Source: Amphibalanus amphitrite
Taxonomy: Eukaryota > Arthropoda > Thecostraca > Balanomorpha > Balanidae
DNA length: 64,000 bases
Direction: 5' to 3'
Assembly: GCF_019059575.1 (NCBI RefSeq)
Contig: NW_024881540.1
Coordinates: 868,001-932,000, forward strand
Both the position numbers and the translations under genes were made by a program. Positions within the stretch are counted from its first letter, which is position 1. Each line of letters opens with the position of its first letter. This document shows, one piece after another, positions 1 through 64,000 of this stretch. The notes under the pieces are model-generated. The model did not search any database. It saw only the letters and a program-made list of their open reading frames with translations, and was not told where the DNA came from.

Positions 1-916
1 CTATACGGAAAAGTAGGCGAACCCTGACCATCGTATTTTTTTTTTTTGTATAAAACATGTCTTTGTAAATAAAATGGCATCATTTGTTCCATTGTGAAAC
101 TTGTATAACATATATTGATTTGGTTGTAGAGAAAATTAGATGCAGTGGCACCATGCGCTCCTGGGTTCGGGATCTACAAAAAACTTTTCTCGATAACTAC
201 TCGTATGACCATTTTGTGGACAAAATAGCTCAGAAGATCAATGCGGGCCCGTTATTTGGCTTTTTAGCCGGTGTTGCCATTAGAATTTCTTTACTGGAAA
301 TGCCGGTTTCTCAGAGCGTGGTGTAGATCTGGCTGGGTTTAGGTAGGCTATAGCCACTGGCGGTTGCATTGCGGCACAGTCTACCTTCTGTAATAGACTG
401 CCGCATACTGCAGCCCTTCTACAGTTTACCTATGCCCACAGAATCTCCGCAGATTAGCCGCCGGTTTCTGGTCAAGTGACCTTAAGGCGACGTCAGTAGA
501 TGGGAACGGGGCCGGGGGGGGGGGAGACGATGGGAAGACTGCAAGATGGGAGAGGGTTAAAATCGATTTGAATTTCATTGCCGCATGAAACATGCCTTGA
601 AACCCACGACATTCGTAACAATACAAATATGGGTTTAATTTAGTCGTCTTCATCCTGAACTAAAGTAAAATTTAGCACAATCGGACGGTATATGGGTCTG
701 TCCCTGGGCCTGCGTAACAAGCTCTGCTTGACATGGATCCCGTTACTCTGGGATCCCGTTCTACCTACTCGTTCATTCAACCATTCGATCTCACTTTAAA
801 AGATATCGTTTCTTGAAAAAAGCAGTTAATTGACCCCAATACAGGTGTATCATGCAGTTTGACTCCGTCGCCTGCACAGCGCTCAGTTGGTGACAGCGGC
901 GCGTCTCTGCCCACAG
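1..916. other. Left-edge sequence, presumed SLC7 intron
   Basis: The frame upstream of 917 does not encode the TM1-TM2 region, and no exon matching it is visible here. Short open stretches are not protein-like. It is probably intron of the SLC7 gene. Confidence 0.5.
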
Positions 917-1135
917 GCACCATGATCCCGCGGTCGGGCGGCGACTTCGCCTACATTCACGAATCGTTCGGGCCGCTGCCGGCGTTTCTGTTCCTGTGGG
1001 TGGCGCTGCTCATCATCATGCCGACCGGTAACGCCATCCAGGCGCTCACCTTCGCGTACTACATGCTGCAGCCCTTCTACAACACCTGTCACCCGCCGGA
1101 CGACGTGGTCCGGCTGGTGGCCGCCATGGTTATTT
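917..1135 (+). CDS. SLC7 gene, exon a (TM3-TM4 region)
   Basis: The acceptor is ctgcccacag before 917 and the donor is T|gtgagt at 1136. The exon starts at codon position 2 and ends in phase 1. It codes [19 protein letters not shown] through LVAAMVI, including the Cys of NTCHPP expected to bond the heavy chain. The in-frame ATG at 859 lies in intron sequence and is not a start. Confidence 0.92.
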
Positions 1136-4131
1136 GTGAGTACCGACCATCCAACCCCTTCAGAACACGCTCCGTTTTTTATGATTTTAGCACACGCGAC
1201 TTTGTTGTTGCAATGATGGTGAGCACTAAATGATGCCTCCATTATTTATTGGCAGAAGTTGTCAAAAACTAGGAATGCAGATCGCTTACTGGCTATCAAA
1301 TGAGATCATTGTAGGATGTCGGCTAGCTTAGAAAAGCGGCCGAGTTAGAAGGGGGGGGGGGTGCTCTGTGTTCCCAGCCAGATCTTAACCCCCCCCCCGC
1401 AGCAGGGCGTGGAAATCCAGAAACCCCCAGCGGGACGCGGGTTAAACAGAAGTGACGATAATAACGAATTTACAATAAAAAAGCAGAAAAACCAGGATTT
1501 CGCGACAAAAAACGTAAACACGGCGGAACAGCGGCAAAACGGCTGCGCACTGACCATCTGGGCTGCAGGAAACAGCGCAGCTAAAATAACAGCGCTGCAG
1601 AGCTGTAGGGCACCACAGCCTCATTCCGCGCCGTGGCAGGGTAGGGAGTCGGGTACGTTTTGTCGGCACCTTCGACCGGACGTAAAATTTCATGTAAATT
1701 TGCTGAAATTTTTAATGAATTTGCAGTTCCAGTTACCTTCTGACGATTACTTGCTATGTACCGCACCTACTTGACATACAACTAAAGAAGCATATAATCT
1801 TGGAATGCCCATCTCACTCCGTTTTACAATCTATACACTTGTCAACACGTTCATTTCAACACGAACAGATACTGGCGCTCGCACGCATTCCGTTCACTGT
1901 TTATATACCCCGGGGACCCAGAGGCGTTTGTGTATTTTTAAATGTTGAGTGGTGGCTTGGGTCTTATGTGTATGGGCCTCGTGTATGTTTGAGACTGTTA
2001 TCGTCGTTATTGGTGGGGGTTATCAGTTCTGTTGCACCTCGGGGTGCTTGTATAGATTCCTTTGATTGTGGTCAGTTAACTCTCACACATATAGTGGATT
2101 GGTTGGACCCCTCGGTTTTTTCGCGAGTAACTCTTGAAATAAGCGTCCGATCGCAACAGAACTTTCAGTACCCTCGAGTGATTCAATTTTACACAAATAC
2201 CTGACCTACCTATCCTAACCATATGTAGGTTTGTGTAAGTACCTACCCTTAACATTTTATGAACTTGACCCAAATGACCTTTGACTTGTTTCCGGAGCCC
2301 CGAGACCATATCAGGCCGGAATCACGATTCGGCATATTATCGGCGCAATTATACGTGCGTTTCCAGGCCTTTACATCTTCATTTCGAAGGCTAGGAGCAG
2401 TGGGTATTTATCAGGTTGAAAATAAGAAATGTACTCTAAATGGCATGCACTAATGCTTTGTTAGCTATGCCCTTGTACAGTCGGTTACAACTTGATCGAT
2501 AGACACTCTTTATCCGCCGGTAATCTATGCCTCAGCACTGGCAGTAGCAGCCCCCTGGTACTGGTAGACTGTGCCGCTTGGCTTGGTGTTCAACGGCACA
2601 GCCTATCCACGCCGTATGACACCGGCCCGGGTCGCCGGAGGAGGTCTTCATTCCAAGAAGTGTTGTTAGATTTGAATGTTGTTAGATTTAGTTAGACTCC
2701 CGAGCTGGGAGGGAGGTGGGGGGGGGGGGGGGGCAGTCAAATACATTTTTAGTCACCCGGACGAAAAGTCGGAGGGCCTCAGCCCCCACGAAGCCCTTGG
2801 CTCCCACGCCTTTGATATAGTTCCTTTCGATCAACTTGTAACCGACTGTAACAAGCAGACATGTGCATGAATCCGAGAAAATGGAGCTGGGATCTGATCC
2901 CACGGATCCTGGGCCCAATCTTACCAAATACCGTGAATGCGCATTCACGGCATTTGGTAACATTCAGAGCTATTCCACATTTACTTTTTCATTCGTTCAG
3001 GCAACATTAATAATCATTAACACTACCAAAATCACTGGACAAGATTAGCTGGATGTAAATAAAAAGGATATCTTTGATATCAGTGCCGTAAACTCCGGCC
3101 AGTGCTGCCAAATCCTATTCACGGCATTGGTAAGATTGGGCCCTGATCCTGGGCCCAATCTTACCAATGCCGTGAATAGGATTTGGCAGCACTGGCCGGA
3201 ATTTACGGCACTGATATCAAAGATGTCCTTTTTATTTACCTCCAGGTAATCTTGTCCAATGATTTTGATAGCGTGAATGATTATGAATGTCGCCAGAACG
3301 AATGAATAACTGAATGTGGAATAGTTCTGAATGTCACCAAATGCCGTGAATACGCATTCACGGCATTTGGTAAGATTGGGCCCCGGATCCGACGGGATCA
3401 TAGATCCAGCTCTTTAATTTAGCGAGAGATCCGTAGGGATCATAGATCGGAGTCTTATTTTTTGTCAACACAGAAATCCCCGAAAATCACTCGTTGCAAC
3501 TAACAAAGTTCTATTTTAGTGATTTGATGTGATTGCACGTCATAATGCATAGTTTTGTGGCACTTATTGACTTAGAAACACCTGGAAGCCTGGCTTCAAA
3601 TGATGTGCATGGCGGGATCCACTCAGATCATAGATCCACGTTCTTGGTTTATCGTCAGATTCTATGAGATCATAGATCCAGGATAAAATTTTCACGCCAG
3701 ATCTGGCGGATCATAGATCCTAGCCTGCTGAGTTTCCTCCGAGATCCACTGAGATCATAGATCCATCACTCGGATCCATGCACATGTCTGGTATACCAAC
3801 GCATTTCTATGAAAAATGCCTCCGTTGCCACTGCCCACCTTTTCACTGAGGTCACCAGGGCATTGACTTCGGGAACCTCTCGCGCCACAGACGCCAGCGG
3901 GCTGTGCGCAGTCTGTCATGCAGTATACCATCAGCTGGCAGGCACAAGTGACTCACTTTGCTCCGGCTGTCTGTCTCGGTCGGGGTCGTCGCCATCTCAA
4001 TTACGGCGCGGTGCTCGTCGTCTGCACTCTGGACCCACTGAACTCAGAAACACGCATTTAGGGAATGAGTCATGAAAAGACCAGACCGTTTTAGTGCGCA
4101 GATGTTGTCTTTACTTAGCATACCTATCCGC

Positions 4132-4189
<58 letters not shown>

Positions 4190-7100
4190 TAACAGTTTTG
4201 ATTCACTATATAGCTATAGGTCGACTGGTGGTATTTCGTTGGCTGCTTTTGATACTGATTCGCAGGTGCTGAATGCCCACTAAAGCATTGACAGCTGATG
4301 AGCAATATCAACTTCGCACACTAATTTCGGCTATTATACCTATTTTTTCAGTAAACTGATCGTTGTGAAAAACATTCCGTTGATGCTATTGCTATTGATC
4401 AACCTGCCTCGTCCAAATCCTCAATTGAATCAAAATATAAATATCAAAATTACAAAGTCAAGCACCAACTGAGCTTTTATACCATTCGACTCAGCTCGAC
4501 GAGCTGACTCGACGATCTTTGGTTGATAAAAGTCGCAATCGAATATACCCAACTTTGTAATTTAGTCATTTATATTTTGATGCAATTGAGGTTTTGGTCA
4601 AGTAACATATGCTGATGGTTTTCCTCACAACTCTTTCAAACCTTCCTCGTCAACTAGAGTTTCGTGTATTGTGAAAAAGGCATGCACTGTATATGTCGAC
4701 ATAACTTCCCTTTTAGTTTCAATTCTTTGGTTTTTATATAAGGAACTTCTTTGCTGGGTTACTCTGGGGTGAAATTGTGAAAGCCAAAGAGCTCGCTTTA
4801 TTGATCGGCTTATCATTGGAATAAAAACAAATGTTGACAATACGAATGGGAGTTTTAGGACTCCTTAGGTTCACTTATGTAGAAGGAGATGTTCAAATGA
4901 GACACTTGCTTTTTAATCAAAGATTAATATTCCCTCCTATCTGTTCGTCATTTTTGGACGAACTATATCATGTTGCAACTCCGACTCAATTTCGAGACGA
5001 CCAATTCGGCGACGCTATGACGACCTTCAAGGCGCTAACAAGTGTCCATTCAGAGGACAATACTGCGCTCTTCTGCAGCCACCAGCCCACTGTGAAGCAC
5101 TCAGCTGAAAAGAGCAATGCATCACGCGACGATAGCGGACGGCGGTGACAGCCAGCGGTCGCGGGTCGGGACGCGGTGCACAGCGGCGGTGGACAGTGGT
5201 GTCACTCGACCGCCGCACCCACCACAATTATCGCCAATTTCGCCAAATTATTTTCGAGAACGGTTAAAGCGGAATTCACCCTAGACCTAGAGTCAGACGA
5301 CTGCCCTCAGCCCTACTCTAACATGAAGTTTGCTTTGAGTTCCACTGACATCATACATACCTAGATCCAACAATCGTAAGTCGTATCGTCTCAAATGTGT
5401 GATTTCTTATATGTACATTTTTCAGTATGCCTACTAAATCCTTGACTTTACTTTACAGGTTTCTTGACGTTCATAAACTGCTACAATGTGCGGTGGTCCT
5501 CAACAGTTCAAGAGGTGTTCACTGGAGCTAAGATTGTAGCACTTATCATCATCATCGGAACAGGTTAGTGGAATGTGATTCGGCAATAATGTGCTGGAAA
5601 ACAGACTCAATAATATTTTTTTTTTTTCGGCCAAATCTTACACATTTGGGTGCATAGGCTAGGCCACGGAATATATAGTCTACGACATATACGATATATA
5701 CATACGACTAGAATATATGTCGTAGACTATATATTCCGTGGCATAGGCCTCTCTCAAGGGCTTGCCAGCATATAATGGTTAGGGCGTTATAGGGTAATGA
5801 TTAAGTAAAATAAAGTATATTCCAGTTCATTGTTTTTGTTCTGTGAATTACAAACGTACCGAAGCATTTGGATTTCGGCTTCATCTTTTTTTCGGCTTCG
5901 GCTTCATTTGGATTTCGGCTTCATCTCCGTTGATCTCGTAGTTAACTTTGTATGCACAACGAAAATTGGCATATACGTAAGCCAATTCTCGGTAAATAGG
6001 CATGACTCATTTGACCGTTGCCTTTCTCACGGGACAGGTGTATACGTGCTAGGTACCGGTGACTTCAGCAAATACAGCCAGCCGTTCGAGGGAACGCGCC
6101 TGGACCCGGGACGGATCGCGCTGGCGCTCTACTCTGGCCTCTTCTCTTACGCCGGATGGTGGGTATTGACCTCCCATAGGCTTACTAACCTACGTATACT
6201 GTGACACTCATTGTGCGACATGTTGGGTTCGTCCATGGTCCAGTGTCCGTATGGTTAGGGTAATGATAAAAATCAATGGTGCGCTCATCACTTTTTGCCA
6301 ATTTAAAGTGCTGTTTTGATAGTTGTACTCGCCGTGACAGGTTGAACCAACACCTCGTTTACCGTGTATGGCTATTGGCTGTAAATCGGGATGCATGCAT
6401 GATGTGAATAATTTTGCGAAGTGGGCAGTGTGACTCACATATCCTCTACTTAACCCGCGACCGATCTTCGTCGGAGCTACGGCCGTCACACTTCGTGAGA
6501 GGTAGGTATTCAATTTCGACTAAACCGACATTGTCTCGAAAGTCAAAGCCCAAAGCTCGACGTTGGCCCCAGGCTCTGACACAAGGCTCTTGCCTTACCT
6601 CTCGCTCTCTTACCTTAACTACTCTCGATTATTCGGCTGCATTTGATAAAAAGTTGTCTCCCTTAACAGCGCAATAGCGGAATGAGTTGCATGCTGATTG
6701 TTGAGCTTATTTTTCACAAAGCACAGTACTATGTCACATAGAGCGTTTATCGCTCGTCTGGGCACATTATGCACTTTATTTACATCTTATGGTGAAAAGG
6801 CTTCAATGGCCCGCAATTTAGTGTCATATTTCTTGCATGAGGTACTGCTCTGCTGCTGACAAACATAACCATTCATCTCGTCGACTGCTGCATATTTTAA
6901 ATTGTTTATTTTATATATCTAAGCTCGAACATTATAATTTGAGCACTTTCTTTTAGTTGAGCCAGAAGCGTTGTACATAGAACCGGTGTCGCAGCTCAAG
7001 TACAGCCGGTTACAAGTTGGTCGATAGGGACTGTATCATAGGCGTGGGAGCCATGAGGTTCCCGGGGTCTGAGCCCCTCTTGACTTTTCGATCGGGAATT

Positions 7101-10100
7101 TCATAATGTATTTAACCCCCTCCTTCCAAGCTCTGGGCATCTATAAAATCTAACAATATTCAAATCTAGCAACTCTTCTTGGAATGAAGACCTCCTCCGG
7201 CGACCCGGGCCGGTGTGATACGGCATGGATAGGCTGTGCCGCATAACACTCAAGCCAAGCGGCACAGTCTACCATGCAGTACCAGGTGGCTGCTACTGCA
7301 CAGTGCTGATGCATAGATTACCGGTGGATAATGAGTCACTGTAGATCAACCTGTAACCGACCGAACAATAAAATGGAGAGTTCCTTACCCCAAAACGTTG
7401 TATATTGTATGACGTTTATGTATATTTTAGACATTGTAGCTATATGTATGTACCTACGTAGGGGAGAGTGGGGTGGGTTGTATCAGTTTTTACTCCGAGA
7501 CCCATAACCTCGTAACTATCCGTGATAAAGTCATTATTTCCATACTATCTCCTTCCTTGATTCTTCTGCTTTTTTGTGCAAAGTAACTTTTCCGCTACCT
7601 CTATCAGTTTTTCTTCTACGGTCTGCCGAATAGAACAATGTTTTTGATGCAACTTGCCCCATGGCTTGGGTGAGTTGTATCACATGGTGGGGTAATTTGT
7701 ATCACTATTTCACGTTTCAGGGAGTGTGCTTGCTACTGGTTTTGAACATAACAACAACATCAAGTGGGGTTAATACAATGTATATGCTCAAAGGCTTCAC
7801 TTTTATTAGACCAAACTTAGGTCAATCCGAACGAAACATCGAAACGAACAAAACATCAACAGACTAGACGCAAAAGTGGCCCGTTAGGAGCAAAGAAGCC
7901 AACAAATTGTGCCGAAATGGAACGAGTATTGACTAGCTACCTACAAACGCGAGCCAGGGCTTAGCTTTCGCGATCAAAAGCAACATACCCATACATACAT
8001 ACATACATACATACATACATACATGTTACAACATACCCCACCCGGCTCTGATACAACATGTACCTCGCCGCCATCTTGGAAAAAACATCCTCGTGCTCAA
8101 AAACAGCGGACAGCTGGAGAAATCCATTTTCACTCACGCAGCCTTAGAACCTACACTCACCACCGCTACGGAGATCTTTCAAATTCGTGCACATCTAAAT
8201 GCCCAAAACACACATTTTCTTGCAACTTATTTTTTTTAGAATGACATTAAAAAAAAACATAAAATCGGCTCTCACCTCGAGACGCGTCCACCCAGCCACA
8301 CGACAGAACAGGGAAAGATGGCGCCCGGAAAACCTCGTCGGCAGGTCGTGTCACAAGCGCCATCTATTGGATAAGTTTGGCACAATTCGCCCTGATACAA
8401 CTTGGACATGATACAACTCTCCCCGCTCTCCCCTATATAATACGGAACGTTCGTTACCCGGAAAAACAGCAAATTTTGCACATCTAAACGTCGAATTTCT
8501 CAAGGACATTTGTCGCTTAGATATGAAATGTTTTCTCCAGTCAGTGGAAACTGGAAAGTGATAAAGCTGTTTCTGCTTCTTCTTTATAACTAATGTATGT
8601 TTTGTATCCGCTGTGTATTCTTTTGTGCCATCTTTCTATTTTACCTCTGACTCTATTTTAACACCAACGGTCTTGTTGTTCTTTCAGGAACTATCTCAAC
8701 TTCGTGGTAGAAGAACTCAAGGATCCATTCAGGTAAGGGATGACGAATCGTTCTAAGGTGGACTCGCATCCCTGCTTTCATCGGTTTCTTACGTTCGTTA
8801 TGTAGAGTTATCACGGGTGGATGATAACTCTACATAACTCTACATACTAGATGATAACTCTACATACGTTACCATACCTGGAGTCATCATACGTTCACGT
8901 AATTAGTTATGATTAAATTGATGTTCAAAGCGTTTAAACATTTTCTCGGGAACTCTCTCAATACAATGCACAGGTTATCACTTTTGACCATTCGAGGGTG
9001 TGAACTGTGACTGTCTTTAATCAAATGACCTTTCATGACCTTGAAGCCAAGTGGATCTTATTATGACATAGGTACCGCTATTAAAACTGATAGGTAACAC
9101 AGAATGAATATGAATGCGGCAGGAGCCTGCCGCGCGCCATCTACATCTCGCTGCCGCTGGTCACTGTCGTCTACCTGCTGGCCAACGTGGCCTATTTCGC
9201 CGTGCTCTCGCCGACCGAGGTGCTGGCCTCCAACGCTGTGGCAGTGGTGAGTGGGTGTAGCCGCATTTATATTATTACCTATATACTTAGCCCCGAGCTC
9301 AACCACCAACAAAAACAATCACCAGCTTCAGATCATCAGAAGTCCCTGCAAGCGGACTCTGACAGAAACATTCAAGCTATAGTTTCAGCCAAGCGGTCAG
9401 GAAACAGTACAGTCAGCCAAGCGTTGCCAGAAAATCAACACTTCAAGCTCGTATGAAGTTGAGAAGGAAACAGCGTTTGGGCCTATATTTTAGCATGGCA
9501 AAATTAGCTAGATGCTTTCGTTTTGTGAGGAGATGTAACGCAAGCATGTCCAGAACAGGGTTGTATACGACTCAATCAATAGCAATCAATTCAATCACGA
9601 CAAATTTGGGAAACCAATCAAATCAATCAAGTCAGAGCAGTTTTCGGGAATTGATTCAATCGACTCAAACGCGACAATGAAAGGAATCAATCAACTCAAT
9701 CAATCGACTCAAACCAAGATATACATTAGGTTTTTTGCCCCACCAACTTGGAAAGTGTCCATAGCAGTCTGGTGTACCTACCTACCTACCTACCTACGTA
9801 CCTACAGAAGAAACATAAAAATATTTTCATTTAAAATTATAAATTGCCATGCCATTCAAAGTTTCTATGTAATAAGGAAGGATACCTAGTGATGGACAGG
9901 TGGATCATGATATTGAGGTTCAATGGGTAGAATTGGAGCAGAAGTTTCATTTAATGGGTGCAAAATAACCCAGTAGTTGACTTCAACAAACGCCCCTTAA
10001 CCCAAATCACCACCTTTCACCTAAAAGTTGTCAATTTAACCCTCGCATGTGTGCGGCGTTTGCCAGCTTCTAATGTGTAGGGGGGGGGTCGGTTGGACCC

Positions 10101-13100
10101 CCCCCCCCTTGCCGTTTGGCCCCTGATCGAGCTAGAGCTTCGCGGAAAAAACGAGCGTGTTGCCCGTGACGAGAGGAAGCCGATGATACCCAATTTTAAG
10201 GTCCTAGGTCATTGGTTGACCTTCCAGGTCAGGTCAATGACCCAAAGTCGGGAAAATCGGGACCTGTTAGAAAGTCGTAAAGTGTGGCTGCTAAGGGGTT
10301 TTTCGGGGTGCTGATCACGAATATCGTGTTAGTTTTGATCACAGATGATATCTTGAAGCATTTAGACCAGGTCGGGTCAGGTCAGGTCAGGTCAACCAGT
10401 AGGCGTCGTGACGGGTATTCGTAGTACGTGTCAACCGCCTCTGACAGCTTCGTAACATGTTACGAAGTCACCAAAACTACTTCGTAAATGTTCAAATGGT
10501 TGCTAAATTCGAATTCAGCTCCAAAAACTAGCCTAGAAACATGTAAAACTCGAAAAAAGTGACCCGAGGTCACCCGAGGTCACCAAAGGTCAATGACCTG
10601 ACCTGACCTTCAGGTGACCTTGACACACACGGGAGTAACATCAAATCACATGTTTGAACGTTTGAAACCACGAAAAGCTTGCAAACACGCGGCTAGTGCG
10701 AGCCGACATACGCGAAATCGCGATTCCGGCCAAACATGGTCTCGGAAAAGAGGTCACAGGTCAAAGGTCATTTGGGTCAGGGTCATGAAATTTTCAGGGT
10801 AGGTGTAAAATTGATCAATACGAGGGTACTGAAAGTTTCGTCGCGATCGGCCGCTTTTTACGCGAGTTATTCGCGAAAAACCATGGGGGGGGGGTCCATC
10901 CGACCCCCCCCCCCCCCTACACATGCGAGGGTTAATTTTGGCCATATTCCAGCTAAGTCATCAGGCCATCTACCTCATGTTAAGCCCCCGTCTGTCTCTT
11001 ATGTGAGTTATGCGGAGCTCTTCTGAATTGAACCCTGAACATAATGAACCTAGCTAGGTTTCATGCCACACTGACACCATATGAAAGTGTTGAAAATGTG
11101 CTACAAATTTGACAACTTCATTAGGTATGCTTTATGAAGACAGTAGGAAAGCAGGTAGGTACCTACTTACCTGCCTAGATGTGTCACTGGCTACCAACAG
11201 TACCAACGAAGGTAGATAGGTTATATGTGAAGAATTCAAAACATTTTTTGCAATACAATTTGAAACTGTTAGGACTGGGGGATAGGGATGAACATTAAAA
11301 ATATATTTAAGAGGAAATGGAAAGGACAGGGACTCTGGAACCACAGGATAAGTTAAAGACAAAGGAAGAAGGTACAAGGAAAATTAAAACGCGAAAACGG
11401 CACGGTGCGACTGCGAAAAAACAAAGAAAACGTTTTGCCGATAAGTATGCTAAGCTTTTATAAATCCTTATTCTACGTCTTTTGATTTTTTGGTAAGATG
11501 ACGTCATTGGTTATCATGTAGTATGATAGATCATCATAAAATAAATCGGTTGTACAACATTAATTTCGTTTTAATTATTATTTCATTTGAAATAAAACCA
11601 CTTAATAATATTCGGTAAAATATTTTAAGGAAAATGAAATATATTTAATATGTTATGCTTAGGCTCTCAGGAGAAAAGTATCAACAAACGTTCTGTTGCA
11701 AATTAAACAATGTAGCAAATTAGCTATTAATTTACGTAAACGTTATTAGCGAGACGAAAACGACGCTTTTGTTTCAGTTATTTTTGTAGGAGTTTCAGAT
11801 ATTTATAGAGTTCAGTGGGTTGTTTCTGAGGAGATGTGGAGATGTGAATTATTAATTAATCACACTTTATTAGTATATAGGGCCTTGCACTTTATCATCT
11901 GGATTAAAAAAAAGTTTCCTGCTGAGTGCAGAAAGGTAGGTAGGTGCATCGCCAGGTATTATCTCATCCATGGCCAGGTTCTATCACAGGATTGGAGCAG
12001 TTATTGCAGTTGAAAGTCAAAGTTGGCTGTTCATGTTTAGGCCCTGTTCTTTATTTGGCCATCTACCCCATATTGCAGTTGTGATGACAAGCAGTTTTCA
12101 GTGTAGTTTTGTGATCTTTGATGTCATCAATTGGTGTCATTATTTTTCGTCAACTAAAACTTATTTAAACTTTCCATTCAATCGACTCAATCATACGAGT
12201 CACTCTAATTTTCGGGAATCAAATCAGTCAACCAGTCGCTAAAGTCAAACGAGTCAGTCAACCAGTCATCTCGAAAAGTCAATCGACTCAATCCAATCAA
12301 CTCAAAATACGCGTTGAATCAAATCAATCAATTCAATCGACTTGATTGGTATACAACCCTGGTCCAGAACCGGACATGGCATAAAAAACATTCCCCGCTA
12401 ATATTTTTCTTAGTTTGTAGTTTCCTAGTTGACAAGAGATTTTGTTTAGATGGTTTGTAATGATAATAGTGATAAGTGGTCCCCCTCCAACTGCTTTAAA
12501 GTGACCATCCCACCTTAACATTAGTTTTGAGTTGAGATAGCCAAATTGGTGGCCATGGCCTGCAAATACCGGTTTGGGCACTCACAACATCGACAAATGC
12601 TTAAATTCGGAGATATGGAATTTCAAACTTGCAGTTTTCGGATTCTAAGGGGCTAGTGCATTGGTATGCCCCCTTAGAATTTGTGACGTCAGCGGAGATC
12701 TAACGATTTTTAAATCTTTTACTAAAACGTTTGGTAGCACGCGGTGGTATATGCTGCTTTGCGCGCAACAAATGCCGCACTTTCAAATAAAGTCGCTAGG
12801 AACAGCGGAGATCCCAAAAAGTAAACAAAAGTAAAAGTCTAATATCTTGAAAACCGGTGAATATTTTTCGATGAAATTTGGTAGATATTCGTTTTCGCTC
12901 TTTCTGAACCGAGCGACATCACTTTCGTGCCAATTCATTAACTTTTTTGAAGGTGGGAGGGTCCCTTTAAATGTTTCCCCGGTCTATCGAAGCAGTAGAT
13001 TGAATTCAGGGATTAATATTGCATGTTATCAAAGTTTAATTGCCATAATAAGTTTATTGGTCAATCGAGGCATCATTGTCAAGCCCTTTACTTTGCCATC

Positions 13101-14845
13101 CAGCTTTTTTATTTCTGGTTGCCATCTCTTATCCCAATATTTACCTATGTGTGTATTTATTATGTTGTCATGTCTTTTCCTGTAATCAGCATGCTCTAAG
13201 GTAGATTTGATGTGCCAACCCGCCTAAAAATGCAATATGCTTTAATCTCCATAGACCTTTGGTAACCGGATGCTGGGAGTCATGAGCTGGATGATGCCGT
13301 TCTTCGTCGCCTGCTCGACGTTTGGAGGGCTCAATGGCGGCATCTTCGCATCCTCGCGGTTATTTTTCGTTGGTGCCCGTGAGGGCTGCCTTCCGGTCGC
13401 CCTGGCAATGATAAACGTCAACAAGTTGACCCCAGTGCCTTCTCTCGTATTTTTGGTAAGTATTGATTCATTTTGTTGATGTGTGCTACGTGGCATGTAT
13501 ACAATACGTTCAATGGCGTCGTTTAGCGCTTTTCTCTCCCAAACATTTATCAGTTACCGATCGGTTTCTGTGACGCACCATTTCGTTTCAGTGCTTTCTC
13601 ACACTCTGCATGCTGGTGACATCGGACGTGTACTCGCTGATCAACTACATCAGTTTTGTGGAGAGTCTGTTCATCACTATGTCTACGGCCGGCCTCCTGT
13701 ACCTGCGCTGGAAACTGCCCGAGGCCCCGCGGCCGATCAAGGCGAGTTTAGACTCACCATTATCGGTGTAGAACGTCTCTCAATAGCCATCACGCGGTGT
13801 TAAGCAGAAACGTTGCTTGCTGCTGCAGCACTAATTTTATTTTGCTGCCTAAAAACATTTTTTTTGTATTTTCAATATTCAATTAGCCGATGTATGGCCA
13901 GAACTGATTAACGATTATTAATTCAGATTAATAATGGTTTCTCTAGCACGCTAGCAAACGTAAACGGCCATGGGTGGAGCTTTCCCAGGGAAGTTGGTGG
14001 GGCAAAAAGTCGTCAAACCTCAAATGTCCGATTGTTAGGTTAGATAAAGTGCAACATTGAATCATTTTTTCATTACAGAGATAACATTTTGTATTACACA
14101 CACATTTCAAAGCTCCTCAATGCGAAAACAAAGTCCTACAAATCAGCGTAAGTTGGTGGGGCAAAATGTTTATTGGTGGGGAAAAATGGCAAGTTGGTGG
14201 GGCACCCGCCCCACCAACTGAATAGGAAGCTCCGCCCCCGTAAACGGCTTCCCGTTCTACATTGCTTCCATTACGGCAGCAGTATCGGATGACAATTGGT
14301 TTCTCCATTACAAACGCAGGTGAACATCGCGCTGCCGATCATTTTCCTGGTGGTGTGCCTGTTCCTGGTGACATTTCCCATCTACATGACGCCGGTGGAG
14401 GTGGGCGTGGCCTGCGGTATCATCCTGTCGGGCGTGCCCGTCTACCTGGTGGGCGTACTGTGGCGTCGGAACGTCTCCTGCCTGGACGGCCTCATGGGTA
14501 CGTGACAGTCGCCTCTCCATCGTACGGCACGAATGAACTGAGTCGTATTGAGTTTTTACGCTCACTTTTTTAAACTGACATTTTGGATGATAGTTATGAG
14601 ATGTTACTTTTACGGTGTGGTCGCTCACAATTTTCATTGTGTCGTATAATACGCTCTAAGCAATGCTGAAGATCTCTATATTTAATTTAGTAGCTAGATT
14701 TGTACCTAAAGGATGTATGTTCTCTGCTATCATGTGTGGGAAATCAAATTAAACACTATATCATGACTTCTTGTTTTCAGATTCCATGAATAACGCGATA
14801 CAGAAGTTGACCAACAGTGTGATCGACACATCCAAAATGGATTGA
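917..14845 (+). CDS. SLC7 heteromeric amino-acid transporter light chain (LAT / y+LAT type), 3' nine coding exons
   Basis: Predicted plasma-membrane amino-acid exchanger subunit that pairs with a 4F2hc/CD98-type heavy chain. Nine exons join in frame (917-1135, 5459-5563, 6038-6158, 8688-8732, 9123-9246, 13255-13455, 13592-13741, 14320-14497, 14781-14845) to give 401 complete codons and a stop. Seen in the translation: SGGDFAYI in the TM3 region, then a conserved Cys in [12 protein letters not shown], the position that makes the disulfide to the heavy chain in human LAT1. Next come the TM6 motif [15 protein letters not shown] with the gating Phe, [22 protein letters not shown] in TM8, TPVPSLVF, and APRPIKVNIALP before the last helices. 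About 100 N-terminal residues (TM1-TM2, with the GSGIF motif) must be coded left of the window. The family is certain; whether it is closest to LAT1/2, Asc or y+LAT is not, so no symbol is given. Confidence 0.93.
2478..2848. mobile_element. TA-flanked MITE, family N, copy 1
   Basis: The termini are inverted repeats: CAGTCGGTTACAACTTGATC at the left, and GATCAACTTGTAACCGACTG at the right. TA lies immediately outside both ends, as expected of Tc1/mariner-type insertion. There is no coding capacity. The second copy, in the opposite orientation, is at 7003-7362; both share the block with CGGCACAGCCTATCC and its neighbours. Confidence 0.75.
2902..3384. repeat. Long inverted repeat (foldback), arms about 240 bp
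   Basis: The left arm (about 2902-3145) and right arm (about 3147-3384) are near-perfect reverse complements meeting around 3146 at GGGCCCTGATCCTGGGCCC. Each arm ends in GGGCCCAATCTTACCAAAT and carries its own smaller palindrome GTGAATGCGCATTCAC. The RNA of this intron would fold into a long hairpin. Confidence 0.85.
3396..3764. repeat. Six dispersed GATCATAGATC boxes
   Basis: GATCATAGATCC occurs at 3396, 3626, 3668, 3709 and 3753, with one variant ending CG at 3438. Most are preceded by a further GATC within about 20 bases. The spacing is irregular, so it is not a simple tandem array. Function unknown. Confidence 0.7.
4134..4187. repeat. (GT)n microsatellite
   Basis: An uninterrupted dinucleotide tract of about 26 units. 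Confidence 0.97.
5459..5563 (+). CDS. SLC7 gene, exon b (TM5 region)
   Basis: The acceptor is ctttacag before 5459 and the donor is G|gttagt at 5564. It enters and leaves in phase 1. It codes [20 protein letters not shown] and [12 protein letters not shown], matching the INCxxV...QDxFxxAK stretch of LAT proteins. Confidence 0.9.
5663..5742. repeat. Hairpin with 28-bp perfect arms
   Basis: The left arm 5663-5690 and right arm 5715-5742 are exact reverse complements around a 24-base loop, within a 474-bp intron of the SLC7 gene. Confidence 0.85.
6038..6158 (+). CDS. SLC7 gene, exon c (TM6)
   Basis: The acceptor is cgggacag before 6038. The donor gtgggt follows 6158 and splits the Trp codon of AGW|N, giving phase 2. 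It codes [20 protein letters not shown] and then [12 protein letters not shown], the substrate-gate helix. Confidence 0.9.
7003..7362. mobile_element. TA-flanked MITE, family N, copy 2 (inverted)
   Basis: The left terminus is CAGCCGGTTACAAGTTGGTC with TA outside. The right terminus GATCAACCTGTAACCGAC is slightly decayed. The body is the reverse complement of 2478-2848 over the CCTCCTCCGGCGACCCGGGC block. Confidence 0.7.
7461..8433. mobile_element. Non-autonomous element with GGGGAGAGTGGGG termini
   Basis: Ends GGGGAGAGTGGGG(T)GGGTTGTATCA and TGATACAACTCTCCCCGCTC(TCCCC) form a TIR of about 25 bp flanked by TA on both sides. GTTGTATCA-like words recur inside (7670-7705, 8036-8058, 8394-8417) in both orientations, so the interior also looks terminus-derived. 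A (CATA)n tract lies at 7990-8023. No open transposase is visible. Confidence 0.75.
8688..8732 (+). CDS. SLC7 gene, exon d (45 nt)
   Basis: The acceptor is gttctttcag and the donor is AG|gtaagg. It runs phase 2 to phase 2 and codes [14 protein letters not shown], the extracellular end of TM6 and the following loop. It is short but fits exactly between its neighbours. Confidence 0.9.
9123..9246 (+). CDS. SLC7 gene, exon e (TM7)
   Basis: The acceptor aatgcggcag lacks a strong pyrimidine tract but gives the exact frame; the donor is GTG|gtgagt. It codes [20 protein letters not shown], then [21 protein letters not shown]. It ends in phase 0. Confidence 0.92.
9556..12361. mobile_element. hAT-like element (about 2.8 kb) with 8-bp target duplication
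   Basis: The ends CAGGGTTGTATACGACTC and GATTGGTATACAACCCTG are inverted repeats. The 8-bp direct repeat GTCCAGAA flanks them at 9548-9555 and 12362-12369, the duplication size of the hAT superfamily. Both subterminal regions carry clusters of AATCAATC/GACTCAA words (9580-9715 and 12175-12345). An 892-bp TTAA element sits inside at 10040-10931. No intact transposase is visible, so it is non-autonomous or decayed. It lies wholly in an SLC7 intron. Confidence 0.85.
10040..10931. mobile_element. TTAA-flanked element, family A, copy 1 (892 bp)
   Basis: TTAA at 10036-10039 and 10932-10935. The termini CCCTCGCATGTGTG and ACATGCGAGGG are inverted repeats. Subterminal G-run/C-run hairpins lie at 10080-10108 and 10886-10917. 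The interior is rich in AGGTCA/TGACCT, with the palindromes AGGTCAATGACCT (10587-10599) and AGGTCAATGACCC (10231-10243). TTAA duplication with CCC ends is the hallmark of the piggyBac superfamily; there is no transposase, so it is a MITE-type derivative. Orientation is opposite to copy 2. Confidence 0.85.
12470..12800. repeat. Repeat Q, copy 1, with an unoccupied TTAA site
   Basis: The reverse complement of this stretch recurs at 23620-24800. Shared words include CATCCCACCTTAACATTAG, GTTTGGTAGCACGCG and ATATGCTGCTTTGCGCGC. Here TTAA at 12515-12518 is empty, whereas in the other copy the same TTAA is occupied by a family B element. This makes it an internal pre-insertion reference. Confidence 0.75.
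13255..13455 (+). CDS. SLC7 gene, exon f (TM8)
   Basis: The acceptor is atctccatag and the donor is TTG|gtaagt. It has 67 codons, phase 0 to 0. It codes [19 protein letters not shown], then [20 protein letters not shown] and TPVPSLVFL, the most conserved block of the family. Confidence 0.95.
13592..13741 (+). CDS. SLC7 gene, exon g, followed by a GC donor
   Basis: The acceptor is tttcgtttcag. It has 50 codons, phase 0, ending LPEAPRPIK at AAG|gcgagt. The conserved RPIK/VN(I/L)ALP junction and the phase-0 start of the next exon force the exon to end before gc. The next GT is four bases further on and would break the frame. Introns of GC-AG type usually keep a strong AAG|GCnAGT context, as here. 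Confidence 0.9.
13990..14219. mobile_element. Small MITE with AGTTGGTGGGGC termini
   Basis: AGTTGGTGGGGCAAAA at the left and GCCCCACCAACT at the right are inverted repeats about 230 bp apart. A further direct copy of AAGTTGGTGGGGCA lies at 14151 and again at 14191. It lies inside the GC-AG intron. GCCCCACCAACTTGG also occurs at 9738-9752. Confidence 0.55.
14320..14497 (+). CDS. SLC7 gene, exon h (TM11-TM12)
   Basis: The acceptor is caaacgcag and the donor is G|gtacgt at 14498. It codes [20 protein letters not shown], then [20 protein letters not shown], the last two helices. It ends in phase 1. Confidence 0.94.
14781..14845 (+). CDS. SLC7 gene, terminal coding exon
   Basis: The acceptor is ttgttttcag. 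It codes the short cytoplasmic tail [20 protein letters not shown] and the stop TGA at 14843-14845. The tail is shorter than in human LAT2. Confidence 0.92.
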
Positions 14846-15705
14846 TGGTGCTTCGAACGCGGCTTGCGTTTTCCCAAGCTGTGATTTCGGACCGCGCTGT
14901 GCCGTATCGGAGGCCGCCGTCGGTCGGGTCGCCATCTAGCGGTGTGGCGCAGAGCCATAGTGTAATTGGTCGCCGGTAGGTGACGCCAATGGCGGCACGG
15001 GACTCGCCGAGTCAAGATGCGTGTTGTCGTTTCCGAGACATGAGCCTCGGCCGATTGTGAGCCGTGTGCAGTTGGGTGCCGGGTCGACGCGACCAGTGTT
15101 GCGATGACTGGTGCGATCCAGCCGGTTCACTCGTGCGTGTCGCTGTGTGAGCCAATGTGTGCATGTGGGCATTTCTGACCCCTGTCCTGCGGCCAAACGG
15201 GGAATAACAAGCGGGTGGGCGTCTTAGGCCGGTTTGTGTACGAAGCTGTACACAGGTAGACGACTTGAAGCGAATGGCGACTGTTAGGTGACTTGTACGT
15301 TTTTATGCATCGTTATAGCAATAAGCCATCGAGTAAATTTATTGGCTGGGTAAATTTGTTTAAAAGAACGTTTGTTGACTGACCTTCGCGCATTTTCTCC
15401 TACTTACTAACCAATGACGTGGAACACATGTTCATCGTGTTGGATTATCACCATACATTAGTTGATAACCCTAGCGAAGCCACGTACTTCGCTAGAGTAG
15501 TTTGACAGTTGAACGACGTCAACATTTAGCCATAAGGTATATGTGCTGGTGTGAGAATGATGTGTTTTCCTGTAGACGCCTATTTTAATAACACGAGTGT
15601 TTGCCAATGTGTTAATGAGTAGACCGGTAAGATGCTCTTGACAGCACGTATCTGGCTTTGGAGCATGTTTGTAGCGGTCAATAAAATATTTTGAGCCTTT
15701 GGAAC
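14846..15705 (+). other. SLC7 3' UTR with poly(A) signal
   Basis: Non-coding sequence after the stop. AATAAA at 15680-15685 is followed by a T/G-rich stretch, a conventional cleavage context. The UTR is about 850 bases. The neighbouring gene A converges from the other strand. Confidence 0.7.
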
Positions 15706-16334
15706 GAGCAATCGTGAGTAGAATCGGAAAACTATTTTTTTAATACCTTAACCACTGTGGTAAATTATCTTGCAGTAACTTCTAAGCAAATATATATAGC
15801 TGCTTAGTAGAACTCATGCTCGTGCGCACCCAAATTAAAACTAAATCTGGGACTGGTTGACTGCTCAAACCTGCGTTTAATCTTGAACTTTTATTAACCT
15901 CGAGCAACACGTTCAATTCACATTTACGAGCTGTGGCGTCAGAATTCAACAATAAAACATAACAAACACAAACAAGCGCATGTGCACATCGACCAACATA
16001 ATGCCCAAAATGGTATGATCGCACTTGACAAAACTAAAAACATTTAAACTTAACGAAAAGGTAAACGAAATGGGGGTAGGGCAACGCCGGCAATATCCAC
16101 GTAAGATCGAGTCCTCTGAAGCCTATAACAAACAAAAACAAAACACTGAAAATGAACAAAGTGGTGTGATAACATGGCATGCCTACCTACAGCAATGGCA
16201 TGCATTTTCCACTGATCGCACTCGAACACGCATTTAAATCGCAACAGACGTATTGTGCGACTGGTAACGTCCTGCCCGCTCGGTCCCCTAAATGGCTCTG
16301 TATGTATGTTTGTATTTAGTTCAACACTGCCCTG

Positions 16335-16560
16335 TCAAAGCTGACTGGTCTTTGGAGGCGGGTCATCGCTAACGCGTCGTTCCCCGTTGCTTTGGTGGAG
16401 TTTATCGTTCGCAGGCTGTCTTCCAGTCATCCCCGCAGGTTGGTGACACGTCTCCGCGAGCTCTGTCGGGCAGGTGCCGCCCAGACCGGCGGAGAAGAGC
16501 CGCTGATACTCGTCGAACCGGCCGCCACGGTGGGAGGAGAGCAGCAGGCTCACCGGCACG
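16335..16560 (-). CDS. Gene A terminal exon
   Basis: The acceptor is cactcgttgcag. It enters in phase 2 and codes VPVSLLLSSHRGGRFDEYQR, then GGTCPTELAETCHQPAG, ending TSQL and TGA at 16335-16337. A possible minus-strand poly(A) signal (AATAAA) reads at 15895-15890. Confidence 0.7.
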
Positions 16561-19500
16561 CTGCAACGAGTGTCAGAGTTACACTGACGCTCAGTAGTTG
16601 GTCAGCAATCCCGAGCCCTCAGCAGCTAGCTTCTGTGGTATCAGCTATCACACCTTCATGGAAGGCAAGTGAGTGAAGGGGGGCAGGTAACCTTCTGCTC
16701 CATTGGCAGCAATATGCAACAAATGTTAGTCGGCATTGAATGACCACTTAGGTACCTGATTCAAAATATTAGAAAACAATATCACAAAAAAGTAAACTTA
16801 GGCAAGTGAGTAATCCCTGACTGATCGGCAGGCTGACCGCCGGGGACCTGAGGACTTTGCCCTCACCTGGCGATGGCGAGCAGCGGCCGGTCCGCCCCAG
16901 AGCTGGCCACCAGGTCACACAGGCGGCGCTGGAAGCACGGCTCGTGGCGCCAGCTGCGCGCCGACACCAGACTGAGAAGAGTCCTCACCACCGCTGAAAT
17001 CACATCCAACAGTCAGCTAAAACGGGGTTCTAGTTGCGATAACGGAGCCCGAAGGCATTTCACGAAACGCCTCTGGTGGCGACGGTTTGCACTTCACAGC
17101 AGGTGACCGGAAAATACTGATGCTTTCCGAAAGTATGGGTACAACTGGTCTCCGAAGTCCGAACTACTTTTCAAATAAAGCCATCTGAGTCCGATGGCTT
17201 TATTTCAAAAGGAGTAGACAAGGACAGTGAGCCTAAGCAGCTAAAGGATCCTTTTGACTTCGGCGTCAACTGTCAAGTCAGGTCGCCCTTGTGCGCCACC
17301 CGCCGTCACAAGGCATTTAGCAATAAGCAAATATGGTAAGTAAGTTCCCAAAAACCGACCCAAATCCGGCCCATGAGACTCTGTGATACACATCGCCCTC
17401 AAGGTGCATACGACAGGACTTATCTACGCCCTGTACAAACCTGCAGTGCGAGGCGCGGAAGCTGAGCGGCCGTTGTTGGTCGCCGTATTGGTGTTGGTAA
17501 TGACGTCGTTGTCATTGTTGGTGAGCGTGTTGGTGTTGGTGTTGACCGGGTTGGCGTTGGCAGCCGTGGTGATAACGTCGTTGTCCGTGTTGGTCAGTGT
17601 GGGACTGTTGGTGTTGGCAATGGTGGTGGTGTCGGCATCGTTGATGGTGACGGTGACGCTGCCGGAAGAAGCGCCGGACGACGCTGCTGCCGCCGTGGAC
17701 ACGGAGGTCGAGTAGCCAACCAGCAGAGCCAGCGGCAGGAAACCGAGCAGGTCGCCGAGGTTCGACTTGCAGTCGCACATAACTCGCTTCCCATAGGGCT
17801 TCGGGGTTTTTGGCTTCTTGTTTGATTTGATGTGGCCTTTTGGTTTGCTCTTTCGTCGGAAACTTGACTTCAGTTTTGCTCTTAGATTGTCAAGGCTCAG
17901 ATTCAGATTGATATTAAGCCCGGGCTTCTTTTTGGCCTTCTGTTGTCCCTTTGAAGCGATTTTCGTTTGTGCCTTATTCGTTGTTTGGTTGCGAATTTGA
18001 CTGTATGGCATAGCGGTATCGTTCTTATTGTTTTTCTGTATATCGCCTTTCGCAGTGGAAACGGCTGGAACCTGTCCTTGGACACGAGTAGTTGTTCGAG
18101 CCGTCTGTTTGCGAGGCCACCGTCGTCGAGAGGACCCCCGAAGTCGACTCATTGGCTGAGAGCGGTGCGGTGGTATCAGGGGCCGATGTCCGGTCGAACG
18201 CGGCGCCATGACATTTGCGCGAGCACCTTTCTGTCGGGAGGTCCCCGCTCTACGCCAATGGGGCAGCACAGCACCAAGGCGCGGCTTCTGCCTGAGAGAA
18301 GGCCGCACTCTCAAGGTGTGCACCATTCCCCTGGGATGCAGCACCATCTCTCCGGATGGATAACTCCGGGAACTTGTCGTGTGGTTAGCAGATATCCCCA
18401 TCTGACGGGCTTGGGCCGTTTGCCGGCTGACCAACACCAGCCGCTGCCCCCTCCGTACGGTTTGTGCTAGGCTGGGCTGCCTGCGACCCAGCCAGGCTAA
18501 CAATCGTCCGAGGCTGGGCCAGCGGCGGTGGCTGGCGGCCGGGTGGCGCCGCTGTGCTGGCCGCGGCTCTGCAAGAGGGTGCCGCTGTGCCGGCTGCGGC
18601 TCTGCAGAGGGGTGTCGCTGTGCTGGCCGCGGTTCTAAGATATGAGGCCGCAGCTGTGCCGGTTGCGACTCTGTATGTGGGCTCCGCTGTGCTGGCCGCG
18701 GCTCTGTGTTTGGGCGCCTCTGTACTGGCCGCGGCTCGGCGGGGTGGCGCCGCTTTGCCGGTCGTAGCTTGATCGGCTGGACTGGAGACGTCTCCAGCAG
18801 TCGGTCAGTCGGAGACTGACCTGCTGTTTGCCACAAAACAGGTACCGACGCAGCGCTTTCGGCAGTCGTTCCGTTCATTTCTTCCTTCTGCTTGAACACT
18901 GGCGGGTCTATATGCTCTCCGCCGTCTATCGCTCCCTGTCCAGAGGAGTGATCGACTCCAGGATCCTCTGTCACCAGCACAGGTTTCTGGGTGACGCCGT
19001 CCCGGTGACCTGACCGGCCGACCGGCCGTGCGGTGTGTCCGGTCTCCCGTGCTGGTGCGTTGGTGGTTGTCGTTCCGCTGGCGAGCGAGTTGAACAGCTC
19101 CGGCCAGGTGAGGCGGCCGTTGCGCCTGGAGTCGGCTTCGGGCCGCCGTTTGCGTACGTTGATGGGCACGCCGAGCTGCTCGAGGCGCCGGCCGGTGCCG
19201 AGCCGGTGCGGTCGGCACAGCCCGGCGGAGTGGCACCGGTCGGGCGATACCGTCCCGTCCAGCCACCGCAGCAGCAGCGTCGACATCGGGCGCAGACCTG
19301 CAGCGGGACAACCGCAGTGAGTTACCATGACATGCTGATGCATTTAACATTAGCAACCGTATTTCATTTTCAAAGACTAGGTAAACTGGGAATTGAATGA
19401 ATCTTAAGAAAAAATTACATGTAACTGGGGGATCGCTCATAATCAGAATTTATTAATTAATCCTCGCATGTGTGGGGGAGGGGGTCGGATAGACCCCCCA

Positions 19501-22313
19501 TGGTTTTTTGCGAATAACTCCCGCAAAAAGCTGCCGAGCCCCGCGAAACTTTCAGAACCCTCGAGTTGATTAATTTTACACCTACTCTAAAAATTTCATG
19601 ACTCTGACTTAAGTGACCTTTGACCTGTGACCTATTTCTCGAGGCCATGTTTGGCCAGAATCGCGATTCGGCGTACGTCGGCTCGCATTCGCCGCGCGTT
19701 TGCAAGCTTTTCGTGGTTTCAAACGTTCAAACATGTGATTGGATGCTGCTCCCATGTATTAGGGTGGATGTCAAGGTCACCTGAAGGTCAGGTCAGGTCA
19801 CTGACCTTTGGTGACCTCGGGTCACTTTTCGAGTTTTACATGTTTCTAGGCTAGTTTTTGGAGCTGAATTCGAATTTAGAAACCATTTGAACATTTACGA
19901 AGTAGTTTTGGTGCCTTCTAACATGTTACGAAGCTGTCAGAGGCGGTTGACACCTACTACGTCTACGAATACCCGTCACGACCCCTACTGGTTGACTTGA
20001 CCTGACCTGACCCGACCTGGTCTAAATGCTTAAAGACATCATCTGTGATCAAAACTAACACGATATTCGTGATCAGAACCTCGAATTCCGAAAAAACCAT
20101 AGCAGCCACACTTAACGACTTTCTAACAGGTCCCGATTTTCCCGACTTTTGGGTCATTGACCTGAACTGGAAGGTCAACCAATGTCCTAGGACCTTAAAT
20201 TTGGTATCATCGGCTTCGTCTCGTGACGGGCAACACGCTTGTTTTTTTCGCGAAGCTCTAGCTCGATCAGGGGACAAACGGCAAAGGGGGGTCCAACCGA
20301 CCCCCCCCCCCCGACACGTTAGAAGCTGGCAAACGCCGCACACATGCGAGGGTTAACGAAAGAACGCTTCGCGCTCGTTATTCATACCTAACGAGTTTCA
20401 TATTTAATTCTCCCGATTTTCAGTGCGCCACCTCTTTTCTGGATCTAGCCGACTGCTTAAGGTCTCCCCCCTCCCCCCACCCACCCCCGAGCGCTCGTGA
20501 ACGGGCAGTGGCCGCACTCACCGGGCAGGCTGGCCGGTGATGATCGCGAGCGGGCGGTGGCCGTGGACGTGGAAGTGGCAGTGGTCGTTCCGCTCGTCGC
20601 GGCCACCGTGGCCAGCGAGCCGGCGTAGATGAGCAGAGCCAGCAGCGAGGTGAGCGCCGCCAGCACGCCCGGCGTCACCGACGACTCGGGACAGCGGCAC
20701 ACTGGCTCGTGCCGGTCCCCACCGGCGCGACGCCGCATGCCGGCGTTATCCAGATGCGAGGCCACGAGATTGGCGCCGACTCCGACCACCACATCCAGGG
20801 CGTCCGGGCCGTCAAGCTGACCGAGCCGGTCCCTTAGCCACAGCAGCTGCTCCGCCAGGCCGGCCTGGGGCGGAGCCGGCTCGCCCTGCACGAACTGGGA
20901 GCCGAGCTGAGTCAGTCGACTCACCAGAGGCTCCAGGGGTGGGTCCCCGGGAGGCGCCGGCACAGAGTCGCCACCGCCCACCAGGTCCGTCCAGATGGCG
21001 GCCGAGACGTTCTGAGAGAGCAGACCGGTGACTGCTGGCTCATCAGACAGCACTTGGTCTGCAGACGACAGGGGTTTCATTGTGACGTGTTGGTCGGCCA
21101 CTGGCGGCTGCGACGGGGCCATGGCCGATGCAGGTCTGGTGTCGCTCTTGGGGAGCGATGGCAGGCGTGTCTGACCTCGGCGCCGGCCTGGTACGTTCTC
21201 CGTACGGGGTTGTTGCTCCTGTGTAACTGGCTTGTCGACACGGGAGATGCTGCCGTTGTAGATTTCGGTCCAGATGCTCTGTCGACCAGCTGTGAACCAT
21301 GGTGGCATCTGATGCCCTGTATGTGTGCTGGGTAATCCCGTTCCATCATCTTTGACCTTGGAAGACCAGCCGTCTAATGGCCCCAGCACCGGCTCCGAGA
21401 GCATGACGCGCCGCCCGGCGGACGCGTGCTGCGCCCCGACCGTGTTGGCCTGGTAAAGCGCGCCGTGTCCGCCGACGGCGTCTGTGATCGGAGAGCTGGC
21501 CAGGAAGCCGTTGGCAGGCACCAGGTTCTGCACGTTGTAACGCGTGACGGGCGCCTCGTCCATGTTGTGGCTGGAGAGAGGACCTGCTGTGGCATCGTTG
21601 GGCCCTGAATGGTCCTGGTTGCTAATCGTATTGTTGGTCGCAACGTCGTCTGTTGTCTCAAGCTGAAAGCTATCAGAAAGGTCACTGACTTGTTTGGTAG
21701 AGGTTTCTGAAGGCCTACTTAATGCTAGTGCGGAAGTGACGCCACTAACATCGACCCAAGCTTCGGGCATCATTGCCTGCATCGTCTTAGCGGGGCTTGT
21801 GGTGTTGTAGCTTGTGACTTGACTTGTTCTGTTGTCTGACTTGCGTTCATACAAGACCGGCGCCGTGCCGGCCACTGGGTCTCGTCTCCGCGTACCTGGT
21901 CTGTGCCGATCACCCGCTGCTCGGTCCGCCGGTCTCCTCACTGAAGTCTGCACAGGCAGGCGCGGTACGCCCACCAGGGTAGCTGACACGGGCAGCGGCG
22001 GTCGACTCCGCGGCCAGCGCAGCGGCCGGCCGGCCTCGGCGCGCCCTGCTCCCCCGCCGGTCACCAGCACCAGGCTGAAGTTGGCCGAGGCGGGCCCCAG
22101 CGCGGGCAGCCGGCGCAGCAGCTCGTGCACCGGATCGACCGGCTGCCGGCGGCCGCTGGAGGCCGTGCCAGTCTGCAGGTCCGATCGGGCCGGCACCAGG
22201 GCCGGGGTCGAGATCGGCACAGGCTCCGTATCGGCTGCCACCAGAACACCTGCTGTGGACACGAAGAGCAGCAGCGACAACATCAGCAGCCGATGAGGAA
22301 CATGCCCCAGCAT
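16335..22313 (-). CDS. Gene A: signal peptide, two CxC-hydrophobic segments, Asn/Thr repeat module, C-terminal Cys domain; function unknown
   Basis: Four exons on the minus strand (22313-20522, 19297-17441, 16993-16867, 16560-16335) join in frame to 1333 codons plus a stop. The start at 22313 is chosen for its context (CAGCCATGC) and the signal peptide LLMLSLLLFVSTAGVLVAA that follows. Residues about 30-538 are low-complexity Ser/Thr/Pro-rich. CRCPESS (539-545) precedes hydrophobic segment 1 (about 549-570, LAALTSLLALLIYAGSLA). After a second long basic region with a PAQR-type repeat, CDCKSN precedes hydrophobic segment 2 (about 1111-1132, LLGFLPLALLVGYS). An Asn/Thr/Asp module follows (about 1144-1204). 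The C-terminus has PCFQRRLCDL and GGTCPTEL. It is probably a secreted or membrane protein of a lineage-specific family. Gene B is a paralogue. I do not recognise a named family. Confidence 0.75.
16867..16993 (-). CDS. Gene A exon 3 (Cys-pair segment)
   Basis: The acceptor is tgtgatttcag and the donor is CCAG|gtgagg. Phase 1 to 2, 127 nt. It codes VVRTLLSLVSARSWRHEP, then CFQRRLCDLVASSGADRP. Both splice sites are strong, and the phase fits exons 2 and 4. Confidence 0.75.
17173..17205. repeat. 13-bp stem hairpin with AATAAA on both strands
   Basis: The arms 17173-17185 and 17193-17205 (AAATAAAGCCATC / GATGGCTTTATTT) are exact reverse complements around a 7-base loop. It sits in gene A intron 2. 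It may be incidental. Confidence 0.6.
17441..19297 (-). CDS. Gene A exon 2 (basic region, PAQR repeats, second CxC-hydrophobic segment, N/T/D module)
   Basis: The acceptor is gttgtcccgctgcag and the donor is GCAG|gtttgt, phase 1 to 1. It starts LRPMSTLLLRWLDGTVSP. Near its start, DSRRNGRLTWPE resembles an EF-hand loop with Asp1, Asn5, Gly6, Leu8 and Glu12, but position 3 is Arg. About seven imperfect 11-12-residue repeats of type EPRPAQRRP lie at 18500-18780. Then come Lys-rich sequence, CDC, the hydrophobic segment, and a repeat in which TLTNTDNDVIT recurs as TLTNNDNDVIT after 24 residues. Confidence 0.75.
19461..20352. mobile_element. TTAA-flanked element, family A, copy 2 (892 bp)
   Basis: TTAA at 19457-19460 and 20353-20356. 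The termini are TCCTCGCATGTGTG and CACATGCGAGGG. It has exactly the length of copy 1 in the opposite orientation. G/C hairpins lie at both ends, and palindromes AGGTCACTGACCT (19795-19807) and GGGTCATTGACCT (20151-20163) are present. It lies in gene A intron 1, between exons 1 and 2. Confidence 0.85.
20522..22313 (-). CDS. Gene A exon 1 (signal peptide to first CxC-hydrophobic segment)
   Basis: From ATG 22313 to the donor CCCG|gtgagt, ending in phase 1. The frame is open for a further 67 codons upstream without another good start. The end of the exon carries TSGTTTATSTSTATAR, a Thr-rich tract directly after the hydrophobic segment, like the Asn/Thr tract after segment 2. Confidence 0.75.
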
Positions 22314-23620
22314 GGCTGCCCTAGCGCGAAGGGCGCCAATTTCCTCGTCTGGACAGTCAGCCTTCCGAGGACCAGGCGGTATACCGAATCGGATACCCAC
22401 TTGAGATGTTCGATGCGGCACCTCCGTAACGTGCCTCAATTGAAGCAGCAATTTCTTTCTGGGAAATTTTTCTATATTTCTCCCAAGTAGAGCACACGTC
22501 AGTCGTCCGTGCAACCTTCAATCCGTCCTTGATTCACAAAAGGCAACTACACTAGGTATCACTTGGAACTGCGGCAGACGTCGAGACAACCCTTATTTTG
22601 CAGCAGTCTCAACAGGCTTCCTCTGTCCATGTAACGTCGACGACTACCTTCTAACGACTGGCTTGTCATCCGTCGAGCCCATCGGGTTTCCGACAAGTGT
22701 CTGGAGCCAGACACACGCACGCACACGCCGAGGGGCAGCCGGCAGCAGCTCCCGCGTTTTTACCGCGCCACCTGCCCCGGGAGGCGTCGGCGGGTGTCGG
22801 CAGCGGTCGACAGATGTCAGCGGTACGGCCGGCGAGCGAGTGCGAGCGCGCCTGCGGTCAGTTCATTAGTGGCCGGACGTCCAGCGGATAATGTGAGAGT
22901 GCTGGGACTGACTCGGGACTGACTCATGACTGGTGACTGGGAACGGGTTGGGAAATCAATCATTCAGCGTGCTGCATACAGAACGGTTAGCAACTCTACT
23001 CAGCAATATCATTTATAGAAAAGTCATGCACCTCTGACTGTGGTCGGTATAGGGAGCTGAACCGGCAGGTCAGGTCAGCTGTCCGACGTGACACGCGGGA
23101 CGAGATCGGCCGGCCCCTGGTGGTGGACGAGATCGGGCGGCTTGAGCTCCCTGGTGGCGCAGCGTGCGGCCACAGGAGAAGCGGCCGGCCAGACCATCGC
23201 CTGACGCGGACGTGAACGCTATCAGCCGCGATATTTTATCTGTGTCGGCCCGGCCGCGGCCCGGCAGGTGGTCTGTGCAGGCCCGGAGCCGGCGATACGC
23301 CTCCCAAGCGTGGCCACCGGCCGGTTCCAGGTGACAACAGTCACTCAGGGGTATATTAGTCGGATGGGCGATGAAAAGGCCACTTTGACCCTCAAGCCAT
23401 CGCCAAAAGCACCGAACGGGTTGTATACGATCAGTTACTTTACAAACCAATAACCATTATCTATTATTATCTAGTCAGCATGGTCTTAGGTCGAATCCCT
23501 CCACTGACACTGCTCCTTACTGTAACAGATAGAGTACTTATTGGAGATTTGAAGCTATGGACCAGAGCGAGGTCAGTCTTCTACACCTGTTAGATCTGTG
23601 TAAGTGTTTTGGCGTTATTA
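22314..23620. other. Upstream region of gene A
   Basis: GC-rich sequence directly upstream of gene A's start (22520-22900), expected to hold its promoter and 5' UTR. I could not pick out a convincing TATA box or initiator. It also contains the candidate exon at 23072-23352. Confidence 0.4.
23072..23352 (-). CDS. Candidate exon (possible downstream exon of gene B)
   Basis: On the minus strand the frame reads DCCHLEPAGGHAWEAYRRLR, then ACTDHLPGRGRADTDKISRL, and closes with a stop at 23072. GGHAWEAYRRL resembles GGRFDEYQRL of gene A's terminal exon. A start after the AG at 23353-23354 would enter in phase 2, the phase in which gene B exon 3 ends. The acceptor is weak and the distance from gene B is about 10 kb, so this is only a candidate. 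Confidence 0.25.
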
Positions 23621-24800
23621 CTGCGCGCAAAGCAGCATATACCAACGCGTGCTACCAAACGTTTTAGTAAAAGATTCAAAATCGTTAGATCTGCGCTGAC
23701 GTCACACATTCAGAAGGGGAATTCAAATGCACTAGCCCCTCTGAATCAAAAGTGCTGCCACTTGGAAATGAGATATTTTCGATTTGAGGCTTTTCTCGAT
23801 GCTGTGAGTGCTCAAACCGGTAAGTGCAAGCCAGGGACTCCATTTTGGCTATTTCAACTCAAAACTAATGTTAACCCTCGCCCGCACATGGGGGGGGGGG
23901 GTGCCACCCCCAGGCAGTCTTTCTGCTCTGCACTCAACATTTTTAGAGCTAGAGGGCTGATTTTTCGTATAGCTGCTCCTCTATCCTTTCTTGATGTCCA
24001 CTGAAAATGTCAAGTTTCTGTGACTTTTGGATTCGGAGATATGACCTTGTTTTTCAGGTCATGTCATGACCCAAATGGCCAATTCTCAACATCTTGCGTT
24101 TGCCATGGGCCTTGTGAGCTTTTGACACCTTGATTTCGGCCTTTTTTTGCCAGTCTTACCTCCCACCTATCATGGAACATGTTCGACGATGTACAGGGGT
24201 CAAGGTCAGGGTCAAGGTCAACCCAGGTCATCTAAGATAATTGCGTTTTAGGCAAGCTAAAGTTACTTTTTGTGAAGTTTTTTGACTACATTTCTAGTAA
24301 AAGCTTCTCAGATCATGATTTCATGTAATATGGACACAAAAACAATCGGTGCACACATCAGTATACACACAGACACACACAGACATACAAACACATATAA
24401 TTGACCTTGACCTAACTTGACCTGAAATGACCTCAGCAGCAAAAATCTGGTCGGGTAGTGTGACAAAGAGGTTCTAGCTGGCTTGGCACCAGAAAACAGC
24501 ATCGTCATCGGTATTTGATAAGCAGCGCACTTGATATCCAACGGTGACCCAAAACAGCAACATTTTTTAGTTTGACCTGACCTGGAAGGTCAATGACTGA
24601 CCTGAGAAGGTAAAACTGGGTATCATTGGATTCGTCTCTTCCCAAAGAACCTTTTTGGTCTTTACCGCTAAGCTCTATCTCCAACAGGAACGAAATGGCG
24701 CGGGGGGTGGCAACCACCCCCCATGTGCGTTCTAGGATGGGAAAATGGCATGTGGGGGCGAGGGTTAAGGTGGGATGGTTACTTTAAGTGCATTGTAATG
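23620..24800. repeat. Repeat Q, copy 2, split by a family B element
   Basis: The sequence matches the reverse complement of 12470-12800. It is interrupted exactly at its TTAA (23871-23874 and 24765-24768) by the element at 23875-24764. Removing the insert and one TTAA restores the arrangement seen at 12515. Confidence 0.75.
23875..24764. mobile_element. TTAA-flanked element, family B, copy 1 (890 bp)
   Basis: TTAA on both sides, with termini CCCTCGCCCGCACATG and CATGTGGGGGCGAGGG. A GGGG...CCCC hairpin lies near each end. Other copies are at 49160-50069 and 57643-58526. A conserved open stretch of about 77 codons on its minus strand (24541-24308) recurs in all copies, but it overlaps simple TG/TC repeats and is not convincing as a gene. 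Confidence 0.85.
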
Positions 24801-25528
24801 TCTGATAGGTAAATGATTAATTGATTAGTCTCTGGTGACCCTTTGAAGGTCACCAGAGGTCAGCAAAGTGAAAATATTATTTTTTCCCGGATTACGATGA
24901 TTATCAGCTTCAGACGCTCTAGCGCGAGAACCAGAAGAGCTAGAGCGGCTTGGAAAAAGAAACGATAGCCCATTTACAGCACTATCCGGAGTAAACCGTC
25001 AGATTTGTCCTCAGGTCAACGGATTGGCTTCCAGGGGTAAAAAATCGCCAAAATAACCAATATTGACGAAACTAGTCTTTTTCGGGCATACCTAACTTCT
25101 GACATCGACGTGTTTTTTTTTTTCCAAACCCGACATCTGTTCTCCCGTAAATTTCCGGGAAGCACGAAAGATGTCTCCAAAAAGTGTCGAATTTCGATCT
25201 TGATCAATGTGTGTTCGTAAGCTTGTTCTGACATTGCTTAATCTGCCAAGACAAAAAAAAAAAAAAATCAGAGAAAAAGAGTGACTGTAGGTACCTTTTC
25301 TGAAAGGTTCTTATCAACTTGTCGGAAATTCCCGGGAGAACAGATATGGGGTTTGGAAAAAAGAATACGTCGACATATTAAAGCTCGGTCAATAATTTAA
25401 TCAATATAACATTTTTCTCAGACGCGTCGTTTCGAAGACATCAATTTCAATAATGCATAAAATAGCCTCGAAAAGTCAAATTGAAAATTTGATCTCAGGT
25501 CAAGGTCACGACCTGACCCAAAAAAGTC

Positions 25529-26401
25529 ATTACGAGCGAGCGAGCGCAGCGAGCGAAGCGAAGTCTTTTCAATATAACGGAAAAATCTCAGTATGAGCGG
25601 CCCGGCCCGGCCCGGCCTGTAACGCTTTTGAGAGGCTTATATCTCAGCAACCGCTGGACCGATTGGCCTGCGGTCTTTTTTGCTGGGTAGCCCCATCCCT
25701 TCTACCCCGTAATTGACTACTTTTGATACATCTAGCTCAGTGACCGTCGTGGCACGTGCCACGTGAAAAGTCAAGGGTGTTCAAGCAGTTTTGCAAAAGT
25801 AGTGATTTTGAGAGGCCCATATCTCAGCAGGGGCTTGAGCGATTGTCTTGCGGTAATTTTTATAGGGTAGCTGCATCCCTTCTACCAAAGGTCAGATACT
25901 CTTGATCGATGTGAGTGACCCCTACTGCACGTGCAAAATACAAAAAGAAGAGGTACCAAATTTGTTCCCATTTCAGTAACTCGGTAATTACTGGGGCGAT
26001 TTCGCTGAAACTTGGCATACAGATAGGCACCCACCAGGCAATGCATTCCCATGTGTTGCGGTTAGGGCATGCTACTGCACGTGCGCACGTGCAGGGGGCT
26101 TTCCAGATCTCGAGAATGGCTGGGCCGATTGCGCTCAAATTTGGTACACGGTTGGGGACCGGTTAGTAGGGTGCCGTGCAAAAGTCATTTTGAACCCCGT
26201 TTTGCACGTGCGCACGTGCAGAATGCCGCTTCCAGATCTCAGGAACGGCTGGGCCGATTGCGTTAAAATTTGGCACACCGCTAGCGGCCGGTTAGAAGGG
26301 TGCTTTGCACAAGCACGTTGGAAGTACCCTCTCGCCCTTCCGCACGTGCAGGGCTCACTATCTCGCTCGCTCGTTCTTCGCCCAAAAGGCGTTTTACTGG
26401 T
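25529..26401. mobile_element. CACGTG-rich element, family E, copy 1
   Basis: Starts ATTACGAGCGAGCGAGCG and ends CGCTCGCTCGTT...GGCGTTTTACTGG, so the outer parts form an inverted repeat. Its interior repeats GCACGTGCGCACGTGCAG and a block with GGGCCGATTGCG about every 110 bases. No transposase. Near-full copies are at 26864-27741 and 40527-41405, and reversed partial copies at 39616-40430. Confidence 0.75.
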
Positions 26402-26489
26402 AAGTAATTTCTATTGATTTTTTCTCGTTTACCCTAACAATCCATTTTTGTTCCTCAGATTACCTGTATGCTTCCATTCCACGCTCATT

Positions 26490-26863
26490 GCCTAAATATT
26501 TTATGCGTCATGCGGTAACAAACAACGTCCTCACGCCCTTGCGGCGGCCTAACGAGCGGCCACCACAACAGAGCGCGGCAGTGAACGACACTCAGCCGAC
26601 CGTCTCGAGGGACGCAACTCGAGCCGGGTCCTGCCGAATCGGACTCACCTCTGACCTTGAGCGCCCTATCGGACACTGCAGTACCTACACTGCGCACCAT
26701 CCTCTCTCAGGTGTTGTTGAGATTGGAGCGTGCCCTTGCCTCAGACTGCTCTATTGACTCACATCGTGAGCATTGTTTTCCTCTCTTTGTTTTTACTTAG
26801 CGGATGATAAAGACGGGCTACGTCATCAATGCACCATACACAGGGCCTTCTCGGTACGTTTTT
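26490..26863. other. GC-richer single-copy-looking stretch between two family E copies
   Basis: On the plus strand a frame from 26573 reads LSALSDTAVPTLRTILSQVL, then LRLERALASDCSID, which looks protein-like, and stops within about 75 codons. A donor-like CAG|gtgttg occurs inside. There are no matching exons nearby and no family I recognise, so it is not called as a gene. Confidence 0.25.
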
Positions 26864-27741
26864 ATTACGAGCGAGCGAGCGCAGCGAGCGAAGCGAAGTC
26901 TTTTCAATATATGTAAGGGAAAAATCTCAGTATGAGCGGCCCGGCCCGGCCCGGCCTGTAACGCTTTTGAGAGGCTATCACAGCAACCGCTGGACCGATT
27001 GACCTGCGGTCTTTTTTGCTGGGCAGCCCCATCCCTTCATCCCCGTAATTGACTACCTACTTTTGATACATCTCAGTGACCGTCTTGGCACGTGCCACGT
27101 GAAAAGTCAAGGGTATTCAAGCTGTTTTACAAAAGAAGTGATTTTGAGAGGCTCATATCTCAGCAGCCGCTTGGGTGATTGTCTTGCGGTAATTTTTGTA
27201 GGGTAGCTGCATCCTTTCTACCAATGGTCGGACACTATTGATCTATGTGAGTGACCCCCAGGCCTCACTGCACGTGCAAAATGCAAAAAGAAGAGGTGCC
27301 AAATTTGTTCCCATCTCAGTAACTCGGTAATTACTGGGGTGATTTCGCTGAAACTTGGCATACAGGTAGGCACCCACCAGGCAATGCATTTCCATGTGTT
27401 GCCGTTAGGGTGCTACTGCACGTGCGCACGTGCAGGGGGCGCTTACAGATCTCGAGAACGGCTGGGCCGATTGCGCTCAAATTTGGTACACGGTTGGGGA
27501 CCGGTTAGTAGGGTGCTGTGCAAAAGTCAGTTTGGACCCCGTTTGCACGTGCGCACATACAGAATGCCGCTTCCAGATCTCAGGAACGGCTGGGCCGATT
27601 GCGTTAAAATTTGGCACACCGCTAGCGACCGGTTAGAAGGGTGCTTTGCACAAGCCCGTTGGAAGTACTCTCTCGCCCTTCCGCACGTGCAGGGCTCACT
27701 ATCTCGCTCGCTCGTTCTTCGCCCAAAAGGCGTTTTACTGG
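26864..27741. mobile_element. CACGTG-rich element, family E, copy 2
   Basis: Same start (ATTACGAGCGAGCGAGCG), same end (GGCGTTTTACTGG) and same order of internal blocks as copy 1, with scattered substitutions. The two copies are direct repeats about 460 bases apart. Confidence 0.75.
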
Positions 27742-28395
27742 TGCTGTACATCAATTGATTAGTCTTGCCCAGCTCTGAACGTAAGAAGTAAGTACATAGG
27801 ACACCCCAGATTCTTGCAGATAGGTGTACTGATAACGCATGTTATCGATCAATGTGCGGACGACACTGTATACATAGCCCGCGCCGGGCCGGTGCTCGGC
27901 GCCAACCGTGCGGGGCTGGGCGGGGGTGTCTGAACACCCCCTGTCTAATAACTCGGCTCCCGGGCCACGTGGCGATGCACAGTAAGCGGCATTCAAAAGA
28001 GCGCAAAGATCATGACGAAAGTACCTCGGTCATTTTTAAGGTCTGGTCAAAGGTCAGGTCACCAGAGGTCACCAGAGATAAGATTTCGCATGTTTCATTT
28101 TTTTTTTTTTTTTTGACAAACCGGCGCATAGCTCGGGAACCAATAGGTAGAAAAATAGAATAGTTATAAGTACCTACTAGAGCGACGAGCGTCGTGGACG
28201 CATTCGATAACTCTTTTAACTCTCTTACTGAAATGTGTCATATTTGACTTAACCCGCGCCCCACTGCACAGTGGGGATTTTTCCGATCTAGCGCCTATTA
28301 ATTCAAAAAATATTTTTTGGATTTTTGTTTATTTTTTGTGTCAGCAGGGCTAAGAAATGTCTGAATTTTTCATATATGGCATTGTTTTATCTGTA

Positions 28396-29554
28396 CAGGG
28401 TGGGGCAGCATAATCGGGAATAAATATCAAACGGGATTATTTGGTCATGAATTTAAAAATATAGCTCCAAGCACTATTTTAACAACATCCCATCAATCGG
28501 TCACCTTTTACCTATCCCTCATCCTTTTTGACCGCCCTTCGCGTCGATGACCTTCTCAAGGCGGGTCCAAAAGCACGCGCATGCACGTGCAACCTCCTGC
28601 TTGTCCATGATCGCCCATCAGCTTCGTACCTTGCACTGAAGACCGTTTTTACTGATGATAAGTTGTTCATTAAACTTCTACCAAAAAACGCTCCATATAA
28701 AGAATTTGGTCGGATTTAAATCGGCGGAGTTGAAGGACCAGAAGTTTTTGGTTCATCTCAGGTGGAAGTGCCCTACACAATAACATGTCGTCCTCACTGC
28801 AGTACCAGCACGGACAGAGTCCTCGTAAGACGTGATCTGGACCGTCAGTGATCCTCTCTTCCGACGACTCCACGTGAGTCTGCCAGAGTGTGGATGTATT
28901 TACCAGAGGTGCTCGTTTTATCCGGGCTCGATGAAGTAGAGTGCACCACGTGCACCTCCCTTGAAGACCACCCATAGGTCCATTACCTCAACAGGATGTT
29001 TACTGTGCATGACCGCTGCAATATTCTCGATACAATCCCCTATATGGCATGCCATTCTTTTTTATCGTATTCCAGTCGGTGATAAGATTTTTGGTCGCTG
29101 AAGTTTTGAACATTGTTTCTTTTTAATATGCTCAAGAGCTTCTTCCTTATATTCAAGTGAGTCATCTTGTATGTCCTCTGCTAAGAGTTATTTTACGACG
29201 ATTACGTTAACTTTTTGTCCTAAGTATCCCCACACAATCCTTATCGTCCGTGATAACACGTTGACCTGTCCAGCAACCTTTACGTGGAATGGCATTGTTC
29301 AAAATTCAAAATTCAAAATGTTCTTGTTTTACTCGTTTAACATTAGTGTCTATGGGCGCGCGCAAAGCACTTGGAGCACCGTCGAACTATTTTGCTGCTC
29401 TTTTCCAGGAAGTTGCATGTTCATGGATGTAGTCATGTCAGATGATGCACAACTTTTGGGCGTTTCATTGCCATGATATAACTTATCAAAATAATGCCAT
29501 GCCTACTCATGACCAGAGCCCAGAAAGCATTCCCGATTATGCTGCCCCACCCTG
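28396..29554. mobile_element. Tc1/mariner-like element (1159 bp)
   Basis: Ends CAGGGTGGGGCAGCATAATC and GATTATGCTGCCCCACCCTG are perfect inverted repeats with TA outside each (28394-28395, 29555-29556). The length and TA duplication fit a mariner-type element. A broken transposase lies inside on the minus strand. Confidence 0.85.
28525..29500 (-). pseudogene. Degenerate mariner-type DDE transposase
   Basis: On the minus strand, 28746-28681 reads SADLNPTKFFIWSVFW, the counterpart of the family's SPDLNPxDFxIW motif that carries the third catalytic Asp. About 120 bases further, in another frame, LEKVIDAKGGQKG resembles the usual C-terminal end. Stops and frame changes elsewhere rule out activity. 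Confidence 0.7.
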
Positions 29555-30141
29555 TATGTCCACAGCAAAACTAGGAAAAATGCGCCCAAAGTTCACACTC
29601 ATGCGTGATTACTCAATGGGCTCAGCAAGGCCCGAAAGTATAGCTCAATTTCATTGTCCTGTCCTGTTGGTTTTAATCTTGCGAGGTCTTAAAGTTGCAT
29701 ATCGTCTGAAAGGCACCTTTATTAGGAATGGAATGGCAAACAAAAAGTATGCCACAACCTTACTAAGGTCACAAAAATGCCCTTTACAAAAAAACTCTTA
29801 CAGACACCATATTGAAGGAATGGTATTCTAAATAAATGTAGGAAATCAACAATGTTCTCCACACTTTTCCACTCCGAAATATATCCTATGGAATTCGCCA
29901 CTTTCTTCTGCACAAGACAACGCCTAGTTTGGCTGCCGAAACTTGCCTGAACACGGAATATTCACATTAGAGTATCTTAACACCCCACTCGAGGAGCGCT
30001 AGGGCAAACAGCACGATATAGGTATGTTCCGGACATAGGCGAATAATTTTACTTCGTGATTTATATGATGCATATTTTCTGAGACACATTCATTAGGAAT
30101 AGGATGACAAGCGTAAATTATACATACCGTAACCTTATTAA

Positions 30142-31005
30142 CCATCGCACTTGCGGGGAGGGGGAGGGGGAAGGGGTCGGATAAAACCCCATGGTTTTCC
30201 GCAAATTACTCGCTCAAAAAGCGGCCGATCGCGCCGAAACTTTCGGTACCCTCGAGATCATCAATTTTACATCTAACCTAAAAATTTCATGACTCTGACC
30301 CAACTGACCTTTGACCTGTGGCATATTTCTCGAGACCATGTTTGGCCGGAATCACGATTCGGCGTATGCCAGCTCACATTATCCGCGGTTTCCAGTCTTT
30401 TTGTGGTTTTAAACGTTCAAATATGTGAAATGATGTTGGTGCCATGCATAATGGTGGGTGTCAAGGTCACGTGAAGGTCAAGTCAAGGTCATTGACCTTT
30501 TGATGACCTTGGTTCACTTTTTCGAGTTTTACTTGTTTCTAGGGTAGTTTTTGGTGCTGATTTCGATTTTAGCAGCCATTTGAATATTTACGAAGTAGTT
30601 CTAGTGCCTTCGTTCCATGTTACGAAGCTATCAGTAGTAGGTGACACTTCTATGGATGGCCGGCAGGACGCCTACTAATTGATCTAACCTGACCTGACCC
30701 GACCTGGCCTAAATGCATAAAGACATCGTCTGTGATCAAAACTAACATGAAATGCGTGATCAGCACCCCAAAATACCTCGTAACACCCTAACTTTGCGAA
30801 GTTTCAAGAGGTCTCGATTTCCCAACTTTAGTTGGGTCATTAAACTGACTTGGAAAGTCAGCTTATGACCTTGGACTTTGAAATTGGATATATTCGGCCT
30901 AATTTCGTCATAGGCAGCACGCTTGACTTTTCCGCGAAGCTCTAGCTTGATCAGGGGCCAAACGGCTGAGCGGGGGGTCCAATTGAACCCCCTATACTAT
31001 GTTGA
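30142..31005. mobile_element. TTAA element, family A, copy 3 (right end lost)
   Basis: TTAA at 30138-30141, then CCATCGCACTTGCGG. The body aligns with copies 1, 2 and 4, including the palindrome AGGTCATTGACCT (30486-30498). The right terminus and its TTAA are missing after the G/C hairpin near 30970-31003. It is more diverged than the other copies. Confidence 0.75.
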
Positions 31006-33148
31006 TTATGCACATTTACAGGTAAAATTCTCACCAGGACACACCAGCCAACATCTGTGCACAATCTGGCTACAATTCTACCTATGGTTTGCCCTCTACG
31101 AATAAATACGTGCTAGATTGGAAAAATCCCCACTGTGCACTGGGGGGGAGGGGGCTACTCATAACCCCCCTCTCGTTTTTCTGCAATAACTTCTAAACCA
31201 CTAGACATGTCGACGCGAAAATTTCAGTACCTTCGGCTGCATCAATTTGACACCTTGTGTCAAACTACGAACTTCGTAGCTACCATAGATCGGCCGGAAA
31301 TGACGTCAGAGTGACGTCATGTTCGACCGATCTCGACGCAAAACATTGAACTACGGCAATTGCTCTCAAGAGCTCAGTTTTTGAACTAGATCCAATTTCG
31401 AACATATTTGGTGGAGTGCTGTGCTGAGCATTGTTAGAAGGAAAATAGTTATCATTGAGATATAATAGCCTTTGCTCATATTAAGTTCCGAATGGAAAAT
31501 GAAATGCAAAATTCTTTGAAAAAATACCCCCTTTCTAAAAAAATAAATATGTATTTTTTCAAAGCATTTTGCATTTCATTTACCATTCGGAACTTAATAT
31601 GAGCAAAGGCTATCATATCTCAATGATAACTAGATCCAATTTCCTTGCATGAAAGGACTTCAAATACGCAGTGCTATCAAACTGCTATCTCAGATGTTCA
31701 AAATTTTGAACATTTTGAAACTTATTAACATTAAATTTCAAAGTTTATATTTTCATCTTTTTTCCATTTTTTTTTTTACTTTTCGAAAAAACCGGAATAA
31801 TATGATAGAACACCTGCCCATGATATACTCTAACAAGTTCTAGGATATCTTCAGAAATAGCCAAGTTATACCTACGCATTATAGCATAAATTTCACTATT
31901 ATAAAAATCAATTCTTCAGTACGTATTTGACGTCGCACACCAACATAAATAGCATCATCGTGTTCTGAGCTCAAACTGCATCTAATAGGCACATTTTTTG
32001 TTGAAACATTTCAACTTTGAAATTTGACCTTTTTGACCTGAAAGTGACTTGACCTCCGGTAAATTTAGCTGAAAATGACCTCAAATGATACAGACGACAT
32101 TGGTTTCGAAAACCACGAGTAAAATGGACCATAAAACATGCGTCACGTGACTGATACATGATATACAATTCTCGTGACCTATAGGCTGACCTGACCCTGA
32201 CCTAGAAATCAAAGTACAAGTCTTGTACCCTCAGGGTATCTAAAGCATCTATTCATAAGTGCGTAAACAAAAATGAGCCTTATCTCACTTGTACCTAAGC
32301 CGACGACCAGAGCCCAAAATGTGAATAAGCCAACCATCGATAATTTTTACTTTGACCTAACCTGTGACGTCATGGGTGACCTCGAGGTCAATAAAATTAG
32401 GTTACGATCGACAGTATTTCCGGGGCTATCAGACGCCGTTTGAATTTTGACAATCGGCCCAGTAGTTTCGGAGTTAGGAGGGGGGGGGGGGGGCTATGAA
32501 GCCCAACTGAGGGGGGATGAAGCCTCCCCCTCAGTAGGGCGTGTTATACGCAGACCCCAGAGGGGCGCGGGTTAAGGTCAATAGTCTAGCCTCCGGAGGA
32601 CAAAAACTAAAAATAGCAGTTTTTACGAAAAGTGTTTTTCAACAATAACTTTAAATCAAGAAAGGTACGATACTTATTTTGCCAGCGTCGTTTTCCTCTC
32701 GTCGAGACGCATCGTGTGAGCTTTTATTAGACCTTTCAAGGTCAACTTGAAAAATGGATCTCAGGTCAAGGTCATGACCTGACGGGAAAGGTCATGTTGC
32801 ATGTCAGTCGATCCGTATCGTCGACCTGAGCGCATCTAAGTGTTTCCATCGTTCCAGCATGTCTCTATCAAAAGTTATTAGAAGAAAAAAAAACTGCTGG
32901 GGACCTTTCGTGGCCTGAGATGACCTCAGGGACATAAGGGGGAGTCACGGATACAATTTTCCGATTCAATGTCTCAAGTTTACCTGTAACCTTGTTGACC
33001 GATAAGTGAGCTTACGAGTATGCAGTTGGTGTCAGACGAGTTCAGCGGAACACTCTGAAATTATACAAACACAATCGCTATGACCGGAGGAGCGGAGTGA
33101 ATGACCGGATAAAGCGCATGACCCGATGAATCGGATGAGGGTTCTCAC

Positions 33149-34463
33149 CTGACAGGAAGCTGCCGATGCGTAGGCCTGTGGTCTCGCTGCGGCCGGCTTG
33201 GGTGACCGAGGTCGGGACGGCGCCACCCGTGGTCAGCTTCTCGATTGGGTGGTCGTCTCATCGTGCCGCTCACGGCTCTTCCTGGCACTGCTGGAAGGGA
33301 GCGTGGCACTGCCCGGCCAGAGATCAGCTCGCCCGTAGTCGCCACCCTCTCCTGCAGTGCTTCCTGAATCTCTGGGAGAGGGCTGGAACCTGTCCTGGAA
33401 GGCAGCCGCACTTTTCCAGATGTCCGTTTGTGTGCGACGCGAGGCGGCACTAGGAGAGACCAGAGTGTCGGCGGCGTGCTGAAGTCCGCGGCCGCGCCCA
33501 GGTGGCGGGCCGTGTTGGTGATGATGTCGTTGTCCTGGTTGGACGCCGTGTTGGTCAGCGTGTTGAGCGGGTTGGCCTGAGCAGAGACCGTGATGACGTC
33601 GTTATCGGTGTTGGTGAGCGATGGCGTGTTGGTGTTGGTGCTGGTGACGGTGTTTCCGCCGCTGACGGTGACGGAGGTGGTGCTGCCGCCGCCGGAGGTG
33701 GTGCCGCCCGCCGCTGCGGAGGCCGAGACAGTGGTGGTGTAGCCGAGCACCACTGCGATCGGCAGGAAGCCGAGCAGCTCCTTGAGCCCGGTGCGCTCCG
33801 GGCAGTCGCACTCGTGGTGGTTGTAACCCTTCGGCCGGCGGCTGCCGCGGATGCTGCGTCCCAGTTTGGCCATGATCGTTTTAAAGCGTGCCTTCCACGA
33901 CTTGTGGCCGGGTGAGTGTCTGGCTAGCGGTGTTTGACCGTCCACTCTGCGGTGTCGTTGAACCGGCCGGCCGCGAGACTCAAACGCTCCACGGCGTCTT
34001 GGAGCCCTGCGTGCCACCTGCCATCCACTGGGGTTGTTTTTAGCCTCAGCTGCCTCACGCCGACGCGATCTCTTCGATAACACACTGACACTTCCTTGAT
34101 GTGTGGTTCTGTGCCTCGACATCAAGGGCAACGTGAGCTGACCAGTCGAGTTCAGTGAAGTGCGCTCCTTAGACTCGGGGGACTGGAGCGGGGAGCTGAG
34201 ACAGGTTTGTTTGCCGGCGCATGGTCTCCTCTGAGGTCTGAGGTGAGACGAGGTGCTCCTCCGAGCTCCAGACGTTGACACCGGACTGACGGATGGTGCC
34301 AGGTGCCGGCGTACACGGTGGCTCTCAGCAGGATGCATCTTCCAGTTAACTGGCGGAGCGATCAAGCTTTCAAAAACTTCAGTTAAATTGCTGGATATCT
34401 TGAGAATATTCGTTCTTCTCGTCTCGTCGTTCGGCGTCTGATCCAGTAAGAAACTGGCCAATT
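33149..34463 (-). CDS. Gene B exon 3 (basic region, second CxC-hydrophobic segment, N/T/D module)
   Basis: The acceptor is atttctttcag. It enters in phase 1, giving E-LASFLLDQTPND. It carries CDCPERTGLKELLGFLPIAV, then NTNTPSLTNTDNDVIT and, 24 residues on, the related SNQDNDIIT. The part after about 33490 has low similarity to gene A and may include an unrecognised intron; only the portion 33490-34463 is firmly supported. Confidence 0.65.
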
Positions 34464-36809
34464 CTGAAAGAAATTTAATCACGTTATCAGTACAGTGTCT
34501 TGTGAGAAATGCCTAAAATGATTAAAAATCAGATAAGACCAATCGGAACAGTATCTCCTAGTCCTACCTAGTCCTTTTACCATTATTGATGCTTCTTATG
34601 GACATGCATCAAAGGCTCGATAAAGCCCCGAACAGCTTATCTATCACCCCAGACCAAAGTGAATACCGTTCACCTTCCCTCCGGCCCAGTTCAGCGCCGT
34701 CCCTCCAGCGTACCGTGGTAATGGGCGCCGTCCGCCCGGGCGCGTCCCGTGGCCGTCGCGTTGGCCACCGCCTGGTAGTTGTTGGATGTGCTTGTCAGCG
34801 CGTACACCAGCAGAGCGGCCAGCGAGAGGACGCCCAGCGCGGTGCCTGGCCGACTGAAATCCTCGCACAAACACTGCTCCTTCATGGCGGCCTTGGAAGC
34901 CGACGGGTAGCCGTCAGTGGTGTCCCCCGGCAGGTTATACCCGGTACCGACCTGGTGACATTTCACACACATGTTACAATGACAGGGTGTGCTCGGTACC
35001 GGCCTTAAAACGGCCGGTGCTAAGTCGGCGTGTCATAACCGCAGGTTGTTTCTTCATTAGACAAACACTATTTGTTAGAATTGTGTTTTTCTATTGAAAA
35101 ACAACCGGAGCAGTCCTTCATCGGGCTATCTGCGCCATTACATCAACTGCTCACCCTGATAATAGCATCACGCTTTGTCACAATTTCCCGGTGGCAGTGT
35201 GATCACCGCAGTCTACATTTTAAAAGTGAGTTTAGAAGTCATACCTGGTTTAATATGGTTTGTTTATGCATTTGATCCAGCTGTGATTCGCAGCCTAATA
35301 ATGTCTCGCAATGGATTTTGTGTGAATAGTAATAATGGAAATATATGCATTCAATTTATATGAAGACACTGCTTAGTTCACAACTTCAGTTCCAGGGCGT
35401 CCCGCCACAGTGAACGTCTGAGTCCTGGCGGAATGCCAAGCCCGTTTGTGAGTCATCGGGCCCCCATGTCACATTGCCACCGCATCTACCCACATAATGT
35501 TCTGCTTACTGCATGCAACATTCATTGTGATCGTATTTGTTATCGTTCTACGCTCGAGGGTGTACTGTCGTGTTTCTGATAGTGTCATATCTTTGGGCGG
35601 CCTCACCTTGTGGAGGACGCGCTGCTTTCCCCTGTGGAGGCCTGTCGAGCTGAGCTCGGAGCGCGCGCGGCGGGCCGCCGACTGGTGGCCGTCCGCAGCC
35701 GCCGTGAGCTTACCGAGCAGACTCGCCACGTCCAGGGCCGGGTGCAGCCGCGCCGGCGGCGCCGCTGCCCCGTCGGCCCGGGCGCCGTACCACGGCCGGC
35801 CGCCGAGCGGCAGACGGCGCGGGGCGCGCGCCCGGCTGGCCATGACAGCCGTCAGCGGCCGCGCTGACGGGGCCGCCGCCGGCCGGCTGAGCGCGCCCGT
35901 CCGCCGCCGGACCGCCTGCGCCGCGCGGGTGGCGCTCACCAGACGAGCGCCGATGCTGAGCGGGCGCCAGCCGACGCGCGGCAGCCAGCCCCAGCCGGGT
36001 GGTCTGGGCCCGCGCCGGCCCCGATCGGCTCCCGACACCCCGCGCCGAGGCACCACCTTCCTCGTCGGCCAGTGGAGCCTCCAGACTTTCCTTGGGCGTC
36101 TTCTGGACATCTGCCGAATTTTCGATCCTCGTGTGTACTGCGGGTACGCTTCCGGTTGACTGCCCTCTCGGTCCCAGGTCACGGCTCGTGGGTCCATGGT
36201 GCCGTCAGTCAGTGGCCACAGCCGACCTGATCGTGACACGGGTTCTTTGAGCTTCTCTCTCGAGCTGGCGGTGAGGTTCCAGTGCGTCTGTGTGACTGAG
36301 GACAGACCTGGTGTCTCTGTGAGCTGTCCAGGTCGCTGAGTGGGGTCGACCAATGGCATGGACGGTTCAGGTGCCGCTAGTGTACCACCATGAGAAGGCC
36401 AGCCATAGGCATGGTGCACTAGATCATGCACACTCACTGGGACATCTGCGCTCATCCAGCGGCCGGCTCCTGCTGGTTCCGGCGGCTGTTCTGGCCGACA
36501 GATGAGGCAGCTGCGCCGTCGTCGGCTGTCGGGCTGCCTCGGCCCCCTGCCCTCCGCAGCTCGGTCTTGGCCGAGCGACCCCAGGCGCTGAGGGGGCGCA
36601 GGAGTCCCTCCCGGTGTGACCAGTCGTTTGGTTCTGTCCGCCGAACCGACTGCTTCCCACAGCCTCGTGGGCTGCGCTGGCGGACGGCGCCGAGACCAGC
36701 CGGAGGCCGCAGACATCGGCTTCCGATGCCCGTGCAGCTCGGATTTCGTGGCGCCAGCGAGGACCAACACTGCCGTCAGAGCGGACAGCACAGACGTGCG
36801 GAACACCAT
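33149..36809 (-). CDS. Gene B: paralogue of gene A (signal peptide, two CxC-hydrophobic segments, Asn/Thr module); 3' end unresolved
   Basis: Three exons (36809-35607, 34951-34714, 34463-33149) join in consistent phase (0, 1, then an end in phase 2). The start at 36809 has an ideal CCACCATGG context and a signal peptide MVFRTSVLSALTAVLVLAGA. Residues 25-400 are low-complexity and basic. CLCED precedes hydrophobic segment 1 (about 436-454, TALGVLSLAALLVYALT). CDCPERTG precedes segment 2 (about 708-726, LLGFLPIAVVLGYTTT). The Asn/Thr/Asp module is at about 751-799. The order matches gene A, but segment 1 sits on its own small exon. The frame meets a stop inside the donor-like CAG|gtgaga at 33148. 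Either the gene splices on or the protein ends there. Function unknown. Confidence 0.7.
34714..34951 (-). CDS. Gene B exon 2 (first CxC-hydrophobic segment)
   Basis: The acceptor is tgtcaccag and the donor is CCACG|gtacgc. Phase 0 to 1, 238 nt. It codes AAMKEQCLCEDFSRPGTALG, then VLSLAALLVYALTSTSNNYQ. The CxC, hydrophobic and Thr/Asn-rich order is that of gene A's first module. Confidence 0.75.
35043..35105. repeat. Structured dispersed element S, partial copy
   Basis: GGTTGTTTCTTCATTAGACA and the following hairpins match copies at 40422-40525 and 43652-43756. It lies in the gene B intron between exons 1 and 2. Confidence 0.7.
35607..36809 (-). CDS. Gene B exon 1
   Basis: 401 codons from the ATG to the donor CACAAG|gtgagg, phase 0. 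A signal peptide is followed by Arg/Pro/Ala-rich sequence of very high GC. The opposite strand is also open for 232 codons here, an effect of base composition. Confidence 0.7.
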
Positions 36810-37917
36810 GGTGGGCCGGGACGGTGCGCGGCCGTCCGGAGACTGCGCGTCCGCTGTGTGAGCGCACCGTCCACGGCTCGTCAGCGGCATCCGTCATCGC
36901 GACCGCCGCCCTCCTCCGTCCATCACTCCGGCTTTATCGCCCGCCGGCCGGCCCTAAATCAGGGTGACAATGGCGGGACGGCGCCATCCGCTCGTTCGGG
37001 TCCATCCATCAGCGTGCAGCGCAGCGCTCACGGGCTGTCCGCTGTCGCCGGCTCTGTCCGACCGGTACCACGCAGGCTACTCCGAGTGTTTTTGTGGTCC
37101 GCCAGTTACAGCGGGCTGCGGTGAGCACCCAGCAACAGGTGATCCGTTGGACTCTCTACTTCCTCATTAGGTGAAGAAGTAAATGACGGATGTTGTGTCT
37201 GCGCCAACCGCAGGCCAGGCTCCTGCAGTCGGCATTATCTTTCTAACGGACAGTTTCTGGCCAACGGTGAGCTAAATATGCTCGATGATTCTAAAAACCG
37301 TTTAACGTCAAAAGAGCTGTTTCGGCTGTGGTTCCTACCTAATCACTATCTTCTTGGTAAAATTATATTCACCTAATCTGTCATCAAGACCACCCGTGAA
37401 GTCTCGGAGATAACTTAGTAGTTGATGAACTTGGAAACAACAGCGTCGTATAAAAATGTTATACCGTGATTTGATACCGTATGTCACATAAAGGTCCTTT
37501 TGCATTAGTAATAGTGATAAATCACGGGTTTGGAAGGACGGTGATACCTTTGAATCATTTGAGCGATTGAATCGAGTGATTAAATCGATTTATAGCTTGT
37601 AGGTAAGCATATTTATAAATTAATTGTTTTCCATTAAAATAGGTGTGTTCCTTTTAGCGAAAACTGAAAAGCTTTGATGTCTGAACGTTAACATAATACT
37701 TAAACGTCAGACACTCTGTCAGACATCCACTCAAACACAAGTGTGTGTGTGTTTTAGTTTATGTATGCCGATGATCAAGCCCACACAATACAAAATACAA
37801 AAAAAATGACCGATGGTCAATGAGACGTTTAGTAAATCAAACGTCAAGCATCACATACGAATTACGAAACGAATGAGGGGAATCAACATTTAAATGAAGC
37901 AACTTCATTCAGTTATG

Positions 37918-38226
37918 TAACTAGTTAGCCAAGCAATGACATCGAAGAGGATGCTCTTCGATATCACCACTGGTGGGCCCAGAAAGGCGGTCTTGGACAC
38001 TGCGGGGGGGGGGGCATACCCCAAAAAGTTTCTCCAAATTCCAAAAACTAGTCGGATTTTGATTCCTCTCGCACTGCTGTGCAGTTTAAGACAAACGTTT
38101 CTAAAAAAGTTGTTTAGTTTTCGTCTTATTGTCGAAAAAAACACAATTTTTTGCCGATTTCGGACGCTACGGGCAGGATTTCCCCTGGATCCGCCAGTGG
38201 ATGTCATTGCATAGCTAACTTGTTAT
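37918..38226. mobile_element. MITE-like inverted repeat
   Basis: AACTAGTTAGCCAAGCAATG at the left pairs with CATTGCATAGCTAACTTGTT at the right (imperfect, about 25 bp). A second, inner pair, CCACTGGTGGGCCCAG and CTGGATCCGCCAGTGG, suggests a nested insertion. Target duplication not resolved. Confidence 0.5.
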
Positions 38227-38315
38227 ATAACAAAGGATTATTATTAGCAACATTTTTGCTTTTAGCCAAGGCAACAAACAGATTTGGCACGTCATCTACT
38301 TGATCTATAGATGAT

Positions 38316-38769
38316 TAAAGGGAATAGTTCACTTTCCCGAAATTAGTTTTTTTTTGCAATTGATTTAGGTATGATTTTATGCTCAGCAAATGATCAGCAA
38401 AGAACATAACACCTTTTTACATAAAAAAGATTATTTCCTATATTTTAATATAGGAAAAATTTTATTCTGTAAAAAAAATGTTATTAGACGAGGAAGCTTA
38501 TTACGCGTTGACTAATCATATTGCGTAGTTCAAACCCATTGGCTGTAAGCAGCATGAGCAGCATGAATCTGAGGTGGCTACATTCTGGGTATTTCTTCAT
38601 TAGGACACCAATATCCTGTTTAGGACACTCTTTTCGGAACGAGTGGAATATCCTTACCCAGGGTGATCGTTAAGCCGTAAAAGCTTTTGACTTGTGCTCG
38701 TCTCAGCTCAAGATACAACACTACTATTCCAATTCAAAACTCCATGTTAAAAGTGAACCATTTCCTTTA
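38316..38769. mobile_element. MITE with TAAAGGGAATAGTTCAC termini
   Basis: TAAAGGGAATAGTTCACTTT and AAAGTGAACCATTTCCTTTA are inverted repeats flanked by ATGAT on both sides (38311-38315, 38770-38774). No coding capacity. Confidence 0.65.
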
Positions 38770-38946
38770 ATGATAGTAGATTTTGATTTATCTTCACATA
38801 TGCCTAGGTAACGGAATTTTCCAACATAACGCGAATCTACAGCCTAGAAACTAATGAATCTACCATGATGTGCCTAAATGCATATGTGCCCACTGAACGC
38901 CAGTCAGGAACTATGAGACGTGAAACCAAACGCACTATAGGTCCGG

Positions 38947-39330
38947 TCAGTGATGCCTGGCCGGCGGCGGCGTCGACACCGGCAGACTGTTCTGATACAT
39001 CCAGCCGGTCCAGATGCACAGCAGTCGGAAGCCGATCGCCATTGGAGTGCGCAGTCCGCTGAGCACACCGATACCGGCTACGACCACCACCGCGCTGAGG
39101 TCGGCACAGATCAGCAGCAGCACGACCAGCGAGTATACGACGTTCCACAGCAGCCAGACGCTGAGTCGGGCGCGCGCCGCGCCGTCGCTGAGCCCCAGCA
39201 GCAGTGCACCCGACACCGCTCCGTCAGCCAGGCTCAGCAGAAAGGCCATACCGAAGACGACAAGGGCGCCGCCGCCCTCCACAGCTACCATGTACTCGAG
39301 GTAGGTGAAGAAGGAGAACATGGACATGAC
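38947..39330 (-). CDS. Gene C: terminal exon of a multi-pass membrane protein
   Basis: Begins after the acceptor cttgttcgcag, in phase 0, and runs 127 codons to a TGA at 38947-38949. It codes strongly hydrophobic segments GALVVFGMAFLLSLADGAV, then LSVWLLWNVVYSLVVLLLIC, SAVVVVAGIGVLSG and IGFRLLCIWTGWM, so three or four transmembrane helices. The tail is short and Pro/His-rich. Upstream exons were not found; they lie in or beyond the repeat-rich region to the right. Family not recognised. Confidence 0.6.
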   Translation of the reverse strand, partial: VMSMFSFFTYLEYMVAVEGGGALVVFGMAFLLSLADGAVSGALLLGLSDGAARARLSVWLLWNVVYSLVVLLLICADLSAVVVVAGIGVLSGLRTPMAIGFRLLCIWTGWMYQNSLPVSTPPPARHH

Positions 39331-39615
39331 CTGCGAACAAGAAGAGCGGCCATTATAATGTTTTAACGTTTAAGTATAGCATTTGTCTGCATTCTAAATT
39401 TACAATATTGACAATTAACTGTTATTTTCGGGTGTGAGGCTGTTGTTTCCTATTGTTTATAAACCATCGGTGATGAAAGCGTATGTAGTTATGTGCGGTG
39501 TCATGTCACTACCGATGCCGGTGGTCTAGGCTCCACTAGACTAATACAGAAAGGGGTAAGTGTCAATACGGCGATACATTTCATAGCCACAGACTGTAAG
39601 AGCGTCCACAATCTA

Positions 39616-40430
39616 CCAGTATAACTCCTTTTGGGGCGACTAACGGAGCGAGCGAGAGGGCGGGCCTTGCACGTGCGAAATTGCGAGGGGGTACCTCCAA
39701 CTTGACTTGTGCACGGCACCCTACTAACCGGTCTCTAGCGATGTGCCAAATTTGAGCACAATCGGTCCAGCCGTTCTCGAGATCTGGAATCGACCCCTGC
39801 ACGTGCGCACGTGCGGCAGCACCCCAACTGTTGCACATGCAAATGCATTGCGTAGTGGGTGCCTACCTACATGCCAAGTTTCAGCGCAATCGGCCAAGTA
39901 GTTACCGAGATATTGCAATTAAAAAAAACTGACACCTCTTCGTTTTGCACGTGGCACGTGCATAAGGGGTCACCCACATGCATCGGGAATAGTCCAATAC
40001 TTGGTAGAAGGAATGAAGCTACCCTACAAAAATTACCGCTTGTAAATCGGTCAAGTGGTTGCTGAGATATAAGCGTCGCAAAATCGTGACCACGGCCGGC
40101 CGGCCGCTCATACTCAGAAATTTCCGTTATTCTACGTAATACTCCGCTCGCTTCGCGCGCTCCGTAACCAGTATAACGCCTTTTGGGGCGACTAACGGAG
40201 CGAGCGAGGGGGTGAGCCTTTCACGTGCGAAATTTCGAGGGGGTACCTCCAGCTGACTGTGCACGGCACCCTACTAACCGGTCTCTAGCGATGTGCCAAA
40301 TTTGAGCACAATCAGCCCAGCCGTTCTCGAGATATGGAAGCGGCACCCTGCACGTGTGCACGTGCAAAATGGGTCCCAACTGACTTTTGCACGGCACCTT
40401 ACTAACCGGTCCCTAGCCATGTAGGTACCC
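39616..40430. mobile_element. CACGTG-rich family E, two reversed partial copies in tandem
   Basis: Two units each begin ACCAGTATAAC(T/G)CCTTTTGG (39616 and 40167), the reverse complement of the family's right end. The first runs to the GCTCGCTTCGCGCGCTCC end; the second breaks off near 40420. Confidence 0.65.
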
Positions 40431-40525
40431 GAAGGTTGTTTCTTCATTAGACAAACACTATTCTTTAGAACTGTGTTTTTCTATTGAAAAACAAACTGAG
40501 GGTGTTTCCATTTCGGGGTAGGATT
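40422..40525. repeat. Structured dispersed element S, copy 2
   Basis: Starts TAGGTACCCGAAGGTTG and ends TTTCGGGGTAGGATT. It is nearly identical to 43652-43756 and joins two family E elements. Confidence 0.75.
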
Positions 40526-40526
40526 A

Positions 40527-41405
40527 TTACGAGCGAGCGAGCGCAGCGAGCGAAGTGAGTCTTTTCAATATAACGGAAAAATCTCAGTATGAGCGGCCCG
40601 GCCCGGCCCGGCCCGGCCTGTAACGCTTTTGAGAGGCTTATATCTCAGCAACCGCTGGACCGATTGGCCTGCGGTCTTTTTTGCTGGGTAGCCCCATTCC
40701 TTCTACCCCGTAATTGACTACTTTTGACACATCTCAGTGACCGTCGTGGCACGTGCCACGTGAAAAGTCAAGGGTGTTCAAGCTGTTTTGCAAAAGTAGT
40801 GATTTTGAGAGGCCCATATCTCAGCAGCCGCTTGGGCGATTGTCTTGCGGTAATTTTTGTTGGGTAGCTGCATCCCTTCTACCAAAGGTCGGATATTCTT
40901 GATCTATGTGAGGGACCCCCACTGCACGTGCAAAATGCAAAAAGAAGAGGTGCCAAATTTGTTCCCATTTCAGTAACTCGGTAATTACTGGGGCGATTTC
41001 GCTGAAACTTGGCATACAGGTAGGCACCCACCAGGCAATGCATTCGCATGTGTTGCGGTTAGGGTGATACTGCACGTGCGCACGTGCAGGGGGCGTTTCC
41101 AGATCTCGAGAACGGCTGGGCCGATTGCGCTCAAATTTGGTAGGTACACGGCTGGGGACCGGTTAGTAGGGTGCCGTGCAAAGGTCATTTTGGACCCCGT
41201 TTGCACGTGCGCACGTGCAGAATGCTGCTTCCAGATCTCAGGAATGGCTGGGCCGATTGCGTTCAAATTTTGCTGTGCACACCGCTAGCGACCGGTTAGA
41301 AGGGTACTTTGCACAAGCCCGTTGGAAGTACCCTCTCCCCCTTCCGCACGTGCAGGGCTCACCATCTCGCTCGCTCGTTTTTCGCCCAAAAGGCGTTTTA
41401 CTGGT
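40527..41405. mobile_element. CACGTG-rich element, family E, copy 3
   Basis: Full unit from ATTACGAGCGAGCGAGCG to GGCGTTTTACTGG with the same internal order as copies 1 and 2. GCACGTGCGCACGTGCAG occurs twice. Confidence 0.75.
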
Positions 41406-41834
41406 ATATTACTGACCGGGCCGACGAAATTATTTGGAAACGAGGTTTGCAAAATTGACGGAGGCCCGAGTGCGGAGCACGAGGGCCGGAGTCAAATTTT
41501 GCAAGCCGAGTTTCCAAATAATTTCGTACGGCTGAGGTCAGTAAGATTTTTGCTACATGCCGCATACCTATTAAAACGTTTTGACAGGTTTTGATGACAT
41601 TTATACAATTGTTTTGTCCATAATTTCCTAACAATGATTGCGTTACTGCTGTGGATAAAGCTTTGAAGGAAATTCATAGAAGAAAATGCCTCAAAATACC
41701 TTACTTCAAACGGAATCGTCTCTGAAAATATTACCTCAGAATGGCACAACAATTGGATATCCAAGGAACATAATACATGAATGATTTGTCACGACATAAG
41801 AACAAGAAGAGGTATACTATTCCTAGTGATTTAA

Positions 41835-43037
41835 CCTTCCAGGCGGTGGGGGGGGGGGGCATTTTTTTGCCCCCCCCCCTTTAGTTTTTTCAGTATATCT
41901 CGAGAACCGCTGCGCCGATCGTCACCAACCTTTCAGTACCCTCCCGGGAGCAGCTAGCGCACATGGTGACCAAAATTTTTTTCCAAAGGCTATGATAGGT
42001 TTGCCGCTAATGACGTCAGAGTGACGTCATTTTTGCCATTTTCGACCCAAAAAAAGGTTTCGCGGGAAGAGCTGTCAGGCCTACAGCTTTAGAGATACAG
42101 AAAAATGTTTCAGACATAAAAGGTGTGAAATTGAAAGGACTACAAAACTGCTATTTCGGTTTTTCGAATTTTTTTGATTTTGACCCCAAAAATAAAAAAA
42201 ATAGATTTTTTGAATATAATAGCCGAAAAATCCAAAAAGTTTTTTGAATTTCGAAAAAACCGGAATATATGTGATAGTCCCTACCGCCTTCTATCTACAT
42301 ACCAAATTTGAGATCGATACCTCTTTTTTTGGCCAAGTTATAGCGAAAAAACTGTTCAAAATTGGTGACGTCAAATTTTCAAACTCAATTTTTAGCAATT
42401 TTAGAGCTCGTAGCGCAAAACAAAGACCACCATTAGACTCCCCGTGACGAGCTGCATCGAATCGATAGGTACCCATTTTATGCAAAAATATCAACATTGG
42501 AATTTGACCTTTTTTGACCTGACCTTGACCTGACCTCCACCAGAAAGTGGCCTAAACCGTACCTGATGGTCTTATAACCAACACCATTGAGTTGGAAATG
42601 AAAAACTGGCCATAAAACATGCATCGCATAACCTTAGTAAAGTTGGGCTCATGTGGTGACCCTTGGCGACCTTTGGTGACCTGACCTGTGACCCGACCTG
42701 GTATGACCAGTGACCTCTAATAGCAACATATGTACTAGACAACTGACGCCTTATCGCTGATTTTCGACAAAATGCGTTTTACTCGGTGTTATAGCGCTTT
42801 CCCTAGAAGCCTCGTGAACGGTTCAACATTTTATCTTTGACCTGACCTGTGACGTCATCGGTGACCCCGAGGTCAATGAAATTTGGTTTCCCCCGACAAA
42901 TTTGACAGGGCTATCGAACGCCGTTTGAATTTTCCGGATCCGTCCAGTAGTTTCGGAGATACGGGGGGAGGGGGCAAAAAAAATGCCCCCCCCCCCCACC
43001 GCGCGGAAGGTGGCTAGTAGGCCCACCGTCTGCCGGG
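41835..43037. mobile_element. TTAA-flanked element, family D (1203 bp)
   Basis: TTAA at 41831-41834 and 43038-43041. Ends CCTTCCAGGCGGTGGG and GTCTGCCGGG, with G/C hairpins near 41847-41880 and 42963-42998. Its body matches 47100-48960 and shows that the latter is split by an insertion. It contains TGACGTCA words and AGGTCA runs. Confidence 0.75.
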
Positions 43038-43651
43038 TTAACGTGAATTTTCCAGTCTTCTAGCAAAAATCTTTGCTTTATATATGTAATCTTGCTGTGT
43101 TGATGCCCTTTGGCAAAACGTTCGTGAAATACATTATATTTTCCATATTTTACATGTTTGTCTCGTGGAAAAGACCATACAACTATCAAATAATAACTCA
43201 ATAAATAAATAAAGTTAGGCCCAAGGAAACGGTGTACATATAAAACGAAGATAAGACAACAAGCGATAATGGATTTCGGTTAATAGGTGCAATGTGCATA
43301 TCTAACCATAATTTTGGCTTTGTAACCAATACAAAATATTTCAAAGCCCTTTATAAGCAGAGCAGATATTTTCTACCAAAAATGTTAGTTTTCTAATTTT
43401 ACGATGCAACTATCATGAAATTAATGATGGCAATTATACATTCCCTGGGTCAATACCTCTGGACAATGCGATAAGCTCTACAGTTCAGAGGTCATTGCCC
43501 TGGGCAGTAAACCTGGGCAGTAAACTTTTGTTTCCTGCCCAGCCTATCAAATGAGATGGCATTTTGACACCGACAGTTTCTTGGTCATAGTTTTACTGCC
43601 CGGCTCGTGCTGTGCTTAAGACACCCGGCATGTAGGAATCGTGTTTGGTGC

Positions 43652-43756
43652 AGTAGGTACCCGAAGGTTGTTTCTTCATTAGACAAACACTATTCTTTAG
43701 AATTGTGTTTTTCTATTGAAAAACAAACTGAGGGTGTTTCCATTTCGGGATAGGAT
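43652..43756. repeat. Structured dispersed element S, copy 3, with 13-bp target duplication
   Basis: TCGTGTTTGGTGC flanks the insert on both sides (43639-43651 and 43757-43769), a length typical of reverse-transcribed insertions. The roughly 105-bp insert can fold. CACTATTC/GAATTGTG (43688-43707) and TTTTTC/GAAAAA (43708-43723) form hairpins, and TACCCGAA near the start pairs with TTTCGGGATA near the end. It resembles no RNA class I recognise. Confidence 0.75.
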
Positions 43757-43769
43757 TCGTGTTTGGTGC

Positions 43770-46114
43770 GGCGAATTGGGGTACCTTGCACCGTTTGCAC
43801 ACGAACCGACAGATTTTGATTAAATTTTCAGGACAGCTGCCCCCGCAGATTATCTACCACGAAACACCCTCAGCTAAGAATATAATTATTTTTCTTGCAC
43901 GGAGCACGTGCACGTGTTTTAGGCCCATAGGCTTCAACATTAGGTGGATTTTCGGCATCGAATTTCTCGCAGACGGGTGCTTGTAATGCGATGGGCTTCT
44001 ATGTGCTCGGTGGCCGCCCCGGCATCTACCATGAGCCGGCGGCGCCGTTTCGGGCAGCCTCGGGAAGGGGGTGCAAATTGCACGTACAGCCGCCATTGGT
44101 TTAACGTTACGAAATGGGCCAAAACGGGTTTTCTCGATTTGCTGAAAATCGGCTCGATAGATTTTCTTTGTTTTTTGAGTACGTCGGTAGTCGGTCAGGG
44201 AGTGTCGATCGCTTGAAATATAATTAACTTTTTTGCACGTGGCACGCGCACAAATTTTCACGTGTTAAGTCAATGGGATTATTTGAAAAAATTACTTAAA
44301 TCGATTTTGCTCAAAATTTCCACGTTAGATTTTAAAAATGTTTCAGTATCTTATGCACCCACATGTCGCCTACCAAGTGGCATAGGCCATATATGGGGCG
44401 ATTGAAATGCACGTGCACGCCCCGCACTTGTTTGAGGGGACCACCTCCGTGAAAATTTGACCACTGCTGGTATGATGGCCTGTGCCGCGCAAACGATGCG
44501 TGCCAGCGGAACCAATCGAGGGCAGTCGTCAAGGGGATGCTCCAGGCTAGTTGCACACCTCATCACGTGGTGCTCGTGTTTTCGCACGTGCGTCATGTGG
44601 GTGTAGCATTTTGGGGTAGGTAGCCATTGGTGCATAATTACGCTCAGGTGATAACCAGGCGCGTAACCACGAGTCTGAAGTTACTGGGGACCACATAGAG
44701 GACCGCGAAGACCAAATATTATATTTCAGGATCAGTCTGTCTTCGCCCGATTGGGGGCGGGGGGTGACCACACACAGTTTTTTTGCGCGTGTAAGGAAAA
44801 CCGCGGCGCGCACCACCTCGAAACTTGGTATAGCTTATGATACCTTAATTTCGCATCGTGTGTCAAAATTTTGACCCCAGGTCACATAAGGTCAGGTCAC
44901 CATGTCAAGTAAAGTAACCATGCCTCTAAAAACTTTGTGACTGTCATTCTTACAGTTTACACACCAGAAGTTTGAAACTCGGGCGTTTGCATGAGGAAAT
45001 CAGTATGAACAATTCGTATATCTCAAAGTCCACATCGGTGACCTAATGTCAGGTCAATTTTGCGACCTCTCCGTCTCCATTATAAGTCAATGGGGAAAAT
45101 TGAAATGCTCTTCTTTTGGCCTAAAACACATTCAAACACCGTGAAACAGCCAACAGGTAAATATGACACACTGAACCGGAAAATAAGGAAAATTGCACCT
45201 GTGACTCCTTCTACCTATGTCCCTGAGGTCATCTCAGGTCATGAAATATCTCCAACAGTTTTTTTACCATAACTCATTAGGTAGAAACATGCTAGAGCGC
45301 TGAAAACACCATGACATGGTGTGTCAGAAGTGGAAATAGCCGAACGGCCTTAGTTCTCCAGCCTTGTCAATAGATGACTGACGTCATAAAGTTTTGTCGT
45401 TTTCCGATATGGACCGTTTCTGATATCGCTGAGGATGAAGCTCAACTGTAAATGAACTAGACAGCACCTGCTGTCATCCTTAGACATCTAAGGACACTTC
45501 CAACTAGTTCCTGACCAATTATCGGTCCTTTATGTTCGGTCTCATGTATTATCGTGAGGAAACTGAGAGTCGCAAATCTATAATTTCACTTCTGACGTCA
45601 CTGTGACGCCATTTCAAATGCGATCTACACCACATTTGGACACAACCTTGCTTCGGTATTCAGAAAAATGTGTGCGAAGTTTCGCTTCTCTATCTCTTCG
45701 CGTTGCGACGATATCGTCAACTCTGCCTGAGGCTCATTATGAATAATGATAATATAAGAATAACCAATAACCTCATACTATAAATCAGAAATAGGAGCCA
45801 AAAAGTTATATTTAAAATGATCAAATATTTCGCTCGGCCCAATATTTCTTTCTTTCTTTCTTGTTTTCTATCATAATTGCTATTTCATGGCGGAAACTCA
45901 GCCTAAAGACGAACTTTTGAATCGTTTTTGACGGGGCCCGTGACCGGACCCGTGACCGGACCCGTCTCCCGGACTCATCGACAGCGCATCTTTGATCCAC
46001 TAAAGTCTAAAACTATCACAAATCGAGGAGGGATTCCACCTTCATATATACTTAACGATAGCTCCGGGTCTGAAGAACACACCAAAACACATAACAATGA
46101 CAAAAGCTCACTTC
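43770..46114. other. Repeat-derived intergenic region
   Basis: Contains GCACGTG words (43903-44590) and AGGTCA/TGACCT words (44880-45240) but no element with boundaries I can define, and no supported gene. A tandem GACCGGACCCGT motif lies at 45938-45965. Confidence 0.5.
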
Positions 46115-46118
46115 TTAA

Positions 46119-47023
46119 CCCTTGCCGGCACAGGGGGGGGGGGGGGTTGATGCAACCCCCCTAAGGTTTTTCGCGAATAACTCGCGTAAAAAGCGGTTGA
46201 TCGCGACGAAACTTTCAGTACCCTCGCACTGATCAACTTTACACCTACCCTGAAAATTTCATGACCCTGACCCAAATGACCTTTGACCTGTGACCTCTTT
46301 TCCGAGACCATGTTTGGCCGGAATCGCGATTCGGCGTATGTCGGCTCGCATTAGCCGCGCGTTTGCAAGCTTTTCGTGGTTTCAAACGCTGAAACATGTG
46401 ATTTGATGTTGCTCCCATACATTAGGGTGGGTGTCAAGGTCACCTGAAGGTCAGGTCAGGTCATTGACCTTTGGTGACCTCGGGTGACCTCGGTTCACTT
46501 TTTCGAGTTTTACATGTTTCTAGGCTAGTTTTTTTAGCTGAATTCGAATTTAGCAACAATTTGAACATTTACGAAGTAGTTTTGGTGCCTTCGTAACATG
46601 TTACGAAGCTGTCAGAGGCGGTTGACACGCATTACGAATACCCGTCACAACCCCTATCGGTTGACCTGACCTGACCTGACCCGACCTGGTCTAAATGCTT
46701 CAAGACATCATCTCTGATCAAAACTAACACGATATTCGTGATCAGCACCCCGGAAAATCACACAACAGCCACACTTTACGACTTTCTAACAGGTCCCGAT
46801 TTTCCCGGTTTTCGGGTCATTGGCCTGACCTGGAAGGTCACCCGATGACCTAGGACCTTAAAATTGGGTATCATTGGCTTCCTCTCGTGACGGGCAACAC
46901 GCTCGTTTTTTTTCCCGTGAAGCTCTAGCTCGATCAGGGGCCAAACGCGAGGGGGGGGGTCGTACCGACCCCCCCCCCCCCTTGTGCCGTCGAAGGACGC
47001 AAAATGGCCTGTGCCGGCGAGGG
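46119..47023. mobile_element. TTAA-flanked element, family A, copy 4 (905 bp)
   Basis: TTAA at 46115-46118 and 47024-47027. Termini CCCTTGCCGGCACAG and GTGCCGGCGAGGG. The body is close to copies 1 and 2, with a palindrome AGGTCATTGACCT at 46458-46470. Confidence 0.85.
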
Positions 47024-47247
47024 TTAATGCTCACCGCAAAGATTTAACCCTCGCCGGACCTATTGGTTTTCTACATTCTAACCCTCGCCGGTCAGAATGA
47101 CGTCATAAGCGTTTTTGTGGATATATTAGCCATAAAATCAAAAAAGTTTTTTGAGTTTCGAAAAAACCGGAATATATGTTATAGTACCTACCGTCTTCTA
47201 TCTACATACCAAATTTCAGATCGATACCTCGTTTTTTTTTGGCCAAC

Positions 47248-48336
47248 CCAGTAAACATGCCGACGTCGGCCCGACTTCGGGGTGACGTCGGCAACTCGGC
47301 ATCGGCATGCCGACGTCGGCCCGACGTCGGTCCAACCTCGGCACGACGTCGGCTGGATGTCGGATATGCCCGCATGTTCCGACGTCCAGCCGAGGTCCAG
47401 CCGACGTCGGGCCGACGTCGGACCGAGATCAATTGCTGAGGTCCAGCCGACGTCGGGCCGACGCCGGGGCGACGTCGGACCGACATCGGCCGCTGTTTTG
47501 ACCGTTAAAATAATATAAAATACTTGTTTCATGTTTCATAAAGAGCTTCTGTATTCAAAATATCCTCAGGAAACTCAAATCTTCCTCCACGCCGCAACCC
47601 CCTGATCCGGACTGGACGGGAAACTTTATCCCATTTGGGATTGCCCGCAAGCCGAGCTCGCCCGTAGCCGGGTGCGGTGAGTGCTTGGGGGCTGCTCGGC
47701 CTATCCTTTGGTCAGGCTCAGCCCCGGCAACTCACCAGGGCCGGGCCCAGTTCATATAGAAAGGCCAGTCGGCAAGTGTCACTTTGCCAAAGTGCCACTT
47801 ATCAAAGGGACACTTTGGGAAACGTTGGTGCAGGTGTGTAAGAGTGGCTATAACAACAATGGGACCAGGGACTCTATATGAACTGGACCCAGGGTGCTCG
47901 CCAAGAAGACCAATGTCTCCATCTTATCATCCTTCCGGCTCTGAAATGGTCTTGTCAGACCGAAAGGGCATAACCCAACAAAGCAAACTAAGCTCGATAT
48001 CTGGCTGCGTGGTGTAGTGGTTAGCGCACTAACCTCGCGTTCAAATTACACGGGGTTCGAATCCCATCGCCGGCTGATGCTTTTGGCGTGTTGTCCCAGT
48101 AAACATGCCGACGTCGGCGACTGGGGGGCTCGAATCCCGCCGCCGGTTGATATTTTTGGCGCGTTGTCCCAATGAACATGCCGACGTCGGCCCCGTCGGT
48201 CCAACGACAAACGATCTCGTCAACCTCGGCAAACGACCTCGGCCCGACGTCGGCTCGACGTCGGCTGGACTTCGGCTGGACGTCGGAACATGCGGGCATA
48301 TCCGACGTCCAGCCGACGTCGGCATGTTTACTGGGA
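47248..48336. mobile_element. Element with CCCAGTAAACATG termini and ACGTCGG arrays
   Basis: Ends CCCAGTAAACATGCCGACGT and ACGTCGGCATGTTTACTGGG are inverted repeats. Arrays of CCGACGTCGG-type units (47262-47495 and 48178-48330) flank a unique middle. Comparison with the uninterrupted copy at 42328 indicates a 2-bp (AA) target duplication. The arrays are open in several frames on both strands only because of their composition. Confidence 0.75.
48003..48170 (+). repeat. tRNA-derived SINE head, with partial second copy
   Basis: GCGTGGTGTAGTGGTTAGCG resembles an A box and GGTTCGAATCC is a perfect B box, with tRNA-like spacing (48007-48073). The anticodon arm does not pair well. A second B-box fragment, GGCTCGAATCCCGCCGCCGG, follows at 48127, with the same tail TTTTGGCG(T/C)GTTGTCCCA. 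It is better read as a tRNA-derived retroposon than a functional tRNA. Confidence 0.65.
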
Positions 48337-49159
48337 AGTTTTAGCCAAAAAAACTGTTCAAAAATGATGACGCCAAATTTTCAAACTCATTTTTTTGGCA
48401 ATTTTAGACCTCGTAGAGCAAAACAAAGACCATCATTAGACTCCCCGTGACGACCTGCATCGAGTCGCTACCAATTTTATGCAAAAATATCAACTTTAAA
48501 ATTTGACCTAATTTGACCTGACCCTGACCTGACCTTCACCAAAACGTGACCTGGGCTGGCCCCAAAGGCTGCCTAACCCACATAATCGCATTTGTCATGT
48601 AAGATGGACCATAAAACATGTATCACACGACACTTTCATATTGTGACTCCCGGTGACCTGACTTCGCTCATCGCTGTGACCTGACCTGGTATCAGTGACC
48701 TCAGATAGCAAAGTATGTGTTTGACGAACAATGTACCATCGATGGTTTTCAATAAATTACCAATTTACTCGATTTCACAACACATTTCTTGAAATGCCCG
48801 TGAAAGGTGAAAATCCGACCTTTGACCTGACCTGTGACGTCATCGGTTTGACCTAGGTCAATGAAATTTGGTCACAAGATAGTTTCTGGGAGGGGCTATC
48901 GAACGCCGTTTGAATTTAAGAAAATCGGCCGGTAAATTTCCGAGATCTTAGGGGTGGGCCGAAACGCCCCCCCCCCCCTACGGGTGGTAGGGTCTGCCGG
49001 TAGCCCTACGGGGCGCGGGTTAACCCTCGCCGGACCTAGAGGGTGGGTGGGTGGGTACGACCCCCCCCCTCGCCGTTTCGCCCCTGGTGGAGCTAGCGCG
49101 TTGCGGAAAAACGAGCGTGTGCGCCGTTACGAGACGCAGAGATTGGTACCCGATTTTAA

Positions 49160-50069
49160 CCCTCGCCCGCACATGCCATTTTCCCATCCTAGAACGCACA
49201 TGGGGAGGGGGGGGGGGTGGTTGCCACCCCCCGCGCCATTTCGTTCCTGTTGGAGATAGAGCTTAGCGGTATGGACCAAAAAGATTCTTTGGGAAGAGAC
49301 GAATCCAATAATACCCAGTTTTACCTTCTCAGGTCAGTCATTGACCTTGCAGGTCAGGTCAAACTAAAAAATGTTGCTGTTTTGGGTCACCGTTGAATAT
49401 CAAGTGCGCTGCTTACCTATCATATACCGATGACAATGCCGTTTTCTGGTGCCAAGCCAGCTAGAACCTCTTTGTCACACTACCCGACCAGGTTTTTGCT
49501 GCTGAGGTCATTTCAGGTCAAGTTAGGTCAAGGTCAATTATATGTGTTTGTATGTCTGTGTGTGTCTGTGTGTATACTGATGTGTGCACCGATTGGTTAC
49601 GTGTCCATATTACATGAAATCATGATCTGAGAAGCTTTTACCAAAAATGCAGTAAAAAAAATTCACAAAAAGTAAATTCCGCTTGCCTAAAACGCAATTA
49701 TCTTAGATGACCTAGGTTGACCTTGACCTTGACCTTGACATCTGTACACCGTCGAACCACATGTTCCATGGTAGGTGGGAGGTAAGACTGGCAAAAAAGG
49801 CCGAAATCAAGGTGTCAAAAGCTCACAAGGCCCATAGCTACGCAAGATGTTGAGAATTGGCCATTTGGGTCATGACATGACCTGAAAAACAAGGTCATAT
49901 CTCCGAAACAAAAAACCACAGAAACTTGAAATTTTCGGTGGATGTCTAGAAAGGATAGAGGAGCAGCTATACGAAAAATCAGCCTTCTAGCTCTAAAAAT
50001 GTTGAGTGCAGAGCAGAAAGACTACCTGGGGGGGGGGTGGCAAACCCCCCCCCCATGTGCGGGCGAGGG
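49160..50069. mobile_element. TTAA-flanked element, family B, copy 2 (910 bp), inside K
   Basis: TTAA at 49156-49159 and 50070-50073. Termini CCCTCGCCCGCACATG and CATGTGCGGGCGAGGG. The host sequence GATTTTAAGGTCCTAGGTC is unbroken at 10193-10211, which is therefore an empty site. Confidence 0.85.
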
Positions 50070-50623
50070 TTAAGGTCCTAGGTCAATCGGTAACCTCTGA
50101 GGTCAGGTCAAGTGCCCCAAGGTACGGTTCAGTTTTTGGTGAATAACTTCGCAAAAAATGGCCGCAGAGCCGCAATTTTGGCAGCATCGTGTTCACCTCG
50201 CTCAGGCGCGTCGAATGATATACTGTTTGCTCGGGTCAGGTCAACTTAGGGTGTTGACCTCAGGTCAAGGTCAGGTCAGCACCCCCAGGTCACGAAGTTC
50301 GTCGAAAGAGGTCATATCGCATATCATTCGATTCGGCAGGTCTCCCTGAGTCCATTGGTGGCTTTCCCGACTCGCTAGCTCAATTTGATCAAGAGGTATT
50401 GACGAAAAACGAATAAGACCTTGATGACGTCATAAATGACGTCACGCAAGGTCAACATTGCAAAAGTGACGCATCTAACCTTGCAAGCAGTGCATCAAAT
50501 CACGATTCTGTATGCTTGAGTTAGTAGGAGATCGTTCCCGGCGCCAGAATAGCAGTTTTCATTTTTCCCCATTGACTTATAATGGTGAGGTCACGAAAAT
50601 GACCTGACCTCATATGACCTTAA

Positions 50624-51605
50624 CCCTATTCCTGGCGGGCTCCGCCGGGACAAGAAACTGGCGGGGGGGCCGATTCAGCCCCCCCTGAGATCTCGAGAAC
50701 GAAGCAAGATAGCGACAAGCGGTAAACGGCATCGGATACGCATGGACAAGGTCTACAATTTTTACAAAGGTCATTTTCAGGTCAGGTCAAAGATGACGTC
50801 ACAGGGGTCGAAAAAGTCAAAATGGCGGCGCTAGATATGGAGAGAGTTTTTCTCGAATAACTTTCGAATTAGTCAAGATAGGAACAAACTAAGGGCATCA
50901 TCGTGATCCTCTCGTCAATCCGCATCGAATGATATATATGTTGACCTCGAAAGGTCAAGGTCAAAGGTTGACCTCAGGTCACGTGACCTCGAGGTCATCA
51001 TGTATATCAATCGATGCGTCTTGACGAGCTGAACACAATGAGACCATCCACGCGTCTGTATCTTGTTCCTGTACGGAGTTATTGGCCAAAAACCTTTGGT
51101 GACCTTTGATGACGTCACATGACCTCACAGCTGCCCAACAGCAAAACAGACCTCAAGGTAGTGAAGGTTGATCGTATATGAAGTCATGTATGGTATATGG
51201 GGCCATTCCGACCCGTTTTAGTGGTAAAAACAGGGAGTTGATTTTTCCCCCATTGACTTATAATGGGGAGGTCGCGAAATTGACCTGACCTTAGGTCACC
51301 GATATCAAAATTCCGAGATATACAAATTGCACATACTGGTACCCTAACTAAAGCCTGAAGAGAAGAAATTGATCGGTCAAAAACTCTAGCTCTGGCGTGA
51401 TTGCAAACTTTTCTGAGGTAGGGTCACCAAACCGCCTCTGGTGACCTGACCTGAGGTCAGATCAACTCAAAATTTTCAGACATGTTGCGTAGAAGCCTTA
51501 TAGGAAAAGTCAGAAAATTTGAGCTTCCTAGCTCAACGCGTTTGGGAGAAATAACCAAAAAACCTCAGGGGGGGGGCTCCTGAGGCCCCCCCGCCAGGAA
51601 TAGGG
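50624..51605. mobile_element. TTAA-flanked element, family J (982 bp), inside K
   Basis: TTAA at 50620-50623 and 51606-51609. Perfect termini CCCTATTCCTGGCGGG / CCCGCCAGGAATAGGG. The interior is rich in AGGTCA and TGACGTCA words. Confidence 0.85.
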
Positions 51606-52143
51606 TTAAGGAAAAATCCGAGATATACAAAATGTGAGACTCATAATGGATATTAGATCCTGCAAGTTTCATTTCCCTGTGACATCTCCTCTGGCAGTGA
51701 GGGCGTTGCGAAGTTGTGACATCTGAAGACCGTGCAGAGGTTCACTTATGACGTCATAGGTCAGTGACCTGACCCGACCCAAAAATGCGGTTGGTGTCAA
51801 AAGATCCGACTTGAATCAAAGGTCAGGTATGGCAAGTTTCAGCTCTCTATCGCCAGCGTGTTCGGAGCTATCGCGAACAAACCCTATGGGGGGCGGCACC
51901 CGCCCCCCCCCCTCGGCCGGCGAGGGTTAAAGAGTGTGCAAAATTTGGTGGTGCTACGTGTTACCATTTTTAATATTTTTGCAAAATTCCGATGCTGCTA
52001 AACGATTCTAATTTTGCCCTGACATATATGCCGAATTTTATGACCTGGTGACTTGACCTGAACCATGCCTTAACTTTGTAACAGGACTGGAACTTGAGGT
52101 GTCCAGGAAATATGCCAAAAGGATGCCCAGAGGATACCCTTAA

Positions 52144-52500
52144 CCCTCGTCCTAGCAGGGGGGTCGATGCGACCCCCCTTAGGTTTTTTCAAAGATAGCG
52201 TAAAAACGGCGGCGCGCAGCGCCACCAAATTTGGCACAGCCTATGGGGCAACCTTTGTACATATGCCCTCAAAAATTTCAGGTCCGGATTACCTTAGGTC
52301 AGGTCAACAGTTCAGAAAAACCGATACAAGGTCATGGTCAAATTTTAATTTTCTTTATGCACCTGTCCTACTCACGTTTTGGACTGATTTACTAAACTTC
52401 AAACTTTCAGGATGTGCTAAGTTCACCGAGTTGTCTAACATATAGTTCGTTTTTTTATGTTACTAACTTTAAGTCAGTTAGAGCTCATTACGCCAAAATG
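52144..52500. mobile_element. Left end of a further TTAA element
   Basis: TTAA at 52140-52143, then CCCTCGTCCTAGCAGG and a GGGGGGTCGATGCGACCCCCC-like hairpin. No matching right end before the next element begins at 52505. Confidence 0.5.
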
Positions 52501-52504
52501 ATAA

Positions 52505-53868
52505 CCCGCGCCCCGCTGGGGGGGGGGCAGAATCTGCCCCCTCCCGTTTTTCGCCAATAACTTCTAAACGCGTTACGCCAGCGACGTCAAACTTTTAGTA
52601 CCTTATCATACCCTGAAAATTTGAGCGAAATCCGTCGGATTTTTTTTTTGTTGAGAAAATGACGTTTTAATGACGTCATGTTCGCCATTTTCGCCTCAGA
52701 ACGGCTAAATTTCAAACGCCGCTAACATCTTCATTTTTAATTGCATAAAGACGTAACAAAAAGGTTATGCGTGATTCTACTTTGTCTATCAAATAGCTAT
52801 CTCGGTTTTTTGAAAATTTGGGATTTTGGCCTAATTTTTTTTAACTGACTTTTTTGGGAATATAATTATAAAATCCAAAATTTTGAGTGTATTAAAAAAA
52901 CGGAATATATGTCAGAGAAGTGGTCTATGTGCACTAGAGCACTTCATGGGCCGGATAAATCCGTTATCCACGGATAAATCCGCGGACCGGATAGGATTGG
53001 ATTCTAAATTTGTTAAAAAAGAACGGATATGGGCGGGCCGGATTTGGGAATTGAAGGTTGAACCCGGATCAAAACGGATCAAAATTTTAACATTCAACAT
53101 TGAAGTTAAAAATTAACCTAATGTGTTAAGCGGCAGCAGAGGTTTGATTAAAGTAATAGGCATCATTTTATGACACTCACTTGTCACAAGACTTGTATGG
53201 CTGTCTGGTCCCTTAGATTGAATTTGTTAGTCCAGTTTTGGGTGAAACCAGTTATTGGTGAAACGGATTATTACGGATATTTTTTGGAAGTTTGGCTGCA
53301 ATACGGGCCATGGGTGGGCCGGATTCTGATATTCAAAGAAAGGCGGATAATGGGCGGATCTGGATATGACTTGCCGGATATGGGCCGGGCCGGATCCTAA
53401 AAAGCCTATCCGTGAAGTGCTCTAATGTGCACCTACATACCTACCTACCAATTTTCAGAAGAATCGGTTCAAAAATGTGAGAGTTATTCAAAATTTTATG
53501 ACGTCACGACACACAAAATTTATGAAAAATGATTTTTTTGAAGTTCTAGACCTCGTACGTAAACAAAAATAGCACCATTCGATTCGCCGTGAAAAAATAC
53601 ATCAGATAGACATCTTTTTAGGCCTTAACAACCAGCTTCAAAATTTGACCTCACTTGACCTGACCTTGACCTGAACTCGACCTGAAATTCATCCAGAGGT
53701 GGTCCATATCACTTATTGCGTGTGCCTATTGAATTCTATGAATAAAATGACCCATAAAACATGTGTCGCACATGCCCTTTTCTATATTTTGTTTTTGGTG
53801 ACCTAACCTGACCTGACTGACCTTGACCTTTGAATGATATTGTATGCAACGAATATTGTCTTCAGTGG
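52505..53868. mobile_element. TTAA-type element, family C, copy 1 (right end lost)
   Basis: Starts CCCGCGCCCCGCTGGG. The body is the reverse complement of 56147-57327, with a 490-bp hAT-type insert at 52935-53424. It is cut off near 53868 by another element starting CAGTGGCGTATCCAAGGG. Confidence 0.7.
52935..53424. mobile_element. hAT-type MITE (490 bp) with 8-bp target duplication
   Basis: Ends TAGAGCACTTCA and TGAAGTGCTCTA are inverted repeats. ATGTGCAC flanks both sides (52927-52934, 53425-53432). The uninterrupted site GGTGCACATAGACCACTTC is present, reversed, at 56870-56888. The interior repeats GGAT/CGGATA words. Confidence 0.88.
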
Positions 53869-54087
53869 CGTATCCAAGGGGGGACCCTGGGGGTCCTAGG
53901 ATCCCTCCTGGAGCCTAGACAAAACGTTTTTTTTTATAACACGAAAAAATTGAAATGACTTCAAGGGCCCTTTTGACCACTTCCCATTTTATTCGCAAAA
54001 AGAAAAAGTATTGTAGAACTCTTTTAGGGACCCCCTGAGGACTATAAGAGGACACTTTTAGGCCAATGAGGGTCCTTGTGAAGTAAA

Positions 54088-55110
54088 CAGAGGGCCCTCT
54101 CAGGTACACAGAGGGCCCTTTCAGGCACACAGAGGGCCGTCTCAGGCACACAGGGGGCCCTCTCAGGCACACAAAGGCCCTCTGAGACACACAAAGGGCC
54201 CTCTCAGGCACACATAGGGCCCTCTCAGGCACACAGAGGGCCCTCTCAGGCACACAGAGGGCCCTCTCAGGCAAACAGAGGGCACTCTCAGGTACAGAGA
54301 GGACCCTTTCAGGCACACAGTGGGCCCTCTCAAACACACAGGGCCCTCTCAGGTACACAGAGGGCCCTCTGAGACACACAGAGTGCCCTTTCAGGCACAT
54401 AGAGAGCCCTCTCAGGCACACAGAGGGCCCTCTCAGGTACACAGAGGGCCCTCTCAGGCACACATAGGGCCTTCTCAGGCTCACAGAGGGTCCTCTGAGA
54501 CACACAGAGGCCCTTTCAGGCACACAGAGGGCCCTTTCAGGCACACAGAGGGCCCTTTCAGGCACACAGAGGGACCTCTCAGGCAAACAGAGAGCCCTCT
54601 CAGGTACACATAGGGCCCTCTCAGGCACACAGAGGGCCCTCTCAGACAAACAGAGGGCCCTCTCAGGTACAGAGAGGGCCCTTTCAGGCACACAGAGGGC
54701 CCTCTCAAACACACAGGGCCTCTCAGGTACACAGAGGGCCCTCTGAGACACACAGAGTGCCCTTTCAGGCACACAGAGGGCCCTCTCAGGCACACAGAGG
54801 GCCCTCTCAAGTCTCAGGTACACAGAGCGCCCTCTCAGGCACACAGAGGGCCCTCTCAGGTACACAGAGGGCCCTCTCAGGCTCACAGAGGGTCCTCTGA
54901 GACACACAGAGGCCCTTTCAGGCACACAGAGGGCCCTCTCAGGCACACATAGGGCCCTCTCAGGCACACAGAGGGCCCTCTCAGGCAAACAGAGGGCCCT
55001 CTCAGGCAAACAGAGGGCCCTCTCAGGTACACAGAGGGCCCTTTCAGGCACACAGAGGGCCCTCTCAAACACAGAGGGCCCTCTCAGGCACTCAGGGGGG
55101 CCTCCCAGAC
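54088..55110. repeat. 21-bp minisatellite (GAGGGCCCTCTCAGGCACACA units)
   Basis: About 45-50 imperfect units. The dominant period is 21 bases, a multiple of three, so the minus strand stays open for 399 codons (CVPERAL repeats). This is a by-product of the period, not evidence of a gene. Related, more diverged GGGCCCTCTGAGG sequence fills 58530-59080 and 62715-63190. Confidence 0.9.
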
Positions 55111-55149
55111 ACACAAAGGGCCCGCTAAGACCAGCAGAGGGCCCCCTAA

Positions 55150-57551
55150 CCCGGCACCGCCTGGGCTATTTCCGTACCCACATCAGCCTGGGGGGGGGGG
55201 GGGTCGGATCCGACCCCCCCCCCCTGTTATCTCGAGAACCAATGGTCGTATCGAGCCCCGCGAGGCGGCGTTCGAAAGGTCTCTATGAGACCTTTCCAAA
55301 GCACTCTTAAGATTTTAAGATTGAGGTCAACTTTCGGGTCAAGGTCAGGTCAAAGGTCAAATTCAGGGGTTTTGCATGATTAGGCTTACGGACAGCGGAA
55401 TCGATAGCTGCTGCTCGAAACTCACCACAAATGACCTCAAAGACCTAGTGAAGGTACCATGTGCGTATAGGGGTCATACTAAGTACGGGTCAAGGTCAGG
55501 TCAGGTCACGAAATGTCACGGTTTTCACTTTCTGCTACATGGGCGTGCGACACATGTTTTATGGCTTATTTTTCACGCCAAATCCGATGGTAATGGTTAT
55601 ATGTGACCCCAAGTCACTGTGCTGGTGATAAGTGTGCATTGAAAGCATAAAAAATCGTTTATACCATACATAACTAAACGAGGGCTAAGAAAAAAAGTCA
55701 ATTTTTCAACTTTTTATTTTTGACATAAAAATGCACTTTTCTAGACGAGCTTTGTCCCAGGAATCTAGTGGTGCCATTTGTTTTCACATGCGATGTTCAG
55801 AAGTGCCTCTAATTCGCGAAAATGCTTATGACGTCACCATGCCCTATGCATGTTGGAGCTATTTTTTACAATTTGGGGGTCAAAAATCAAGATAGAAAGT
55901 TGAAATTTGGGACATCTAATGTTCTTATAGAGCTCTATAACATATATTCCGGTTTTTTGGAAATTCTCAAAATTTTGGATTTTATTAGCTGTTTTCCAAA
56001 AAATATAGTTTTTTGAATTTTTAGGGGTGAAAAACGCATTTTATGGAAAATCCGAGATAGCCATTTTAAAGAACTCGTTGAGCTGCGTCTTTTCATGACC
56101 TTAATTTGCAATTTGCTTAAAACCTCGATTTTTGGCGATTTTTTAACCCGCGCCCCGCTGGGCTATTCAGCCATACGCGCCCTGCTGGGGGGGGGGGGGG
56201 GCAGATTCTGCCCCCCTGTCTAACTTCCGAACCGATGGTCGTAGAAAGACGGGGAAACAGCAATCGAAAGCTCTCAACAAGGCGGATCTTAAGAGCCCAA
56301 ATTTTTTTGCTTAAGTAGGTCAGAGGTCAGGTCAAGGTCAGGTCAAGGGTACAAAATACAAGTTTCTACAGTATCGGCCTTGCACCGTAGTTGCCGAAGA
56401 ATGGACTGAGACTGATTGCCCAAAACGTGTTCTTAGACTACCAAGACAACATTCATTGCACACAATGTCATTCAAAGGTCAAGGTCAAGGTCAGGTCAGG
56501 TCAGGTCAGGTCACCAAAAACAAAATATAGAAAAGGGCATGTGCGACACATGTTTTATGGGTCATGTTACTCATGGAATTCAATAGGCACACTCAATAAG
56601 TGATATGGACCACCTCTGGATGAATTTCAGGTCGAGGTCAGGTCAAGGTCAGGTCAAGTGAGGTCAAATTTTGAAGTTGGTTGTTAAGGCCTAAAAAGGT
56701 GTCTATTCGATGCAGTTTTTCACGGCGAATCGAATGGTGCTATTTTTGTTTCCGTACGAGGTCTAGAACTTCCAAAAAAATCATTTTTCAAAATTTTTGT
56801 GTGTCGTGACGTCATAAAATTTTGAATAACTCCCACATTTTTGAACCGATTCTTCTCAAAATTGGTATGTAGGTGCACATAGACCACTTCTTTGACATAT
56901 ATTCCGGTTTTTTTCGATAAACTCAAAATTTTGGATTTTATAAATATTTTCCCAAAAAAGTCAGTTTTTTGGAAAAATTTTGGCCAAAATCCAAAATTTT
57001 CAAAAAACCGAGATAGCCATTTGATAGACAAAGTAGAATCACGTATAACCTTTTTTGTTACGTCTTGATTCCTTTAAAAATGAAGATGTTAGCGGCGTTT
57101 GAAATTTTGCCGTTTTTGAGGCGAAAATGGCGAACATGACGTCACTAAAACGTCAATTTCTCAAAAAATTTCCGACGGATTTCGCTCAAATTTTCAGGGA
57201 ACGTGTCAAATTGATGTATGATAAGGTACTGAAAGTTTGACGTCGCTGGCGTGACGCGTTTAGAAGTTATTGGCGAAAAACGGGAGGGGGGCAGATTCTG
57301 CCCCCCCCCCCCCCAGCGGGGCGCGGGTTAAACATTTACCATTTTTTGACTGAAAACGCCATGTAGTTACATCACTAAAATCGATATATCTAAAAAAATT
57401 GAAAATTTTTTCTTAAAAATTGCACAGGAGACGTCAAATTGATCGGGGAGAAGGTATGCGAAGTTTCAAGTTGATAGCTCAAGCGGTTCATGAGTTATTC
57501 AAGAAAAACGGAGGGGGGGGGTCGGATCCGACCCCCCCAGGCGGTCGCGGG
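55150..57551. mobile_element. TTAA-type element I, with element C copy 2 nested inside
   Basis: Left end CCCGGCACCGCCTGGG (preceded by CTAA), right end CCAGGCGGTCGCGGG followed by TTAA at 57552-57555. Hairpins of the form GGGGTCGGATCCGACCCC lie at both ends (near 55190-55222 and 57508-57538). Net length without the insert is about 1.2 kb. Confidence 0.75.
56147..57327. mobile_element. TTAA-flanked element, family C, copy 2 (1181 bp)
   Basis: TTAA at 56143-56146 and 57328-57331. Perfect 16-bp ends CCCGCGCCCCGCTGGG / CCCAGCGGGGCGCGGG. The body is mirrored at 52505-53868. It carries a run of seven GGTCA units near 56476-56512. Confidence 0.87.
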
Positions 57552-57642
57552 TTAAGACTAACAGAAGGCCCTCTGAGGTACCAAGGTCAATTTCAGGCCA
57601 CAAGGTGTCCTATGAGGCCACCAGACGGCCCTCTTATATCAA

Positions 57643-58526
57643 CCCTCGCCCGCACATGCCATTTTCCCATCCTAGAACGCACATGGGGGGAGGGTTGCCA
57701 CCCCCCGCGCCATTTCGTTCCTGTTGGAGATAGAGCTTAGCGGTAAGGACCAAAAAGATTTTTTGGGAAGAGACGAATCCAATGATACCCAGTTTTACCT
57801 TCTCAGGTCAGTCATTGACCTTCCAGGTCAGGTCAAACTAAAAAATGTTGCTGTTTTGGGTCACCGTTGGATATCAAGTGCGCTGCTTATCAAATACCGA
57901 TGACGATGCTGTTTTCTGGTGCCAAGCCAGCTAGAACCTCTTTGTCACACTACCCGACCAGAATTTTGCTGCTGAGGTCATTTCAGGTCAAGTTAGGTCA
58001 AGGTCAATTATATGTGTTTGTATGTCTGTGTGTGTCTGTGTGTATACTGATGTGTGCACCGATTGTTTTTGGGTCCATATTACATGAAATCATGATCTAA
58101 GAAGCTTTTACCAAAAATGCAGTCAAAAAACTTCACAAAAAGTAAATTCAGCTTGCCTAAAACGCAATTATCTTAGATGACCTAGGTTGACCTTGACCCC
58201 TGTACATCGTCGAACAACATATTCCATGATAGGTGGGAGGTAAGACTGGCAAAAAAGGCCGAAATCAGGGTGTCAATAGCTCACAAGGCCCATGGCAGGC
58301 GCAAGATGTTGAGAATTGGCCATTTGGGTCATGACATGACCTGAAAAACAAGGTCATATCTCCGAAACCAAAAATCACAGAAACTTGAAATTTTCAGTGA
58401 ACCTCAAGAAAGGATAGAGGAGCAGCTATACGAAAAATCAGCCTTCTAGCTCTAAAAATGTTGAGTGCAGAGCAGAAAGACTACCTGGGGGGGGGGGGGT
58501 GGCAACCCCCCATGTGCGGGCGAGGG
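57643..58526. mobile_element. Family B element, copy 3, flanked by TCAA instead of TTAA (884 bp)
   Basis: Termini CCCTCGCCCGCACATG and CATGTGCGGGCGAGGG are intact, but the flanking tetranucleotide is TCAA on both sides (57639-57642, 58527-58530). Confidence 0.85.
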
Positions 58527-58530
58527 TCAA

Positions 58531-59207
58531 AGATAGTCCCTGGAGGTCACCGGAGGGCCCTCTGAGGTGAACAAAGGGCCCTCTCAGCCGCCTCAAAGAG
58601 AACCCTCTGAGGTCGAAGAGATCAAAGAGATCAAAGAGGGTCCTCTAAGGCGAATGGAGGGCCTTCAAATGCCACAAAGTGCCCTCTGAGACCACTGGAG
58701 GGCCTTCTGAGGTGCTATGAGGCTATGTCAGACCATCATGAGCCCTATGAGGTCATCAGGCCCTCTGAGATCAAAGAGGGTCCTTGGAAGTCATCGGAGG
58801 ACCCCTTGAGGCCCCTTGAGGCAAACAAAGGCCAGAGGGGCCCCTTAGACACCATAAAGAAGTAAAAAAGATCCCTCTGAGGTCAAAGACAGCTCTCTGA
58901 GATGTAATAGGGCCATTTGAGGCATCCGAGGGCCCTCTGATGCCACAGAGAGGCGCCCTCTGATGCCAAAATAGGGTCCTCTGAAGTTTGAAGCCACCAG
59001 AGGGCCCCCTGAGGCGAACAGAGGGCCCTCACATCCATCTCAAAGAGGGCCCTCTGAAAATCAACTGGCCCTCGGAGTCAGTGTCCCAAAATTGTATTTT
59101 GGCTTGGGTGTCAGAGGGGGAAATAGGTCACCCAAAAGGGGGATAAGAGTGGACAATTGTCAGTCACAGCGCAGTCGGAGCCCTCTGAGAAGGCCACTCG
59201 AGCCTTA
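58531..59207. repeat. Diverged GGGCCCTCTGAGG satellite, left of the LTR element
   Basis: Loose repeats of AGAGGGCCCTCTGAGG with irregular spacing. The same satellite resumes at 62710, so the LTR element inserted into it. Confidence 0.75.
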
Positions 59208-59404
59208 TGTTAGGAATATAGAAGACGCCAGTGTTGAAGGCGCACGTGATATTGATAACGTGTTGCTGATAATTGATCTTGAGTCGACGAGTTAAGTGAT
59301 TTATAATTGTGAGTCAGTCAGGCGGTGCGCCTGACCACGAATGGTAAGCTGGAGTGTATTGGAGGCTGGAGCAGAATACAAGGACGTGTGCACGATCTCT
59401 AACA
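59208..59404 (+). repeat. 5' LTR (197 bp)
   Basis: TG...CA boundaries with inverted TGTTAG/CTAACA. It differs from the 3' LTR by a missing 11-bp piece near GGTGCGCCT, one single-base indel and a few substitutions. Confidence 0.87.
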
Positions 59405-59568
59405 CTGGCGCGGTCGCATGCTCACGTTCCTACGTGCCGCTAAATTAACGACATTTATTTGCTTTACTTTTTCATAAAAGCATAACGATGTTAATTATCC
59501 GTTATCTTAAGCATATTTTAGAGCTTAATTTTGAGTCCCGAGCACATGAATAGATCGACCGACGAGTC

Positions 59569-60121
59569 ATGGTGACTTCCGACATCGGCTTCGGTGTTGA
59601 TACGGCCGCAGCCCTCAAGTCTCTGGAACAACGCATGGACGATATCCAACAAACACTGCGGCAACTGCGCAGACACCTGTGCACCGACGGTTTGAAGCGG
59701 CAGTTCGCCGGGCCCGCTGGAGATGGTGGCACCGGCAGCAGAAGCACTACGTCTGCGCCAGGAAACGGCCAGCCTCGGTGTTTCGTCTGTGGTGACTGGT
59801 GATCTGGGTCACATCCGACGTTTCTGCCCCAAACGGGGCGGCCACATCGAGAATCGGCAGTGTTTCGCATGTGGGAGAAAAGGACATCTGTTCCGAGAGT
59901 GTCCCCACACTGGTACTGTAGTGCACCGCCGCACGTTCTCCGACGCGGCGCGGCACTACCGCCGCTGGCGACTGGCGAGCGCTCCGACGCGGGGCGGCGC
60001 CACCGTCGACCTCAACGTGGCGCTGCTGTCGCAGCTGACGCGAGGCGCAGGTTCAGCGATATCCGCCAGATGGCTCTGCTCCACTTGTTCATTTTTTATG
60101 TCCGATTTATTAATGTTTTAG
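59569..60121 (+). pseudogene. Gag fragment with two CCHC zinc knuckles, frame broken
   Basis: The first frame (59569-59802) has a helical stretch LEQRMDDIQQTLRQLRRHL and starts a zinc knuckle at CFVCGD. A 7-base insertion with a local duplication (GGTGACTGGTGA, near 59790) shifts the frame and creates a stop. A second frame contains the rest, including a complete knuckle CFACGRKGHLFREC (59861-59902). This is typical nucleocapsid architecture and is not functional as it stands. Confidence 0.8.
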
Positions 60122-61091
60122 AAATGTATGTTCGTGTGTATGTATCATAATGTTCATCGTCGTGTGGGCATTCACGCACTCTTCTAGAAATTATCTCTCG
60201 CTCTGATGTACGTTTTCTCACTGCTTTGTACTGTCCTTAACTTTGCCAAAACGAACTATGGTTTCATCGCTGCGTTCACTACATAGCTTGCTCATGTCAT
60301 GGGCCATCAAGTGAATGAAAAAAGCCGAATATCCCCAGTATCCCACAATCAACTTCCTGTCTGCTCCTCCCCCCCCCCCCCACACGTCTACTGCATCCCC
60401 AGAACATGAGGACCGGTCATCAGGTGACGGCCATTGTTTTGAAGCCAGTGCAGTGGACTGCGACTCCCAGCACCGTCTCTTCCGACCCCACCTCACCCCC
60501 CCCCCCCCCCCCACCCCTCAATGCAGCCGAGACGGGTGTCAGCTTACGATGCAGGTTCAGTGAACTCCGATTCGCGGCGACTGCGTTTCCAATGCCATCG
60601 CTTCCTAGTCCTTTGTTCTACCAGTTCTCTTCGAGGTGCGTTTGCGCGGGGACGCGGTGAGCCGGTCATGGCCAAGAGTAACGCGTATAACCAATCCAAT
60701 TTTTCTTCCACCCGCATTTAATTGATTGCATAGGGGATGTACTGAGTCGGAGCCGGAGCCGCCGGAGCCGGACCATTTTACTCGGAGCCGGAGCCGGAGC
60801 CGGAGCCGCCATAACATTTCACCCGGAGCCGGAGCCGGAGCCGGAGCCGATTTTTTTCTCCGGAGCCGGAGCCGGAGCCGGAGCCGTCTGAAATATCCAC
60901 GGCTCCGCATCCCTGGTTTGGGGGAGACGGCTCCACATCAGGGAACTTCCCAGCCCGTCGTTGTGTGGAATCCCAAGTTGCGAATCCCAAACACTGGAAC
61001 GGCTTCATCCGGCTTAGAGCACGACTCGCCACGGCACCAGCCACAGTACCTCGCAGGGGCCCTTCTGTCTGCGCTGTAGACACGATGGCCA
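60122..61091. other. Repeat-filled interior of the LTR element
   Basis: C-runs at 60368-60381 and 60497-60512, then a GGAGCC hexanucleotide array (60747-60900) belonging to a hAT-like MITE ending CGCATCCCTG at 60914. Its right end matches the left end of 63368-63777 in reverse. The left end (CATAGGGGATG near 60729) is degenerate. No gene seen. Confidence 0.55.
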
Positions 61092-62315
61092 TTGGTTGTC
61101 CGACTGCAGTCTGCACGGCCCGGTCACGATGGGCGGTGTGCCCGCGTGCCCCGGTGCTGGACAGACCCCGAACCAGGGAAACTAAGGGCAGCTGGTATTA
61201 AGGGACAAATGCCAGCCGTGCTTGTACCAGGGTCCCACATCGTAGCATCTGCTGTGGAAATAGAACTTGGAGGTAGGCGGGTGTGGGCCCTGGTGGACAC
61301 CGGGACTGAGTTATCGATGACAGGTGGCAACGGAGGCCCGCGGTCGTCGGGGGACGAGGTCTTTCACGATGAGCCCGCCGTTTTGGCCCCTGCTCTCGGC
61401 CACGGGTTCGGATCTGGCGCGGCGAGACGGCTGGAGGCCGAGAGTTCTCAGGTTTGTCGTCTTCCCTCGGTGGTTTTGGCGTCTGTGGTGCATCTGCTGA
61501 CTTTCGTGCTGTCCTTGTTCTCGTGGGTGTCTAGAGGACGAAAGTCAGCGCCCACCCTGGGTGGGTCAGCTTCCGGCTCGTACGTGGGTAAGGTTACATG
61601 CCAGGGGTCTGACCCGGTGCAGGGCGGTGCGCCTACACCGGAGAGCACTGATAGGGTCGCTTCTTTTCGAGCTGGGAGTGGGGAGTCTGCCAACAGGGGA
61701 GGGACGGCTCTGATCGTGAAGAATGGCAGCGTGGGCGCGGAGAGCCGCGGCCGGCTCAGTGTAGTGGAGCCTGACCCGGTGAAGGACGGGTCGCCCACGA
61801 TCAGCCGTTTGGACGGCGATGCTCACCTTAGGGCTGGAGAACCCGTCATCAGTTCCCGAGCGGAGCCAAATCAGCTGCCTCCTGTGCTTCGGGCACGGTG
61901 GAGACGACAGCGCCGCCGCCGCCGCCGCCGCCGTCCCCCTCATGGTCTGAACGGTGATAGCGCTGAGGAAGTGTTGACCCACAACAATCTGAAGCCATAC
62001 ATGGAGCCGAACGCGCCGGTGAACCAGTGCACCACGGGCTCCGCGGTAGGGCGGACCCTTAACTCCGAGCCCGACCGGGTGCAAGGCGGAGCGCCTACAC
62101 CAGAGGGCAGGAACGGGGTGTCTGACCCATTGGTAGAAGCATGGCTGGGCGGTGCGCCCGGTCCAGCCCGTCACTCGCCATCGGGGAGGCGAGGCGTCCC
62201 GGCTGGATCACGAAGGGAGGAGGGGAAAGTTCGGGAGTGGTTTATGGCCCACCCACTCCACCGTTCACGCGCTATGGGCACCTGTCGCGCCCAGTGGTGT
62301 TCAGTCCATGAATGA
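61092..62315 (+). pseudogene. Pol remnant: aspartic-protease motif joined to integrase C-terminal tail
   Basis: An open stretch of 407 codons. WALVDTGTELSM near 61285-61320 has the DTG active-site triad of retropepsins. LTHNNLKPYM near 61974-62003 matches the end of the integrase family (HxxxLKPY). The reverse transcriptase, RNase H and integrase core that should lie between are absent. The rest is Pro/Ser/Arg-rich with repeated DPVQGGAPTPE-like phrases. Confidence 0.7.
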
Positions 62316-62496
62316 TCCGAGATAGTGGTGACGGTCTCAACAGGTGTCGTGATGATGGTGCGTGCAAACTCAGTGGTGGTGGATTGCGAACTCTTGTAAA
62401 ATGCGACGGCGCGTAGCGTGCTGCTACCTGTTGTGACCGGGGATGACCTCGCGGTCATGAGTACATGGTGAGCGTGTGTTTCGGAGAGGGGAGGGG

Positions 62497-62705
62497 TGTT
62501 AGGAATATAGAAGACGCCAGTGTTGAAGGTGCACGTGATATTGATAACGTGTTGCTGATAATTGATCTTGAGTCGACGAGTTAAGTGATTTATAATTGTG
62601 AGTCAGTCAGGCGGTGCGCCTCAAGTGCGCCTGACCACGAATGGTTAAGCTGGAGTGTATTGGTGGCTGGAGCAGAATACAAGGACGTGTGCACGATTTC
62701 TAACA
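62497..62705 (+). repeat. 3' LTR (209 bp)
   Basis: Same boundaries as the 5' LTR. GTGCGCCTCAAGTGCGCCTG contains a local duplication that accounts for 11 of the 12 extra bases. Confidence 0.87.
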
Positions 62706-62709
62706 CTTA

Positions 62710-63190
62710 CAACAGCGGGCCCTCTGAGGTGATATGAAGGCTATGTCAGGCCACTATGGGCTCTATGAGGTCATCAGGCACTCTGAGGAAAAAGCTGGCC
62801 CTATGGGGCGAACAGAGGGTCCTTTAGGACAATCAGAGGACTTTTAGGCCAACTAGGGACATTATGAGGCCTGAACAATGGGCCCTTTGGGACACAAACG
62901 GCCTCTCAGGCACCCGGAGGGACCTCTTTTCTAAGGCAAACAGGGGGTCTCCTTAGATGATATGAGGGCTTTTTTTAGGCCACCAGGGGTCTCATGTATT
63001 AGACCAACATACGGCCATCTGAAGTAAAAGAGGACCTTTTGAGGTAAAAAGGGTCCCTGGAGAGAAAACAGAGGGCCCTTTTGGGTACTCAGAAGGACCA
63101 TGGGGGCCACTAGAGGGCCCTTTGAGGCCAGTGATGGTCTTCAGAGGCCATCAGAGGTTCCCTCTGAGGGTAACAGAGAGTCCTTAAGAC
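62710..63190. repeat. Diverged GGGCCCTCTGAGG satellite, right of the LTR element
   Basis: Continuation of the satellite at 58531-59207, interrupted by the LTR insertion. Confidence 0.75.
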
Positions 63191-63367
63191 GACCAGAGGC
63201 CCCCGTGAAAATGCAGGTGTCACAAGGCCCGGTTTGCATCAAAGGTTAGGTAGCTATGCCCAGTTTTGGCTCTCTGTTGCCGACGTGTTCCGAACTGTCG
63301 CAAAAAAAAAACGATGTGGTGGCACCCACGCCCCCGGCCCCCCTCGGCTGGCCAGGGTGCTTCTAAC

Positions 63368-63777
63368 CAGGGATGCAGAGCCGTGGAAATTTCAGACGAC
63401 TCCGGCTCCGGAGAATAAAAAATAGGATCCGGCTCCGGCTCCGGCTCCGGCGGCTCCGGCTCCAGTACTCAGTAATCCTCTATACAGTTAAATACGGGTG
63501 GAAGAGAAAAGATGAAGGATTGGTTCACGTTGCTTTTGTATTTGCATAGCAAGGCTGTTTTGAATGTCACATGTTTTACTGCCTTGTAGGTACTGTCAAA
63601 CCGAACTAGGTCAATAATTGTTTCCTCTTCAAAAAAAGTAGCCGGAGTCGCCGCCTTTTTTGAATGCTCCGGCTCCGGCTCCGGCTCCGGGCTATATTCT
63701 TTCACGGCTCCGGCTCCGGGCAAAATATGCCTGCTCCGGCGGCTCTGCAGCTCCAGCTCCGCGACTCCGCACCCCTG
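63368..63777. mobile_element. hAT-type MITE (410 bp) with CGGCTC arrays and 8-bp target duplication
   Basis: Ends CAGGGATGCAGAGCC and GACTCCGCACCCCTG are inverted repeats. CTTCTAAC flanks both sides (63360-63367, 63778-63785). CCGGCT hexanucleotide arrays lie just inside each end. Confidence 0.85.
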
Positions 63778-64000
63778 CTTCTAACTCGGCTTCTGAGCCA
63801 CGACACGCCAAAGGCGGCGTTTGAAGGGACGCAAATAATAATGACGAAATTACTCTGGTCACTTTTTAGATCAGGTCAAAAGTCATTTCACATAGGTCAT
63901 CAAGGGCAAATTTCGCCAATTTTCAGATCCAATTTCGACAATTTTCAACAAACCATCGCATGACTCGGAAATGTGGAGCTACAGTGCCGGTGAAAAGCGT

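Follow-up and report, generated by a model that had tools for sequence, protein, structure and literature searches.

Two tandem genes and their parts

The window analysed here is a stretch of 64,000 nucleotides of the Amphibalanus amphitrite genome (C43:868001-932000 of an assembly of 807.55 Mb in 2644 contigs, to which the C-numbers refer). Its minus strand carries two genes in tandem, A (22313-17424, 1221 residues, two supported exons) and B (36809-33145, 919 residues, three supported exons). Both encode the order of features that a first, sequence-only reading had described: a signal peptide, a long disordered region, a CxC with a hydrophobic segment, a basic region, a CDC with an LLGFLP(L/I)A segment, and an Asn/Thr tail. 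The parts are listed below. Splice-site scores, here and later, were obtained with a matrix taken from general knowledge, and all pN/pS values are uncorrected for transition bias.

Gene A
20522..22313, minus strand: exon 1, with ATG at 22313, signal peptide, disordered domain and module 1; donor CCCG/GTGAGT, phase 1, score 5.7; pN/pS 0.41, no stops
22233..22313, minus strand: signal peptide, residues 1-27, hydrophobic core of KD 2.45, called by eye and hydropathy
20523..20741, minus strand: module 1, with CRC (from 20699), then hydrophobic segment and Ser/Thr tract
17424..19297, minus strand: exon 2, with basic region, module 2 and stop; weak acceptor (1.4); pN/pS 0.36
17451..17816, minus strand: module 2, with CDC (from 17777), LLGFLPLALLVGY and Asn/Thr/Asp tail
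17469..17666, minus strand: Asn/Thr tail, 24-residue periodicity, no N-glycosylation sequons

Gene B
35607..36809, minus strand: exon 1, with ATG at 36809, signal peptide and disordered domain; donor phase 0, score 6.4; pN/pS 0.37
34714..34951, minus strand: exon 2, with module 1; acceptor 34951 (or 34891), both weak (-0.4 or -1.0); donor phase 1, weak (1.7)
34727..34924, minus strand: module 1, with CLC (from 34873), hydrophobic segment and Ser/Thr/Asn tract
33145..34463, minus strand: exon 3, with basic region, module 2, about 120 more residues and stop; acceptor phase 1 (4.1); the copies show only 2 differences
33475..33846, minus strand: module 2, with CDC (from 33810), LLGFLPIAVVLGY and Asn/Thr/Asp tail
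33511..33684, minus strand: Asn/Thr tail, 24-residue periodicity, no N-glycosylation sequons

When the two proteins were compared by blastp, the strongest match covered module 2 (E=2e-22, 64/153 identities), followed by module 1 (E=1e-4). The remaining two segments (E=0.039 and 0.60) were a match of module 1 with module 2 and a His/Pro-rich stretch. The disordered parts yielded nothing comparable, in agreement with the earlier remark that these parts are barely alike whereas the modules are.

Five genes in the genome

The distribution of the module in the animal's own genome was analyzed with module 2 of gene A as query. Ten convincing places were found, corresponding to five genes in two copies each (E from 7e-99 to 3e-9, the next match being at 0.23). 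A query with gene D returned the same ten places (weakest 1e-3, next best 0.16). The ten also came up with gene E as query, D at no better than 0.022 and 0.07 and the next match at 0.20. Since the search scores best candidates only, five genes is a lower bound. The second copies of A and B are on C1298; genes C and D form a second tandem pair, on C459, which recurs on C31; gene E is on C329 and recurs on C16. C (1085 residues) and D (669 residues) have the complete two-module plan. In E (178 residues) the plan is reduced to a signal peptide, a single hydrophobic segment lacking CxC, and an Asn/Thr tail that closes with DNDVITNP-stop. The locus had been described as two tandem paralogues: A and B are indeed tandem relatives, but five genes were found in their family, not two. 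A-E form a gene family of secretory-pathway proteins that is real, has clear bounds and carries a repeated module.

Module-2 identity ranges from 32% (D-E) to 55% (A-C). A five-tip tree of module 2 has modest support (0.76 and 0.82) and does not resolve the correspondence of the tandem copies. A whole-genome duplication is reported for barnacles in passages of PMC11331182.

Gene models and a shared intron

Of the seven exons initially thought to join in consistent phases, five are supported, two in A and three in B. A possible extra exon of gene A (16601-16338) is not among them: no acceptor of good score precedes it in a compatible phase, and its haplotype copies, with 1 difference in 264 bases, are too alike to judge constraint by. 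The stop lies 4 to 22 residues past the Asn/Thr tail in A, C and D and directly at the tail in E; gene B is the exception and continues for about 120 residues beyond its tail. Because the tail comes soon before the stop in A, C, D and E, gene A most likely ends at 17424 and not at 16335.

After module 1, the top-scoring in-frame donor is of phase 1 in all four long genes (A 20522, B 34714, C C459:185615, D C459:182071). The acceptors of the module-2 exons were picked afterwards to match phase 1. They score well in B (34463, 4.1) and C (185426, 4.4) and weakly in A (19297, 1.4) and D (181832, -0.1); in gene D, the higher-scoring acceptors either have a different phase or lie past a stop in the reading frame. 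The donor evidence supports a phase-1 intron between the modules that the four long genes share. Least certain in the gene models are the acceptors chosen for A and D.

Coding constraint between copies

The paired contigs are 93-99.8% identical in their main blocks, with insertions between these. They look like haplotype copies and could be recent duplicates. Codons were compared between the copies for 4038 of the 4068 codons of the five genes, aligned pieces of less than 80% identity being dropped. We counted 185 synonymous and 171 nonsynonymous differences, that is a pN/pS of 0.35 (binomial 2.8e-21, differences being treated as independent). Stop codons were looked for in the second copies of the exons and none was found. 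As a control, reading the differences in the two shifted frames raises pN/pS to 1.17 and 1.57 and brings in 87 and 96 stops, versus 0 in frame. All ten indels are multiples of three. The initial 597 bases of A exon 2, which contain a gap of about 22 codons, entered the main pN/pS count but lie outside the alignment behind the frame control and the indel count.

Module 2 alone gives a pN/pS of 0.11 (10 synonymous and 3 nonsynonymous differences in 558 codons), all of these differences coming from C and D because module 2 of A and B is identical between copies. Gene E has 1 synonymous and 2 nonsynonymous differences (ratio 0.76); E and exons 2 and 3 of B offer too few differences to judge. The sequence-only reading had placed strong constraint on the modules only. 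Module 2 is more constrained than the whole (0.11 versus 0.35), but the mostly disordered first exons are constrained too, with values of 0.41 in A, 0.37 in B, 0.32 in C and 0.47 in D. As seen between the paired copies, these counts show the A-E exons to be real coding sequence under purifying selection.

High GC, the surrounding repeats and transposon fragments, and several antisense open frames would suit a reading with no gene family at all, in which the open frames arose by chance in GC-rich repeats or belong to pseudogenes or transposon-derived sequence. This is contradicted by the constraint between copies, the lack of in-frame stops, the in-frame indels, the shared intron phase and the finding of ten places in 807 Mb, and we give it almost no credence.

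An apparently repeated module

To compare modules 1 and 2 we considered their cores, i.e. the CxC with the hydrophobic segment. For six core pairs, 0, 0, 0, 1, 3 and 10 of 2000 residue shuffles score as high; with whole modules, the pairs joining a module 1 to a module 2 are weaker (0, 5, 10 and 43 of 2000). This test leans toward similarity, because the limits of the cores were set by eye and a shuffled core loses its hydrophobic block. The CxC is present at both modules in A, B, C and D alike. A tyrosine lies within the hydrophobic segment in 7 of the 8 module copies of A-D (D module 1 being the exception) and is absent from E. A profile built from the four modules of A and B, scanned against the six frames of the window, recovered only its own four members (next E=1.2). 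Modules 1 and 2 thus appear, from their cores, to be copies of one module. The two hydrophobic segments described earlier are both there in A and B, but the core shuffles and the CxC shared by both positions in A-D make them look like one module repeated.

Between the modules lie the motifs RKRR in A and RVRR, RSRR and RHRR in B. If furin-like proteases recognized them, the precursors would be cut into separate single-module peptides, which would account for the tandem modules as well as for the one-module gene E. Counted over A and B, such sites are at chance in gene A (1 versus 1.37 expected) and weakly above it in gene B (6 versus 2.15 expected; 49 of 2000 shuffles have as many), and we regard this processing as improbable.

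Module 1 was tried as a family query and rejected, as it did not separate the family. Among the 24 matches of gene A module 1 in its own genome, C comes first after A at E=0.020, places outside the family begin at 0.034, B is at 5.1, and D is not among the matches listed. Of the 24 matches, 15 were extracted, and eleven of the non-family places were inspected: 7 gave no local alignment, 2 were short chance matches and 1 (on C119) had no CxC. The remaining one, C77:150223 (genome-wide E=0.27), is an ambiguous case: it does have a CRC, and after it come a hydrophobic stretch, though an uneven one, and a run of Thr/Ser.

The Asn/Thr tail

The five tails are composed of 55-68% Asn, Thr, Ser and Asp. 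In residue-similarity autocorrelation over 27 lags, a spacing of 24 residues scores highest in A, B and C (z 3.2-3.4; 3, 3 and 6 of 2000 shuffles as good, uncorrected for the number of lags) and third highest in D (behind 8 and 18) and E (behind 26 and 19). The autocorrelation summed over the family also peaks at 24, the tails being homologous and so not independent. Asn and Thr occupy alternate positions: the same letter recurs two residues apart in 46 cases, against 8 mixed ones, a count made without shuffle control. N-glycosylation sequons number 3 in the five tails versus 19.8 expected, and 0 of 5000 shuffles have as few. They are distributed as follows: none in A, B and C, 1 in D and 2 in E, the last being at chance. 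The lack of sequons may be a by-product of the Asn/Thr alternation. AlphaFold2, run with window sequences only, gave two models with pLDDT 49 and 41. Both have strands in the tail, and the first also places a helix at the hydrophobic region; at this confidence the predicted strands hint at beta structure and are no evidence of a fold.

In curli-type functional amyloids, imperfect repeats of about 22-24 residues follow one another in tandem, with Asn, Gln and Ser at regular intervals. They resemble the tails in the 24-residue periodicity (A-C), the richness in Asn and the alternating side chains. The tails of A-E differ in having just two repeat units and another motif (LTNTDNDVIT..ANPxNT), and in being joined to a hydrophobic segment.

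Known families and cement proteins

No match above the curated cut-off was found in Pfam-A, exon 1 of C being scanned for 775 of the 898 codons of its open frame, nor in NCBIfam. The best sub-threshold Pfam scores are DUF7432 on module 1 of gene A (14.4 bits, cut-off 27) and Plasmodium_HRP on a His/Pro-rich stretch of C (23.2 bits, E=7e-5, cut-off 45.8). The best PDB match, ribosome-releasing factor 2 (E=0.1 over 32 residues), was taken as chance. Prokaryote genomes and viral contigs returned 123 and 121 pattern matches, none confirmed as relatives, and no paper describing such a family was among those listed by a literature search. The proposal of an unrecognised membrane or extracellular family therefore agrees with the Pfam, NCBIfam and PDB results; A-E may already sit in public annotation as uncharacterised proteins. 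We have here a protein family that is missing from the libraries searched, whose modular anatomy is clear and whose conserved core is defined. Its five genes, the shared intron and the haplotype comparison supply boundaries for expression, antibody and structure work.

Barnacle cement proteins were considered in particular. In the major bands of the glycine/serine-rich class (GSrCP), as we read PMC5099703, Gly, Ser, Thr and Ala each exceed 10%; further marks of this class are alternating silk-homologous blocks and its occurrence in cement. CP20k has more than 14% Cys, repeated Cys domains and CxC motifs (PMC3661472). None of A-E reaches 10% in all four residues (A has G 7.6, S 9.3, T 8.8, A 9.8), and their Cys content is 0.5-1.3%, versus more than 14%. 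The family resembles the cement proteins (CP19k/Aa43, glycine-serine-rich, and CP20k, cysteine-rich) in the signal peptide, the low complexity and the presence of several paralogues; CP20k has the CxC motif in common with it as well (PMC3661472). It differs in its hydrophobic segments and Asn/Thr tail and in composition.

A proposed membrane topology and a secreted alternative

Leaving signal peptides aside, two segments exceed KD 1.2 in each of A, B and C; D has another two on top of its modules (1.40 and 1.21), and E has a single one (2.18). Module-1 segments range from 1.75 to 2.20 (A-C 1.75-2.12, D 2.20) and module-2 segments from 1.35 to 1.69 (A-C 1.48-1.69, D 1.35). The usual threshold for membrane spanning is 1.6, and the module-2 segments of A, C and D fall below it. 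The loop between the modules is basic, with a net charge per 100 residues of +13.0 in A, +11.8 in B, +11.3 in C and +11.0 in D. The corresponding values for the N-domain are -0.2, +10.2, -0.1 and +8.2, that of B being nearly as basic as its loop. In the same order, the flanks of module 2 carry +5, +2, +4 and +3 before the segment and -2, 0, -1 and +1 after it, and those of module 1 +2, -1, -1 and +3 before and +2, +1, +4 and +3 after. By the positive-inside rule a basic flank stays inside. The basic loop, together with the basic N-flank and near-neutral C-flank of module 2 in all four genes, would thus place the loop inside and the tail outside. Module-1 flanks favour an N-outside orientation only in B and C, those of A (+2/+2) and D (+3/+3) being equal.

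Our best reading, to which we give a probability of about 45%, is that A-D are two-pass membrane proteins with the N-terminus and the Asn/Thr tail outside and the basic loop inside. The signal peptide would direct the disordered domain (367-779 residues) out of the cell. Module 1 would stop transfer and span the membrane, so that the loop (151-545 residues, strongly basic) remains inside, and module 2 would cross back, leaving the tail outside. The tail could fold into a short beta-rich unit, with 24-residue coils whose alternate faces bear Asn and Thr, and bind other copies or extracellular matrix. The CxC pairs might make disulfides between neighbouring molecules, if outside, or carry lipids, if inside. 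The outcome would be a membrane-anchored low-complexity linker from cell surface to matrix. In hydropathy and loop charge A-D resemble two-pass (hairpin) membrane proteins whose cytosolic loop is basic; A-D differ by the signal peptide, by a long disordered domain that would lie outside and by homologous segments that would sit in opposite orientations, and have no family match.

This opposite orientation of homologous modules speaks against the two-pass reading. Gene E raises a serious objection: once its signal peptide is cleaved, a single segment would leave the tail of E on the inside, opposite to A-D. A close rival, quite possible in our view, is that A-E are fully secreted, self-associating matrix or adhesive proteins. 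Their hydrophobic segments, CxC pairs and Asn/Thr beta tails would be sticky nodes joined by disordered Pro/Arg-rich spacers, in the manner of silk or cement, and the single module of E would pose no parity problem. Signal peptides, low-complexity composition, the lack of a recognised domain, the marginal hydrophobicity of module 2 and the 24-residue tail repeat all fit such proteins, and barnacle cement is reported in PMC5099703 to contain basic, low-complexity proteins. The module-1 segments are, however, fully transmembrane-like (KD 1.75-2.20), the basic loop and neutral tail suit a membrane topology, and the composition falls outside both cement classes tested. The equal module-1 flanks of A and D make the two-pass reading slightly weaker and the secreted one slightly stronger.

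A bolder proposal, which we hold to be unlikely, makes the tail a new kind of miniature module, either a beta-solenoid or a functional amyloid. It would have two coils of 24 residues, with ladders of Asn and of Thr on opposite faces and sequons avoided, and would be displayed outside the cell on a CxC-hydrophobic anchor that is duplicated in long disordered proteins, these proteins polymerising into a membrane-tethered fibrous coat peculiar to the animal's lineage. Should the tail prove to be a self-assembling beta unit, surface coats or underwater materials would gain a new building block.

Both AlphaFold2 models also show an amphipathic basic helix ahead of module 2, which a test by hydrophobic moment did not support. 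The moment is not above shuffles in A (1994 of 5000 as high) or C (3083), weakly above them in B (547) and clearly above them only in D (27).

Variation within the gene family

The basic loop, the region between the two modules (units of a CxC and a hydrophobic segment), was compared among genes A-D. In A, B and C it carries a second cysteine pair after module 1, at C619/C625, C562/C568 and C840/C845 respectively; this pair is absent from D. Two further features lie in or beside these genes:

18545-18737 (window): Pro/Arg/His-rich tandem repeat in the loop of gene A
C459:178003-179166 (contig of the second tandem pair): 388-codon open frame adjoining gene D

By eye, the frame next to gene D looks like a gag-protease piece of a retroelement. 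A His/Pro-rich stretch in exon 1 of gene C (C459:188126-185615) matches a Plasmodium histidine-rich protein at 23.2 bits, below the cut-off of 45.8, a match probably due to composition. The second copy of gene B, on contig C1298, contains about 8 kb of extra sequence inside intron 1 (C1298:25233-33229); at the matching point the window is continuous and lacks it. The search of the animal's own genome also returned a weak match to module 1 (C77:150223-150417, E=0.27), which lies within a 248-codon open frame and has a CRC, then a hydrophobic stretch that is uneven, then a run of Thr and Ser. This segment may or may not be related.

Other open frames and repeats in the window

The remaining features of the window are distributed as follows:

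817-1233 (+): AA_permease_2 open frame (Pfam, E=6e-8, above cut-off)
3094-3200 (-): match to Rfam MIR6450 (76.4 bits, cut-off 70)
9094-9453 (+): AA_permease_2 open frame (Pfam, E=9e-5, below cut-off)
38947-39369 (-): 140-codon open frame, several hydrophobic stretches by eye
54087-55144: minisatellite, 21-base unit repeated about 50 times
59696-60118 (+): CCHC zinc knuckle, domain match

MIR6450 is a plant microRNA family. The matching segment, however, forms an inverted repeat (about 67 bases) that is close to perfect and leaves hardly any loop; a MITE-like palindrome appears more likely than a MIR6450 microRNA. The zinc knuckle is probably a remnant of a retrotransposon gag. Several frames are open on both strands of the minisatellite, and its long open frames are probably not genes. 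The 140-codon frame, upstream of gene B, gave no match in a Pfam search and is possibly an exon of a membrane protein. The two AA_permease_2 frames probably represent exons from a gene for an amino-acid transporter. These putative exons are located beyond gene A, on the opposite strand.
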